Source: Blastomyces gilchristii SLH14081 (lineage: Eukaryota; Ascomycota; Eurotiomycetes; Onygenales; Ajellomycetaceae). From it: a stretch of DNA of 64,000 bases. Positions within the stretch are counted from its first letter, which is position 1, and every line of letters begins with the position of its first letter. The translations under genes and the position numbers were made by a program. The stretch is taken from assembly GCF_000003855.2 (NCBI RefSeq), contig NW_003101669.1:613740-677739 (forward strand), written 5' to 3'. Of this stretch, positions 1 to 64,000 are shown piece by piece. The notes below the pieces were generated by a model. That model saw only the letters and a program-made list of their open reading frames with translations. It ran no database searches and had not been told where the DNA came from.

Positions 1-321
1 TGTGACACTGTGACTAGACTCATGTTTGAGAGTTCTCTTATATTGTCAATAGATATATCATTCATTGAATGTGTAATATCTGTGAAATCAGAAGAAGTGT
101 AATTATATGAATATCTTATATGTCTAAGATGTCAGAACTCTCAGATCTTTTACTGATATTCTCTTATAAAATCTTATTATGTGATGAAGCTTCAGAGCAG
201 AAGAATAGAAATTTCATGAGTTTTTCAGCTGAGAATCAGTGACTGAGAATCAGAGCTTTTGATAGAACCTATGAAGTGTAATGAAATAGTCTATATAATT
301 AATCGGGTGCAGCCCGCCACA
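1..321 (-). mobile_element. G1 Gypsy 5' end fragment (leader plus truncated LTR), reversed
   Basis: The reverse complement matches the G1 5' region seen intact at 26035-26680. The LTR start (TGTGGCGGGCTGC) ends here at 321. The segment at about 1-175 matches the untranslated leader downstream of the 5' LTR. About half of the LTR is missing between them, so this is an internally deleted copy whose body runs off the left edge. No coding sequence is present. The assignment rests on visible similarity to G1-A and G1-B. Confidence 0.75.
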
Positions 322-592
322 CTCAGATTTCTACTAAGATAAAAATATATACTCTTTAGAGAATAATATAAAGTTTCTTTTAGAGAGTGAGATTAGATTA
401 GTATTAGTATAAGTATAAAAGATTATATTAGTTCATTAATAGAGCTCAACTGATTCAACTTATAATCAGATTAAGTGATTTAAATTATAATATAATAGAA
501 CTGAAGTAGTAACTAGTTAGTAATATTATATAGATAGTTTTTTAAAGAAGTTGTATAAGTAAGCTTAACTATCTTGCTTAAATAGTGAGCTC
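322..592. other. Unassigned AT-rich flank left of G2-A
   Basis: AT-rich sequence between the G1 fragment and the G2-A insertion. It continues at 8789 once G2-A is removed. I see no reading frame, repeat or structural RNA in it and could not match it to another element in the window. Confidence 0.5.
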
Positions 593-596
593 ATGA
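593..596. repeat. Left target-site duplication of G2-A (ATGA)
   Basis: ATGA directly precedes the left LTR and recurs at 8785-8788 directly after the right LTR. This is a perfect 4-bp duplication. Confidence 0.8.
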
Positions 597-763
597 TGTG
601 GTTCGGAAGAACGTACAACTGTCAGATAATAACACGGCCGCTCCCGAACTTGCTTACGAATGTAAAGGAGCCATAGCAGCCATCAATTAATTTAGTGTAC
701 AATATATAAGAAGCCAGTGTACGCCTGTAATTGTACACTGACTCAAGCAACCTTTGAATCACA
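597..763 (+). repeat. G2-A left (5') LTR, 167 bp
   Basis: Starts TGTGGTTCGG and ends TGAATCACA. It is nearly identical to 8620-8784 and to the reversed LTRs of G2-B at 50347-50513 and 58374-58540. It keeps CG dinucleotides (for example CGGCCGCTCCCGAAC) that the internal region has lost. It contains an inverted repeat, GTTCGGAAG versus CTTCCGAAC, near its start, partly mutated in some copies. Confidence 0.92.
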
Positions 764-2585
764 TCTGATAGCATGTCTAAAAACTGGTGTGAAGTGCAGA
801 CTTCTTCAGAGTGTGATAATTCCATCTACAAAGTAATTCATAGTTATCATATCAGAGTGATTCTAGAACATCTCAAAAGATAGTATATAATAAGCAATAA
901 GTGAAAGAGCATTCAATTGATACTGCTTCACTTATTAGAGGAAAACTTCACACTCAGATAAATGCCATGTATGATATATGAACAGATGAGATGTGAGAAA
1001 GAGAATGAGAGCAGTGAATCAGATTCAAAGAAGTTCACTCTCTACTCAAAAGAAGAATAAAAAGAGAGAGAAGTGATTATCATCAGAGTCATACAATGAT
1101 AACAGAAATCATATAATAAGATAGTGATATAATAATAGATATTATACAATCAACAAGAAATCACTGAAATGAATATCTTCTCTAGTTAATACAAATAACA
1201 CTCTTCTCTGCTATCTGAATCAGAAGATATATAGAATCTCTCAGAGAGTTTACTCAAAACAGTAAGAAAAGCAGCTGAAATCACTGAATCAGAATTGAAG
1301 CTCTGTACATATACAAGAATTCTAAACAAGATCAAGGCCTTGTATACACAGTGACAGACTGAGACAGAAGTTAAATAACAATTGATATTCACTGTGAATC
1401 AAGTATTCACTATGAAGAGCTTCACTGATGCAATTATCATCATTAATAAGAATAGAGAAAACTAGATCTTAGGTCTGCAGCAGAAGATTAAATATTTATA
1501 CAGACAGATGACTACACTGAATCTGAAGATTTCATCATAATCATTCACAATCTCTTTAGAAGCATACACATCATCAGAGATCACTGTGCAGAATGAGAAT
1601 CTGAGCATGAGATATATCAAGCTGAGAGATCTGTCAGAGTTATCAAGCTTTAATAGCAACTGATAAAATGATGCTGTAATCAGCTGGCTAAGTCAGATGT
1701 GATTATATTATCAGATTAAACATGAATTTACACACAGACAGCTAACAGAATTTCAACAAGTCTTAAGATCTGCTACATTTCTACACAGAAAAGTGAAGTC
1801 ATTATAAATAACTGATAAAAAGATGAATCTCACAGACTCAGAGTGATATTCATTCTTATAAATATGAAATGAGTTTTTCAAATGAATCTTACACAACTTT
1901 GAGAAAGTGAATATATAAGATAAGTATTATAAATGCTTCACTGAGTGTAGATAAGTGAGTGATCTTACATCATACTTTATACACTTCAGTTTACACTATC
2001 TCACATTGAATAAAGAGCTTTTAACATCTTTCTATTTACAGATCTTCATTCATAATCTTATATCTGAGTTGAGAGCAGAATAAAAATGCTTAATCTCACA
2101 GTCAGTCATAGTAAAGAAAGTATATAACATTCTCATTGAACAGAAATAAGTGAGTCAATTGTAACAGAAAATACTGCAATCAAGTATATCTCAGTAAAGA
2201 ACAGATAATCAGACTTCTATAATATAAGTCACATACTTGAATGTGATGAATCTAGATCTGAATATCATTGCTAAAGTACTGAATTCTCTGAAAAAGAGAT
2301 TCTCTGAGTGAAAATCTTGATATTATAAGCATTGAGCTTACTTCAACTGCAGATGTCAAAATCATGATGTAAAAGATTACACACAGTGTGCACAGTTAAG
2401 AAAAGCAAGAGTGTTAAAAAACTAGCAGAATCAGTGAGCTTGAAGACACTCACTGATATTCTATGAAAAGTCTTCAAAGTGAAAGAGATGTCTGTATTAG
2501 ATGACTCTCTGAATTCTGTGAATATCAAGAGAAAGCAGGCTCTTAAATAAGGTGTGAGTGAGAATGATGAAGCAGACACTCATCT
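764..2585 (+). pseudogene. gag: G2-A leader and gag remnant with a CCHC zinc knuckle
   Basis: The region between the left LTR and protease, where gag lies in Gypsy elements. The frame is broken throughout and no start can be chosen. At about 2339-2380 a translation reads Y-F-N-C, four residues, H, four residues, Y. This is the CX2CX4HX4C nucleocapsid knuckle with its first and last cysteines changed to tyrosine, as G-to-A in TGC/TGT would give. The capsid part is not recognisable to me. Minus-strand open frames here are shadows. The matching region in G2-B is about 56550-58373. Confidence 0.6.
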
Positions 2586-5500
2586 CAATATCTTGAGACC
2601 TGAAATGTTAATGTATAAGAGACACTTGAATAAGAATTAAGAGATGACTGTAAAAGTGTTAACAGATACAGAAGCTTCTATATAATATATTAATAATTAT
2701 ATAATCTGAAGACTGAAAGAGATCTACTAAGTGAAGAATCTTCAATATATAAGATTATCTGATAACTAATATTTGATATCATCTGCAAGAGTAAGAGTTC
2801 TCTTGTACTTCAGAGAATGATCTTGCTATATTTGAGCATGAGAGCTGCAGAACATGAAATATAATCTTATTCTCAGACTTGATTAATTTCAAAGATTCAA
2901 TCTGCAGATTCAATGATGTACATGTTATATACAGTTAACTGATAGAAAGAAAACAGTTCATACAATTCTATCAACTGATATGAGAAGGACATTTCACATC
3001 TCTGATATAGAAGGATTAAATCTGCTTACACATCAATGAGCAAAGAGAATAATTTACAAGATCTCATTCAAAAGCATTCTGTATATCATACAGAACTCAG
3101 AAGCAGAGAAGATCAAGATAAAGAATATACAGAAGAATAAGTATATGAAGAAGCTTCTAAAGAAGTATGAAAAGATCTTCTGAACAGATCTTTCACTGAA
3201 ATTACTGCTGAAATGAGAATTTGTATATGAGATTGATACAGAGAATATAAAATCAGTCAATCAGAATGCATACTCTCTGTCACAAATACATCTCAAAGAA
3301 CAGAAGTATCAGATCACAGACCTTCTAGAACACAATCTTATATAACTCTTATCAAGTGTGTAAGGCTTTTCAGTTCTATTTATAAAAAAGGTGAGTGAGA
3401 AGTGATGAATGTGTATCAATTATCAAACACTTAATAAGCTTATGATCAAGAATGAATATTCCCTATCACAGATTTCAATAGTTGAATACAGTTGAAAACA
3501 TCTGATATCTATTAAAAATCAATCTTCTCTCAGAATACTGATAGATTTATATAGATAAACTGTTAGTTACATGAACTATGTTTAATACATAATGAGAGAA
3601 GTTTAAATTCCTGATAATATCATTTAGTCTAATAAATACACTCATCATCTTTCAAATAATGATGAATACAATTCTTCATAAATAGAATGAAATCTTATAT
3701 CTTATATATCTCAATGATATTCTAGTCTTTTCAAACTTATATAATAAATATCTGAAGCATCTTAATAAAGTGCTTACAACTCTGACAGAGTATAAGCTCT
3801 ATACTAAATCAATAAAATATGTGTTTGAAATAGAAGAGTTAGAGTTTATAGAATATATAGTAAATAATGACTGTATACATCTCATCTCAGAGAAATTGAA
3901 TGTTATAGTGAATTGACTGCAGCTGAGAAATATACATTATATACAACAGTTTCTTAAATTATTCTTATATTACTGTAGATTCATCAAGGATTTCACATGA
4001 ATATCTGCATCACTCTCAGATCTCTTAAAGAGAAATAAATATAAATCTGCAAAAGAAGAAGTTTCATTCAATTATCTGAAATATCATATACAAAGAGGCT
4101 TTTCTCACACTGAGAGAACATGTAATAATATTCTCAGTACTTATTCAATCAGATTATGATAAACTGTTCTACATTGAGATGAACACATCTGAATAAGCTA
4201 TCAAAGACACTTTTCTACAGATGAGTAAGAATGATAAGCTGCACTCAGTGATGTACAATGATAGAAAACTATCAGACACTGAGCTCAATTACTCAGTGTA
4301 TAAAAAGGAATTGCTAGTAATTAAGTACACACTGATATTATGAAATAGAGATATCAATAACAGATATATAACAACAGTGATCACAGATCACAAAAGTTTC
4401 ATCTATCTATAATTGATAATAAAACCATTCAAATGCTTAGCATATTGAATCTCAGAGTTTCAAGCATATAATCTTAATATCAAATACTGAAAGAGGTTAA
4501 ACACTGTAATATCTGATACAATCAGTTATAGATCTGATTTCATGAATAAGAGTTCTGTGAATCAGATATAAGAGAAGTTCATATTAAATACACTGAGAGA
4601 ATGCAAGAAATCAGAATGAGTGAACATAATGATCTCTCACTTAGAGAATGACAAGATATCAAATGATAAGTGTCTTATAAAAGTAGTAGAAGAGATGCTT
4701 CTGAACTTCAAGCTGAGGAAATTGAAAAACAATGTTATACTTTATTATAATCTAGAATATGTAAAAGCTTTCTATCTAGAATATTCATTTAAACATGACT
4801 TGATAACTCACATACACAAGGAATTTAGTCACTTAGAAAGCTCTGAACTTATAAGTGTACTTAAATCAAGAGTATACTGATCAAGCATGATCAAGAACAT
4901 TCAGATGTACACTCATAAGTATCTCAATTGTCAGATTATGAAAGAATCTAAGAAAGAGTTAGAATATGAGAAAGTATAATATCAGATGAAGTGTACAATA
5001 TAATCATTCAAATAATAAGAGATGAATCTTATAGACATACTATCACAGATATCAAATGAAAATCAATGAATAATCACTACTATTGATTACACTACTGACT
5101 GATCAGTTATAAAAGCAGTTTCAGAGATAATAGAGAAGATAGTAACAAAGTTTCTACACAATGAGATCTATATTAACTATGAAATACTGTGTGAGATTCT
5201 AACTAATAACAGTGTGAATCTCATAGAAGAAGCAGTGAGACATTTCATGAGTCAGTTATAAACAAGATATTATAGAATAATATCATATCATTCACAGATA
5301 AACAGAAAAGTGAAACACTTAAATGAACTCTTGAGCAACATGCTAATGAAATATCTAGTGAGTAAGTCTATAAGATTATGAGATGAATATCTCAGTCAGA
5401 TGCTATTAGTCACACAAATTCAGCAGCATGCAGTCTTCAAGTGTTCATCATTCTATCTNNNNNNNNNNNNNNNNNNNNNNNNNNNNNNNNNNNNNNNNNN

Positions 5501-6075
5501 NNNNNNNNNNNNNNNNNNNNNNNNNNNNNNNNNNNNNNNNNNNNNNNNNNNNNNNNNNNNNNNNNNNNNNNNNNNNNNNNNNNNNNNNNNNNNNNNNNNN
5601 NNNNNNNNNTCATCAAAAAAAATACAGACTTACTAGTTAAGAAATCAAGTCTCAAGATGAGAATGTGAATTCTTATACATAATGAGAGCTCTGAGAAGTT
5701 TCAATCTAGATGATTTGAACTCTATAAAATACTCAAATCACATTCTCTGAGAATATACACATTGAAAGAATCAGAGGGACCGATCTTACACAATTTAATA
5801 AATAATTCATATCTTATAAAGATAAAGATGCAAGATCTGAGTGAATTATAATTATTCACAGCACTCTCATCAGTGTTGAAGAAGAAGAAACTTATAATTA
5901 AAAAGTCTCATGAAGTAAGAGAAATCATAGATGCTTACAAATCAGATGATCTTACTTATTTCAATCTTTTCATAATTATAAGAAAAGAATGAGAAGAAAT
6001 GAAGAAATCAGATGAACATCACATTTTAATAAGTAATGAGACTGTAGCTGATCATACAATAACACACTGTAGATA
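2586..6075 (+). pseudogene. pol: G2-A pol remnant: protease, RT, RNase H, integrase
   Basis: The domain order is readable despite many stops. An aspartic protease motif, LTDTEAS, lies near 2660. Reverse transcriptase runs about 3370-3900, with the catalytic box as YLNDILVFS near 3700 (first catalytic Asp changed to Asn). RNase H runs about 4140-4500, with RKLSDTELNY and VITDHKS. The integrase zinc-binding region is at 4780-4950 and the core at about 5050-5460. The integrase triad is damaged: the first Asp is kept (TTIDYTTDW), the second reads TNNS, and the Glu is Lys in KVKHLNE. After the gap a GPY-type module follows at about 5650-5840. The longest open stretch is 4620-4880. The element is inactive. 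Confidence 0.88.
5459..5609. other. Assembly gap, 151 N
   Basis: A run of N inside the integrase region of G2-A. The matching interval in the sister copy G2-B, roughly 53511-53670 on the minus strand, is about 160 bp, so the gap length is plausible. Open frames that cross the gap are meaningless. Confidence 0.97.
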
Positions 6076-8619
6076 GCAGATGCAACACAGTAAAGAGCAG
6101 TCTCAAAGCAGCAGACTTATATATAAGTCAGATCACAGAAGAAAAAGAAATTCAGAGTTAAATTCAACTGTTTATATCAGTTCAATTGCAGAGATAACAG
6201 AGAATAAAGCATCTGAAACATTCACAGACATGTGAGATCAAGTCATCTCAATCTCTGAGAACACTCAGAGATTGAGTAAGATTAGTTTCAATGAGCTGTT
6301 CACTGTAGTGATCTGAGTGAGTGAAGAGAGACAGTATAATATATGAGAAAGAATTATAAAAGATGAAAGCTGCTGAATCTAGTCACTGAACACTGTATTA
6401 TATAGAGATTATATAAGAGTAGTAACTAGCAGATAAAGAAAAAGTGTAAGAAAGAAAAGAAATAATGAATTGATTATCAACTGTAAAAGTCAGCTGTAAA
6501 AAGATAAATATTATTATACACATCTCATTCATTTTCATACATCACATGTTAATTCATTTCCAACATCATATCATCTGAAAAACAATAAAAAAATAAGAAA
6601 ATCTCAAAACTCAAGATCTGTAAGAGATTTGAGAGCTGTAAGTCACTCTTGTAACAATGCTGTACATGTCTCTGATTTCTCTACTGCTCTATGTACAACA
6701 TTAATATTATTTATCACAAGATTGACTGGAATGCTAATATAGAAATGTGTATATGTGTGTGTAGAAAAATTAAAGAAGAGCATGAAATCTGCAGAATTAG
6801 AAGCCAGAATAGAGAAGACAGAGATAGAAGAAATGAAAGAAGAAGAAGACACAGAATCAGATAAATAACAGTGAGAGTCACTCAAAGCTGAATACTTATA
6901 ATTCAGTGTACACATAATCTTTCTCACAGAGAAGAGAGAGAAAGCACTGAGAGAAGATTAAGAGTGAAAGAAAGTAGTCTCAGCAGTGTTATCATCTTCA
7001 ATTAAAATAATCTCTAGCATCAGAGCAACTAAGAACTATTATTAGTATATAAAACTGTAAAAAGCAGAGATAACAATTATCAAATGAATACTCACTGATC
7101 TTAGAATTGTATATGTAATTTCAACATGTATAAGACTTCTTAGAAAGAGAGAGAGAGACACAGAGAAATGCAGAAAGCAGAACACAGTGTGTGAACAGCT
7201 CATTCTCACAATAACATCTCAGACAAGGCATATAAGTCTTATATCTGTGAGTGTAAAAGAGTACAACATCTGTATTCTTATTTCTGAAAACACAGATATT
7301 CTTCATCTGCATTATAAAGTCAGATAATAAATATTAGAGAATAGACTGATACAGATCAATCATTCTAAAAGTATTCATTAGAGCAGATATATCTATAATA
7401 TTGAATTTAATAGTTATAAAAAAATTTCTTGATATCTGTGAATATCATGACTTCATGTATAATAAAACTCATAACAATTTTTTCTAAGAATAGAAAAATC
7501 AGTATCAGAAAGAGAAGAGAAAAAAAGAAAGACTTATAATTTTAACACTGTTAAGAAGAGAGATGATTCTTCAGTATAAATGAATAATTGCTTCATCATG
7601 AATATTTAAAATAAATATAATAATCAGTATCTGTAACTGAGCTTCAGACAGTTATATTATACACAGTCTTCATATAATAAATTATTCTAGAAGTCAGTAA
7701 GAAGGATGAGAGTGTATATACTAATAGATATAATTCATTAAGTCTATATAATATCTTCTTGAAACAGGGAGAGCTGATAATGAAAGCAGAGATAGCAGAA
7801 GCAGAGAGAGTAGAAGTAGTAGAAGTGAGAGTTGCAGAAACAGAGATAGTGAGAGAGAGAGAATCAGACACAGAGACAGATGTAAGAGATTGAGAGAGAG
7901 TAATAGAGAAAGAAACAGAGAGAGTAGAGAGAGATATGAGAGACTCAGTTATATATAACACAGACAATTTCTTCATTATTATATTCTTCAAGTTTTCAAT
8001 TAATAATTCAACATTGAGATATTCATTATCATCAGTGAACACAGATCTATCAACATGTGAAGATTCTATATAAATTAAAACAAAATATCAGTATCTGTGT
8101 TCATGTAAAACATGATCAGATACTCATTAGAACAAGAAGATCAAGAGTGTATAAGAAGATGAAGAAGATGTGTTATTTATAATAGTATATTCTGATAATC
8201 ATTAGAAGATAAACAAGTTCTGATCATATTTCATAATGTGTTATACTTACTGCTAATGAACTGCTCAGTATGAGTACTATGAGAATGCTTATTATGAAAA
8301 TAGAAGGCTATTATCAGAAATACATACAATGTGATAGATGAATAACAGATAGAAGATGTTAAACAGAAGAAGAGACAGAAATCTTGAATGAGATGATAAT
8401 GTTCATGATGACAATGATAAAGAAAATGATTGAAGAATGAGAAAAGTTAGTGAATGAGTGATATAATATAGTGAAAGTTTCTTGATGAGAGTGTATATGA
8501 GATGCTAGCTGAATCAGGAATAGATTACATGATTATGAAAATTAGTGACATGCTAATCTGCATGAAGCTAGAGTGGATAACATAGTCACATAGGTGTGAC
8601 CAAATCTGATAAGAGAGAA
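6076..8619. other. G2-A post-pol region with antisense open frame
   Basis: About 2.5 kb between the end of pol and the right LTR, unusually long for a simple Gypsy element and conserved in G2-B (50514-53060). The sense strand is rich in Arg/Glu/Ser-type codons around 6780-6930 and 7790-7930. On the antisense strand an open frame at 7644-8042 (132 codons) aligns with the 149-codon frame at 51024-51473 in G2-B. It is Ser/Thr-rich in the middle and hydrophobic at the C-terminus. A second antisense frame lies at 6643-6927. I do not recognise the product. Confidence 0.5.
7644..8042 (-). CDS. Antisense hypothetical frame in G2-A, conserved in G2-B
   Basis: A 132-codon open frame on the strand opposite to gag-pol. 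The sister frame in G2-B (51024-51473, plus strand) keeps the same reading over most of its length. Both have a near-identical N-terminal stretch around NLKNIIMKKL, a Ser/Thr-rich middle, and a C-terminal hydrophobic segment around SRIIYY. This looks like a small membrane-type or low-complexity product. However, it may be open only because the mutation process seldom creates stops on this strand. No family is recognised, and whether it was ever expressed is unknown. Confidence 0.3.
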   Translation of the reverse strand: MFTDDNEYLNVELLIENLKNIIMKKLSVLYITESLISLSTLSVSFSITLSQSLTSVSVSDSLSLTISVSATLTSTTSTLSASAISAFIISSPCFKKILYRLNELYLLVYTLSSFLLTSRIIYYMKTVYNITV

Positions 8620-8784
8620 TGTAATTTGAAAGAACATACAACTGTCAGATAATAACACGGCCGCTCCCGAACTTGCTTACAAATGTAAAGGGGCCATAGC
8701 GGCCATCAATTAATTTAGTGTATGATATAAGAAGCCGGCGTACACCTGTAATTGTACGCTGGCTCAAGCAACCTTTGAATCACA
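8620..8784 (+). repeat. G2-A right (3') LTR, 165 bp
   Basis: Direct repeat of 597-763, starting TGTAATTTGAAAG and ending GAATCACA. It is followed by the 4-bp duplication ATGA (8785-8788). Differences from the left LTR are mostly C/T and G/A. Confidence 0.92.
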
Positions 8785-8788
8785 ATGA

Positions 8789-9227
8789 GCTACAGAGTTA
8801 TTATGAGAATATCATAGATATAGTACTTAGTATGCTAAGAAGATTGTATGAGAAATGCAGTAACTCTTGTATATATTATCAGTAGAAGAAAAATAAATCA
8901 CTGACTTTTTTTAATAAGAAGTCAGTATCTAGCTATTCTATATAAATAATGAGTGAATATCTCTCTTCTATTCTATAAGTGAGAATAGCTGAAGTGATAT
9001 CTCAGCAGTGTCTTACTATTGTAAGAGAAGTAATCTGCTGACCTTATATAGAAGTGAGATTCTTATATTTATTAATTAAATCTCTCTATATTGCATCTGA
9101 ATGATATCATAGAGCGGTTGAAAACTGGTTCAAACAGTCTGTAGAATGAATAGAATCATTCACAGAGAAGTAATAAGCCGTGTGAAACCGTAACAGAGTC
9201 TTAGCGCGGCTGGGAGCGTGACAGAAG
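8789..9227. other. Unassigned tract right of G2-A, with a less-mutated end
   Basis: Continues the sequence interrupted at 596. Up to about 9100 it is AT-rich with no recognisable content. The last ~115 bp (about 9110-9227) still hold CG and GG dinucleotides, for example GAGCGGTTG, AACTGGTTC, GCGCGGCTGGGAGCG. They look like the end of an unidentified element or a non-repeated sequence. The tract stops sharply where G1 leader sequence begins at 9228. Confidence 0.45.
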
Positions 9228-9738
9228 TGTAATTATATAAATATTTTATATATCTAAGATGTCAGAACTCTCAGATTCTTTACTAATATTTTCTTTGTAA
9301 GATCTTATTACCGAGTCAGAGCAGCTGATAAGTAAGCTTTTATCTATCTAGTAGAGACTCAGTGTTCATCTAGCTGATTATTTATTTCTTTATTATTACA
9401 TTTTATTACATATTCAGATATTTTTTTAATAATTAAGCATTTTTAATGAGAAGATAATGAACATTTTTCAAGTGTAATAAGCCTACACTGAATAGATCAG
9501 TATTAAGATATAGATCTTATATAACAAAAGTGAAAAATATTAGAGAAGAAAAAAGAGAAAGTGTGAGAATCAGTGATTGAAGCAGATGTTTATATATGTA
9601 TAAGATGAAGCTTCAGAGCTGCAGAATAAAAACTTTGTGAGTTCTTCAGCTGAGAATCAGTGACTGAGAATCAGAGCTTTCAGCAGAAATCTATAAAGTG
9701 TAATGAAATGATCTATCAATTAAGTGTAGTCTGCTACA
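9228..9738 (-). mobile_element. G1 Gypsy 5' end (leader plus LTR), reversed
   Basis: The reverse complement gives a G1 LTR at 9473-9738 (266 bp, shorter than the usual 309), preceded on its left by leader sequence at 9228-9472. The LTR's outer end abuts G1-C pol sequence at 9739. That point corresponds to about position 31085 of G1-A, not to the element's natural 3' end. So this is either a second G1 inserted into G1-C or a recombinant junction. The leader is cut off at 9228. Confidence 0.75.
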
Positions 9739-12700
9739 TAATAGTTCAGTGTATAAGATGAGTATATAATCTGTATATTTTTAAGATTCAATTATATCAG
9801 ATCTTCTATCTTATATTACTCAGTGAGATTTTATCAGACATTGAGTTAATTCTCTTAATCTTATTTAATACTTATTATAAAGACTTCTACTCAGTCATAC
9901 ATGTCTTAAAGCTTTATTACTATATTATTAGCAATCTGAATTAAACTATAAGAGTTCAGTATGAACTGTGTAATCTCTAAAAGATTCAACATCTTCATGT
10001 GATAATTATATAGAAGAAAGAATAAGCTTACATCTATTAAATCAGCATCTCAGCTATTGATAGTAACTTCTGTATATAGAAGATTATGTTAATTATCTTA
10101 TAAATAATTACAGAACTTATAAAGATAAATCTTTATAGTCTGAATTATTCATTCTGATACATTATCAGTCTCAAAGTGATAAGTAGTTAATAAATAGTAT
10201 GTAATCTTGAGAAGTTGACAGATTCTTATTCAGAGAGTACTTATAAATTAACAGTCTCAGTTAAATACTATAAATCTCAGCAAGTTATATATCTGATAGA
10301 ATAAGCTTGATAAGAAAGCTTTACTAATCTATTCAGTGTTTATCTTATTACAAGATTTTAATATTATATCTTTACTTAATTGATTATAATGATCAGAACA
10401 TTCTTACAACTCTTACTCTCAGAGAGATTAACAGTGAAGTTAACAATTATATCTCATCAGATTTTATTAGAGATGTTAAGTAGTTTCAGTAGATCTTTTC
10501 TATAATTCTTTTATAAGATGATAGAAGAATAATAATTACAGTTTCAGACAAAGTATCTGTTACTGTTCAATATCTCAGATCAGTAGAACTCTCAAGAGAT
10601 TATTTAATATAGTTATTTATAACTCAGATAATCAGTTATATACAAATTATATATCTCTTATATTATTCAGATATGTAAGAGTTCAGACTAAGAAACTCAG
10701 TATTATTTATAAAATTACAGAGTATTATTATTATCAATTAAATATTTTAAGATATCAATTCTTATATATAGTTCTGAAAGAAATCAGAATGCTTCTTAAT
10801 ATACTACTTCAGTAAGTACTTAAAGAAGTTTATCAGTTTAAGCTATTATACATCACAGTTTATTCAGTGTAGATTTGAAAGAAGTTGAGATATCAGTAAC
10901 AGTTCAGAGAGAGAGTATTCTAATTAAAAAGATATATATAGTGTCATAAGGTATTTCATTGTAATTAACTAGTATTTTCAGATTCAAGAGTCAGTACTCT
11001 CAGTTTATTCATGTAAGAATAAGTGCTCGCAGGCGATTATTCAGGTGTTTGCAGCTTGGTGTGATATGTACTGTTAACTACTAGAAGTATTTGTGATAGA
11101 AAGATAAAATGTAGAGATCAATGTATAATAGTATTCAAGCTGAGTTGTGAATCATATTCGCGAACTCCAGTCTATATAGTTGTGTGTAGCCAAGGGCCGC
11201 TAACCCTATTGATTACGCGAGAGATAGGAATAGAGGTAAAGAATCCGCGAGGAGCGGGATTTCTTACAATTCAGTAAATATCTATTATATCAGAAGACAT
11301 ACCTTACTCTTATTATAAGAGAGTATCTATTATTGAGTTCTGACTACTTAGATAATAGTATATTATGAAATGAAAACAGCTTAATAGTTCAGATCAGTGT
11401 ATCTGCTGTTCAGTAAGCTTATAAATGATTATAAAATATTTAAGATTCTTATAATGTGTGATTATCTTAAATTAAAAGATACTTCAGAGTTCAAAGTCTT
11501 ATTCTTTTAAACAGTATACTATTATAAGAAGTTTCTTATCATAGATCTTATAATTGCACTTAACAGAACTCAGTTTCTTAGATATAATGATATATGATTG
11601 TAAGACATCTTTATTATTATATTACAATATAGCTTCTTCTATATTATAGTTAGAGAACTCATTTTTAACAACTATCTTATAATCAGAATTAAAGATTATT
11701 AGCAGAGAGGTATTAATAAACATCTTCTTCATTTATATAAATGTAGCTTCAGTGTCTACTAATTATTAAAATACTGAGTTCTTCTTAGTAAGTTCTATAA
11801 GTGATTAAATAATATCTGAGAAGTTTCATATGAATCATTGATAGAAGTTGATGAATCTAATAAAGCTTTATACATCTTTCACAGTATATAAAGCTTCTCA
11901 TTCAAGAATAGTAGAAACTTTCTCAGAGTTTATTCAGATACTCTTATTAACTTCTATAATAAAATCTAGATACTTTATACTCTTGACTTTAAAATCATAC
12001 TTATCTATATCTATCAGTAGTTCTGCTTCTTATAGTTATTATAATACTCTTTATATATATTCTTGGTATTCTTTTCCAAACTTTTCAGTAAAGATGAGAA
12101 TGTTATTAAGATAAGTGAATATAAACTTATCAAGAAAATCTCAGAGTACTCAGTTGATATACTTCTAAAATATACTCAGAGTGTTAGCTAATTCAAAAGA
12201 TGTGACTACTCATTCAAAGAAACTATATTATGTTCAGAATACTGTAAGCTATTCATCTTCTTCAGTGATATAAATCTTATAAAAAGTGATGATGATATCT
12301 AGTTTCATAAATCATTGAGCTTACTCAATACATGTTAGAATTTCATTGATAAGAGATAAAGAGTAACAGTTCTTCTTTATTAATCTATTCAGTTGTTGAT
12401 AGTTTATACAGAATCAGAGTTCTCTGTCTGATTTCTTTGCAATAAGAATAGAAGCTGAAGTGAAGAAGTTGCTAATATATATAAATCTCTTATTTAACAG
12501 ATTATTAAGTGTCTTTTAAAGAAGAAGAAGTGCATCTCAGAATATATTATAAAGAGAGTCTCATGATAATTCAGAATCTTTATTATTCTTCTTTTTCAGT
12601 ATGATACTATAATCTATCTCTGACTCTTATAAGAGTAATAGATTTGTAACATTATCTTATCAGAAGACATCTAGATATTCATAATATTATTAAGAGAGTT

Positions 12701-13528
12701 TTGTACAAGAATCTGTTATTTTAATATGAGATAACTTTTCTAGAGCTCTCTTAATATCAGCTAGACTGATGCAGTAGATTATTATATAATTCTGTGATCA
12801 GTGATCTTATTAGTGACTTTATTAAAAGCTCTTTCAGAGTATTTTATAAGTATTAACAGAGATCTGAGTAAGATTCATAGTCTTGTAAATATCATTCTCA
12901 TGAACTCAATCATTATTAGAGAATATTAAACTTCTGTTTTAAGTATTTAATAAGATATCTTATTCAGATAGTCAGAAGAGTTCTAGTATAAGATTATAAT
13001 TAAGATTATTAACTTTGTATATACAAGTGTCTTCATATTAATATTCTCTGACATCAATGTTTAGTTTTATCATATAATGATTGCAAACATTTCTTAGACT
13101 ATTAAATTCTACGAGAAGTCAAATTTTTGATAGGAAAATACACTGAAGATTACAGTGTCTTATAACTGATGATTTAATTATTACATAGTAATATAGATCA
13201 CTGTCTATTATAGCTTTTATATTATACATGTTATTTATCACAGTAGATATAATAATTATATTCATTATCATTTTCTCTTTAAATTATTATTATCTGACTT
13301 CTTCAAGCTTCTACTTACAAGTTTGAGTAGAAGTTAATCTTTTCTCTATTTCATTGAAGTGTTCTTATAGTTATCATCTGAATCTTTCTCTAATATAATG
13401 TGATTAATGCAGACTGACACTGATCTTTTCTTTGAATAAGAAGATATATAGATTAATTAACAGTTGAAACTGATATGTTCTGATTAGTTACAGTTGATAC
13501 ATACTTCTTATTAATGTTAAACAGCTGC
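9739..13528 (-). pseudogene. pol: G1-C part 1: Gypsy pol and gag remnant, reversed
   Basis: The reverse complement follows G1-A from about 31085 back to about 27515: integrase, RNase H, reverse transcriptase, protease, gag. Clear matches are 9762-9850 with 30980-31070, 10560-10800 with 30061-30250 (integrase zinc region upstream), and 13115-13330 with 27700-27910. The plus-strand open frame at 11848-12114 is the antisense shadow of RT, as is 28997-29203 in G1-A. This copy is the most AT-rich and frame-broken of the G1 copies. That fits its position as outermost, oldest host: LINE-A interrupts it at 13528 and it resumes at 41496. Confidence 0.85.
13516..13528. repeat. Left target-site duplication of LINE-A
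   Basis: GTTAAACAGCTGC here matches GTCAAACAGCTGC at 41483-41495, with one C/T difference over 13 bp. Joining the two sides restores the G1 gag sequence seen near 27500-27560. The insert is therefore everything from 13529 to 41482. Confidence 0.85.
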
Positions 13529-13837
13529 GATATCTCGGATCATTATCAAGCGCTCCACCACGAACTCGCTCAATTTTTCGAATAGGAACGCGCCGATAGA
13601 TCCATCGAAAAGCCCTCGATCATACGAGCATTTTGACCCTATCGCCGACCGCATACCCCGTGTGGTGGTGGAGTTATCCAGCCAAACATGAACCAGACGT
13701 TGTTCGAAACTCCTGTGTGGGGTTATCCCCCATTCACCCCTACCACACCACAACCCCGGGCCAAATTGCCATGCAAATTGTAAGGCGAAGAGACCTAGCC
13801 ATATGCATCAATCTTCTTAAGTTTGAAAGATCCTCAA
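13529..13837 (+). promoter_or_regulatory. LINE-A 5' UTR start, unmutated GC-richer island
   Basis: The first ~309 bp of LINE-A contrast strongly with everything around them. CG, CC and GG are common, for example CCCCGTGTGGTGGTGG and GGGGTTATCCCCC. The open frames here (13517-13753 minus, 13633-13929 plus) cross the element boundary or run into Helitron-1 and are not genes. The position at the 5' end of a full-length LINE suggests an internal promoter region, which is inference. Helitron-1 interrupts it at 13838. Confidence 0.6.
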
Positions 13838-13993
13838 TCTCTCTATATATTATAGAAAAACCAACTTTTCCGAGTAAAATGCCCTGCAATGTGACCTCAC
13901 ATGATATCATGTGCACCTTATCAAAATGAATCCATCTGAACAGCCAGCTCTGCAGCCTGTACAGCTCTGATATTAATCTTCATTCTTTCCTTT

Positions 13994-16900
13994 ACAGATG
14001 TTCTCTACTGTATTTACATTCTTTATACTCTTCTCCACATTCATTTCAATCTATATGTTCATTAATATACTCATTTCATGCACTGCTGCTCAGTGTGTGA
14101 GGATTCTCATTCGCTCAGTGCATTTGAATGATCTCAATTCAATGCATTGTTCTGTATATGCTCTACATGCTGTCAAGCTCAATGTTACATATATCAGTCA
14201 TATTCAGTTCAAATCTCCCGCCCGTCATTGAAGGATGTAGCTGCTTTTATGCTTAACTCATAGCAAGTTAAGCTGTTACACTATGATACATGCTGTGAAG
14301 ACTGTTCATCTCATCTGTTCTGCACTGTCAATTGTGTCTTCAAGAACTGCAATGACTGTCAGACTCTTAATCATGAATATGTCTGTGATGTCAAATATTA
14401 TTGTTTAGCAGCTGCTGCAGCAGTTGCTGCAGCAGATAAGTCTGCTGATCATATATATATGAATTCACTGAAGCAGCTGACTCTTGATGATCTTAACACT
14501 TGAACTGACTCCACTATCTCTGAATCAGTTATTAATTCTTTAATCACTCAAAGTCATCAGTCTGTTCTCTGTAGCTTTCACTTCTACATCTGTCACTGTC
14601 AATCACTTAATTTTAACTGGATGAATATCTGCTGCTCTGTCTACAGAGCTAAGTATTGAATTGATAAATATATACACAGATTGTCAAAGACTCTCTCAGT
14701 GTTTTTCACATGATGTGTAAGAGATGCTGTAAGACTATCATCTGTCAGAGAACTCTTATCAGAGCTATATAAGCTGTTTAATGATAATACAGCTGATACA
14801 AAGCATTTCTGTAAGTATATTCAGAACTACAACTCTGCTCTGACATTTACATCTCTTAAGTACAAGCAGAATTCATGTCTGAGTTATCTAACTACTAGCA
14901 GTCTAGTGTTATTTCAAATATAGAGAGAACTCTATTATCTGTAAGAATTATTAGAGTCTGAGTCAGATAATGATATCTGTTTTGTACAAATATGAATTCA
15001 CAATCTGTAGTTTGATACAGATATTGTAAATGATGCAGACTCTGTTATATATTCTAGCATATTTAATCATATCTGTATTACATTGCTTACTGTTTATTCA
15101 TTTACTTTTTTATATTCTTCTATTATATTGTTGACTGCTAATGTTTCTAAGATTAACTCTTTTATTCAGCTTTACTGATCTGTATGAAAGATACTACAGA
15201 GTAGTTCTGCTATGTATGTTGATTTAAACTCTGTTATATAACTGAAGACAGACAATGATCACTGTCATGAGAATCTGTCTACTGTCTCAGAGATTGTAGT
15301 TGTTATATAGAATACTTCTAGCAGCACTCATCATTCTCATATCATTCTTCTGACACTATAACAACTCAGTGCTGACTTGAGTCTTACATATATTAACTCT
15401 CACAGTTCATTATATCTTTCACTGTATTACATTCTACTTTTTTCTTCAGAAGATCACAGCTGATATATTGATATAAACATGCTTACACATCTCTCACCTA
15501 TCTGTAACAGCTCTGATGATGATGATGTTAATAATGCTGCTGAGAATGAAGATGAGTGTGACAGCTGTAGCCTGACTCTGCATATGTAGCATGCATATAA
15601 TCTTTTTTAATAAGATGATGTTAACACTTCTCTTTTCCAGATCAGACATCTATTTCAGCAGTATTTAATTAATGTCTACACAAACATTGATAAACAGCAG
15701 CTGAATTGAGTTCACACTCATCAATCAGAAATTCATACAGATCAATATAGTGATCTATATGATACTATACAGACAGATGATACAGATTACAAGTAGCTTG
15801 ATTACTATATGATATTATCTGCTTCTCATACAGACAGTGAACATTTTATGTATAAACTATTTCAGAATTCTATAATAATTGTCTTTAATTACAGATATTT
15901 AATTCTTTTCATTATATTCACAGCTAACTCTGAGTGAAAGAAGATTATCTATAAGTTACTCTCTGATCAGACTGCAGTGAATTATTCAGATTTGATTGTA
16001 TATATTTTTACAATGAAGATTTTTCATTTTCTTAATATTCTTAAATTCAGACAGCTGTTCAGACTGATGTTGATCAGAATATGAATAATTAAGTATTAAA
16101 AATATAAACTGTCTTATATATATCTGTTGATCTGACTAGAGAACTCTGAGCAGTTTTTACAGTCTGAGACAATTGATGAGATTATATCTGCAGAGCTGCT
16201 AAGCACTGCTGAGAATATAGACAGATTGAGTGAATTGATCTATAAATTCATAATTCATGATTCATGTAATACTGACAGAGTGAGTCTCTGTCACAAGAAT
16301 GACAGATGTATAAAACATTTTCTCAAAGCTTTTCAGAGTGCTACAGCTGTTGAAGAGAAAGACTATTCTCTGTACAGACAGTAGTATAATTCATCTATCT
16401 TCTTTAAATATACTGTTAATAACAGTGAGATTGTAATTAACAACTGATGAATTATTTTATACAATCTCTATCTCATTCATATATATAAAGTGCATATAAA
16501 TGTTGAGATCTGCATCTTCATTAAAGTTATTGAATATATTAACAAATACATCTACAAGGGCCTGAACTGCACTATTCTTCATATTATTAGCTTCAATGAT
16601 GAGATTGATATTTAACTGCACAGATGTTATATCAGCTCAACTGAGACTGTATGATGTATATTCATATTCTGTATATATTAGAAGTTTTCATCTGTTGAGA
16701 TGTTATCTATTTATCTATCAGACTGTCAGATGATTTACTTCTCTGAATCTGAATATGAAGATTATAAATGTATGACTGATTATTTAATAAATAATATATC
16801 TAAGTTCATAGTATTCTTTATCTATAACTGTTTACATCTGAATGCTCAGTATCTCTATCAAGAATTTCTTCATCATTTTATTTGAAACAAATGTAATCAG

Positions 16901-19126
16901 AGGTGAAAGAACTGTGTGAAGAGAAGATCAGTTAATTATCTGTCTCATCTCAGTTTATATAATAATGAGATATTCTTTTTACAGCTGCTTCTTATTAATA
17001 TACATGATTCTTCAAGCTTCAAGACTCTGTGAACAGTGTATGATGTTTGCTACTCTATATTTTATACAGTATGTCAGACACTTGATCTTCTGTATAATAA
17101 TAATGAGTGAATTATTACATTTGAATCTGCTGTTGTATTTACAACTGTTTATTACATAGAGTCAGTATTCATCACTGTATTAATTCATAAGAATGTTACA
17201 GATTCATCTGTTCTCTGAGTATATTTTCATCATACTCTCTGTAATAATCTTCTATATTAACTGTATCAGATGAATTCAGACTGTGTTAATAATACTTCTT
17301 CAGAAGATTTATATTATAACTATAGTCTGTTTCTTATTCAGCAGCTTCTGTATGAGTTTGATAAGACTCTTACAGACTTTAATCTGTCTGCATGCAGCTC
17401 TGTATAAGATAATCTTATTAAAAACTAGCTACTTTTTAAGAAGTAAAACTACAATCTTATAGAGGAAATCATCACTGCAGATGCTCTGCAGATGCAGTTG
17501 AATAATGATCAATACTATGCATATGATTTAATTCTGGTCACAATAGAATTACAGCCATCTCACTATTTTATACAGAGTTCAGATAGTACTGATAAAACAT
17601 TTCTTTACAGAGCTCTCTATAGCTGTCTACATGCAGGTGAAAAAACAGTTCTTTATATAACTTTCTCTGACATTGCAGCTGTTCTTTTACTATGTAGCAG
17701 AACAGCTCACTCATGTTTTATTATTCTGATTGAATTGAATGCAGATTTCATATCAAAGATAACTGTTCACAGTGAACTGAGTTATCTGCTACAGACTGTG
17801 AATTTGATTATTTGAGATAAGATTCTCATACAGCACTGCTATTATATGAAGATTGTTGATCATCTTCTTCAAGATTTACATTCATTAGATAAGCTTTTTA
17901 ATGATATCTCTGTTATATTTAATAATGATTTTGCACAGACTCTATCTATTGTATTATATGATAGCTATACTGCAGTTGTTACAGCTTATCTACAGTGTTT
18001 ATATATATAACAGTGATTAACTGTACTGTGCTTGATAAGATATATAAGACTCACTGTGAATAATGACAATGTGATATTTATAAATTGACTTGATTAAATA
18101 TCATATAATTCAGACTGTATTGACTGTATTAATCTTTCATTATATATTCATTAAATCACTAACATCAGTGTGCTGTGTAAGAGAGTGTTTTCTACAGCTG
18201 AATTTAGAACTGCAGTAGTCTGCTTTAATTACTTCAAAAGCTATGTCATTCTCACTGTATTAAATCAGATTGTATTTTACATTAATGAATGAGTTATAAC
18301 AGTTATATCAGAGAATATTCATACATTCTATACTACAGATATGACTTATACAGATGATCTGACTCTGAGCTGTAAGAAGTTCTTCTGTAAATATCTAACT
18401 GTTATTAACTATTCAGCTCTGTTATCATCTATATTAAGATTGAAAGTGAGTACTTCTGTTATACTTCTATATAATCTCTGATCATCTGAAGAGCTCTGTA
18501 ATAGCATAAGAATAATTATATAGTAGATGACAATCTGTTTACTCAAGATAAAGATTATATTCAGTATATATAAGAGTTCAGTTCATATACTGTCATGAAT
18601 TAATTGATATACTCAATCTATTGAGATTTTATTTAATATAACTTATCATTAGTTTTCAGTCTGTTCATGCTTTGCAATGATAATTAACAAGTCTCAGAGA
18701 CAGTCTCTTTCTACTGTTGATATTAATCTCAGAAACCCTGTATTCTTATATAATCAGCTGTATATTGTACTTGCTCAAACTACAGATATTAGTCAGTTAA
18801 CTGTTCTGCTGAATGAGAATGATAAGAGATATATATTAAATAAAATATATTCAGAGATTCTACAGTTTCTTAATGAATTCTTCTACTACTGCTGTTTTTT
18901 CTTCATTGTCTATAGAATGTTATTTTCAGATATTAAAATAAAGATCTTTAAATATGTAAAAAACTGTCATTTCAAATTGACACTAACTATTAAAAAAAAG
19001 AAAAAAGTAATAATATCTCATCAGGCTCATACAGCCTGTTCATATCATTTTCTATTTTTTGAATTTTTTAATCAGAGCTGTAATATCTATAAAGATGCTC
19101 TATTAACTGAGCTGAGTTATCTGTAA
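13994..19126 (+). pseudogene. Helitron-1 Rep-helicase remnant
   Basis: One long degraded gene. The N-terminal part has a Cys-rich region (about 14050-14420). A Helitron N-terminal domain follows around 14740-15000. In the Rep domain the HUH site reads LSYIYLL at about 16111-16125, both histidines changed to tyrosine. The tyrosine motif NKYIYKG at about 16528-16560 is intact. The PIF1-type helicase starts near 17490. Its Walker A region reads SSDSTDKTFLY (about 17575-17610), with the glycines lost, and the late helicase motif INKSQRQSLSTV lies at 18683. Stops are mostly TGA for Trp and TAA for Gln. The longest open stretches are 17492-17815 and 18677-19126. Confidence 0.85.
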
Positions 19127-19189
19127 CAGACTCACAGTCTCACTCTACTCTCTATATAAATACTTCATCTCTTTCTCTATCTTACAGAG

Positions 19190-20400
19190 CTGAGACATCT
19201 TTATCTACAGCTATAATAACTTCAACTTTATGATCTTACTGTCACTCATCTCATCATTCTTCTCTTCATTCTTCAGAGTTATAAATATTGTCTATTTCTT
19301 TTTAACTGAACTGAATGACTCAGCTGTCTGATCTGACTTTATACTAACAGTCTGCTTCTTCTTCTTTCTCTTTCTCTTCTTATTCCTCTCTATAGCAGTT
19401 ATATTAACAGAGACAGCAGTCTGCTGATTCTCTGTTATTTACATGTCAGTATATACATTTTGTATATACATTTTACTAATGAATTTACATGCTGTAGAGA
19501 TAATTTATTACTTATCAGACTGCAAGCTGCAGTGTTTACTTAGTAAATTATAGTGATAATTTATACAGACTCTCTTCAACATGTAAGAGATTATAATACA
19601 CTTAATAAACAGATTATAACTCTTCTCACATGAGTCACCCAGTGAGATGACTTTGATATCACAGCTGTGAACAAGTGCTGATTCTATATTTATTATTCTT
19701 TTTAGCTGAGACTTAAAATTCTTCTTATACAGCACTATATCTCTCTTAAGCTTCATCTCTCACAGCTGTGTAATGACTCTACTGTCATTCTTAATAATCT
19801 ATTCTATCAGCAGCTGTAGTCTACATTCAGATGTTCACATGTTGATGAGCTGCTGGCATGACTGCTGAAAGACAGGTGCAGGCGGGTTGATGATTATTAT
19901 TATTATTATTCTTTCATTATACTCATATGCAAGCGAAGCTTATGATGAGTCCTTGCGTGATGTTAAATACAGGTCAAGTGTTAGTTATACAGGAGGAAAT
20001 ACAGGTGTTGAGACCATGTCAAGATAACAAGAACATAGGAAAATACAAAGGAGTGACAATTAGATACATGCGATAATAACTTCCCAGCCCAGGAACATAG
20101 AGCGATTCATTGGAGCGATTTGTACACCTCTGTATTTATTAGAAACCTGAGGTGCTTGAGTTCCAGATTTAATATATCCCTGCGGGTTTCGAACCCACGC
20201 GCCTTGGTTTCCCACGCCAAGGCGCTACCAGGTGGCCGCATTAACCATTCGGCCACCGGGGCGGCGGGTTGATGAGCTGCTGAGGCTGCTGAGAGTGAGA
20301 CAGAGACAGGTTGACAAGCAGTGCAGGCTGCTGAGTCTCTAGAACTTACTGAGCTTGCTCTGTACTATTATTAACTGTAATTTCATTATTTCTGAGCTGT
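19190..20400 (-). pseudogene. Helitron-1 reverse-strand accessory gene, split by SINE-1
   Basis: A minus-strand coding region downstream of and convergent with the helicase, matching the one in Helitron-2 (62870-63640). In reading order it has a Gln/Pro-rich N-terminus, a charged segment starting MKLKRDIVLYKK (open frame 19508-19756), and a very basic stretch (NKKRKRKKKK, near 19380) that looks like a nuclear localisation signal. SINE-1 is inserted in the N-terminal part. No family is recognised. Ends are approximate and the start cannot be fixed. Confidence 0.45.
19894..20262 (-). mobile_element. SINE-1, tRNA-derived SINE (369 bp), reversed
   Basis: The reverse complement begins GCCCCGGTGG with Pol III box A and box B, and ends in a hairpin followed by (AAT)n. 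It is flanked by perfect 13-bp duplications GGCGGGTTGATGA at 19881-19893 and 20263-20275. Helitron-2 retains the empty site near 63527-63539. It is almost free of C-to-T damage, unlike its Helitron host. The open frames inside it are not genes. Confidence 0.93.
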
Positions 20401-20770
20401 TTTTTTTTTTTTGATTTTTTAATAGTTCTCTACTTATATTCAGTCATTTTATCTGCTTTGATGTTTTGAAGATTGATAGGTGTAAATTATGATATTTCAA
20501 ATGCTTACTATTTGATTGTAATTACTATATTCTCTATATAAGCTGTTTGATATTTAATTACATCTCACTTAGAGCTTCTACATTTACTCTACAACACTAC
20601 TATGATATTATTCATCTTTTTCATCTATGTGATTGTTCTCTATTAATATATTAACAGTTGTGAATTACATGAAATTCATCTATATAAGTTATATGCAGTT
20701 GTTCATATCTCATTACATTCATCTGAGGGATTAAACAGCGCGTTTTTCAAGCTGAATAAGCGAGCGCAAG
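20401..20770. other. Helitron-1 3' noncoding end
   Basis: A T-rich stretch with no coding signal, matched by 63640-64000 in Helitron-2. It ends with a GCGCG run, AAGCTGAATAAG and GCGAGCGC, the conserved terminal sequence of both Helitrons. Confidence 0.6.
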
Positions 20771-22160
20771 TGAGTGATTGAGGCTTGTCTGTAATTATGA
20801 AGATATCTGAGAAGTAACTTTCATAAAAACCCTGTCTATCTTTGATGTTTCAAAACATCAATGCTAAGTCTCACTCACATATCACTCTTCTCAATCTGGC
20901 TCACCTTCAGCAGAAAAATATAAAAAGATACCTTAGTAATAGTATCAGACATATAATCAATGAATATATCTGAAGTGTATTCTCTGTAAAAAACTCTCTC
21001 TGTCTTTGATGTATCAAGACATCAACACTAAGTCTCACTCTTGTATCACCTCTTTCAATCTGACTCATTTCTGGCAGAAAAATACAAAAAGATACCTCAG
21101 CAACTGTATTCAATACATAATCAGCAGACATAATAACTATAAAATTAGTATATCTCAAGATCTGACTGAGCCTTTGATCCCTGTACAGTGAGATATATTA
21201 AATCTAGTTTTAATATCTTAATATTCAATAGATTCTGTAAGAGATTAAGAACAGCAACACTCAATTTCTATTGAATTTGAGAATTAACTCTATATTAATA
21301 TAATCATTGATAAAGTCTTCTATTTTGAGATATAAATAATCAGTTTCTCTACATTCTGCGGATAATATTTATATTATTATATAGAAATAGACTTATATTC
21401 TCTATAATATCAAGACTCTGAAGAGAGAAAGTCTTGATAGAGAGTATACAGTAGTATATATCTTAGCAGTTTCTATCTCATTCTTCTGCAGCAGTTAATA
21501 TAAAAAAAAGATCTTAGAAATAGTTTTTTTACTTCTCTTGAAAAAGTAAGATGTTTTTCTCTGAATTTTATACAATATTCTTACAAAGAATTAAAAACAG
21601 AGTTATTTTCTATCATAATTTCATATTCTTTTAAGTAAGAATTACTTTTTCAGTGACTGAAGAGCTTTCATTAATACTTAATTCTTTTTTACACTCTTTA
21701 TTAACTGATTTGAGTTGTACACTTGTTGTGTGAGAAGAATTGAATGATTTAGAATAAAATTGAATAGTTTTAATCAATTTCTCTGCAAAAAATTGATTTA
21801 TTTTTTGTCAGTTTTTCTCTCAAAAACTGTTATATCATCTAATTTATTATCAATTGATATCATACTTTTTCCCACTGTATTTCAAGAAAGAGATTGTAAA
21901 GATTTTATTAATTTATCTTAAAAATCAATCTCAGTTTATTAGATTCTCTTCAAAAATCTAATCTAGTTGCTGAACGAGTGTGAAAAAAATCAGGTATTCT
22001 ATACATAAAAGTCTTTTATTCTTCTTTTAAAACAGTCTGATCAACTTTTCAATTGAAAACAGACTTAGAAATCTCTTAATTGAAACAGTCTGATCAACTT
22101 TTTAAAAGAGTTCAATAAATATCTTAATTGAAATAGTCTGATTAACTTTTCATTGAGTGA
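20771..22160 (+). promoter_or_regulatory. LINE-A 5' UTR, second part, with two tandem 164-bp units
   Basis: Noncoding LINE-A sequence between Helitron-1 and ORF1. Two tandem units of about 164 bp lie at 20800-20963 and 20964-21127. Each carries the inverted repeat TTGATGT-N6-ACATCAA (20842-20861 and 21006-21025) and a shared block near GCAGAAAAATA. Tandem promoter monomers are known in some LINE 5' UTRs, so a promoter role is plausible but inferred. The rest (21190-22160) is AT-rich with no frame. Confidence 0.55.
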
Positions 22161-22169
22161 GAATAATGA

Positions 22170-23730
22170 GTTCAAAAATACACTCAGTTAATGTGAAAAA
22201 AGATGCTTTCTCAAATGCTATTTCTGAGTTTGAAATTCTGAAGAGAAGAAAGATAGAAGAAATAGAGAAATAACAAGTTCTTGAAATACAGAAACTTGAA
22301 AAAGCAAGCAAGATTCTTAAAAAGCAGTGTCTGAGTGAGATGAATGAAGAAGTTCTGTTAATTCTTCATACTCAGACTAGATAACTACAGAAGATGATCA
22401 AGTTCAAACTTGGAATTTCAAACACAGTTCAAAAAACATTGAAAATTCCAAGTATAATTACTGACTCTTCATTTTACTCTTCTTCTTTTTGTACTTCTTC
22501 TTCTTCTTTAAATTAGAAGAAAACATATACTCAAGCAGCTGAATCTGCTGTTACTAAACCTGCTGTCTCAAAATATACTCAAAATCCTAAGAAAACTGAG
22601 AAGAATACTGCTCATACTTCTATTCATAGAAAAGTAGAGAAAAAAATGTAAAAAGAGAAAAACTTTCAAATCTTCAGAAATAGAAGACTTATTCTTAAAA
22701 TCTTAAATCAGAACATCTTGCAAAGAAACAAGCTAAACTCAAATCTCATTTTCAGAATCAGAAATAAAATTAATCAGTAGTTTTTTTCTCAGTTGATAAT
22801 TAATATTGAAGTTCAAAAATCAGTTATAGCTTCAATTAAGCTAGTCTTCTTTGAAAACTTCATCATTCTGACTACAATATCTGAATTCAGTGCAGAATTC
22901 CTTATTCAGAATGAGAATCTCTGAAAATTAGTAGTAGAATCTTTGTTAAACATAATAATTCTATCTGAGAGAGATGAAAAGTGAGATAAATTCATTCTTT
23001 ATAATATTTCAGTTGAAATTTTTGACTGTGAAGAAGAAATACTACTTCTCAAAAATAAATTAGAAGAATACAACTCTATTCAACTGAGAAAAGAGTCTGT
23101 ATAACTAAATTCAATTGAGTTCAGATAAAGCAGAAGAAATGCCTCTGTTCTAGTATATATAAAGACACTTAAACAGTTAAAGATCTCTGAAGTAAGAGTA
23201 GCAGGTTTGAAAATAAGAGTTCATAAATACAAAGACTCAAGAATGAATCTCAAAGCTTAAACACAGTATTCAAATCATCAGAGATATAAACACTTTACAA
23301 TCTCTTGTTTTAGAGACTCAAAATGTGTATTCTGTGTCAGAGATCACAAAACTAGTGAGCATAAATGTGACATATGCTTAAAAAGAGATAAAATATGTTA
23401 ATACACTCTACTTAAATGCTCTAATTGTAAAGAAAAATATATATCTAGCTCAAAAGAATGTATGTTTGCTTCAAGAACTCAAAAGAACTGAAGAAAAGAT
23501 GAAGCTCAAAGTCAATCTAGAACTGAAGAGAATAGTCAAGTCAGTAAATTCACAACTGTAAGCTTAAAAAGAAGAAACTCTCAACTATCTAAATCTTCAA
23601 TCTTCAATTCTTCAGCTAAATGTAAACAGAATTTGAATTCTCACACTTCTGTTAAGATTAGAGAATTGAGAAATGACTCTGATAATAAACTAGATATAAC
23701 ACAAGCAGTTAAGATTCCTACTTTTTAAAA
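22170..23730 (+). pseudogene. LINE-A ORF1 remnant (gag-like, zinc knuckles)
   Basis: A degraded frame, Lys/Glu/Ser-rich in its first half (22170-22700). At about 23310-23470 it has closely spaced Cys/His residues, reading CVFCVRDHKTSEHKC and then CSNCKEKY and C, the CCHC knuckles found near the C-terminus of Tad1-type ORF1 proteins. Such proteins bind LINE RNA. Stops interrupt the frame and the start is not determinable. ORF2 follows after about 140 bp. Confidence 0.7.
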
Positions 23731-23869
23731 TAGTTATAATCTACTATCTGATGATAGTGATTAGATTCTACTCTATCTCTACTCTCTTTTAGTATGAATA
23801 TACAACAAAAACAATAAAAAAAGTTTAAAAACTCTTCAAAAATCACATTTATTTTAAAATAATATGAAT

Positions 23870-26034
23870 AGAAACTCAAATTGCATTTATTCTTATCTTC
23901 AAATTGTATTTGAATAAAAAGTTGATTTTATACTGCTTCAGAAACCGAATTTTGATGCTGAGTAAAAATACATTATTTCTCATTCAAGCTACTACACTAC
24001 TGCTTTCTATTTTAAAAGTCTGAGATAAAGTCATGAGAAGTGATCTATGAAAGAAAGAGATTAAGATATTAATTTGATTCTAAGATTTAATATCATGTCT
24101 GACTCTGATATTCTGATGAGTGATATTATAGATAAAGAGAATGAGTTTGATACTATACAGCTTATAAATATCTATAATGAAAAGTCATTGAAGAAAAATA
24201 ATAATATCTGAACAATTAATAGAGAATTTCTAAACATATCTTCATTAAGAAACTCTATAATTGCAGGAGATTTCAATACACATCATCTCTGATAAAATTC
24301 AGAATGCAAAAGAGCAGTAAGAGCTGATAATCTGATTAAATGAATCTTTGAGTATTCAATAGATTTAGTTAACAAGTCTGATTAACAAACATTCTTTAGA
24401 AAAGATATGAAACAGAAATCTATTATAGATTCAATCTTCATGTCACAAAATCTAATGAAAAAAAGACTTATAAACTGATTTATTAATTCAAATAAGACAT
24501 CAGAATAAAATCATGAGATTATTCATTTTAATATTGAACTGAGTGAAAAATAAATAAGTGAAAATTCTCTTCTCTCTAATCAGTTTAACTTTGAAAAAGC
24601 TGATTAGAAAGCAGTTAAAGAAAGTATAAAACTGTTAAAATCTCAAAGACAGAGTGAGCTATATTGAAATCCTGATCAAGATATCTCAAATGAAATGCTT
24701 GAGAATAGAGTAAAGCTTATTACATCTATTATTCTAACAAGTGTTAGAGATAATATTTCAAAGAGAAAGTCTTCTGAGTATTCAAAATCTTGATAAAATG
24801 AGAATATCTTATCTAAAAGAAAACAATTAGCTACTGCTAGAAGAGATTGAAAGAATGATATAATATCTGATAAAGAGTTCAAAGCTGTCAGAAATGAATA
24901 TTTTTCAGATATTAAAAGAGCTAAAACAGACTGCTGAAATAAATTTCTTAAAGAAGCATAAGAAAAGAAAGTTTTTAAAGCTTTTAACTATACTAAAACA
25001 AGAAGTATGGCAAAACTTTCAGTCTTAGAATATGAGTTTCAGAATGAATCATATACAGCACACTCTTTTGAGAAAAAATGTCAAGCTTTTATAAGAATTC
25101 TCTTTCAAAACTCATCAGATTCAGAGAAAGAGAAAGAGAATATATTACTTCTTAACTATATTAATGAAAATGACTGAAAATGATCTGATCTTACATAAGA
25201 TGAATTAGAGTCAGCTATCTTCTCAAGATCAGTTAAAACTGCTACAGGGCCTGATTCAATTAATTACTTAATTATTCAAAATACATACTTCTACTTAAAG
25301 AATGAATATTTTGAGCTCTTTTTTAATCACTTGAAAAATGAATAGTATTCTGAATGCTGAAGAGAAGTTACTGAAGTGATTCTTATAAAATCTAATAGAA
25401 AAACTTCAATTTCTAAGTTATATAGAGTAATATCTCTATTGAACTGTCTAGAAAAGGTTTTAGAAAAGATAATAGCTACTTAACTATCTTTTATAAGCTC
25501 TATTAATAACTCTCTTTTATTCAGTGAATAAATGAGAGATAGAAAACAATGTTCTACAATTGACACTGTTCTCTCAGTTATTCATGATATTTAAATAGCA
25601 AAGTATGAAGATCTGTTCTCAACTGCAGTTTTTATTGATATAAAAGAAGCATTTAATCATGTTTCAAAGTCAAAGTTAATTCAGACTTTGAAGATGTTAA
25701 AACTGTCACTTTCTCTAATAAAATGAGTTAACTGTTTTATATCTAAAAGAATCATACAACTTTTCTTTGATGAAATAAAATAAGATAAGACTGAGATAAA
25801 AATAGAAGTACTGCAAGAATCTTCAATCTCACTCATTTTATTTGTAATATACACTGTATACCTATTCAAAAATTGAAATATGAAAATAGTGTGATCTCTG
25901 AGTTATATGAATGATATTGATCTACTCTACAGCTCAAAAACTATCAAAGAAAATTTGAAAGTGATTGAAAAAGCTGTAAATAAAATCTTTGTTAGAGCAG
26001 ATATTAATTAAATTCAATTTAATATGAATAATAC
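23870..26034 (+). pseudogene. LINE-A ORF2 part 1: endonuclease and reverse transcriptase
   Basis: An apurinic-type endonuclease is read at about 23870-24540, with IIAGDFNTHH near 24250 and SIIDSIFMSQ near 24420. It is followed by RT: ATGPDSINYLI near 25240, a finger/palm region through 25700, and the catalytic box as SYMNDIDLLYS near 25900 (Asp changed to Asn). TGA replaces many Trp codons. G1-A interrupts at 26035 and the frame resumes after it at 31748. The enzyme would nick the target and copy LINE RNA onto it; this copy is dead. Confidence 0.85.
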
Positions 26035-26343
26035 TGTGGCGGGCTGCGCCCGATCAATCATATAGACTATTTCGTTACACACCACAGATTTCAACCGCTC
26101 CGCCACGAACGCGTACGCTCCGATTCTTAGCCATTCTTGATCGCTCATCCTCGGCCACCACGAACGCGTATAGATTCTTCCGCTCTGAAGCTTCATCATG
26201 TACACCATCACATACATGTATAAATATTCACTTTGATTACTGATTCTCACACTTTCTCTTTCTTTTTCTTCTCTAACATTTTTCTCTTTGTTATATAAGA
26301 CCTATTAATATAATACTGATCTATTCAGTATAGGCCTCTTATA
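26035..26343 (+). repeat. G1-A 5' LTR (309 bp)
   Basis: Starts TGTGGCGGGCTGCGCCCG and ends CTTATA, where other copies have CTTACA. It carries one copy of the 44-bp unit that is doubled in G1-B. The first ~150 bp keep many CG dinucleotides. Confidence 0.9.
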
Positions 26344-26890
26344 CTAGAAAAATGTTCATTATCTTCTTATGAGAAATGATTATTCATGCATCATCTTCTC
26401 ATTGGAAACAATTATTCATTAAGAGATATTCAAACACATAACAATACATAAGAAAGAGAAACAGTTAAGTGAATACTGAGTTCTCAGATAGAAGCTTGCT
26501 CATCAGTCACTCTGATCTTATAATATGATTTTACAAGAGAATGTCAGTAAAAGGCCTGAGAGTTCTGACACTCAGTTGTATGAGATATTCATATAATTAC
26601 ATATCTGATAATTGATATAATCATGTCTAATGATAATATGAAACTCTCAAATATGAGCATAGATGTGATGTCACAGTGGCTTTAAACAATGTTAAAATTA
26701 CAATAATAATAAATAGCTGATATACATGTAACTCAATAACACTAATATAAAGAGATTTAACAATTATCATAACAAGAAACTCATGCAATTTCAATATCTA
26801 CAGAATTGAATATAAAAGTGCTGAAAGAATACTTAGATACTTCTATATATTTCAAAACTTTTAATCTCACTCTCTACTTATTATGAAGAA
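26344..26890 (+). other. G1-A untranslated leader
   Basis: About 550 bp between the 5' LTR and gag, without coding signal. Copies of parts of it lie reversed at 1-175 and 9228-9472, and in G1-B from 47089. No standard tRNA primer-binding site (starting TGG) follows the LTR, so the priming mode is unknown. Confidence 0.6.
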
Positions 26891-27790
26891 TGGAAATGCT
26901 TACAAAACTGAGTGTAGATGAAGATGTTATCAGTTTATTAATTAATCAAGATTGATATATCAATGAACAATTGAAGAATTGTATGAAATAGAAATTTTAT
27001 TCATGAATGAAAGCATGTGAATCAGCATTACAAACATCTGACAATATTATCAAATATCTTGATATTCTGTTCTGAGACACTGCTATGCAACAGAAAGTAT
27101 TAAATTGATTACAGAGTATCTGACAGAGAAGCACTTCTCTTACAATATTCATTTCTGACTTCAACATCAAGATTCTAGAAGCAGGTGATCAATCTTGAGA
27201 GAATTGAATAAAGATTAGTATGCTTAAGAAGACATTAATCTTCACACTCTTACAGACTCTTGTAAGTATAGATAAAGATCAGACTTATGAAGGTTTCTGT
27301 ACACAGCTTCAGACATTGAATGAGTGTCTTATCAAGCTCAAAAGTATACAGAACAGAGATACAAGATATTATACTTCAGTTATTCACACATCTGTGCTGA
27401 GAAATAATAATAATGATACAGATGCTGTAAACTGAGTAGACTTAAATATCTATGTATAAGCAAGAGTTTCTGCTGTCTGAACAGGCTTCTGAGTCTCTGA
27501 GATCACTTCTGAAGAAGTTGTCAATCAATGTTAATGAGAAGTGTGAATCAACTGTAACTGATCAGAGTATATTACTTTTAACTATCAATCAGCCTATGTA
27601 TCTTCTTATTCAAAGAATGAATCAGTGTCTGTCTGCATCAATCACATTACATTAGAGAAGGATTTAAAAGATAACTATGAGAATATTCTGATGAAACAGG
27701 GAAAAGATTAGCTCCTGTTTAAATTTATAAACAGAAGCTTGAAGAGATCAGATGATAATAATTTGAAGAGAAAATAACAATAAATACAAT
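26891..27790 (+). pseudogene. gag: G1-A gag remnant
   Basis: Frames matching G1-B 47650-49000 include the open stretches 27220-27435 (starting MLKKTLIF) and 27452-27655. The region lies between the leader and protease, the gag position. The protein looks helical and hydrophilic, as capsid proteins do. I do not see a certain zinc knuckle. Stops and a shift of frame near 27440 show that it is not functional. Confidence 0.65.
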
Positions 27791-30700
27791 TCTTGTATCT
27801 ACTGTGATTAATAACATGTATAATATGAAAGTCATGATAGAAAGTAATCTATGTCACTATGCAATGATAAAATCTTCAGTTGTAAGATATCATAATCTTC
27901 AGTGTATTCTCTTATCAAAACTCTGACTTCTCACAGAATTTGATGATTTAAAAGATGTTTGTACTCATTACATGATGAAACTAAATATAGATGTGAGAGG
28001 ACATCAATATGAAGATGTCTATATATACAAAGTTGATAATCTTGATTATAATCTTATATTAGAACTTGTCTGACTATCTGAATAAGACATCTTATTAAAT
28101 ACTTGAAACAGAAGCTTGATATTCTCTAATAATAATAGAATTCATAAAGATGATATTTACAAGACTATGAACCTTACACAGATCTCTGTCAACACTTATA
28201 AAATACTCTGAAAAAGAGGTCATCATCAAAACTGCTGACAGAGTCACTGATAAGATTATTAATAGCAGAATTATATATCAATCTATTTCATCAGTCTGAC
28301 TGATATTAAAAAGACTCTAGAAAAGTTATTCTGTGTTATAATAACAGATTCTCATACAAAACTCTCTTAATAATATCATGAATATCTAGATGTCTTCTGA
28401 CAAGATAATAATGTTACAAATCTACCTCTCTTATAAGGTTTAGAAGTGAATCACAGTATCAGATTGAAAAAGAGAGACAGTAAGAACTCTGAATTATTAT
28501 AAGACTCTCTTTATAATATATTCTGAGATGAACTTCTTCTTCTTCAAAAGACACTCAATGATCTGTTGAATAAAGAATTTATATATATTAGTAACTCTTC
28601 TACTGCAGCCTCTATTCTCTTTACAAAGAAACTGAGTGAAGAACTTCAGTTCTGTGTGAATTATTGAGAATTGAACAGATTAATAAAGAAGAACTGTTAT
28701 TCTTTATCTCTTATTAATGAAACTCTAGCTTGTATTGAACAAGCTCAATAATTTACAAAGTTAGATGTCATTACTGTGTTTTATAAGATCTGTATCACTG
28801 AAGAAGATGAGTGACTTACAATATTCTAAACATGATATGATCTCTTTGAATGAGTAGTCACACTCTTTGAACTGATTAATACTCTCAGTATATTTCAGAA
28901 GTATATTAACTGAGCACTCTGAGACTTTCTTAATGAATTTGTATCTGTATATCTTAATAATATTCTCATCTTCACTAATGAATTTAGAAAAGAATATCAA
29001 GAACATATGTGAAAGATACTATAATAACTATGAAAAGCAGAACTGCTGATAGATATACACAAGTGTGATTTTGAGATTAAAAGTATAAAATATCTAGACT
29101 TTATTATAGAAGCTGATAAGAAAATCTGAATGAATTCTGAGAAGATCTCTGCTATTCTTGAATAAGAGATTCTATGCACTGTGAAAGATGTACAGAGCTT
29201 CATCAGATTTACTAACTTCTATTAGTGATTTATATAAAACTTCTCAGATATTGTGAGATTACTTACAGAACTTACTAAGAAAGACTCAGTATTTCAATGA
29301 TCAGCAGATGCTGAAGCTGCATTTATACAGATAAAGAAGATATTTATTAATATCTCTCTGCTAATAACATTCAATTCTGATTATAAGATAGTTGTTAAAG
29401 CGGATTTCTCTGACTATATTATATAAGAAGCTATATTATAATATAATAATGAAGATGTCTTATAATTATACATCTTTCATGTCTAAGAAACTGAGTTCTG
29501 CTGAATGCAACTATGAGATCTATGATAAGAAACTTTCTTATGATTATATACTATTTAGAAGAATAAGACTCTGAACTCTGAAGTGTCTCTGAATTTAAGA
29601 TAATCATAGATTATAAGAATCTTAAGTACTTTATAACTATCTATAAACTCACTGAATGACAGATATAATAATCTGAGTTCTTAAGCTGCTTTCATTTTAT
29701 AATACACTACTGCTCTGACAGTCAGAACTCAATGATAGATGCTCTCTCATGATGAGAGTAAGATATATCATCTGATATAATAGATACTTACTGAATGAAC
29801 TGAGAGCATCAGCTCTTGAATCTGAAGATATTAGTTGATTAAGATGAAATAGCTCATGACACTATACATGCTTCTCTGCTTAGAATACTCTCTCTCTGAA
29901 CTGTTACTGATACTGACACTGATACTGACACTGATATCTCAACTTCTTTTAAATCTATACTGAATGAATTATAACATGTAACAGCTCAAACTGATGAACT
30001 TCTCTAAGCACTCACTGAAGCAGTATATCAAGAAGCACTCTGATTTCTCTCAGAACTATGTATAAGAACTGACATCTCAGAATGCTTAATTGATGATAAT
30101 AATACTCTACAGTTTCATAAACAATATTGAGTTCTTTACTCTGAACTCTTACATACTCAGATAATACAAGAGATGTATGATTTATATATAATTAGTCACT
30201 CAGATTATGAATAATTATACTGAATAATCTCTCAAGAGTTCTACTAATCTGAGATATTAAATAGTATCAGACATTTCATTTGAAACTGTAATCACTGTTC
30301 TTCTATCATCTTGTGAAAGAACTATAGAAAAGATCTACTAAAATCACTTAATATTTCTGATAGAATCTGATAAGATATGATAATTAACTTCACTATTAAT
30401 CTCTCTAAGAGTAAGAATTATAGAAATATTCTGATCATTGTAAACTGATTGAGTAAGAGTGTAATATTGAAGTCTTGTAATAAGATAAATATTAAACAAG
30501 TTACTAAAGCTTTTCTACAGAGTCTGTTCTATCAGATATATAAATTACTGAGATTCATAGTATTAGATCAGTGTCATCAATTTACAAGCACTCTCTGAAC
30601 AAGAATCTGTTAAGTTCTTAAGATTATATACTATCTATCAACTGTCTATCATTCTGAGACTGATGATATGTCAGAATGAATAATTCAGACTATAAAGAAT

Positions 30701-31438
30701 TATCTTTATAAGTTTTACAATCACTTATAAGATTATTGATATAATCTGTTTCTATATATAGAGATTGCTATCAATGAATAAGATACTGTTTTAACAGACA
30801 TAAGTCTGTTCTTTCTTATATATAGTTATTACATGAAAGTGTTGAATCTTCTAGAGATCACACAGTTCACACTGAACCTCTGCAGTTTAATTCAGATCAC
30901 TGATAATATAGTAATAAAGCTCTGAGATACTCATAACTGAGCAGAGATCTTCATAGTAACTATAAAACAAGATCAAGAGAATTAAATTAATGTTTATTAA
31001 GACTTCACTGAACAATATAAGATAGAAGACTTGATATAATTGAATCTTAAGAATATACAGATCACATATTCATCTTATATACTGAATTACTGCTACATCA
31101 AGTATAAAGTAATAGAAGTTTTAGATAGTCATAACTACTGTCTTAACATATTATCAGAAATTCATGATATCTTTTATACAAGCTTGCTTCACTGCACTAT
31201 CACTGATCTATTCTCTTCTCAACTGACTTCTGACTGACAGCTGTCAGACATCATAGAAGAAGATAATGAGCTTGAGTGAGAGATTGAGAATATTCTTGAT
31301 AAGAGACCTCACATCTGCAGCTGATAATATCTCATGAAATGAGTCAGCTATAATCAACTGATCTGAACTCTGAGTTTCATGCTATCTGAAACAGCAGCTC
31401 TTGATCAATGAGAACTGCTTCTGAAAGAGAGAGGCTAA
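27791..31438 (+). pseudogene. pol: G1-A pol remnant with C-terminal chromodomain
   Basis: The protease region is at about 27790-28090 and RT at about 28480-29330, with the catalytic box as YLNNILIFTN near 28950 (both Asp changed to Asn). RNase H runs about 29370-29760. The integrase zinc region ends near 30300 with CNHCSS, and its core runs about 30370-30720. A chromodomain-like end follows at about 31260-31435, read as IENILDKR, then YLMKW, then LLLKE. Chromodomains on integrase direct insertion to marked chromatin in known chromoviruses. Minus-strand open frames at 28761-29203 are shadows. The copy is inactive. Confidence 0.85.
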
Positions 31439-31747
31439 TGTAATGAGCTGCGCTCAATCAATCATATAGACTATTCTGTTACACTTCACAGATTTCAACC
31501 ACTGTGCCATGAACATGTACACTCTGATTCTCAGTCATTCTCAATTGCTGATCCTCAGCCACTATGAATGTGTATAGATTCTTCCGCCCCGAAGCTCCAT
31601 TACATACACCATCACATATATGTATAAATATTCACTTTGATCACTGATTCTCACACTTTCTCTTTCTTTTCCTTCTCTAATGTTTTTCTCTTTGTTATAT
31701 AAGACCTATCAATATAATACCGATCTATTCAGCGTAGGCCTCTTACA
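31439..31747 (+). repeat. G1-A 3' LTR (309 bp)
   Basis: Direct repeat of 26035-26343, starting TGTAATGAGCTGC and ending CTTACA. Differences from the 5' LTR are mainly transitions. Confidence 0.9.
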
Positions 31748-32241
31748 AAAACTGAGTTAATTCATTTCTTTTCTAGATTCAATGAGCAAGAACTATCTCT
31801 AACTCTTTTAAATAGAGAGATTAAACCCAGTTTAAATGTCAAATGATTAGAAGTATGGTTAAATTTCAAGTTGAATTTTAAATATTATATTCAACAAAGA
31901 ACTGTTAAGGCAGAAAGACTATTGAATAACATAATCAGACTATTAAATACAGAGAGAGATCTATTCTTCCAGACTATGAGACAGTTATATATAGCCTGTA
32001 TTACCTCAGTAGCTGATTATGAAGTTCAAGTTTAATGAAATAATCAAGGAAATTTCACTGAACTCTTTCAAAGTCTGTAAAACAGAGCTTTGAGAAGAAT
32101 TCTGAGAGTATTCAAATCATCTTCTATTAAAGTAATAGAAATTGAAGCTTCAATTCTCTCTTCTGCTATTAGATTTGAAAAGGCCTGTATAAACTATGCT
32201 CTGAGAGTTATAAAGATGAGCTCAAATCATATAATCAGAGA
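31748..32241 (+). pseudogene. LINE-A ORF2 part 2: RT C-terminal region
   Basis: Resumes the LINE frame after G1-A. It reads through a region ending LRRILRVFKSSSIK near 32090, which is also present in LINE-B (minus frame 35277-35474). This is the segment between RT and RNase H in Tad1-type elements. hAT-A interrupts at 32242, within the 8-bp duplication ATCAGAGA. Confidence 0.8.
32234..32241. repeat. Left target-site duplication of hAT-A
   Basis: ATCAGAGA precedes the left terminus and recurs at 39867-39874 after the right terminus: a perfect 8-bp duplication, typical of hAT. Confidence 0.92.
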
Positions 32242-33705
32242 TAGACTGATCGTGTGACCGTGTCTGAGACCAGGATCAAACTTTACAGTTATTATATTGC
32301 CTAAAAGCATTACTTCTGATCATTGTTTATATTTATCACATTGATCTCAAATCACATTATTTTAAATATTAAAGGTCTCAGATTCACTTTTCAAATAAAA
32401 ATCTGATTTCAGATAAAGAATATATTTAAATTCTTAGTTATATTTTCATTCTGATCTCATTATTGAAAATGATATTAAATGAGATTATGAAATTATTTCT
32501 CACTTATATAATATCATAATATAGTGCTCATTTGTTGAAAATTTAATAGAGAGTATTATTAAATATCATTACTTTTCTGAACACAGATTATAATTCATAT
32601 AATTTTAATTATGAAAAAAATATAAAATACAAAAAAAAACAAAAAATAAAAAACAAAATAAAAATAAGAAAAAATCACAATGAAAAAAAAAAAGAGAAAG
32701 AAAAAAAAAAGAAAAAAAAAGAAAAAAATAAAAAAGAAAAATAAAAAAAATCAAGATTGCAGAGTCACAGTATTCTTAAAATACTCACTTTTCAGAGTCT
32801 TTGCAATATTTATTATCAACTGTGTATCTCTTACAGTGAGAATAACACAGCTGTAATAAGTTATTATCTTAACATTATCTAATAAATAATCAGTATATAT
32901 CTGTATAAATGTGAATAATTAGAAAATATACACTTAAAAAGTGTGATCAGAGTAAACTCTGCTGTCACTTGAATAATATCAAGAGTAGAATACTGAAATC
33001 AATGATTTCTCTTATTAATTGTATAAATAAGATATATAAAGATGATCTTGAGAAATATAAGATCTTCTGACTTCTGATAAAAATGAATCTCATGAAGAGA
33101 CTCTATTTTTATAATATCAGAGACTGAGTGTTATTAAAAAGTGTTACTTTCATATAATGTACATGCACTTACTACAGTAATTCACTCTCTGTATATATAG
33201 TTAAGAGTTATAACTTTCTTATACTGTATAACTCTTTCTGAGATGCTGCTGTCAGTTTGTAACTCACACAGTCTCTCAGTTCAGTATATACTGTATGTAT
33301 ACAGTTCTATATGCTGAAGCTGTATTGATTATTATGATCTGACATGATACTTACTTTTCACAGGCTATGTTTCATTTGATGAGAGGAAAGAAAGATATAA
33401 CTGTTGTTTTATTAAAAGAGAAATGAATAATTAGTATTATTGAATATAACTTAATTCATCTGTATTTAAAATTTGATTAGTCTATACTCTTCAATTTGAG
33501 AATTTCTAGAAGTGTTTTAATCATTTTCATATCATCTTGAACGTAGTGATGAGTTGAAAAAGAAGAGAAAGAAGAGAAGAAAGAAATAAGAATAACTTAT
33601 CTTTATAATATAAAAATAGAGAATTACTATAATTATTCTTTCTAGTAACAAAGATCTGTTTTCTGCATGTATCTCTAATATAGATTATATAATAACTGTA
33701 TATAA
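32242..33705. other. hAT-A left arm, noncoding, with A-rich tract
   Basis: No coding signal. At about 32606-32750 there is a nearly pure A tract broken by single G, T or C. The remainder is AT-rich. Short open frames such as 33527-33715 on the minus strand run toward the LINE-B tail and are not supported. Confidence 0.6.
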
Positions 33706-33719
33706 AGAATATCAATAGT

Positions 33720-35564
33720 ATTATTATTATTATTCTTCAATTATAGATGTATGCAGTCAGAGACTATGACATTTACTTGAGAACCTTTAGATCTCAGAGT
33801 TTTTCCTATATCTATAGATTTAACTATTATACATTTATCAATTTCAGATATGTAAAATCAGAAAATTCCAGATCAGAATATAAAAACTGTTTATAAATTG
33901 CAGTATATCAACACCTTCTGATACTTTGAAATCATTTGAAAATATCATGACAAAGAAAAAGAGAACATAGTCTTAAAGATAGACACATTAAGTAGATAGA
34001 TAGAAAAGAACAGAAAGAAACAAGTACAGTAAAGAGAGACTATAACAAAATAAAATTATTAAAAGATAGTATATAGCTGTTTTAACAGACTATATCTAAT
34101 CAATTTCCATCTTTTCATATTGAGATACTTCTGAATTCAGCTATTTTCTTGTAGTGGCTTGAGTTTCTGAAAGAAAGTCTATTAAGTATTTAATTCCTGT
34201 CTCAGTTGAGAATAATAACCTCATATTTAATTGATTGAAATCATACTTCTTCTTTAATCTGACTCTCAGACTATTATATAATGCACAGTGTATTACAATA
34301 TACTCAGAATTCTCATTTACATTGCAGAATGAGTATTCTATTGAATCAAATCTATCATTAAATCTTTGTATGTAAGATTTGAAATAGCCATGTTCTAGTT
34401 TCAGCTGTATTATAGATGAAAATATTTTCTTTTTACATTTAATTAAACAAGATTTTCACTTAGGTTTTATTTCAAATCTTGAATAATGTATACTCTTCTT
34501 TTGTTTCTACCAGCTTTCATTTCACTTATCTAAACAAGATTCTTTTATTTTTCTCTTTATAAAAGATCAGGACACAATTTTTTGAATAGATCTGCTTAAT
34601 TCTGAACTCTTTTTTACAGCTGAATCAGCCAATTTATTGTCATGAATATTTATATGAGCAGGAACTCAATGTAGATGAATTATCAGTTTTGATGTTCTTC
34701 TCTTTTGAATTTTCAAAACAGAGTTTAAAATCAGTTCAAGATTCATTTGATCATTATGAATCTGACTCTTTCTAAGTCTTTTTAAAGCAGCTTGACTATC
34801 AGAGAATATTCATGTCTCTTTCAAACTATTTCCTCTTTTATGAGATTTTATTTCAATGAGTTTGAAAGCTTTCACTATTGTAAATAGTTCAGCATCAAAG
34901 ACTTCAGATTCACAGCCTAAATTTCAGAAATCTGAGATAAAATTGATATTATCTTCAGTATAAGCAATGCCTGCGCCTAATCTATTCAAATTCTCATTTT
35001 TTGAGTCATCTGAGTAAATCAGAATAGAGTCTTTTATATTGATTATAGAGATCTTCTTCAAATGCTGTTCATATTCTCTTTCTTTAGATAGTTCACTTAT
35101 TTATAAGTCTATGAGAGATTTCAGCTTTTCTCTTCAGAGAGATATCTTCTCATGATCAATTTTCTCAACATTTAATGTAGAAAATTGATTCTTAATAAGT
35201 GAACATAGTCTATACAGTTGAGAGGGCATTTTATTTAAAGCATTATTCACATTTCAATCAAGAAATCTATTTCAATTCAGTTCATTTCCTGAGTTAACTG
35301 ATGAAAATGAAGAAGAGACTCTTTTCTGATTATATAATTTACACTCATCTTCATGACTCTCAGAGTATAGTTTATACAGGCCTTTTCAAATTGAATAGCA
35401 GAAGGTGAAATTGAAGCTTCAATTTCCATTGCTTTAATAGAAGATGATTTGAATACTCTCAGAATTCTTCTCAAAGCTCTGTTTTATAGACTTTGAAAGA
35501 GTTCAGTGAAGTTACCTTGATTGTTTCATCAAACTTGAACTTCATAATCAGCTACTGAGGTAAT
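33720..35564 (-). mobile_element. LINE-B, 5'-truncated Tad1-type LINE (1.85 kb), reversed
   Basis: The (ATT)n run at 33720 is the complement of the (AAT)n tail, so the element reads leftward. It carries the same 3' UTR and hairpin as LINE-A, the RNase H domain (about 34600-35010), and the end of RT (35277-35474, LRVFKSSSIK). It stops at 35564, a 5' truncation typical of LINEs. Perfect 14-bp duplications AGAATATCAATAGT flank it at 33706-33719 and 35565-35578. It lies inside hAT-A. Confidence 0.93.
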
Positions 35565-35578
35565 AGAATATCAATAGT

Positions 35579-36384
35579 GTATATATTGAATAAAGATAAT
35601 ATTACTATGCAATACTGTAGTCATTTCTATATATCTCTGAAAGCTATTAATAGTTTCTTTGTCTCTTTATATTTGATAAGTTAATAATATATTCTGATAC
35701 ACTTTCCCTTTCATCATTATCATCATTATTATTATTATCATCATCATCACTATCATCATCATCATTATTATTATTATTATTACTATTATATCATTGCTAG
35801 CTGTCTTCTCTGTCTTCACTCTCTCTTAACACTTATTAAAATCAATTATATCATTCTTCTTTAAATATTCTGCAGTCCTGCGGATCATCAAGGTATATAA
35901 GCATCATCACAGATTGAAGAGAGAGAAGAAGAAGGTGTTTAAGTATAGAGAGATAGATTGTAAGATATATTATAATGCCTTGAAGAGACTCTGTAAGAAA
36001 GTAGAATGATAATGATTTTAAGTAACACTTCTGATAGATTTAGACTGAACTAAGTATAGAAATAATACAGATGACACTGCTTATAAGAGATTGAAAAAGA
36101 AGACAGTGAAGAGTCTTATACAGTAGTGATAAGACTAGAAGAAGTTCTGAGAATGATTTAAGATTGAGATGAAGAGAGAGAGAAAGAAGAAAAGTATTAT
36201 TATAAATAAGCAGTGACAGAAGAAGATTAAGAAGATATTAAAGTAGAAGATAAAGAAGTCAAAACTGATAAATTTTTTATTAAGAGATAATGATTTTTGA
36301 TAACACTTCTGTTCTCTAATTGATTAGCAGGAGCTGACAGAGAACAAGGAAATTGAGGCCTTGTTCAGATCTTAAATATGCTTC
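35579..36384 (+). other. hAT-A interior with ATC/ATT microsatellite
   Basis: A trinucleotide-rich tract (CAT/ATT units) runs about 35713-35793. From about 35880 to 36260 the plus strand has Lys/Arg-rich coding-like sequence with no open frame, perhaps the front of the frame at 36385. No family is recognised. Confidence 0.5.
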
Positions 36385-36615
36385 ATGATTCAAAATATTA
36401 AGAAGATAGCTCTGCTCTCTGAGCATGTCAATCTGCTTACTGCTGAAGTGAAATCTGAGACAGCAGATCAGAAAATGCAGGATTTTAAGATACAGATTGA
36501 TCTGACTGAGAGAGAGCAGCAGAAACTCTTCTCTGAGAACATAGCAGAGAGAGATTTTGAGATGATTATTATCTCAGATAAGAAGAAGAAGAAGAAGAAT
36601 AAGAATAAGAAATGA
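36385..36615 (+). CDS. Hypothetical coiled, Lys-tailed frame inside hAT-A
   Basis: A 76-codon open frame starting MIQNIKKIALL. It is rich in Glu, Lys and Gln with heptad-like spacing (coiled-coil-like) and ends in a poly-Lys run. It lies upstream of the hAT transposase on the same strand and could be the tail of a longer degraded second protein of the element (coding-like sequence from about 35880). A simple-repeat origin for the Lys tail is also possible. No function is assigned. Confidence 0.3.
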   Translation: MIQNIKKIALLSEHVNLLTAEVKSETADQKMQDFKIQIDLTEREQQKLFSENIAERDFEMIIISDKKKKKKNKNKK

Positions 36616-37279
36616 ATTATAAAGAATAATAAGAAGAATGACAAAGAGAAGAAAGATAATAAGTAGAAAAAGTTTTTTTCTTTTTATATTAATTAGTTAT
36701 AAGTTCATAACTATTAGTTAATAATTAAAATTAATTTTGAGTTTTCAAAAATTATTGTATAAATTGTAATCAATTATCAATATCAGAAATAATATATATA
36801 TATATATTCAACTATTATGTTACTATAATATATAAGTATCAACATTTTTTCAATATTGATATTTATAATATTAATATATTTTTAATGATATTATCTGATA
36901 ATATAATTTGATAACACTCTCTTTCATAATATTAATATATTTCAAGAAATATGACAGAGATTAATCAAGATTATTTATTTACTTTTATATATTAATAATA
37001 TTCAATCTGAGTTAGTACTAAAATTATAACTAAGCTAAGAAAGAAGATTATTTTCTCTTATATTCATTCTTCTTATATATATCAGTAATCAGTTATTGAA
37101 AATAAATTATTATCTTTCTTAAATTATTATTATATCTTCTAAATTCACTTCTTTCACTTCTTTTACTTCTATTAAAGATTCATAAACTCTTCAAGAAATC
37201 ACTATGAATTATAAAGTCTATGTTATTTATAATTTAACACAGAATGCTCTCTTTTAATTATGATAAATAATCACTTCAT

Positions 37280-39560
37280 TCTTCATATCTGATTCCAGGT
37301 CATGAAATTTATAGAAAACTTAACACAAATATCAAGATGAACTATGAAATAATTATTAATAGATTGTATTATAGATTACTGAAGAGTCATCTCTCTGCTG
37401 TAATTACTATAACTTCATTCAGAAATATTCATTATAAACTGATTATAACTCTGAAGAAATTTTCTGACATCTGAAGTTATCAGAATGCAGACAATAAAAG
37501 AAAAGTAATCAGAAAATTACTACTGAGCTGATAAGTTACTCTATCAGATAATAATTTTTAATAATACTCACTTTCTAATTTGAAGAAAATCATGTGATAA
37601 TAATTATATATCAGTACTCTGATTTCATAACTCTTATCTGATAACTTCTGTGAATAATTACTTTATATATATATATCTCTGAATCTTTCTCTTCAATTAA
37701 TTGAAAATCCTGAATTCTGAACACTTCTTCAAATACTTAATTCAAATCTTTATATTTTATATCAATTCTGTCTTCAGTCTAACCTTGAGATATACTACAA
37801 AGTTAATATGCAATATCTAGAATCAGAGTTGAAGAATTATCAAAGAGTGTCTCTCACAGTGAATGTATAATCTAGTACAAATAATGTTACATTTATAAGA
37901 GTTATATGTTATTATATTGATAAGAACTGAACATATCAAGAGACATTAATTGAATTTAAATCATTGATCAGTAGTCATACTGAGAATTATATAACAGAGA
38001 TATTAATGACTATGATTAAAAATAACTATTAAGATATTAGTCTCAGTCTTCTTATAATTATAACTGATAATGCTGTGAATAACTATACTATGATAAAGAG
38101 CTTGAAGCAAAAATTGACTTTGTATTTCTGAAATAATAAACAAGGTCATATTCTCTGCATTGCTCATATGATTCAACTTGTAATATAAACACTAATAAAG
38201 AATCTTAACATTGAGATGAAGAATAATGAGATGACTGATTCTTGAGATAAGAATAAAATAAAAGTGATTACTTAAGTAACTTTTATATTCATTTTATAAA
38301 AGATAATGTTTTTTAATACTACTTTTTAATATTGTTTTTTAATAACACTTTTTACTAATGCTACTGTTAATTTTGAATAGATTGACTAATAATTTAAATA
38401 TCACAGATTTGAAATATTACTAATGTAATTTGTATCTTCTCTAAATAATAATAATAATTCTATAATATTCAATAAATAAATAAATCAGTTATATCACTGA
38501 ATATGATACAGAATGTTAGAACATGGTGAAGTTCAATATATAAGATAACTATTCAGACTCTTCAACTGTATCAGATGATTGATTATTAAGTATAACACTC
38601 TAATTGAGAAAAGATTCAGATATTGAAACTTTCTGATATGAAGTGAACTCAGTTGAAATATATGATTGATTTACTGTTTCAGTTTTATAAGATAATAAAG
38701 ACAGTTTCAATTACTTATACATCAATGCTGCAGTCAGTCTGATGAGTGTATAACAGTGTATTTACTCATCTTAAGAAGCAGTTGAATCACTTAAAAAGAA
38801 ATTCAGTCTGAGATAATACTATAGCATAGACTATTATTACTGTAAGAAATAAACTGATATATTACTACAGTAAAACTGAATAATTATTTACAGAGTACTA
38901 TGCTGTAGCAGCTCTACTAGATCTCTCTTATCAAGTTAATATCTACACTTCTCAAGATTGAACAGAGAAGAAATAAGACTTGTATATTAAATTAGCTCAA
39001 GACTACTACAATGTCAACTATCAGAGATTTAAATAAGCAGATGTTAAAGATGTGAAGACAGTGAAATACAATTCTCTAGTAAGTAACAATCTTTGATAAC
39101 ACTTTATATTATATAGAACTATAATACTAACTTTGAAACAGAACTTACATATACTAATTACAACTGAAAATCAGGCAAAACTATATACTTATAAAACTGA
39201 ATTTGACTGCTATCTTCAAGATGATTCAATAAATTTATACATCAAATCAATTCTAGAGCTATAAAAAATTATTAAGAGTATATATTTAACTGTTGTACTA
39301 ATAATACATGATATTCTGATAATTTCATTAACAGAGATGAAAATGAAGTGAAAGATCAACTCAAACTGAGATATTTATCACTATTATCAGAGACAATTAC
39401 AAGAAGAAACAATCAAGAAACTCATGATTGTAAAATATGAAATTATCAGACAGTTAAATACCTCTGATTACAGTATATCAGAGAAGTGTAGTTTTCATGA
39501 GAAAGTAAAGAATAAACATGTATAAGAATGTATTTAGTTATTTTATAAGTGTTATCAATA
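37280..39560 (+). pseudogene. hAT-A transposase remnant
   Basis: Recognisable hAT catalytic-core landmarks in order. IITDNAVNNYTM lies near 38057-38092, with the second catalytic Asp at about 38066. It is followed by LCIAHMIQL near 38155-38181, the conserved Cys-x2-His segment that follows it in hAT transposases. ALLDLSYQ near 38905-38935 is the C-terminal block before the dimerisation region. TGA and TAA stops interrupt throughout, and no single start can be chosen. AATAACACT-like intervals around 38330-38380 may be introns or decay. The enzyme would cut and paste hAT-A and its derivative hAT-B; this copy is dead. Confidence 0.75.
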
Positions 39561-39866
39561 ATCATTATCAAATTCTGATTATATAAGCAATCACTGAATG
39601 AACTGAATAAGACTGAATTTGATCTTCAGTCTCAGTTTCATTCTGATTTTGAAAGAATGATTATCTTTCACAGTTTATTCTGAGAAATTACTTTCATTTT
39701 ACTGTTCTTGAATTAAATCTGGTCATTTTTCACATCATTTCTCTCAGAAATGATTCATTTTCAGATTTTTTTGAGACTTGATTCTGGTGGGACTCACTTC
39801 AAGAAATGTATGAGACCAGATCAAATGAGACTAAATGTGAAATTCATGGTCCCGGCAGCCAGTCTA

Positions 39867-41105
39867 ATCAGAGAAAGAGTCTCTTCTTTATTTTTATCAA
39901 CTAACTCTGAAAATGAACTGAATTGAAATAGATTTCTTGATTGAAATGAAAATAATTCCTCAAAGAAAATGTCTTCTCAACTGTACAGACTATACTCACT
40001 GATTAAAAATCAATTTTATTCTTTAAATGTTGAAAAAGTTGATCATGAGAAGATATCTCTCTGAAGAGAAAAGCTTGAATCTCTTATAGACTTACAAATA
40101 AGTTAACTATCTAAAGAGAAAGAATATGAACAGTATTTAAAGAGAATTTCTACAATTAATATAAAAGACTCTATTCTGATTTATTCAGATAACTCAAAAA
40201 ATAAGAATTTGAATAGATTAGGCACAGACATTGCTTATACTGAAGATAATATTAATTTTATCTCAGATTTCTGAAATTTAGGCTGTGAATCTGAAGTCTA
40301 TGATACTGAACTATTTACAATAGTGAAAGCTTTCAAACTCATTGAAATAAAATCTTATAAAAGAGAAAATAGTTTGAAAGAGACATGAATATTTTCTAAT
40401 AGTTAAGCTGCTTTAAAAAGACTTAGAAATAGTCAGTTTTATAATAATTAAATGAATCTTGAACTGATCTTAAACTCTGTTTTGAAATTCAAAAGAGAGA
40501 AATATTGAAGCTGATAATTCATCTACACTGAGTTTCTACTCATATGAATATTCACGATAATGAATTGGCTGATTTAGCTGTATAAAAGAGTTCAGAATTA
40601 AGCAGATCTATTCAAAAAATTATGTTCTGATCTTTTATAAAGAGAAAATAAAGGAACTTGTTTAGATAAGTGAAATGAAAGCTGGCAGAAACAAAAGAAG
40701 AGTATACATTATTCAAGATTTGAAATAAAACCTAAGTGAAAATCTTGTTCAATTAAATATAAAAAGAAAATATTTTCATCTATAATACAGCTGAAACTAG
40801 AACATGGCTATTTCAAATCTTACATACAAAGATTTAATGATAGATTTGATTCAATAGAATACTCATTCTGCAATGCAAATGAGAATTCTGAGTATATTAT
40901 AATACACTGTGCATTATATAATAGTCTGAGAGTCAGATTGAAAGAGAAGTATGATTTAAATCAATTAAATATGAGATTCTTATTCTCAACTGAGACAGGA
41001 ATTAAATACTTAATAGACTTTCTATCAGAAACTCAAGCAGCTACAAGAAAATGACTGAATTCAGAAATATCTGAATATGAAGAGGAGAAAATTAATCAGA
41101 TATAG
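39867..41105 (+). pseudogene. LINE-A ORF2 part 3: RNase H and C-terminal region
   Basis: The frame resumes after hAT-A. An RNase H domain is read at about 40180-40600, with ILIYSDNSKN (first catalytic Asp present), YDTELFTIVKAF (Glu) and WIFSNS (Asp changed to Asn). After it a Cys-bearing C-terminus has CNANENSEYIIIHC near 40870, the CCHC-type end seen in Tad1-clade ORF2 proteins. LINE-B has the same region in reverse at 34100-35150. Confidence 0.85.
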
Positions 41106-41482
41106 TCTGTCAAAACAGCTATATACTATCTTTTAATAATTTGTTTTATTACAGTCTCTCTTTACTTTACTTTTTTCTTTCTATTCTTTTCTATCTATCT
41201 ATTTAATGTGTCTATCTTTAAGCCTGTGTTCTCTTTTCTTTTGTCATAATATTGTCAAATGATTTCAAAGTATCAGAAGATGTTAAAATACTGTATTTTA
41301 TAAACAGTTTTTATACTCTGAGCTGGAATTTTCTGATTTTGCATATCTGAAATTGATGAATGTATAATAGTTAACTTTATAGATGTAGGAAAAACTCTGA
41401 TAACTAAAAGTTCTCAGGTAGATGTCATAGTCTCTGACTGCATACATCTATAATTGAAGAATAATAATAATAATAATAATAA
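41106..41482 (+). other. LINE-A 3' UTR, terminal hairpin and (AAT)n tail
   Basis: Noncoding 3' end. The hairpin AGTC-TCT-GACT lies at 41429-41439, followed by GCATA, then GAAGAATAATAAT with eight or so AAT units to 41482. The same hairpin is in LINE-B. The SINEs carry an equivalent hairpin with a different but still paired stem (see findings). Confidence 0.85.
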
Positions 41483-41495
41483 GTCAAACAGCTGC
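41483..41495. repeat. Right target-site duplication of LINE-A
   Basis: GTCAAACAGCTGC, matching 13516-13528 with one C/T difference. Confidence 0.85.
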
Positions 41496-42149
41496 TTCTT
41501 CAGAGATGATCTCAGAAACTCAGAAGTCTGTTCAGATAATGAAGACTCTTGCTTATATATAGATATTTAAATCTACTCAATTTATAGCATCTGTATTATT
41601 ATTTGATACAGATATATAAGTAACTGAGATGTAATATCTTCTATCATTATTCTGTATACTCTTAAGTTTGATAAGATAGTTATTCAATATTCAGAGTTGT
41701 ATGCAGAAGACTTTATAAGTGAAAGCTTTATTAACACTTATAAGAGCTTGTAATAGTTTAAAAGTTAGTACTTTCTTAAGCATGCTAATGTTTCTTTAAT
41801 TCTTTTAAGATTAACTGCCTGCTTCTAGAATCTTGATATTGAAGTCAGAGATGAATATTATAAGAGAAGTATTTCTCTGTTAAATACTCTGTAATCAATC
41901 TAATATCTTCTACTGTATAGTAGTATATCTCTGAACAGAATGTCAAGATCTTTAATAATATTATCAGAGATATATAACACTGATTCACATATCTTTATAT
42001 ATAACTAACACTTCTATTTCATGCGATTCTTCAATTGATTATTAATGCATTAATCTGGATTAGTTAATGAACTGATGACATCTTTATCTATACATAGTTT
42101 CATGAGTATGTTCAATCTTTATAACAGATAGAGAGTGAGATTAAAAGTA
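41496..42149 (-). pseudogene. gag: G1-C part 2: gag and leader remnant, reversed
   Basis: Continues G1-C after LINE-A. The reverse complement follows G1-A gag from about 27500 back to about 26868 (for example 41497-41640 with 27390-27510). It is broken at 42149/42150 by Helitron-2, and the rest of G1-C should lie beyond the right edge of the window. Confidence 0.85.
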
Positions 42150-42244
42150 TCTCTCTATATATTAAAGAAAAACCAACTTTTCCGTGCAAAAAACGCTGTA
42201 ATGTGACCTCACATGCCATCACATGCACCTCATTAAATTTATGA

Positions 42245-45200
42245 TTGAGATTAACAGCTGGCTCGGCAGCCTGTACAACTCTGATAGATAATCTTCATTC
42301 TTTTCTTTACAGATGTTCTCTACTGTATTTACATTCTTTATACTCTTATCTACATTCATTACAACCTGTATATTCATTAATATACTCTTTCATGCACTGC
42401 TGCTTAACATGTGAGGATTCTCATCCTCTCAGTGTATTTGAACATTCTCAATTCAATGCATTATTCTGTACATACTCTATGTGCTGTCAAGCTCAGCATC
42501 ATGCATGTCAGACACATTCAGTTCAAACCTCTTATCTGTCATTGAGAGATGTAGCTGCTTCTGTACTCAACTCACAGTGAGTTGAGTCGTCACACTGTGA
42601 TATATGCTGTGAAGACTGTTTATCTCATCTGTTTCACACTGTCAATTGTGTGTTCAAGAACTGTAACAACTGCTAGACTCTTAATTGTGAATGTGTCTAT
42701 GATGTCAAATGCTGTTATCTAACAGCTGCTGCAGCAGTTCATGCAGATCATATATATGTGAATGCATCAGAGCAGCTGTCTCTTGATATTCTCAACAATT
42801 GAACTGGCTCAACTATTTCTGAATCAGCTGTTAATTCTTCAATCACTTGCAGCTGCTGATCTGTTCTCTGCAGCTTTCAGTTCTACATCTATTACTGTCA
42901 ATCACTTGATTTTGACTGAATGAATATCTGCTGCTCTGTCTGCAGAGCTAAGTATTGAATTAACAAATGTGTACATAAGTCATCAAAGATCTTATCAGTG
43001 TTTTTCACATGCTGTGCAAGAGATGCTGTAAGACTGTTATCTGTCAAAGAACTCTCACAAGAGCTACATGAGCTGTTTAATAATAATACAGCTGATATAA
43101 AGCATTTCTGCAAGCATATTCAGAACTACAACTCTGCCCTGGCATTTACATCTATTAAGTGTAAGCAGAATCCATGCCTGGGTCACCTGACTACTAGTGA
43201 CACAGTGTTATTTCAAATACAGAGAGAACTCTATCATCTGCAAGAGCTGTTAGAGTCTGAGTCAGATGAGAATATCTGTTTTATATAAATATGAATTCAT
43301 GATTCATGATTTGATACAGATATTTTAAATGATGCAGACTCTGTTATATATTCTAGTGTGTTTAATTATATCTATATTGTATTACTTACTGTTTATTCAT
43401 TTGCTTTTTCACATTCTTCTATTATGATGTTATAACTGCTAATGTTCTTAAGATTAATTCTTTTATTCAGCTTTATCAGTCTGTATGAGAGATACTACAG
43501 AACAGTTCTGCTGTGTGTGTCAGTTTGAACCCTGTTTTACAGCTGAAGACAGGCAATGACTGCTGCTGTGAGAATCTGTCTACTGTCTCTGAGATTGTAG
43601 TTATTATACAGAACACTTTCAGCAGTGTTCATCACTCTCATATCATTCTTCTGATGTTATGACAGCTCAGTACTGACATGAGTCTCACATGTATTGATTC
43701 TCACAGTCTGTTATATCTTTCACTGTATTATGTTCTACTTTTTTCTTCCAGAGATCACAGCTGACATGTTGATATGAATGTGCTTGCAGATCTCTCACCC
43801 GCCTGTAACAGCTCTGATGATGATGTTGATAATACTGTTGAGAATGAAGATAAGTGTAGTGACTGTAGAATAACTCTGTGTATGTGACATGTATATAATC
43901 TTTTTCAATGAGATAATGTTGATACTTCTCTTTTTCAGACTAGACATCTATTTCAACAATATTTAGTTGATATCTACATAAATGTTAATGAACAGCAGCT
44001 GAACTGAGTTCATGCTCATCAACTGAAAATCTGTGCAGATTAATATAGTAATCTACATAATGTTATACAGGCAGATAATACAGATCATGAGTCACTTGAT
44101 CACTGTGTGATATTATCTGCTTCTTATATAGACAGTGAATATTTTATGCATACACTATTTCAGAATTCTATAATAATTATCTTTAACTACAGACATTCAA
44201 CTCTTTTTATTACATTCACAGTTAACTCTGAGTGAGAGAAGATTATTTGTAAGTTACTCTCTGACCAGACTGCAGCAGACTGTTCAGATTTGATTGTATA
44301 TGTTTTTACAATGAAGATCTTTCATTTTCTTAATATTCTCAAATTCAGATAGCTGTTCAGACTGATGTTGATCAGGGTATGAACAATTGAATATTAAAAA
44401 TATGAACTGTCTTATATATATCTGTTAATCTGACTAGAGAACTCTGAGTAGTTTTTACAGTCTGATACAATTAAGAATATTATATCTGCAGAGCTGTCAA
44501 GCCCTGCTGAGAATATAGATAAGTTAGATGAATTGATCTGTAAATTCATGATTCATGATTCATGTAATGCTGATGAGATGAGCCTCTGTCATGAGAATGA
44601 CAGATGTATAAAACATTTTCTCAAAGCTTTTCAGAGTGCTACAGCTGTTGAAGAGAATGGCTATTCTCTGTACAGATAGAAGCATGATTTATCTATCTTC
44701 TTTAAATGTACTGTTAACAATAGTGAGATTGTAATTGATAATCAATGAGTTGTTTCATACAATCTCTATCTCATTCACATATATAAAGCATATATAAATG
44801 TAGAGGTCTGTGCCTCTGTTGAAGTCATTAAATACATCAATAAATACATCTATAAGAGCTCAGATCACACTGTTCTCTGTATCATTGACTTCAATGATGA
44901 GATTGATATTTGACTGTATAAGTGTTATATCAGCTCAACTGAGACTGTATAGTATATATTCACATTTTATATACATCAGAAGTTTCTATCTGTTGAGATA
45001 TTATCTATTCATCTATCAGATCATTAGATGATTTACTTCTCTGAATCTGAATATGAAGATTATGAATATATTACTGAACATTTGATAAATAATATATCTA
45101 AGTTCATGATATTCTTTGTCTACAACAATTCATATCTGAATATTCAGTATCTCTATCAAGAATTTCTTCATTATTTTATTTGAGACAAATGTAACTGAAG

Positions 45201-46346
45201 GTGAAAGAGCTGTATGAAGAGAAGATCAGTTGATTGTCTGTCTCATCTCAGTTCATATAATAATGAGATGTTCTTTTTACAGCTGCTTCTTATTAATATA
45301 TGTGATTTACTGAGCTTTAAGACTCTGTGAATGATGAATAATGTTTATCACTCTATATTTTATACAGCATGTCAGACACTTGATCTTCTGTATAATAATA
45401 ATGAGTGAATCATTACATTTGAATCTGCTATTGTATTTACAACTGCTTATTACATGCAGTCAGTATTTATCACTGTATTAATTTATGAAAATGTTGCAGA
45501 TCTGTCTGCTCTCTGAGCATGTTTCTATCATACTCTCTGTAATGATCTTTCATATCAACTGTATTAGATAAATTCAGACTGTATTATCAATGCTTCTGCA
45601 GAATATTTATATTATAACTATAATCTATTTCTTATTCAGCAGCTTCTGCATGAGTTTAACAAGATTCTTACAGACTTTGATCTGCCTGCATGCAGCTCTG
45701 TATAAGATAATCTTATTAGAAACTGACTACTTTTTGAGAAGCAGAACTACAATCTTATAGAGGAAATCATCACTGCAGATACTCTGTAGATGCAGTTAAA
45801 TAATGATTAATATTATGTATATAATTCAATTCTGGGTGTAATAGAACTACAGTCATCTCACTATTTTATACAAGATTCTGATAATACTGATAAAACATTT
45901 CTTTACAGAGCTCTCTATAGCTGTCTATATACAGATGAAAAAACAGTTCTTTGTGTGACTTTCTCTGACATTACAGCTGTTCTTTTACTGTGTGATAGAA
46001 CTGCTCACTCACATTTTACTATTTCAATTGAATTGAATGCAGATTCTGTGTCAAAGATAATCATTCACAGTGAACTGAGCTGTCTGCTGTAGGCTGTAGA
46101 TTTGATTATTTAAGATAAGGCCTTCATACAGCACTACTATTGTATAAAGATTGTTGACTATCTTTTTCAAGATTTACATTCATCAGATGAGCTTTTTAAT
46201 GATATGTCTGTTATATTTAATAATGATTTTATACAGACTCTGTCTGTTATACTGTGTGACAGCTGTGCTGCAGTTGTTGCAGCTTGTCTGCAGTATTTAT
46301 ATATATGATAACAGTTAACTGTACTGCACTTGAGAAGGAATATAAG
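42245..46346 (+). pseudogene. Helitron-2 Rep-helicase remnant, part 1
   Basis: Parallel to Helitron-1. The Cys-rich N-terminus is at 42245-42580, including CEDSHPLSVFEHSQ. A Helitron N-terminal domain follows at 42998-43288. The Rep HUH site reads LSYIYLL near 44420 (both His lost, as in Helitron-1), and the tyrosine motif reads NKYIYKS near 44840 (Gly changed to Ser). The helicase begins near 45790, with a Walker A region around 45880-45910 ending TDKTFLY. The gene continues after G1-B at 61683. The longest open stretch is 111 codons. Confidence 0.85.
46342..46346. repeat. Left target-site duplication of G1-B (ATAAG)
   Basis: ATAAG before the 5' LTR recurs at 61678-61682 after the 3' LTR. 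The restored sequence matches Helitron-1 near 18040-18060. Confidence 0.93.
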
Positions 46347-46432
46347 TGTGGCGGGCTGCGCCCGATAAATCATATAGACTATTCCGTTACACTCCACAGA
46401 TTCCAACCACTCCATTCTTGAACGCGTACGCT

Positions 46433-46520
46433 CTGATTCTCGGCCATTCTCAATCACCAATCCTCGGCCGCCACGACCGATTCTCAGCCATTCTCGATCA
46501 CCGATCCTCGGCTGCTATGA
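46433..46520 (+). repeat. Two tandem 44-bp units in the G1-B LTR
   Basis: Unit 1 begins CTGATTCTCGGCCATTCTC and unit 2 CCGATTCTCAGCCATTCTC; both end with a CC/GCTRTGA- or CCACGA-type end. The 3' LTR also has two units (about 61408-61495), while G1-A LTRs have one. Confidence 0.85.
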
Positions 46521-46697
46521 ACGCGTATAGATTCTTCCACTCTGAAGCTCCACCATGTACATCATCACATACATGTATAAATATCCACTTCAATTACTGA
46601 TTCTTGCACTTTCTCTTTCTTTTTCTTCTCTAATATTTTTCTCTTTGTTATATAAGACCTATCAATATCATACTGATCTATTCAGTGTAGATCTCTT

Positions 46698-47071
46698 GCC
46701 CCGGTGGCCGAATGGTTAATGCGGCCACCTGATAGCGCCTTGGCGTGGGAAACCAAGGCGCGTGGGTTCGAAACCCGCAGGGGATACATTAAATCCGGAA
46801 CTCAAGCACCTCAGGTTCCTAATAAATACAGAGGTGTACAAATCACTTCAATGAATCACTCTATGTTCCTGGGCTGGGAAGTTATTATCGCATGTATCTA
46901 ATTGTCACTCCTTTGTATTTTCCTATGTTCTTGTTATCTTGGCGTGGTCTCAACACCTGTATTTCCTTCTGTATAACCAACACTTGACCTGTATTTAACA
47001 TCATGCAAGGACTCATCATAAGCTCCGCTTGCATATGAGTATAATGGAAGGATAATAATAATAATAATATA
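46698..47071 (+). mobile_element. SINE-2, tRNA-derived SINE (374 bp)
   Basis: Inserted near the 3' edge of the G1-B 5' LTR, with perfect 14-bp duplications AGTGTAGATCTCTT at 46684-46697 and 47072-47085. It has a tRNA-like head with box A and box B, the hairpin AAGC-TCC-GCTT near the 3' end, then an (AAT)n tail with one GAT. It differs from SINE-3 at few positions. The open frame at 46704-46901 is accidental. Confidence 0.94.
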
Positions 47072-47639
47072 AGTGTAGATCTCTTACACTAGAAAAATGT
47101 TCATTATCTTCTTATTAGAAATGATTATTCACACACTGTCTTCTTATTAGAAATAATTATTTATCAAGATATTTAAACACATAACAACATATAAGAAATA
47201 GAGAAACAGTCAAACAGTTAAGTAAATACTGAGTTCTCAGATAAAAGCTTGCTTATCAGTCACTCTGATCTTATAATAAGATCTTATAAAGAGAGTAAGA
47301 TCTTATAAGAGAATATCAGTGAAAGATCTGAGAGTTCTGACATCTCAGATATATGAGATATTTATATAATTACACATCTGACAATCAATATAATCATGTC
47401 TAATGATAATATGAAACTCTTAAATGTGAGTATAGATATGATATCACAGTGACTTCAAGTAATGTTGAAATTACAACAATAATAAATAGCTGATATACAT
47501 GCAACTTAACAACATTAATATAAAGAGATTTAATAATTATCACAACAAGAAACTCATGCAATTTTAACATCTACAGAATCAAGTACAAAAGCACTGAAAG
47601 AATGCTTAGATACTTCTGCATATTTCAATGCTTCTAATC

Positions 47640-49948
47640 TCACTCTCTACTCATCATGAAGAATGAAAATGCTTATAAAACTGAGTGTAGATAAAGATGT
47701 CATCAGTTCATTAATTAATCAAGATTGATATATCAATAAATGATTGAAGAATTGCATGAAACAGAAGTTTCATTCATGAATGAAAGCATGTGAATCGGCA
47801 TTGCAAATGTCTGATAATATTATCAAATATCTTAATATTCTGTTCTGAGACTAGACTGGCCGCTGAGATCATGAATTTCACATTTGATTTCATTTAATCT
47901 GGTCTCATACCTTTCTTGGTGTGAATCCTGCTGAGACTAGTCATTAAAAAAACATGCAAAGTAACTATATATGAGATCTTAAAATGAAACCATGACTTGA
48001 AAAAAATGAGAAAGTGGTTTCATTTAATCTCATTTAGTCTCATTCTTAGCATAAAGTTACTATTTTTAGACATTTTAAGGTTTTTTTTAGACTATTTTTA
48101 ATTTTTTAAAAAGTAACACTTTTTGATAATGCTCAAATGAGATTTAAAGTCATTTAAAACAATAAAAATAATTTAAATTGAGAAGTGAAAATCATGATCT
48201 CATTTGAAAAATGTGGCAAGAGTAGACAGTAAGTCTCACTGAAACAGTATGAGACTACTATCTAATGTTAAAACCGTGTAATGAGATCGGTCGAATTGGT
48301 AATAAAACTATCAAAAAATCTGGTTCTGGTCTCAGACACGGTCACATGGTCAGTCTATCTGAGACACTGCCATGCAACAGAAAGTATTAGATTGGTTACA
48401 GAGTGTCTGACAGAGAAACACTTCTCTTACAACATTTATCCCTGACTTTGACATCAAGATTCTAGAAGCAGGTGGTCAATCTTGAGAGAATTGAATAAAG
48501 ATTAGTATGCTCAAGAAGACATTAACTTTTGAACTCTTACACACTCTTGTAAGCATAGATAAAGACCAGACTTATGAAGATTTCTGCACACCGCTTCAGA
48601 CATTAAATGACTGTCTTATCAAGCTCAAGAGTATACAGAATAGTGGCAGAAGATGTTACACTTCAGTCACTCATACACTCACACTGAAGAACAGCAATGA
48701 TGCAGATGTTATAAACTGAATAGATTTAAATGTCTATGCATAAGCAAGAGTTTTCACTGTTCAAACAGACTTCTGAGTCTCTGAGATTACTTCTGAGAAA
48801 GTCACTGATTGATGTCAATATAAAGTATACATCAACTGTAACTGATTAGAATACATTGCTTCTAACTGCTGATCAATCTATGTATCTTCACACTCAAGAG
48901 AAAGATTAGTATCTTCTCAATGAAGAGAAAGATTAGTGTCTTCTTGTTTAAAGAATGAATCAGTACCTGTCTGTGTCAACCACATTGCAGTGAAGAAAGA
49001 TTTGAAAGATAACTATGAGAATGTTTTAATAAAACAGAGAAAAGATTAGCTTCTGTTCAAATTTGTAAATAGAAGCTTGAAGAGATCAGATAATAATAAT
49101 TTAAAGAGAAAATAACAATGAATGTAATTCTTATATCTACTGTAATTGATAATATATATAATATGAAAGTCATGATAGACAGTGATCTATGTCATTACAC
49201 AATGATTACATTTTCAATTATAAGATGTTATAATCTTCAGCATATTCTCTTACTAAGACTCTGACTTCTTGCAGAATTTAATAATTCAAAAGATATTCAC
49301 ACTTGTTATATGATAAAACTAAACATAGATGTTGAACAACATTAATATGAAGATGTCTATGCATATGAAGTTGAGAATCTTGACTATAATCTTATGCTAG
49401 AACTTGCCTAACTATCTGAACAAGACATCTTGTTAAATGCTTAAAACAGAAGCTTAATATTCCTGAATAATGATAGAATTCACAAAGATGATATTCACAA
49501 GACTATAAATCTTACACAGATCTCTGCCAATGCTTATGAAATACTCTGAAAAAGAAGTCATTATTAAAATTATTAACAGAGTCACTGACAAAGTCACTGA
49601 TAGCAGAATTATATATCAATCTATTCTGTCAGTCTGATCAATATTAAGAAAGTTCTAGAAAAGTTATTCTGTACTATAATAACAGATTTTTACACAAAAC
49701 TCTCTCAACAATATCATGAATATCTAGATGTCTTTTAATAAGATAATATTATAAATATACTCTCTTTACAAGGCTCAGAAGTGAACCACAGTATCAAGTT
49801 AGAAAAGAAGAATAATAAGAACTCTGAGTCATCATGAGACTCTCTTTATAATATGTCTTAAGATGAACTTCTTCTTCTTCAGAAGACACTCAATAATCTG
49901 TTGAATAAGAGATTTATATATATTAGTAACTCTTCTACTACAGCTTCT
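47640..49948 (+). pseudogene. gag: G1-B gag and protease remnant
   Basis: Matches G1-A 26870-28620. It includes the open stretch 48507-48719 (starting MLKKTLTF), the counterpart of 27220-27435, and the protease region near 49120-49440. hAT-B interrupts it at 47852-48357 and SINE-3 plus G2-B follow at 49962. Relative to G1-A there is a short local repeat around 48890-48945 (an AGAGAAAGATTAG motif twice). Confidence 0.7.
47852..48357. mobile_element. hAT-B, non-autonomous hAT element (506 bp)
   Basis: Termini TAGACTGGCC and GGTCAGTCTA, with perfect 8-bp duplications TCTGAGAC at 47844-47851 and 48358-48365. Its first ~85 bp match the right end of hAT-A and its last ~35 bp match the left end, so it is an internally deleted relative. 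It has no coding capacity. It lies in the G1-B leader/gag region; G1-A has the empty site near 27069. Confidence 0.93.
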
Positions 49949-49961
49949 ATTCTCTTTGTAA

Positions 49962-50332
49962 GCCCCGGTGGCCGAATGGTTAATGCGGCCACCTGGTAGC
50001 GCCTTGGCGTGGGAAACCAAGGCGCGTGGGTTCGAAACCCGCAGGGGATACATTAAATCCGGAACTCAAGCACCTCAGGTTTCTAATAAATACAGAGGTG
50101 TACAAATCACTCCAATGAATCGCTCTATGTTCCTGGGCTGGGAAGTTATTATCGCATGTATCTAATTGTCACTTCTTTGTATTTTCCTATGTTCTTGTTA
50201 TCTTGGCGTGGTCTCAACACCTGTATTTCCTCCTGTATAACCAACACTTGACCTGTATTTAACATCACGCAAGGACTCATCATAAGCTCCGCTTGCATAT
50301 GAGTATAATGGAAGAATAATAATAATAATAAT
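49962..50332 (+). mobile_element. SINE-3, tRNA-derived SINE (371 bp)
   Basis: Best-preserved copy. Box A TGGCCGAATGG is at 49969-49979 and box B GGTTCGAAACC at 50029-50039. Between them are a GTGGCC/GGCCAC stem and a perfect 9-bp stem GCGCCTTGG/CCAAGGCGC (49999-50025). The tRNA-unrelated body follows, then the hairpin AAGC-TCC-GCTT at 50284-50294 and an (AAT)n tail. Perfect 13-bp duplications ATTCTCTTTGTAA lie at 49949-49961 and 50333-50345. It has no protein gene. Pol III transcription and LINE-driven copying are inferred from the family type. Confidence 0.95.
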
Positions 50333-50346
50333 ATTCTCTTTGTAAA

Positions 50347-50513
50347 TGTGATTCAAAGGTTGCCTGAGCCAGCGTACAATTACAGGTGTACGCCGGCTTC
50401 TTATATATCGTACGCTAAATTAATTAGTGGCTGCTATGACCCCTTTACATTCATAAGCAAGTTCGGAAGCGGCCGCGTTATTATCTGACAGTCGTACATT
50501 CTTCTGAACCACA
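50347..50513 (-). repeat. G2-B 3' LTR (left, 167 bp)
   Basis: Starts TGTGATTCAAAGG and ends GAACCACA as written on the plus strand. It is nearly identical to 58374-58540 and contains GCGGCCGC flanked by GTTCGGAAG. Confidence 0.92.
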
Positions 50514-53060
50514 TCCTCCCTCATCAGATTCGGTCACACTCATGTGACCATCTGCCCTAGCTTCATGCAGATTAGCGTGTCACAAGTGTTCATGATCATG
50601 TGATCTATCCCTGATTTGACTAGTGTTCTGTGTACATTCTCACAAAGAAACTTTCACTATATTACACTACTCATTCACTAACTTTTCTCATTCTTCAATC
50701 ATCTTCTTCATCATTATTATCATTGAACATTACTATCTCATTCAAGATTTCTATTTCTTCTTCTATTCAACTCTTTTCATCTGTTCATCTATCACATTAT
50801 ATACATTTCTGGCAATGATCTCTCATTCTCATAATAAGCATTCTTATAGTGCTCATATCAGGCAGTTCATTAGCAGTAAGTATAATACATGTGAAATATG
50901 ATCAGAACTTGTTTATCTTCTAACAATCATCAGAATATACTATTATAAATGACACATCTTCTTCATCTTCTTATACACTTTTAACTCTCTTTTCTTCAGT
51001 GATATCTGATCATGTTTTTCTGATTGTATTGTATAGTCACAGATGCTGATATTTTAATTCATATAGAATCTTCACATATTGACAGATCTACATTCACTGA
51101 TAATTATAATCTCAATGTTGAATCATTAATCAAGAACTTGAAGAATATAATAATGAAGAAATTACTTATATTATATATAGTCAGATCTCTTACATTCTTC
51201 TCTGCTCTCTCTGTTTCTTTCTCTACTACTTCTTCTCAATCTTGTACACCTGTCTCTGTGTCTGATTCTCCCGCTCTCACTACCTTTATTCTCATGATCT
51301 CTACTTCTGCTACTTCTGCTCTCACTGCTGTCTTTGTTACTAGCTCTTCCCGTTTCAAGAAGATATTGCATAGGCTCAGTAAATCACATTTCTCAGTGTA
51401 TACACTCCTGCTCTTCTTGCTAATCTCTAGAATAATTTATTATATAAAGACAGTGTATGACATAACTATCTGAAGCTCAGTTGCAGACATCAATTATTAT
51501 ATTCATTTTAAATATTTATAATGAGATAATTATTTATTTATATCAGAGAATCACTCTCTTCTTCAACAGTATTAAGATTATAAGTCTTTTTCTTTTTATC
51601 TTTTCTTACTGATACTGATTTTTCTATTCTTAGAGAAAATTTTTATGAATTTTATTATACACAAAGTCATAATATTCACAGATATCAAGAAACTTTTTAC
51701 AACTGTAAAGTTTAATATTATAGAGATATTCACTCTGATGAATTTCTTTAAGATAATAGATCTGTATCAGTCTATTCTCTGATATCTGTCATTCAACTTT
51801 GTAATACAGATAAAAGATATTCATATTTTCAGAAACAGAAATATAGATGTTGTACTCTTTTACATCTGCAGATATGAGACTTATACATCTTATTTAAAAT
51901 ATTGTTATGAAAATGAGCTGTTTATATACTGTGTTCTGCTTTCTGTATTTCTCTGTATCTCTCTCTCTCTTTCTGAGAAGTCTCATGCATGTTATAATTA
52001 CATGTATAACTCTAAGATCAGTGAGTGTTTATTCAATAACTATTCTTATCTCTGATTTTGCAATTTTTATACACTAATAATGATTCTTAGTTACTCTGAT
52101 ATCAGAGGTCATTCTAATCAAAGATAATAACACTGTTAAGACTACTTTCTTCTGCTTTTAAGCTTCTTCTATTACTTTCTCTTCCTTCTCTGCAGAGAAG
52201 ATTATATATATATCAGATTATAAGTGTTCAGTTCTGAATAACTCTCACTGTTATTCATCTGATTCTGTATCTTCTTCTTCTTCTGTTTCTTCTATCTTCA
52301 CTTTCTCTGTTCTGACTTCTGATTCTGCAGATTCTGTGCTCTTCTTCAATTTTTCTACATATACATTTATGCATTTCTATATTAGCATTTCAGTCAATCT
52401 TGCAATAAATGACATTAATGTTATACACAGAGTGATAGAGAAATCAGAGACATGTATAGTGTTGTTATAAGAGTGACTTACAGCTCTTAAATTTCTTACA
52501 GATCTCAAGTTTTGAGATTTTCTTTATTTTTAATGTTTTTTAAGTGATGTGATATTGAAAATAGATTAAATATGTAACATATGAAAATGAATGAGATATA
52601 TATGATAATATTTATCTTTTACAGCTGACTCTTATAATTAATAATCAATTCATTATCTCTTTTCTTTTCTTATGCTTTTTCTTTATCTGCTAGTCACTAC
52701 TCTTATACAATCTCTATATAGTACAGTGTTCAGTGACTAGATTCAGCAGCTTTCATCTTTTATAATTCTGTCTCATATATTATATTATCTCTTTTCATCT
52801 GCTCAGATCACTACAGTAAACAGTTCATTGAAACTAATCTTATCTAATCTCTGAGTGTTCTCAGAAATTAAGATAACTTAGTCTCACACATTTATAGATG
52901 TTTCAGATAGTTCATTCTCTGTAATCTCTGTAATTGAACTAATGTAAACAGTTGAATTTAACTCTGAATTTCTTCTTCTTCTGTAATCTGATTTACATAC
53001 AAGTCTGCTACTTTGAGACTACTCTTTACTGTGTTGTATTCACTGTCTGCAGCATGTTAT
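50514..53060. other. G2-B post-pol region
   Basis: Counterpart of 6076-8619. The sense (minus) strand shows an Arg/Ser-rich open frame at 51171-51371. The plus strand shows the conserved antisense frame 51024-51473 and further hydrophobic short frames (50623-50901, 52952-53143) that I do not support as genes. Confidence 0.5.
51024..51473 (+). CDS. Antisense hypothetical frame in G2-B, conserved in G2-A
   Basis: A 149-codon open frame opposite to gag-pol, aligned along most of its length with 7644-8042 of G2-A. It has a charged N-terminal third with NLKNIIMKKL, a Ser/Thr-rich middle, and a hydrophobic C-terminal segment (LLLFLLISRIIYY) that could be a membrane span. No family is recognised. 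It could be a real antisense gene or a strand-biased artefact of mutation. Confidence 0.35.
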   Translation: MYCIVTDADILIHIESSHIDRSTFTDNYNLNVESLIKNLKNIIMKKLLILYIVRSLTFFSALSVSFSTTSSQSCTPVSVSDSPALTTFILMISTSATSALTAVFVTSSSRFKKILHRLSKSHFSVYTLLLFLLISRIIYYIKTVYDITI

Positions 53061-56000
53061 TATATAACTGGCTACAGTCTTATTACTTATTGAAGTGTAA
53101 TATTCACCTGATTTCTCTATTACTTCTCATTCTTTTCTTATAATTATGAAAAGATTGAAATAAGTGAGATTATCTGATTTGTAAGTATCTATGATTTCTC
53201 TTATCTTGTAAGACTTTTTAATTGTAAGTCTCCTCTTTTTCAATGCTAATGATAGTGCTGTAGATAATTATAATTTACTCAGATCTTACATCTTTACTTT
53301 TATAAGTTATGAATTATTTATTAAGTTATATAAGATCTGTCTCTCTGATTCTTTCAATGCATATATTCTCAGAGAATATGATTTAAGTATTTTATATAAC
53401 TTAAACTATCTAGATTGAAACTTCTCAGAATTCTCATTATATATAAGAACTCATGTTCTCATCTTGAGACTTAATTTCTTAACTAGTGAGTCTTGTATTC
53501 TTTTCAATTGAATTGCTCAGTTCAGGAGTAACTCATTAGCTTTTGTATGTGTGTGGCTAATCTCTTTCAATCTTGATTCTGTGTCTGTGACTGTTGTGTC
53601 TGCAACTGCTGTTCTCTTCTTCATCTTTTCTGAAGCATTTTTCAGAATGCTCAGATGCAATTCATACAACAGATAGAATGATGAACACTTGAAGACTGTA
53701 TACTGCTGAATTCATGTGACTAATAGCATCTGTCTGAGATATTCATTTCATAATCTTGTAGGCTTGCTCACTAGATATTTCATCAGTATATTACTCAAGA
53801 TTTTATTTAAGTGTTTTATCTTCCTGTTTATCTGTAGATAATATGATGTTATTCTGTAATATCTTGTCTATAACTGGCTCATGAAATGTCTCACTACTTC
53901 TTCTATAAGATTCACACTGTTATCAGTTAGAATCTCATGCAGCATTTCATAGTTAATATAGATTTTATTATATAGAAACTTCACTATCATCTTCTCTGTC
54001 ATCTCTGAAACTGCTTTCATGACTGATCAGTCAGTAGTGTAATCAATAGCAGTGATTATTCATTGATTTTCATTTGATATTTATAATAATATGTCTATGA
54101 GATTCACTTCTTATTGTTTAAACAGTTATATTATACACTTCATCTGATATTGTACTTTCTCATATTCTAATCCTTTCTTGGATTCTTTCATAACCTGATA
54201 ATTCAGACACTTATAAGTGTACATCTGAATGTCCTCAGTCATGCTTGATCAGTATACTCTTAATTCAAGTATATTTATAAGTTCAGGGCTTTCTAAGTGA
54301 CTAAATTCCTTGTATATGTGAATCACTAAGTCATGTCTAAATAAAGATTCTAGATAGAGAGCTTCTGCATATTCTAGATTATGATAAAGCATTATATTGT
54401 TTTTTAATTTTCTCAGCTTGAAGTTCAGAAGCATCTCTTCTACTACTCTTATAAGATGCTTATTATTCAACATCTTGTCATTCTTTAAGTAAGAGATTAT
54501 AATGTTCACTCATTCTGATTTCTTATACTCTCTCAGTGTATTTAATATAAACTTCTCTTGTGTCTGATTTGCAGAATTCTTACTCATGAAATCAGGTCTG
54601 TGACTGATTGCATCAGATATCACAGTGTTTGATTTCTTTCAGTATTTGATATGAAGATTATATACTTAGAACTCTGAGATTCAATGTGCTAAGTGTTTGA
54701 AAGGTTTTATTATTAATTATAGATAGATAAGGCTTTCATAATTCATAATTATCATTATTATATGTCTGTTATTGATATATCTATTCTATAATATCAGTGT
54801 GTGTTTGATTACTAGCAATTTCTTTTCATACACTGAATAATTAAGCTCAGTGTCTGATAGTTTTCTATCATTGTACATTATCAGATACAGCTTGTTATTC
54901 TTACTCATCTGTAGAAGAGTGTCTCTGATAGCTTATTCAGATACATCTGTCTCAATGTAGAAAGATTTATTACAATCTGATTAAATAAGCACTGAGAATG
55001 TTATTATATATTCTCTTAGTGTGAGAAAAGCCTCTTCACACACAGTATTTCAGATGATTGAATGAAACTTCTTCTTTCACAGATTTGCATTCATTTCTCT
55101 TAAGAGATCTAAGAGTGATACAGATATTCATATAAAATTCTTGATGAATCTGCAGTAATATGAGATCAACTTAAGAAACTGTTATATATAGTATACATTT
55201 CTCAGCTGCAGTCAATTCACTATAGTATTCAATTTCTCTGAAATGAGATGTATACAGTCATCACTCACTACATATTCTACAAACTTCAACTCTTTCATTT
55301 CAAACACATACTTTGTTAATTTAATATAGAGCTTATACTCTGTCAGAGTTGTAAGCACTTTATCAAGATACTTCAGATATTCATTATATGAGTTTGAAAA
55401 GACTAGAATATTATTAAGATATACAAGATATGAGATTTCATTCTGTTTATAAAGAATTATATTCATCATTATTTGAAAGATAATGAGTGTATTTATTAGA
55501 CTGAATAATATTATCAGAAATTTGAACTTTTCTCATTATATATTAAACATAGTTTACAGAACTGACAGTTTGTTTACACAGATCTGTCAGTATTCTGAGA
55601 GAAGATTAATCTTTGATAGATATCAGATATTTTTAACTGTATTCAACTGTTATTGAATTCATGACAGTGAATATTCATTCTTGATCATAAGCTTGTTAAG
55701 TGCTCAATAATTGATATATATTCATCACTTCTTATCTGTCTTTTTTACAAATAGAACTGGAAAGTCTCACACACTTGATGAGAATTATATGAGATTATGT
55801 TCTAGAAGATCTGTGATCTGATACTTCTATTCTTTAAGATGCATTTATGACAGAGAGTATACATTCTGATTGACTGATTTTGCATTTCTCATGTTAATCT
55901 CATATACAAATCCTCATTTCAGTGATAATTCTGATAAAAGATCTGTTCAGAAGATTTTCTCATACTTCTTCAGAAGCTTCTTCATACACTTATTCTTCTA

Positions 56001-56550
56001 TATATTCTTTATCTTGATTTTCTTCACTTTCAGATTCTATATGATATACAGAATGCTCTCAGATGAGGTCTTGTAAATCATTCTCTTTACTTATTAGTGT
56101 ATAAGCAGATTTAATTCTTCTATATCAGAGATATGAAATGTTCTTCTCATATCAGTTAATAGAATTGTATGAACTGTTTTCTTTCTATCAGTCAATCACA
56201 TATAATATGTATATTATTGAATCTGTGAATTGAATCTTTAAAATCAATTAAGTCTGAGAATAAGATCATATTTCACATTCCACCGCTCTTACACTTAAAT
56301 ATAGTAAGATAATTCTCTGAAGTGCAAGAAAACTCTTACTCTTGCAGATAATATTAAATATTGATTATCAGATAATCTTATATATTAAGAATTCTTTACT
56401 CAGTAGACCTCTTTCAGTCTTCAGATTATATAATTATCAATATATTATATAGAAGCTTCTGTGTCTGTTATCACTTTTACAGCTATATCTTAATTCTTAT
56501 TCTAGTATCTCTTATACATTAACATTTCAGGTCTTAAGATATTGAGATGA
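53061..56550 (-). pseudogene. pol: G2-B pol remnant
   Basis: The minus-strand counterpart of G2-A pol. Open stretches are 55212-55469 (RT, with the catalytic box as YLNNILVFSN, both Asp changed to Asn) and 54249-54509 (integrase zinc region, HIYKEFSHLE). The protease motif lies near 56450. Sequence at about 53511-53670 covers the interval missing from G2-A. Stops are frequent. The plus-strand frame 55870-56076 is a shadow. Confidence 0.85.
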
Positions 56551-58373
56551 GTGTTTACTTCATTCTCATCTGCATTTCAGTCAGAAGTCTGCTTTCTCTT
56601 GATATTCACAGAATTCAGAGAGTTATCTAATATAAGCATCTCTTTCACTTTGAAGACTTTTCATAGAATATCAGTGAGTGTCTTCAAGCTTACTGATTCT
56701 GCTAGTTTTTTAACTCTCTTACTTCTCTTAACTGTGCACACTGAGTGCAATCTTTTATATCATGATTTTAATATTCATAGTTAAAGCAAGCTCAATGCTC
56801 ATGATATCAAGATTTTCACTCAGAGAATCTCTTTTTCAGAGAATTCAATACTTTAGCAATAATATTCAGATCTAGATTCATTATATTCAGATATATAGCT
56901 TGTATTATAGAAGTCTGATTACTCATTCTTCACTGAGATATACTTAATTGCAGTATTTTCTATTATAATTGACTTACTTATTTCTGTATAATAAGAATAT
57001 TATATACTTCTTTCACTGTGTCTGATTATAAGATTAAGTATTTTCATTTCACTCTCAACTCAGATGTAAGATCATGAATGAAGATCTGTAAATAGAAAGA
57101 TATTAAAAGCTCTTCATTCAATATGAGATAGTATAAACTGAAGTGTATAAAGTATAATGTAAGATCACTTACTTATCTACACTTAGTGAAGTGTTTATAA
57201 TACTTATCTTATATATTCACTTTCTCAAAGTTATGCAAGATTCATTTGAAAAACTCATTTCATATTCATGAGAATAAATATCACTTCAGATCTGTGAGAT
57301 TCATCTTTTCATCAGTTATTTATAATGACTTCACTTTTTCATATAGAAACACAGCAGATTTTAAGACTTGTTGAAATTCTATTAACTATCTGTTTATAAG
57401 TTCATATTCAATCTGATAATATGATTGTATCTAACTTAGTCAGCTGATTGCAGCATCATTTTTTCAGTTATTATTAAAGCTTAGTGACTCTGATAGATCT
57501 CTTAACTTGATATATCTCATACTCAGATTCTCATTCTGTGTAGTAATCTCTGATAATGTATACACTTCTGAAGAGATTATGAATGATTATGATGAGATCT
57601 TCAGATTCAGTGTAGTTATCTGTCTGTATAAATATTCAATCTCTCACTACAGGTCTAAGACCTGGTTTTCTCTACTCTTATTAATAATGATGATTGCATT
57701 GATGAAGCTCTTCATAGTAAATACTTGATTCACAGTGAATGTTAATTGTTATTTGACTTTCATCTCAGCCTGTCACTGTGTACACAAGATCTCAATCTCA
57801 TTTAGAATTCTTGTACATGTACAGAGCTTCAATTTTAGTGCAGCAGTTTCAGCTGCTTTTCTTACTGTTTTGAGTAAACTCTCTGAGAGGTTCTGTATAT
57901 CTTCCAGTTCAGATAGCAGAGAAGAATGTTATTCATATTAACTAGAAAAGATATTCATTTCAGTGGTTTCTTATTAATTGTATGATATCTATTATTATAT
58001 CACTATATTGTTATATTACTATATTGTTATATAATTTCTGTTATCATTGTATGACTCTGATGATGATCACTTCTCTCTTTTATCTCTCTGAGTGAAGAGC
58101 AGTCTTCTTTGAATCTGGTTCATCACTTTCATTTCCTTTCTCACACCTCATCTGTTCATGTCTCATACATGGCATTCATCTGAGTGTGGAGTTTTCCTCT
58201 GACAAGTGAAGCAGTATCAATCAGATGCTCTTCCACTCACTGCTCTTTGTATGCTATCTTTTGAGGTGTTCTAGAACCACACTGGCATAATAACTATGAG
58301 TCACTTTGTAGATAGAATTATCATGCTTTGAAGAAGTCTGCACTTCTCACCAGTTTTTAGACATGCTACTAGA
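56551..58373 (-). pseudogene. gag: G2-B gag remnant and leader
   Basis: Counterpart of 764-2585 in G2-A, between protease and the 5' LTR. The frame is fully broken. The plus-strand open frames at 56551-56784, 57507-57728 and 57735-57941 mirror minus-strand frames in G2-A and are shadows. Confidence 0.6.
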
Positions 58374-58540
58374 TGTGATTCAAAGGTTGTCTGAGCCAGT
58401 GTATGATTACAGGCGTACACCAGCTTCTTATATATTATACGCTAAATTAATTAGTGGCCGCTATGGCCCCTTTACATTCATAAGCAAGTTCAGAAGCGGC
58501 CGCGTTATTATCCGACAGTCGTACGTTCTTCCGAACCACA
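58374..58540 (-). repeat. G2-B 5' LTR (right, 167 bp)
   Basis: Direct repeat of 50347-50513, ending CTTCCGAACCACA, followed by the TAAA duplication. It keeps GCGGCCGC and other CG sites. Confidence 0.92.
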
Positions 58541-61323
58541 TAAAGAAGTCAGATGAAGAACTCTGATTCTGTGTGAACTACTGAGATCTGAATAGATTGA
58601 CAAAGAAAGATTATTATCTCTTATCTCTCATCAATGAAATCCTAGCATATATCAGATAAGCTTAATAATTTACAAAGCTAGATATTATTACTGCATTTCA
58701 TAAGATTTGTATCACTGAAGAAGATGAATAACTTACAGCATTCTGAACATATTATAATCTCTTTGAATGAGTAGTCACACTCTTTGAACTGACTAACATT
58801 TTCAGTACATTTCAGAAGTATATCAACTGAGTACTCTGAGATTTCTATGATGAGTTTGTATCTGCTTATCTAGATAACATTCTCATCTTTACTAATGAAT
58901 TCAGAAAAGAGTATCAAGAGTATATATGAAAAGTATTATAATAACTATAAGAAGTAGAACTATTAATTGATATTGATAAGTGTGATTTTGAAGTTAAGAG
59001 TACTAAATACTTAGGTTTCATTATAGAAGCTGATAAGAGAATTCAAATGAATTCTGAGAAGATCTCTGTCATTCTTAAATGAGAAGCTTCATATAATGTG
59101 AAAGATATACAAAGCTTCATTGAATTCACTAACTTCTATCAGTGATTTATATAAAACTTCTCAGATATTGTAAGATCACTTACAGAACTCACTAAGAAAG
59201 ACTCAGTATTTCAATAATCAGCAGACACTGAAGCTGCATTTACACAGATAAAGAAGATATTCATTAATATCTCTCTACTGATAACATTTAATTCTGATCA
59301 TGAGATAGTTATTGAAGCTGACTTCTCTGACTATATCACAGAAGAAGCTATATTATAATATGATGATGAAGATGTCTTACAATTATATATATTCATGTCT
59401 AAGAAACTGAGTTCTGCTGAATGCAATTATGAGATCTATGATAAGAAACTTCTCATGATTATACACTGTCTAGAAGAATGAGACTCTGAACTCTGAAATG
59501 TCTCTGAATTTGAGATAATCACAGATTATAAGAATCTCAAATACTTCATAACTATCTGTAAACTCATTGAATGATAGATATGATGATCTGAGTTTCTAAG
59601 CTGCTTTCATTTTATAATACACTATCATCTCAGCAGTCAGAACTCAATGACAGATGCACTCTCATGATAAGAACAAGATATACTGTCTGATATAACAGAC
59701 ATGCACTGAATGAATTGAGAACATCAGCTCTTGAACTCAAAGATATTAGTTGATTACAATAAGATCACTTATGACACTATATATACTTCTCTGATTAGAA
59801 CACTCTCTCTCTGAACTAACACTGATATCTCTACTTCTTCTACACTAAATGAACTGTGGCATACAGCAGCTCAGACTGATGAACTTCTTCAAATCCTCAC
59901 TAAAGCAGTATAATAAGAAGTGTCTCAATTGTCTTCAGACTTACATATAAAGACTGATATCTTGAAATATTCAATAGATGATAGTAATACTCTGTGATTC
60001 TGTGAACAATGCTGAATCTCTCACTCTGAACTCTTATACATCTGAATAATGCAAGAGATGTATGATTCGCATATAACTGATCACTCAGGCTGTGAATAAC
60101 TGTATCAAATAATCTGTCAAGAATTCTACTAGTCTGAGATATTAAATAGTATCAGATGTTTTATCTGAAACTGCAATCATTATTCTTCTATCATCTTGTG
60201 AAAGAACTGTAGAAAAGATCTGCTGAAATTACTCAATATTTCTGATAGAATCTGATAAGATGTGATAATTAACTTTACTATTAATCTCTCTGAGAGTAAG
60301 AATTGTAGAAACATTCTGATCATTGTGAATTGATTGAGCAAAGATATAATATTGAAATCTTGTGATAAGATGAATACTGAACAAGTTACTAAAGCTTTTC
60401 TACAGAGTCTGTTCTATTGAATGCATGAATTACTGAGATCTATAGTATTGAATTAAGACTGTCAATTTATGAGTGCTCTCTGAATTAGAATCTGTCAAGT
60501 TCTCAAGATTACATGCTGTCTGTTAACTGTTTATCACTCTGAGACTGATAATGCATCAGAACAGATAATTCAGACTGTAAAGAATTATCTCTGTAGATTC
60601 TGTAATTATTTATAAGATGATTAATATGATTTCCTTCTGCATACAGAGGTCACTTTTAATGAATGAGATGCTGTTTTAACAGACATAAGCCTGTTCTTTC
60701 TTATACATAGTTATCATATAAAGGTGTTGAATCTTCTAGAGATTACACAGTTCATACTGAATCTCTGCAGTCTGATTCAGATCACTGATAATATGATAAT
60801 AAAGCTCTGAGATGCCTGTGACTGAGCAGAGGCCTTCATAGCAACTACTAAACAAGATTAAGAAGATTAAGTCAATATCTGATAAGATTTCACAGAGCAG
60901 TATAAGATAGAAGATCTTGTATGATTAAATCTCAAGAATATAGAGACTACACACTCATTCTGTACATTGAACTATCATTATATGAAATACACAGTGACAG
61001 AGATTTTAGACAGTTATAACTACTGTCTTAATACTTCATCAGAGATTTATAATGTATTTCACATGAACTTGCTCTGCTGTATCATCACTGACCTGTTCTC
61101 TTCTCAACTGACTTTTAACTGACAACTGCCAGAAATTGTAGAAGAAGATAATGAACTTGAATGAGAGATTGAGAATATTCTTGATAAGAGACTTCACAGC
61201 CGCAGCTGATAATATCTTGTAAAATAAGTTGAGTATAATTATCTGATCTGAACTTCAAGTTCTGTATTATCTGAAACAGTGATCCTTGACTGATGGAAAC
61301 TGCTTCTGAAAAGAAGGGACTAA
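58541..61323 (+). pseudogene. pol: G1-B pol remnant: RT, RNase H, integrase, chromodomain
   Basis: Resumes G1-B after G2-B. If TGA is read as Trp the frame is nearly open, with few TAA. RT has YLDNILIFTN near 58870 (second Asp changed to Asn), and RNase H runs about 59300-59620. In the integrase zinc region CNHYSS near 60175 shows one Cys lost. In the integrase core the first Asp reads Asn (IINFTINL, near 60260), the second is kept near 60450 and the Glu is kept (DNASEQIIQ, near 60550). A chromodomain region follows at about 61143-61320 (IENILDKRLHSRS, then YLVK). The copy is inactive but best preserved. Confidence 0.87.
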
Positions 61324-61677
61324 TGTGACAGACTGTGCCTGATCAATCATATAGACTATTTCATTACACTTCACAGATTTCAACTGCTTCATTCTTGAAT
61401 GTATACACTCTGATTCTTGGTCATTCTTGATCACTGATCCTCGGCTGTCATGACTGATTCTCAGCCATTCTCAATCACTGATCCTCGGCCGCCATGAATG
61501 TGTATAGATTCTTCCGCCCCGAAGCTCCACTGTGTATGTCATCACATATGTGTATAAATATTTACTTCAATTGCTGATTCTCACACTTTCTCTTTCTTTT
61601 CCTTCTCTAATGTTTTTCTCTTTGTTATATAAGACCTATCAATATCATACCGATCTATTCGGCGTAGGCCTCTTACA
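61324..61677 (+). repeat. G1-B 3' LTR (354 bp)
   Basis: Starts TGTGACAGACTGTGCC and ends CTTACA, with two 44-bp units like the 5' LTR. It is followed by ATAAG (61678-61682). Confidence 0.92.
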
Positions 61678-61682
61678 ATAAG

Positions 61683-62800
61683 ACTGGCTGTAGATAATAA
61701 CAATATGATATTTATAAATTAACTTAGTTAAATATTATATAATCTGAATTGTATTAACTGTGTTAATCTTTTATTCTATATTCATCAGATCACTGACATC
61801 AGTATGCTGTGTGAGAGAGTGTTTTCTACAGCTAAACTTAGAACTGCAACAGTCTGTTCTAATTACTTTGAAAGTCATGTCATTCTCACTATATTAAATC
61901 AGAATGCATTTCACATTAATAAATGAATTATAACAGTCATGTCAGATAATGTTCATATATTTTATACTGCAGACATAGCTTATACAGATAATCTGACTCT
62001 GAGCTGTGAGAAGTTCTTCTATGAATATCTGACTGTTATTCACTGTTCAGTCCTATTACTATCTATATTGAGATTGAAAGTGAGCACTTCTATTATACTT
62101 CTGTGTAATCTCTGACTGTCTGAAGAGCTCTGCAATGACATAAGAATAATTGTTCAGTGAATAATACTCTGTTTACTTAAGATGAAGATTATATTCAGTA
62201 TATATAAGAGTTCAGTTTATATACTATTACAGATCAATCTACATGCTCAATCTGTTGAGATTTTATTTGATATGACTCACTGTCAGTTTCCAGTCTGTTC
62301 ATGCTTTGCAATAACAATTAATAAGTCTCAGAGACAGTCTTTTTCTACAGTTAATATTAATCTCAGAAACTCTGTATTCTCACATAATCAGCTATACATT
62401 ACACTCTTAAACTACAGATATCAATCAGTTGACTGTCTTGCTAGATGAAAATGATGAGAGATATACATTAAATAAGATATATCTAAAGATTCTATAGTTT
62501 CTTAACTAATTCTTCTACTACTGCTGTTTTTGCTTCATTGTCTACACAATGCTATTATCAGGTGTTAAAATAGAGGTCTTTGAACCTGTAAAAAACTGTT
62601 ATTTCAATTTAACACTAACTATTAAAGAAAAGAAAAAAGTAATAATATCTTACTGAGCTCATTCTCACATCTCACACAGCTTATACAGCTCATTCATATC
62701 ATTCTCTATTTTTCAAATTTTTTAATCAGGGCTGTAATACCTGTGAAGACACTCTGTTAACTGAGCTGAGTCATCTGCAACTGACTCACAGTCTTATTCT
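61683..62800 (+). pseudogene. Helitron-2 Rep-helicase remnant, part 2
   Basis: The C-terminal half of the PIF1-type helicase after G1-B. The open stretch 62182-62448 includes TINKSQRQSFSTVNINLR, the conserved late helicase motif also seen at 18683 in Helitron-1. The coding region ends near 62800 and the minus-strand accessory gene follows convergently. Confidence 0.82.
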
Positions 62801-62869
62801 GCTCTTTATACAAATATTTCATCTCTTTCTTCATCTTACAGAGTTAGTGCATCTCTGTCTGTAGTTACA

Positions 62870-63640
62870 ATAACTTTAACTCTGTAATCTTACTGTCACT
62901 CACTTCATCATTCTTCTCTTCATTCTTCAGAGTTATAAATATCATCTGTTTCTTTTTAACTGAACTGAACAGCTGAGCTGTCTAGCCTGACTTCACACTG
63001 ATAATCTGCTTCTTTCTCTTTCTTTTCTTCTTCTTATTCTTCCCTGTATTGATGAGAGTGAAGGACTGCTGATTCTCTGTTATTTTCATATCAGTATATA
63101 TGTTTTATATATACATTTTGCTAATGAATTTACATACTATAGAGATGATTCATTACTTATCAGATTACAAGCTGCAGTGTTTACTCAGTGAATTGTAGTA
63201 ATAATTTGTACAGACTCTCTTTAATATATCAGAGATTATAATATACTCAATAAACAGATCATGACTCTTCTCACATGAGCTGTATAATAAAGTGACTTTG
63301 ATATCACAGCTGTGAGCAAGTACTGATTCTATATTTATTGCTCTTTTTAGCTGAGGCTTGAATTTCTTCTCATGCAGCACTATATCTCTCTTAAGCTTCA
63401 TCTCATACAGCTGTGTAACAATCTCACTGTCTTTCTTGACTATTTGTTCTATCAGCAGCTGTAGTCTATGTTTAGGCATTCACACATTGACGGGCTGCTG
63501 GCATGGCTGCTCAGAGGCAGGTGCAGGCGGGTTGACAGGCTGCTGAGTCTTCAGAACTCTCTGAGCTTGCTGAGCTTGCTGAGCTTACTCTGCACTATTA
63601 TTAGCTGTAATTTCATAGTTTCTGAGCTGTTTCTCTTTCA
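62870..63640 (-). pseudogene. Helitron-2 reverse-strand accessory gene (uninterrupted copy)
   Basis: Reading leftward from about 63600 it has a Gln-rich start with AQQAQQAQ, then a Pro/Gln stretch (QQPVNPPAPASEQPCQQP). A charged, probably helical segment follows: the open frame 63165-63479, starting MPKHRLQLLIEQIVKK. The C-terminal part has a strongly basic run (NKKKKRKRKKQ, near 63030). The same order is present in Helitron-1, where SINE-1 splits it. Glutamine-rich N-terminus, coiled segment and nuclear-signal-like run suggest a nuclear, perhaps DNA-associated, product, which is inference. The plus-strand frames 63358-63546 and 63468-63668 are shadows. Confidence 0.5.
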
Positions 63641-64000
63641 GTTCTCTACTTACATTCAGTTATTTTAACTGCTTCAATTGTATTTCAGATAATTTGATGA
63701 TTAATTGAAGTAAATTATAACATGTTTCAATTGCTGACTATATATATTATAGTTCTAAGATCTTTACATGAGCTGTCTGACATTTAATTACATCTCACTT
63801 AAAGCTTCTATTTTAACTCTATAACACTGCTACAGTGATATTCATCTTTTTTCTATGTAGTTGTTCTCTATTAATAGTTATGAATTATATGAAATTTATC
63901 TATACAAGTCACATGCAGCTGTTCATATTCATGAATATCTCATTATATTCAACCTGAGAGATTAAACGGCACATTTTTCAAGCTGAATAAGCGAGCGCAA

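What the first reader, a model, noticed from the sequence alone, without database searches (positions are those of the whole stretch)
41421..41482. LINE and SINE share a 3' hairpin with compensatory stem changes: a likely LINE/SINE partnership
Seen: the LINE-A 3' end has TCAT-AGTC-TCT-GACT-GCATA, then TATAATTGAAGAATAAT. The SINEs have TCAT-AAGC-TCC-GCTT-GCATA, then TATAATGGAAGAATAAT. The 4-bp stem is paired in both although its bases differ (AGTC/GACT versus AAGC/GCTT). A T-G pair can close each stem, and the flanking GCATA, TATAAT and GAAGAAT(AAT)n are shared. Known: LINEs of the stringent type recognise a 3' hairpin, and their SINEs carry a copy of it. Inference: this Tad1-type LINE supplies the machinery that copies the SINE.
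Basis: partly seen in the sequence, partly recalled or inferred. Interest (0 to 1): 0.87.

Follow-up and report, generated by a model that had tools for sequence, protein, structure and literature searches.

The report
Fungal LINE and SINE share hairpin
In this fungal genome a long jumping gene and a short, protein-less one end in the same folded RNA hairpin although most of the stem letters differ, which is good evidence that the short one borrows the long one's copying enzyme; such partnerships are known, but this is an unusually clean case.

Summary
Both 3' ends fold alike: 6-bp outer stem, CA/CAU internal loop, 5-bp inner stem closed by U.G, UCU or UCC loop, then AUAAU[U/G]GAAGAAU(AAU)n. 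The two consensus forms differ at 12 of 22 stem positions, which make exactly 6 compensated double changes, and at 2 of 21 unpaired positions. Genome-wide, at up to 3 mismatches: 1992 LINE-type and 907 SINE-type hairpins, 0 for reversed patterns. The LINE encodes endonuclease, reverse transcriptase and RNase H. The SINE has a tRNA-like head (weak model support). Both leave 12-17-nt target duplications. The SINE body shows a weaker match to the LINE 3' UTR. One host protein points to the Blastomyces dermatitidis/gilchristii group. Fungal Tad1 LINE/SINE pairs and compensated shared hairpins are both in print: a new member of a known kind. Mobilisation of the SINE by this LINE is inferred, not shown.

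The parts
23645..26036 (+). 5' piece of the LINE copy to which the finding's 3' end belongs; interrupted by an LTR element
   Evidence: BLAST to L070 from 23780 and to L069 from 23645; repeat pair 26032-26331 / 31436-31735
31748..32245 (+). middle piece of the same LINE copy
39865..41462 (+). 3' piece of the same LINE copy (RNase H region, C-terminal CCHC-like motif, 3' UTR)
   Evidence: 91% to L070
41395..41418 (+). LINE-only upstream hairpin (CTGAGAACT-AAA-AGTTCTCAG type; one mismatch in this copy)
41420..41449 (+). LINE 3' hairpin: outer stem AGATGT/ACATCT, internal loop CA/CAT, inner stem TAGTC/GACTG, loop TCT
41450..41462 (+). shared box ATAATTGAAGAAT
41463..41482 (+). (AAT)n end repeat
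33732..35565 (-). second LINE copy, 5'-truncated; target duplication ACTATTGATATTC at 33707-33719 and 35566-35578
33745..33774 (-). hairpin of the second LINE copy (outer pair 2 broken, A-C)
19911..20262 (-). SINE copy 1 (hairpin 19921-19950; target duplication 19881-19893 / 20263-20275)
46698..47050 (+). SINE copy 2 (hairpin 47011-47040; target duplication 46684-46697 / 47072-47085)
49962..50314 (+). SINE copy 3 (target duplication 49948-49961 / 50332-50345)
49962..50048 (+). tRNA-like head of SINE copy 3; B-box-like GGTTCGAAACC at 50029-50039 (read by eye)
   Evidence: fold z -3.9, 1 of 200 shuffles as stable; tRNA model over its full length but only 13.2 bits (cut-off 29, E 9)
50078..50168 (+). 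SINE body block that matches the LINE 3' UTR (by offset, about 41262-41356 in the LINE copy)
50275..50304 (+). SINE 3' hairpin: outer stem ACTCAT/ATGAGT, internal loop CA/CAT, inner stem TAAGC/GCTTG, loop TCC
50305..50317 (+). shared box ATAATGGAAGAAT

Best explanation
A stringent-type LINE/SINE pair. The LINE (about 4.5 kb; endonuclease, reverse transcriptase, RNase H) ends in a hairpin plus the box AUAAU-K-GAAGAAU and AAU repeats. Its reverse transcriptase, at the endonuclease nick, docks on that hairpin and starts copying at the AAU repeats. The tRNA-headed SINE RNA ends in the same fold with the same unpaired letters, so the LINE enzyme copies it too. The letters of the stems matter little as long as they pair; the internal loop CA/CAU, the UC- loop and the box are what the enzyme reads. 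Shown here: shared fold (predicted), compensated stems, conserved unpaired letters, shared end repeat, similar target duplications, LINE coding domains. Inferred: docking, letter read-out, and copying in trans.
For: Same predicted fold, with equal energy for the shared core (-8.5 kcal/mol). 6 of 11 pairs changed on both sides, 0 on one side only. 19 of 21 unpaired against 10 of 22 paired positions identical (Fisher p 0.003). On 30 distinct tails 94.2% of pair cells are standard, against 19-48% when partners are slid by 1-3 columns; covariation score 0.513, reached by 0 of 500 shuffles. 1992 and 907 copies genome-wide, reversed-pattern controls 0. Target duplications: SINE 30 of 32 copies, 12-17 nt; LINE 11 of 26 copies, 12-16 nt, against 5 of 646 mismatched pairings, and a twelfth of those 26, L069, by eye (14 nt). 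PF00078 77.1 bits and PF00075 51.2 bits; PF14529 73.2 bits, cut-off 27.4. SINE: 39 places 97-99% identical to the window copy among the 40 scored best of 1152 candidates. LINE copies L069-L071, chosen for good RTs, are 98.4-98.8% alike. SINE body against LINE 3' UTR: score 44 (L070) and 48 (L010), at most 39 in 946 overlapping window pieces.
Against: The covariation is essentially one contrast between two families: within a family I see one double change (G-C to A-U in one LINE copy), of a kind that C-to-T decay could make; and of the five measures, 'pairs with a change on both sides' (218 of 500 shuffles as high) and 'further pair types' (500 of 500) are not above shuffles. Hairpin stability is not exceptional. 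No parent LINE with the SINE's stem letters was found. The body match is clear only with better kept LINE copies (scores 24-48, median 33, in 47 copies). No target duplication was found for the LINE copy of the finding itself, and 14 of 26 LINE copies lack one. Duplications of this size are common to many LINEs (recalled). The SINE duplications were not given a mismatched-pair control.
Confidence: 0.86

Rival explanations
1. The SINE was, or is, mobilised by a sister LINE family (extinct or not found here) that carries the SINE-type stem; the present LINE is only a cousin.
For: The SINE stem letters were seen on no LINE (7 of 65 places opened). The SINE body matches L010 and L021 best (48 and 47, against 44 for L070); the RT near L010 is 84% identical to L070's, so the match may go back to an older lineage.
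Against: The best SINE copies are 97-99% identical to the window copy, so a working enzyme existed fairly recently. The RT search (140 of 1703 candidates scored) lists RTs 84-100% identical to this LINE's, and a distant RT-RNase H query lists 63 places at 27-30% with none standing out. These searches favour this LINE and are capped; some places and the shorter RT class (taken as LTR type) were not checked.
Confidence: 0.25
2. The hairpin serves transcript 3'-end formation, stability or export in both elements, not reverse transcriptase recognition.
For: Hairpins near RNA ends often do this (general knowledge); no binding data exist here.
Against: The LINE is presumably made by Pol II and the tRNA-headed SINE by Pol III (inference), so a common processing signal is less natural; the signal sits just before the end repeat in both, where target-primed copying starts.
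Confidence: 0.1
3. Convergence or chance: unrelated small hairpins that happen to look alike.
For: The fold energy alone is not exceptional.
Against: 19 of 21 unpaired letters identical in register, same stem lengths, same end repeat, and a collinear match further upstream.
Confidence: 0.03

Closest known systems
Fungal Tad1-clade pairs: Mg-SINE with MgL/MGR583 (Magnaporthe) and SINE2-1_BG with Tad1-24_BG (Blumeria)
   Same: tRNA-derived SINE sharing its 3' end with a fungal LINE; both pairs stand in a table of PMC3747384 (passages), and PMC5135761 states that a stem-loop was found in Tad1 pairs of fungi (passages)
   Different: Other hosts and other sequences; I did not see their hairpins, so stem conservation was not compared
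AfuSINE2-1a with I-1_AF / I-4_AO (Aspergillus)
   Same: tRNA-related SINE whose 3' end resembles a Tad-clade LINE 3' UTR in an ascomycete (passages of PMC5063351)
   Different: The similarity reported in the passages is by sequence; the words stem-loop and hairpin do not occur in the main text
Monocot L1-clade LINE / SINE2 pairs
   Same: Shared 3' hairpin with compensatory stem changes, conserved UCU loop and 3' flank (PMC3747384 section 4.3, passages)
   Different: Plant L1 clade, other conserved flank (CGAG)
UnaL2 / UnaSINE1 (eel) and ZfL2 (zebrafish)
   Same: Hairpin with a small internal loop plus short end repeats (UnaL2), shown by experiment to be needed; recognition of stem in general and loop in particular (ZfL2), as summarised in PMC5135761 (passages)
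   Different: L2 clade, GGAUA loop and TGTAA repeats in UnaL2; functional proof exists there, not here

Membership tests
Stringent-type LINE/SINE pair | LINE and SINE share their 3' end in sequence and structure | tested here: met
Stringent-type LINE/SINE pair | short tandem repeats end both elements | tested here: met
   (AAT)n in both
Stringent-type LINE/SINE pair | target-site duplications and 5' truncation typical of target-primed copying | tested here: met
   SINE 30 of 32; LINE 11 of 26 by script, L069 by eye; many LINE copies 5'-truncated
Stringent-type LINE/SINE pair | LINE reverse transcriptase needs the 3' hairpin and copies the SINE in trans | not testable with these tools
   no binding or retrotransposition data
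Stringent-type LINE/SINE pair | no other LINE matches the SINE tail better | tested here: inconclusive
   no LINE with SINE-type stems seen (58 of 65 places have AGA before the hairpin, one change from the SINE's AGG; 7 opened; 5 of the 7 with other letters not opened); no third tail family among the 6 opened of 43 places, a pattern that covers only part of the possible stems
tRNA-derived SINE | tRNA-like head with Pol III boxes | tested here: inconclusive
   full-length tRNA model match at the exact SINE start, but 13.2 bits, E 9, cut-off 29; B-box-like GGTTCGAAACC by eye; ARAGORN 0 genes in the window
Tad1 clade LINE | endonuclease, RT and RNase H in that order | tested here: met
   RVT_1 and RNase_H in L070 pieces; PF14529 in the L069 piece, below cut-off in the L070 piece (23.3 against 27.4); order
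Tad1 clade LINE | groups with Tad1 in an RT tree | not tested
   no named reference RTs at hand; of 75 homologues, 4 of the 7 with an organism name are ascomycete (Trichophyton, Emmonsia, Podosphaera, Pyrenophora), 2 animal, 1 filed as a bacterium; Tad1-like sequences are reported for Blastomyces (PMC4595289, passage)
Tad1 clade LINE | two ORFs (recalled) | tested here: inconclusive
   L069 and the window copy share a 5' end, and L069 shows only the EN-RT-RNase H frame in 4479 bp; not pursued

The most novel reading that the evidence does not exclude
The SINE has re-coded its stem letters under selection: it keeps the helix and the unpaired letters that the LINE enzyme reads while losing sequence identity to the LINE, and so, with its small size, escapes the homology-guided C-to-T mutation that has stripped CpG from the LINE. 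The LINE copies examined show CpG odds of 0.02-0.04 while the three window SINEs keep 0.72-0.80.
Probability: 0.1. Interest if true: 0.78.

Novelty: new member of a known kind. Interest (0 to 1): 0.5.

Why it matters
It is a natural mutagenesis experiment on the LINE tail: more than half of the stem positions changed in matched pairs while nearly all unpaired letters stayed. That predicts which bases a Tad1-type reverse transcriptase reads. It also adds an abundant pair (907 SINE-type and 1992 LINE-type tails) to the few fungal pairs that I found in print, in a host group whose repeats are described as almost all gypsy elements (PMC4595289, passage).

Tried and rejected
A third element family with this tail: one search gave 43 places, 6 opened. 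Four are one internal piece of another repeat, one is a changed LINE tail, one is unrelated. No new family, though the pattern covers only part of the possible stems and 37 places were judged from their letters alone.

A second SINE or LINE with the SINE-type hairpin (L078): its neighbour is an LTR-like repeat; of the 40 scored places most matches end before the hairpin, and two other places near copies of that repeat match the hairpin part. I read L078 as a short 5'-truncated SINE piece next to the repeat, but did not open the other two.

Relatives outside this genome: no encoded relatives in genome contigs or viral contigs. 8 pattern matches in viral contigs were not followed.

Host by 18S rRNA: three calls failed; one host protein was used instead. 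A covariance model was considered and not built, because known copies would fill its hit list.

Full report
What is in the sequence. The 3' end at 41421-41482 reads AGATGT-CA-TAGTC-TCT-GACTG-CAT-ACATCT, then ATAATTGAAGAAT, then AAT repeats. A SINE at 49962-50314 ends in ACTCAT-CA-TAAGC-TCC-GCTTG-CAT-ATGAGT, then ATAATGGAAGAAT, then AAT repeats; two more SINEs in the window have the same stems, one with loop TTC, and both with a changed letter in the box. A second LINE end lies at 33745-33774 on the minus strand.

Fold. ViennaRNA gives the same structure for both: six outer pairs, internal loop CA against CAU, five inner pairs of which the first is U.G, and a three-base loop. The shared core has -8.5 kcal/mol in both; the LINE can add two more outer pairs. 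Against 2000 dinucleotide shuffles the stability is not special (LINE z -1.9, 92 shuffles as stable; SINE z -1.0, 293 as stable). The case for the fold therefore rests on covariation, not on energy.

Covariation. The 43-nt LINE and SINE commonest forms differ at 14 places. Twelve are in stems and make up six whole pairs, each still Watson-Crick; no pair changed on one side only; the two others are one loop base and one box base. The chance that 12 changes among 22 stem sites fill six whole pairs is 0.0007. All 11 pairs survived in 18 of 400,000 random sets of 12 stem substitutions and in 420 of 400,000 sets of 14 substitutions anywhere. Unpaired positions are identical at 19 of 21 and paired ones at 10 of 22 (Fisher p 0.003). 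On 30 distinct tails from 89 places (54 LINE, 35 SINE; matches nearer to the other family were dropped), 94.2% of pair cells are standard, against 19-48% when the partners are slid by one to three columns. The covariation score is 0.513, reached by 0 of 500 shuffles; two of the five measures (pairs with double changes, further pair types) do not exceed the shuffles. Nearly all double changes are the LINE/SINE contrast itself, so this is one comparison and not many events; one LINE copy has a further G-C to A-U change. Many loci were found by a pattern that includes part of the conserved box, so conservation within a family is partly selected; the contrast between the two forms is not affected.

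Genome-wide. The window lies in a 74.8-Mb assembly. The shared flank pattern has 1522 exact places, and 0 when read backwards. The LINE hairpin has 1992 and the SINE hairpin 907 places at up to three mismatches, with 0 for either reversed pattern. A pattern for SINE-type hairpins not preceded by the SINE's own AGG gave 65 places at up to two mismatches: 58 have AGA there and seven other letters. Seven places were opened (six loci and L078): six are SINE copies and L078 holds a short SINE piece beside an LTR-like repeat. No LINE bearing the SINE stem was seen.

The LINE. Copies L069-L071, chosen because their RTs are well kept, are 98.4-98.8% alike over 3.6-4.4 kb. Pieces of L070 between stops match RVT_1 (77.1 bits) and RNase_H (51.2 bits); a third piece matches nothing and the endonuclease piece of L070 is below its cut-off (PF14529, 23.3 against 27.4). 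The endonuclease piece of L069 matches PF14529 with 73.2 bits. A C-terminal CCHC-like motif is visible (motif name recalled). L069 has a 14-nt target duplication, ACTGTTAACTACTA, read by eye, around a copy of 4479 bp plus repeats; the window copy begins at the same 5' point, but no target duplication was found for it. An RT search scored 140 of 1703 candidates, all 84-100% identical. A search with a distant homologue gave 63 scored places at 27-30% identity; many coincide, the others were not checked. A PF00078 search scored 150 of 3909 candidates with spans of about 460 or 740 bases for the most part; the shorter class I take to be LTR-type RTs without a test. The window copy is broken into three pieces, 23645-26036, 31748-32245 and 39865-41462.

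The SINE. 353 bp plus repeats. The head folds strongly (z -3.9), and a tRNA model match starts exactly at the SINE's first base and spans the model, but it scores only 13.2 bits (cut-off 29, E 9), the weakest of five such chance-level matches. Of 41 places listed one is the query itself, 39 are 97-99% identical to it and one is 87%; these come from the best 40 of 1152 candidates, so older copies are under-represented. Target duplications of 12-17 nt (some with one mismatch) were found for 30 of 32 copies, without a mismatched-pair control. For the LINE, 11 of 26 copies with a visible 5' boundary have one (12-16 nt) against 5 of 646 mismatched pairings.

More of the SINE may come from a LINE. 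With the tRNA head, hairpin and box removed, SINE 116-207 aligns with LINE 3' UTR sequence in the same order and orientation (score 44 with L070, 48 with L010, 65 of 89 aligned letters identical in L010). Dinucleotide shuffles reach 44 in 2 of 3000 (L070) or 8 of 5000 (L010) and 48 in 0 of 5000. Overlapping window pieces, both strands, reach at most 39 (946 pieces). Of 1359 pieces of loci one scores 71, in L072 where a diverged SINE copy lies, and the next best 38. Over 47 LINE copies the scores run from 24 to 48, median 33, so the match is clear only with the better kept copies. I take it as likely homology, not proof.

Host. One MOSC-domain ORF in L072 is 100% identical over 97% of the query to a Blastomyces dermatitidis protein, with B. 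parvus at 87% and B. percursus at 89%. Species and strain are not settled.

Known or new. Passages of PMC3747384 list Mg-SINE/MgL and SINE2-1_BG/Tad1-24_BG among SINE/LINE pairs and describe compensatory changes in a shared hairpin of monocot L1s and SINEs. Passages of PMC5135761 state that stem-loops in Tad1 pairs of fungi are known, and summarise experiments on UnaL2, ZfL2, SART1 and R2. Passages of PMC5063351 report a Tad-like tail on an Aspergillus SINE. For Blastomyces, PMC4595289 mentions Tad1-like sequences; the main text of PMC11540331 has no whole-word SINE, LINE or Tad1; a passage of PMC3203195 reports no SINEs in three Paracoccidioides genomes. Searches (10 of 359 papers listed; 15 of 49; 10 of 508) listed no paper whose title or abstract start names a Blastomyces SINE or its LINE partner; the library lacks most subscription journals, and Repbase was not searched. 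So the pair looks undescribed as far as I could see, but its kind is known.

Mechanism. Most likely the LINE enzyme docks on the hairpin and reads the unpaired letters and the box, then starts at the AAU repeats; the SINE uses the same dock. The docking, the read-out and the trans step are inferred from precedent.

Noticed in passing
window 1-64000; L069, L070; SINE copies: CpG odds are 0.15 and CC/GG odds 0.27-0.29 in the window; the LINE copies examined have CpG 0.02-0.04 while the three window SINEs keep 0.72-0.80. This looks like C-to-T mutation in CpG and CpC contexts that spares the short SINE.
   Followed up: partly
window 32246-39864: Insertion in the LINE copy flanked by TAATCAGAG on both sides (9 nt, read by eye) with similar inverted ends; perhaps a Mutator-like DNA transposon (label recalled). 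It contains the second LINE copy.
   Followed up: no
window 26037-31747: Insertion in the LINE copy bounded by 300-nt direct repeats 85% alike: probably an LTR retrotransposon.
   Followed up: no
window 41395-41418; LINE loci: A second hairpin of about 9-10 pairs lies directly 5' of the tail hairpin in the LINE; the SINE tail shows none there. Its loop occurs as AAA or TTT in different copies.
   Followed up: partly
L069 1949-6427 (reverse complement) and window 23645: Two LINE copies share one 5' end, and L069 shows only the EN-RT-RNase H frame in about 4.5 kb; a Tad1-type LINE without an ORF1 would be unusual (recalled).
   Followed up: partly
P0001: A protein 59% identical to this LINE's C-terminal part is filed under Clostridioides difficile (3319-base contig); probably fungal contamination.
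   Followed up: no
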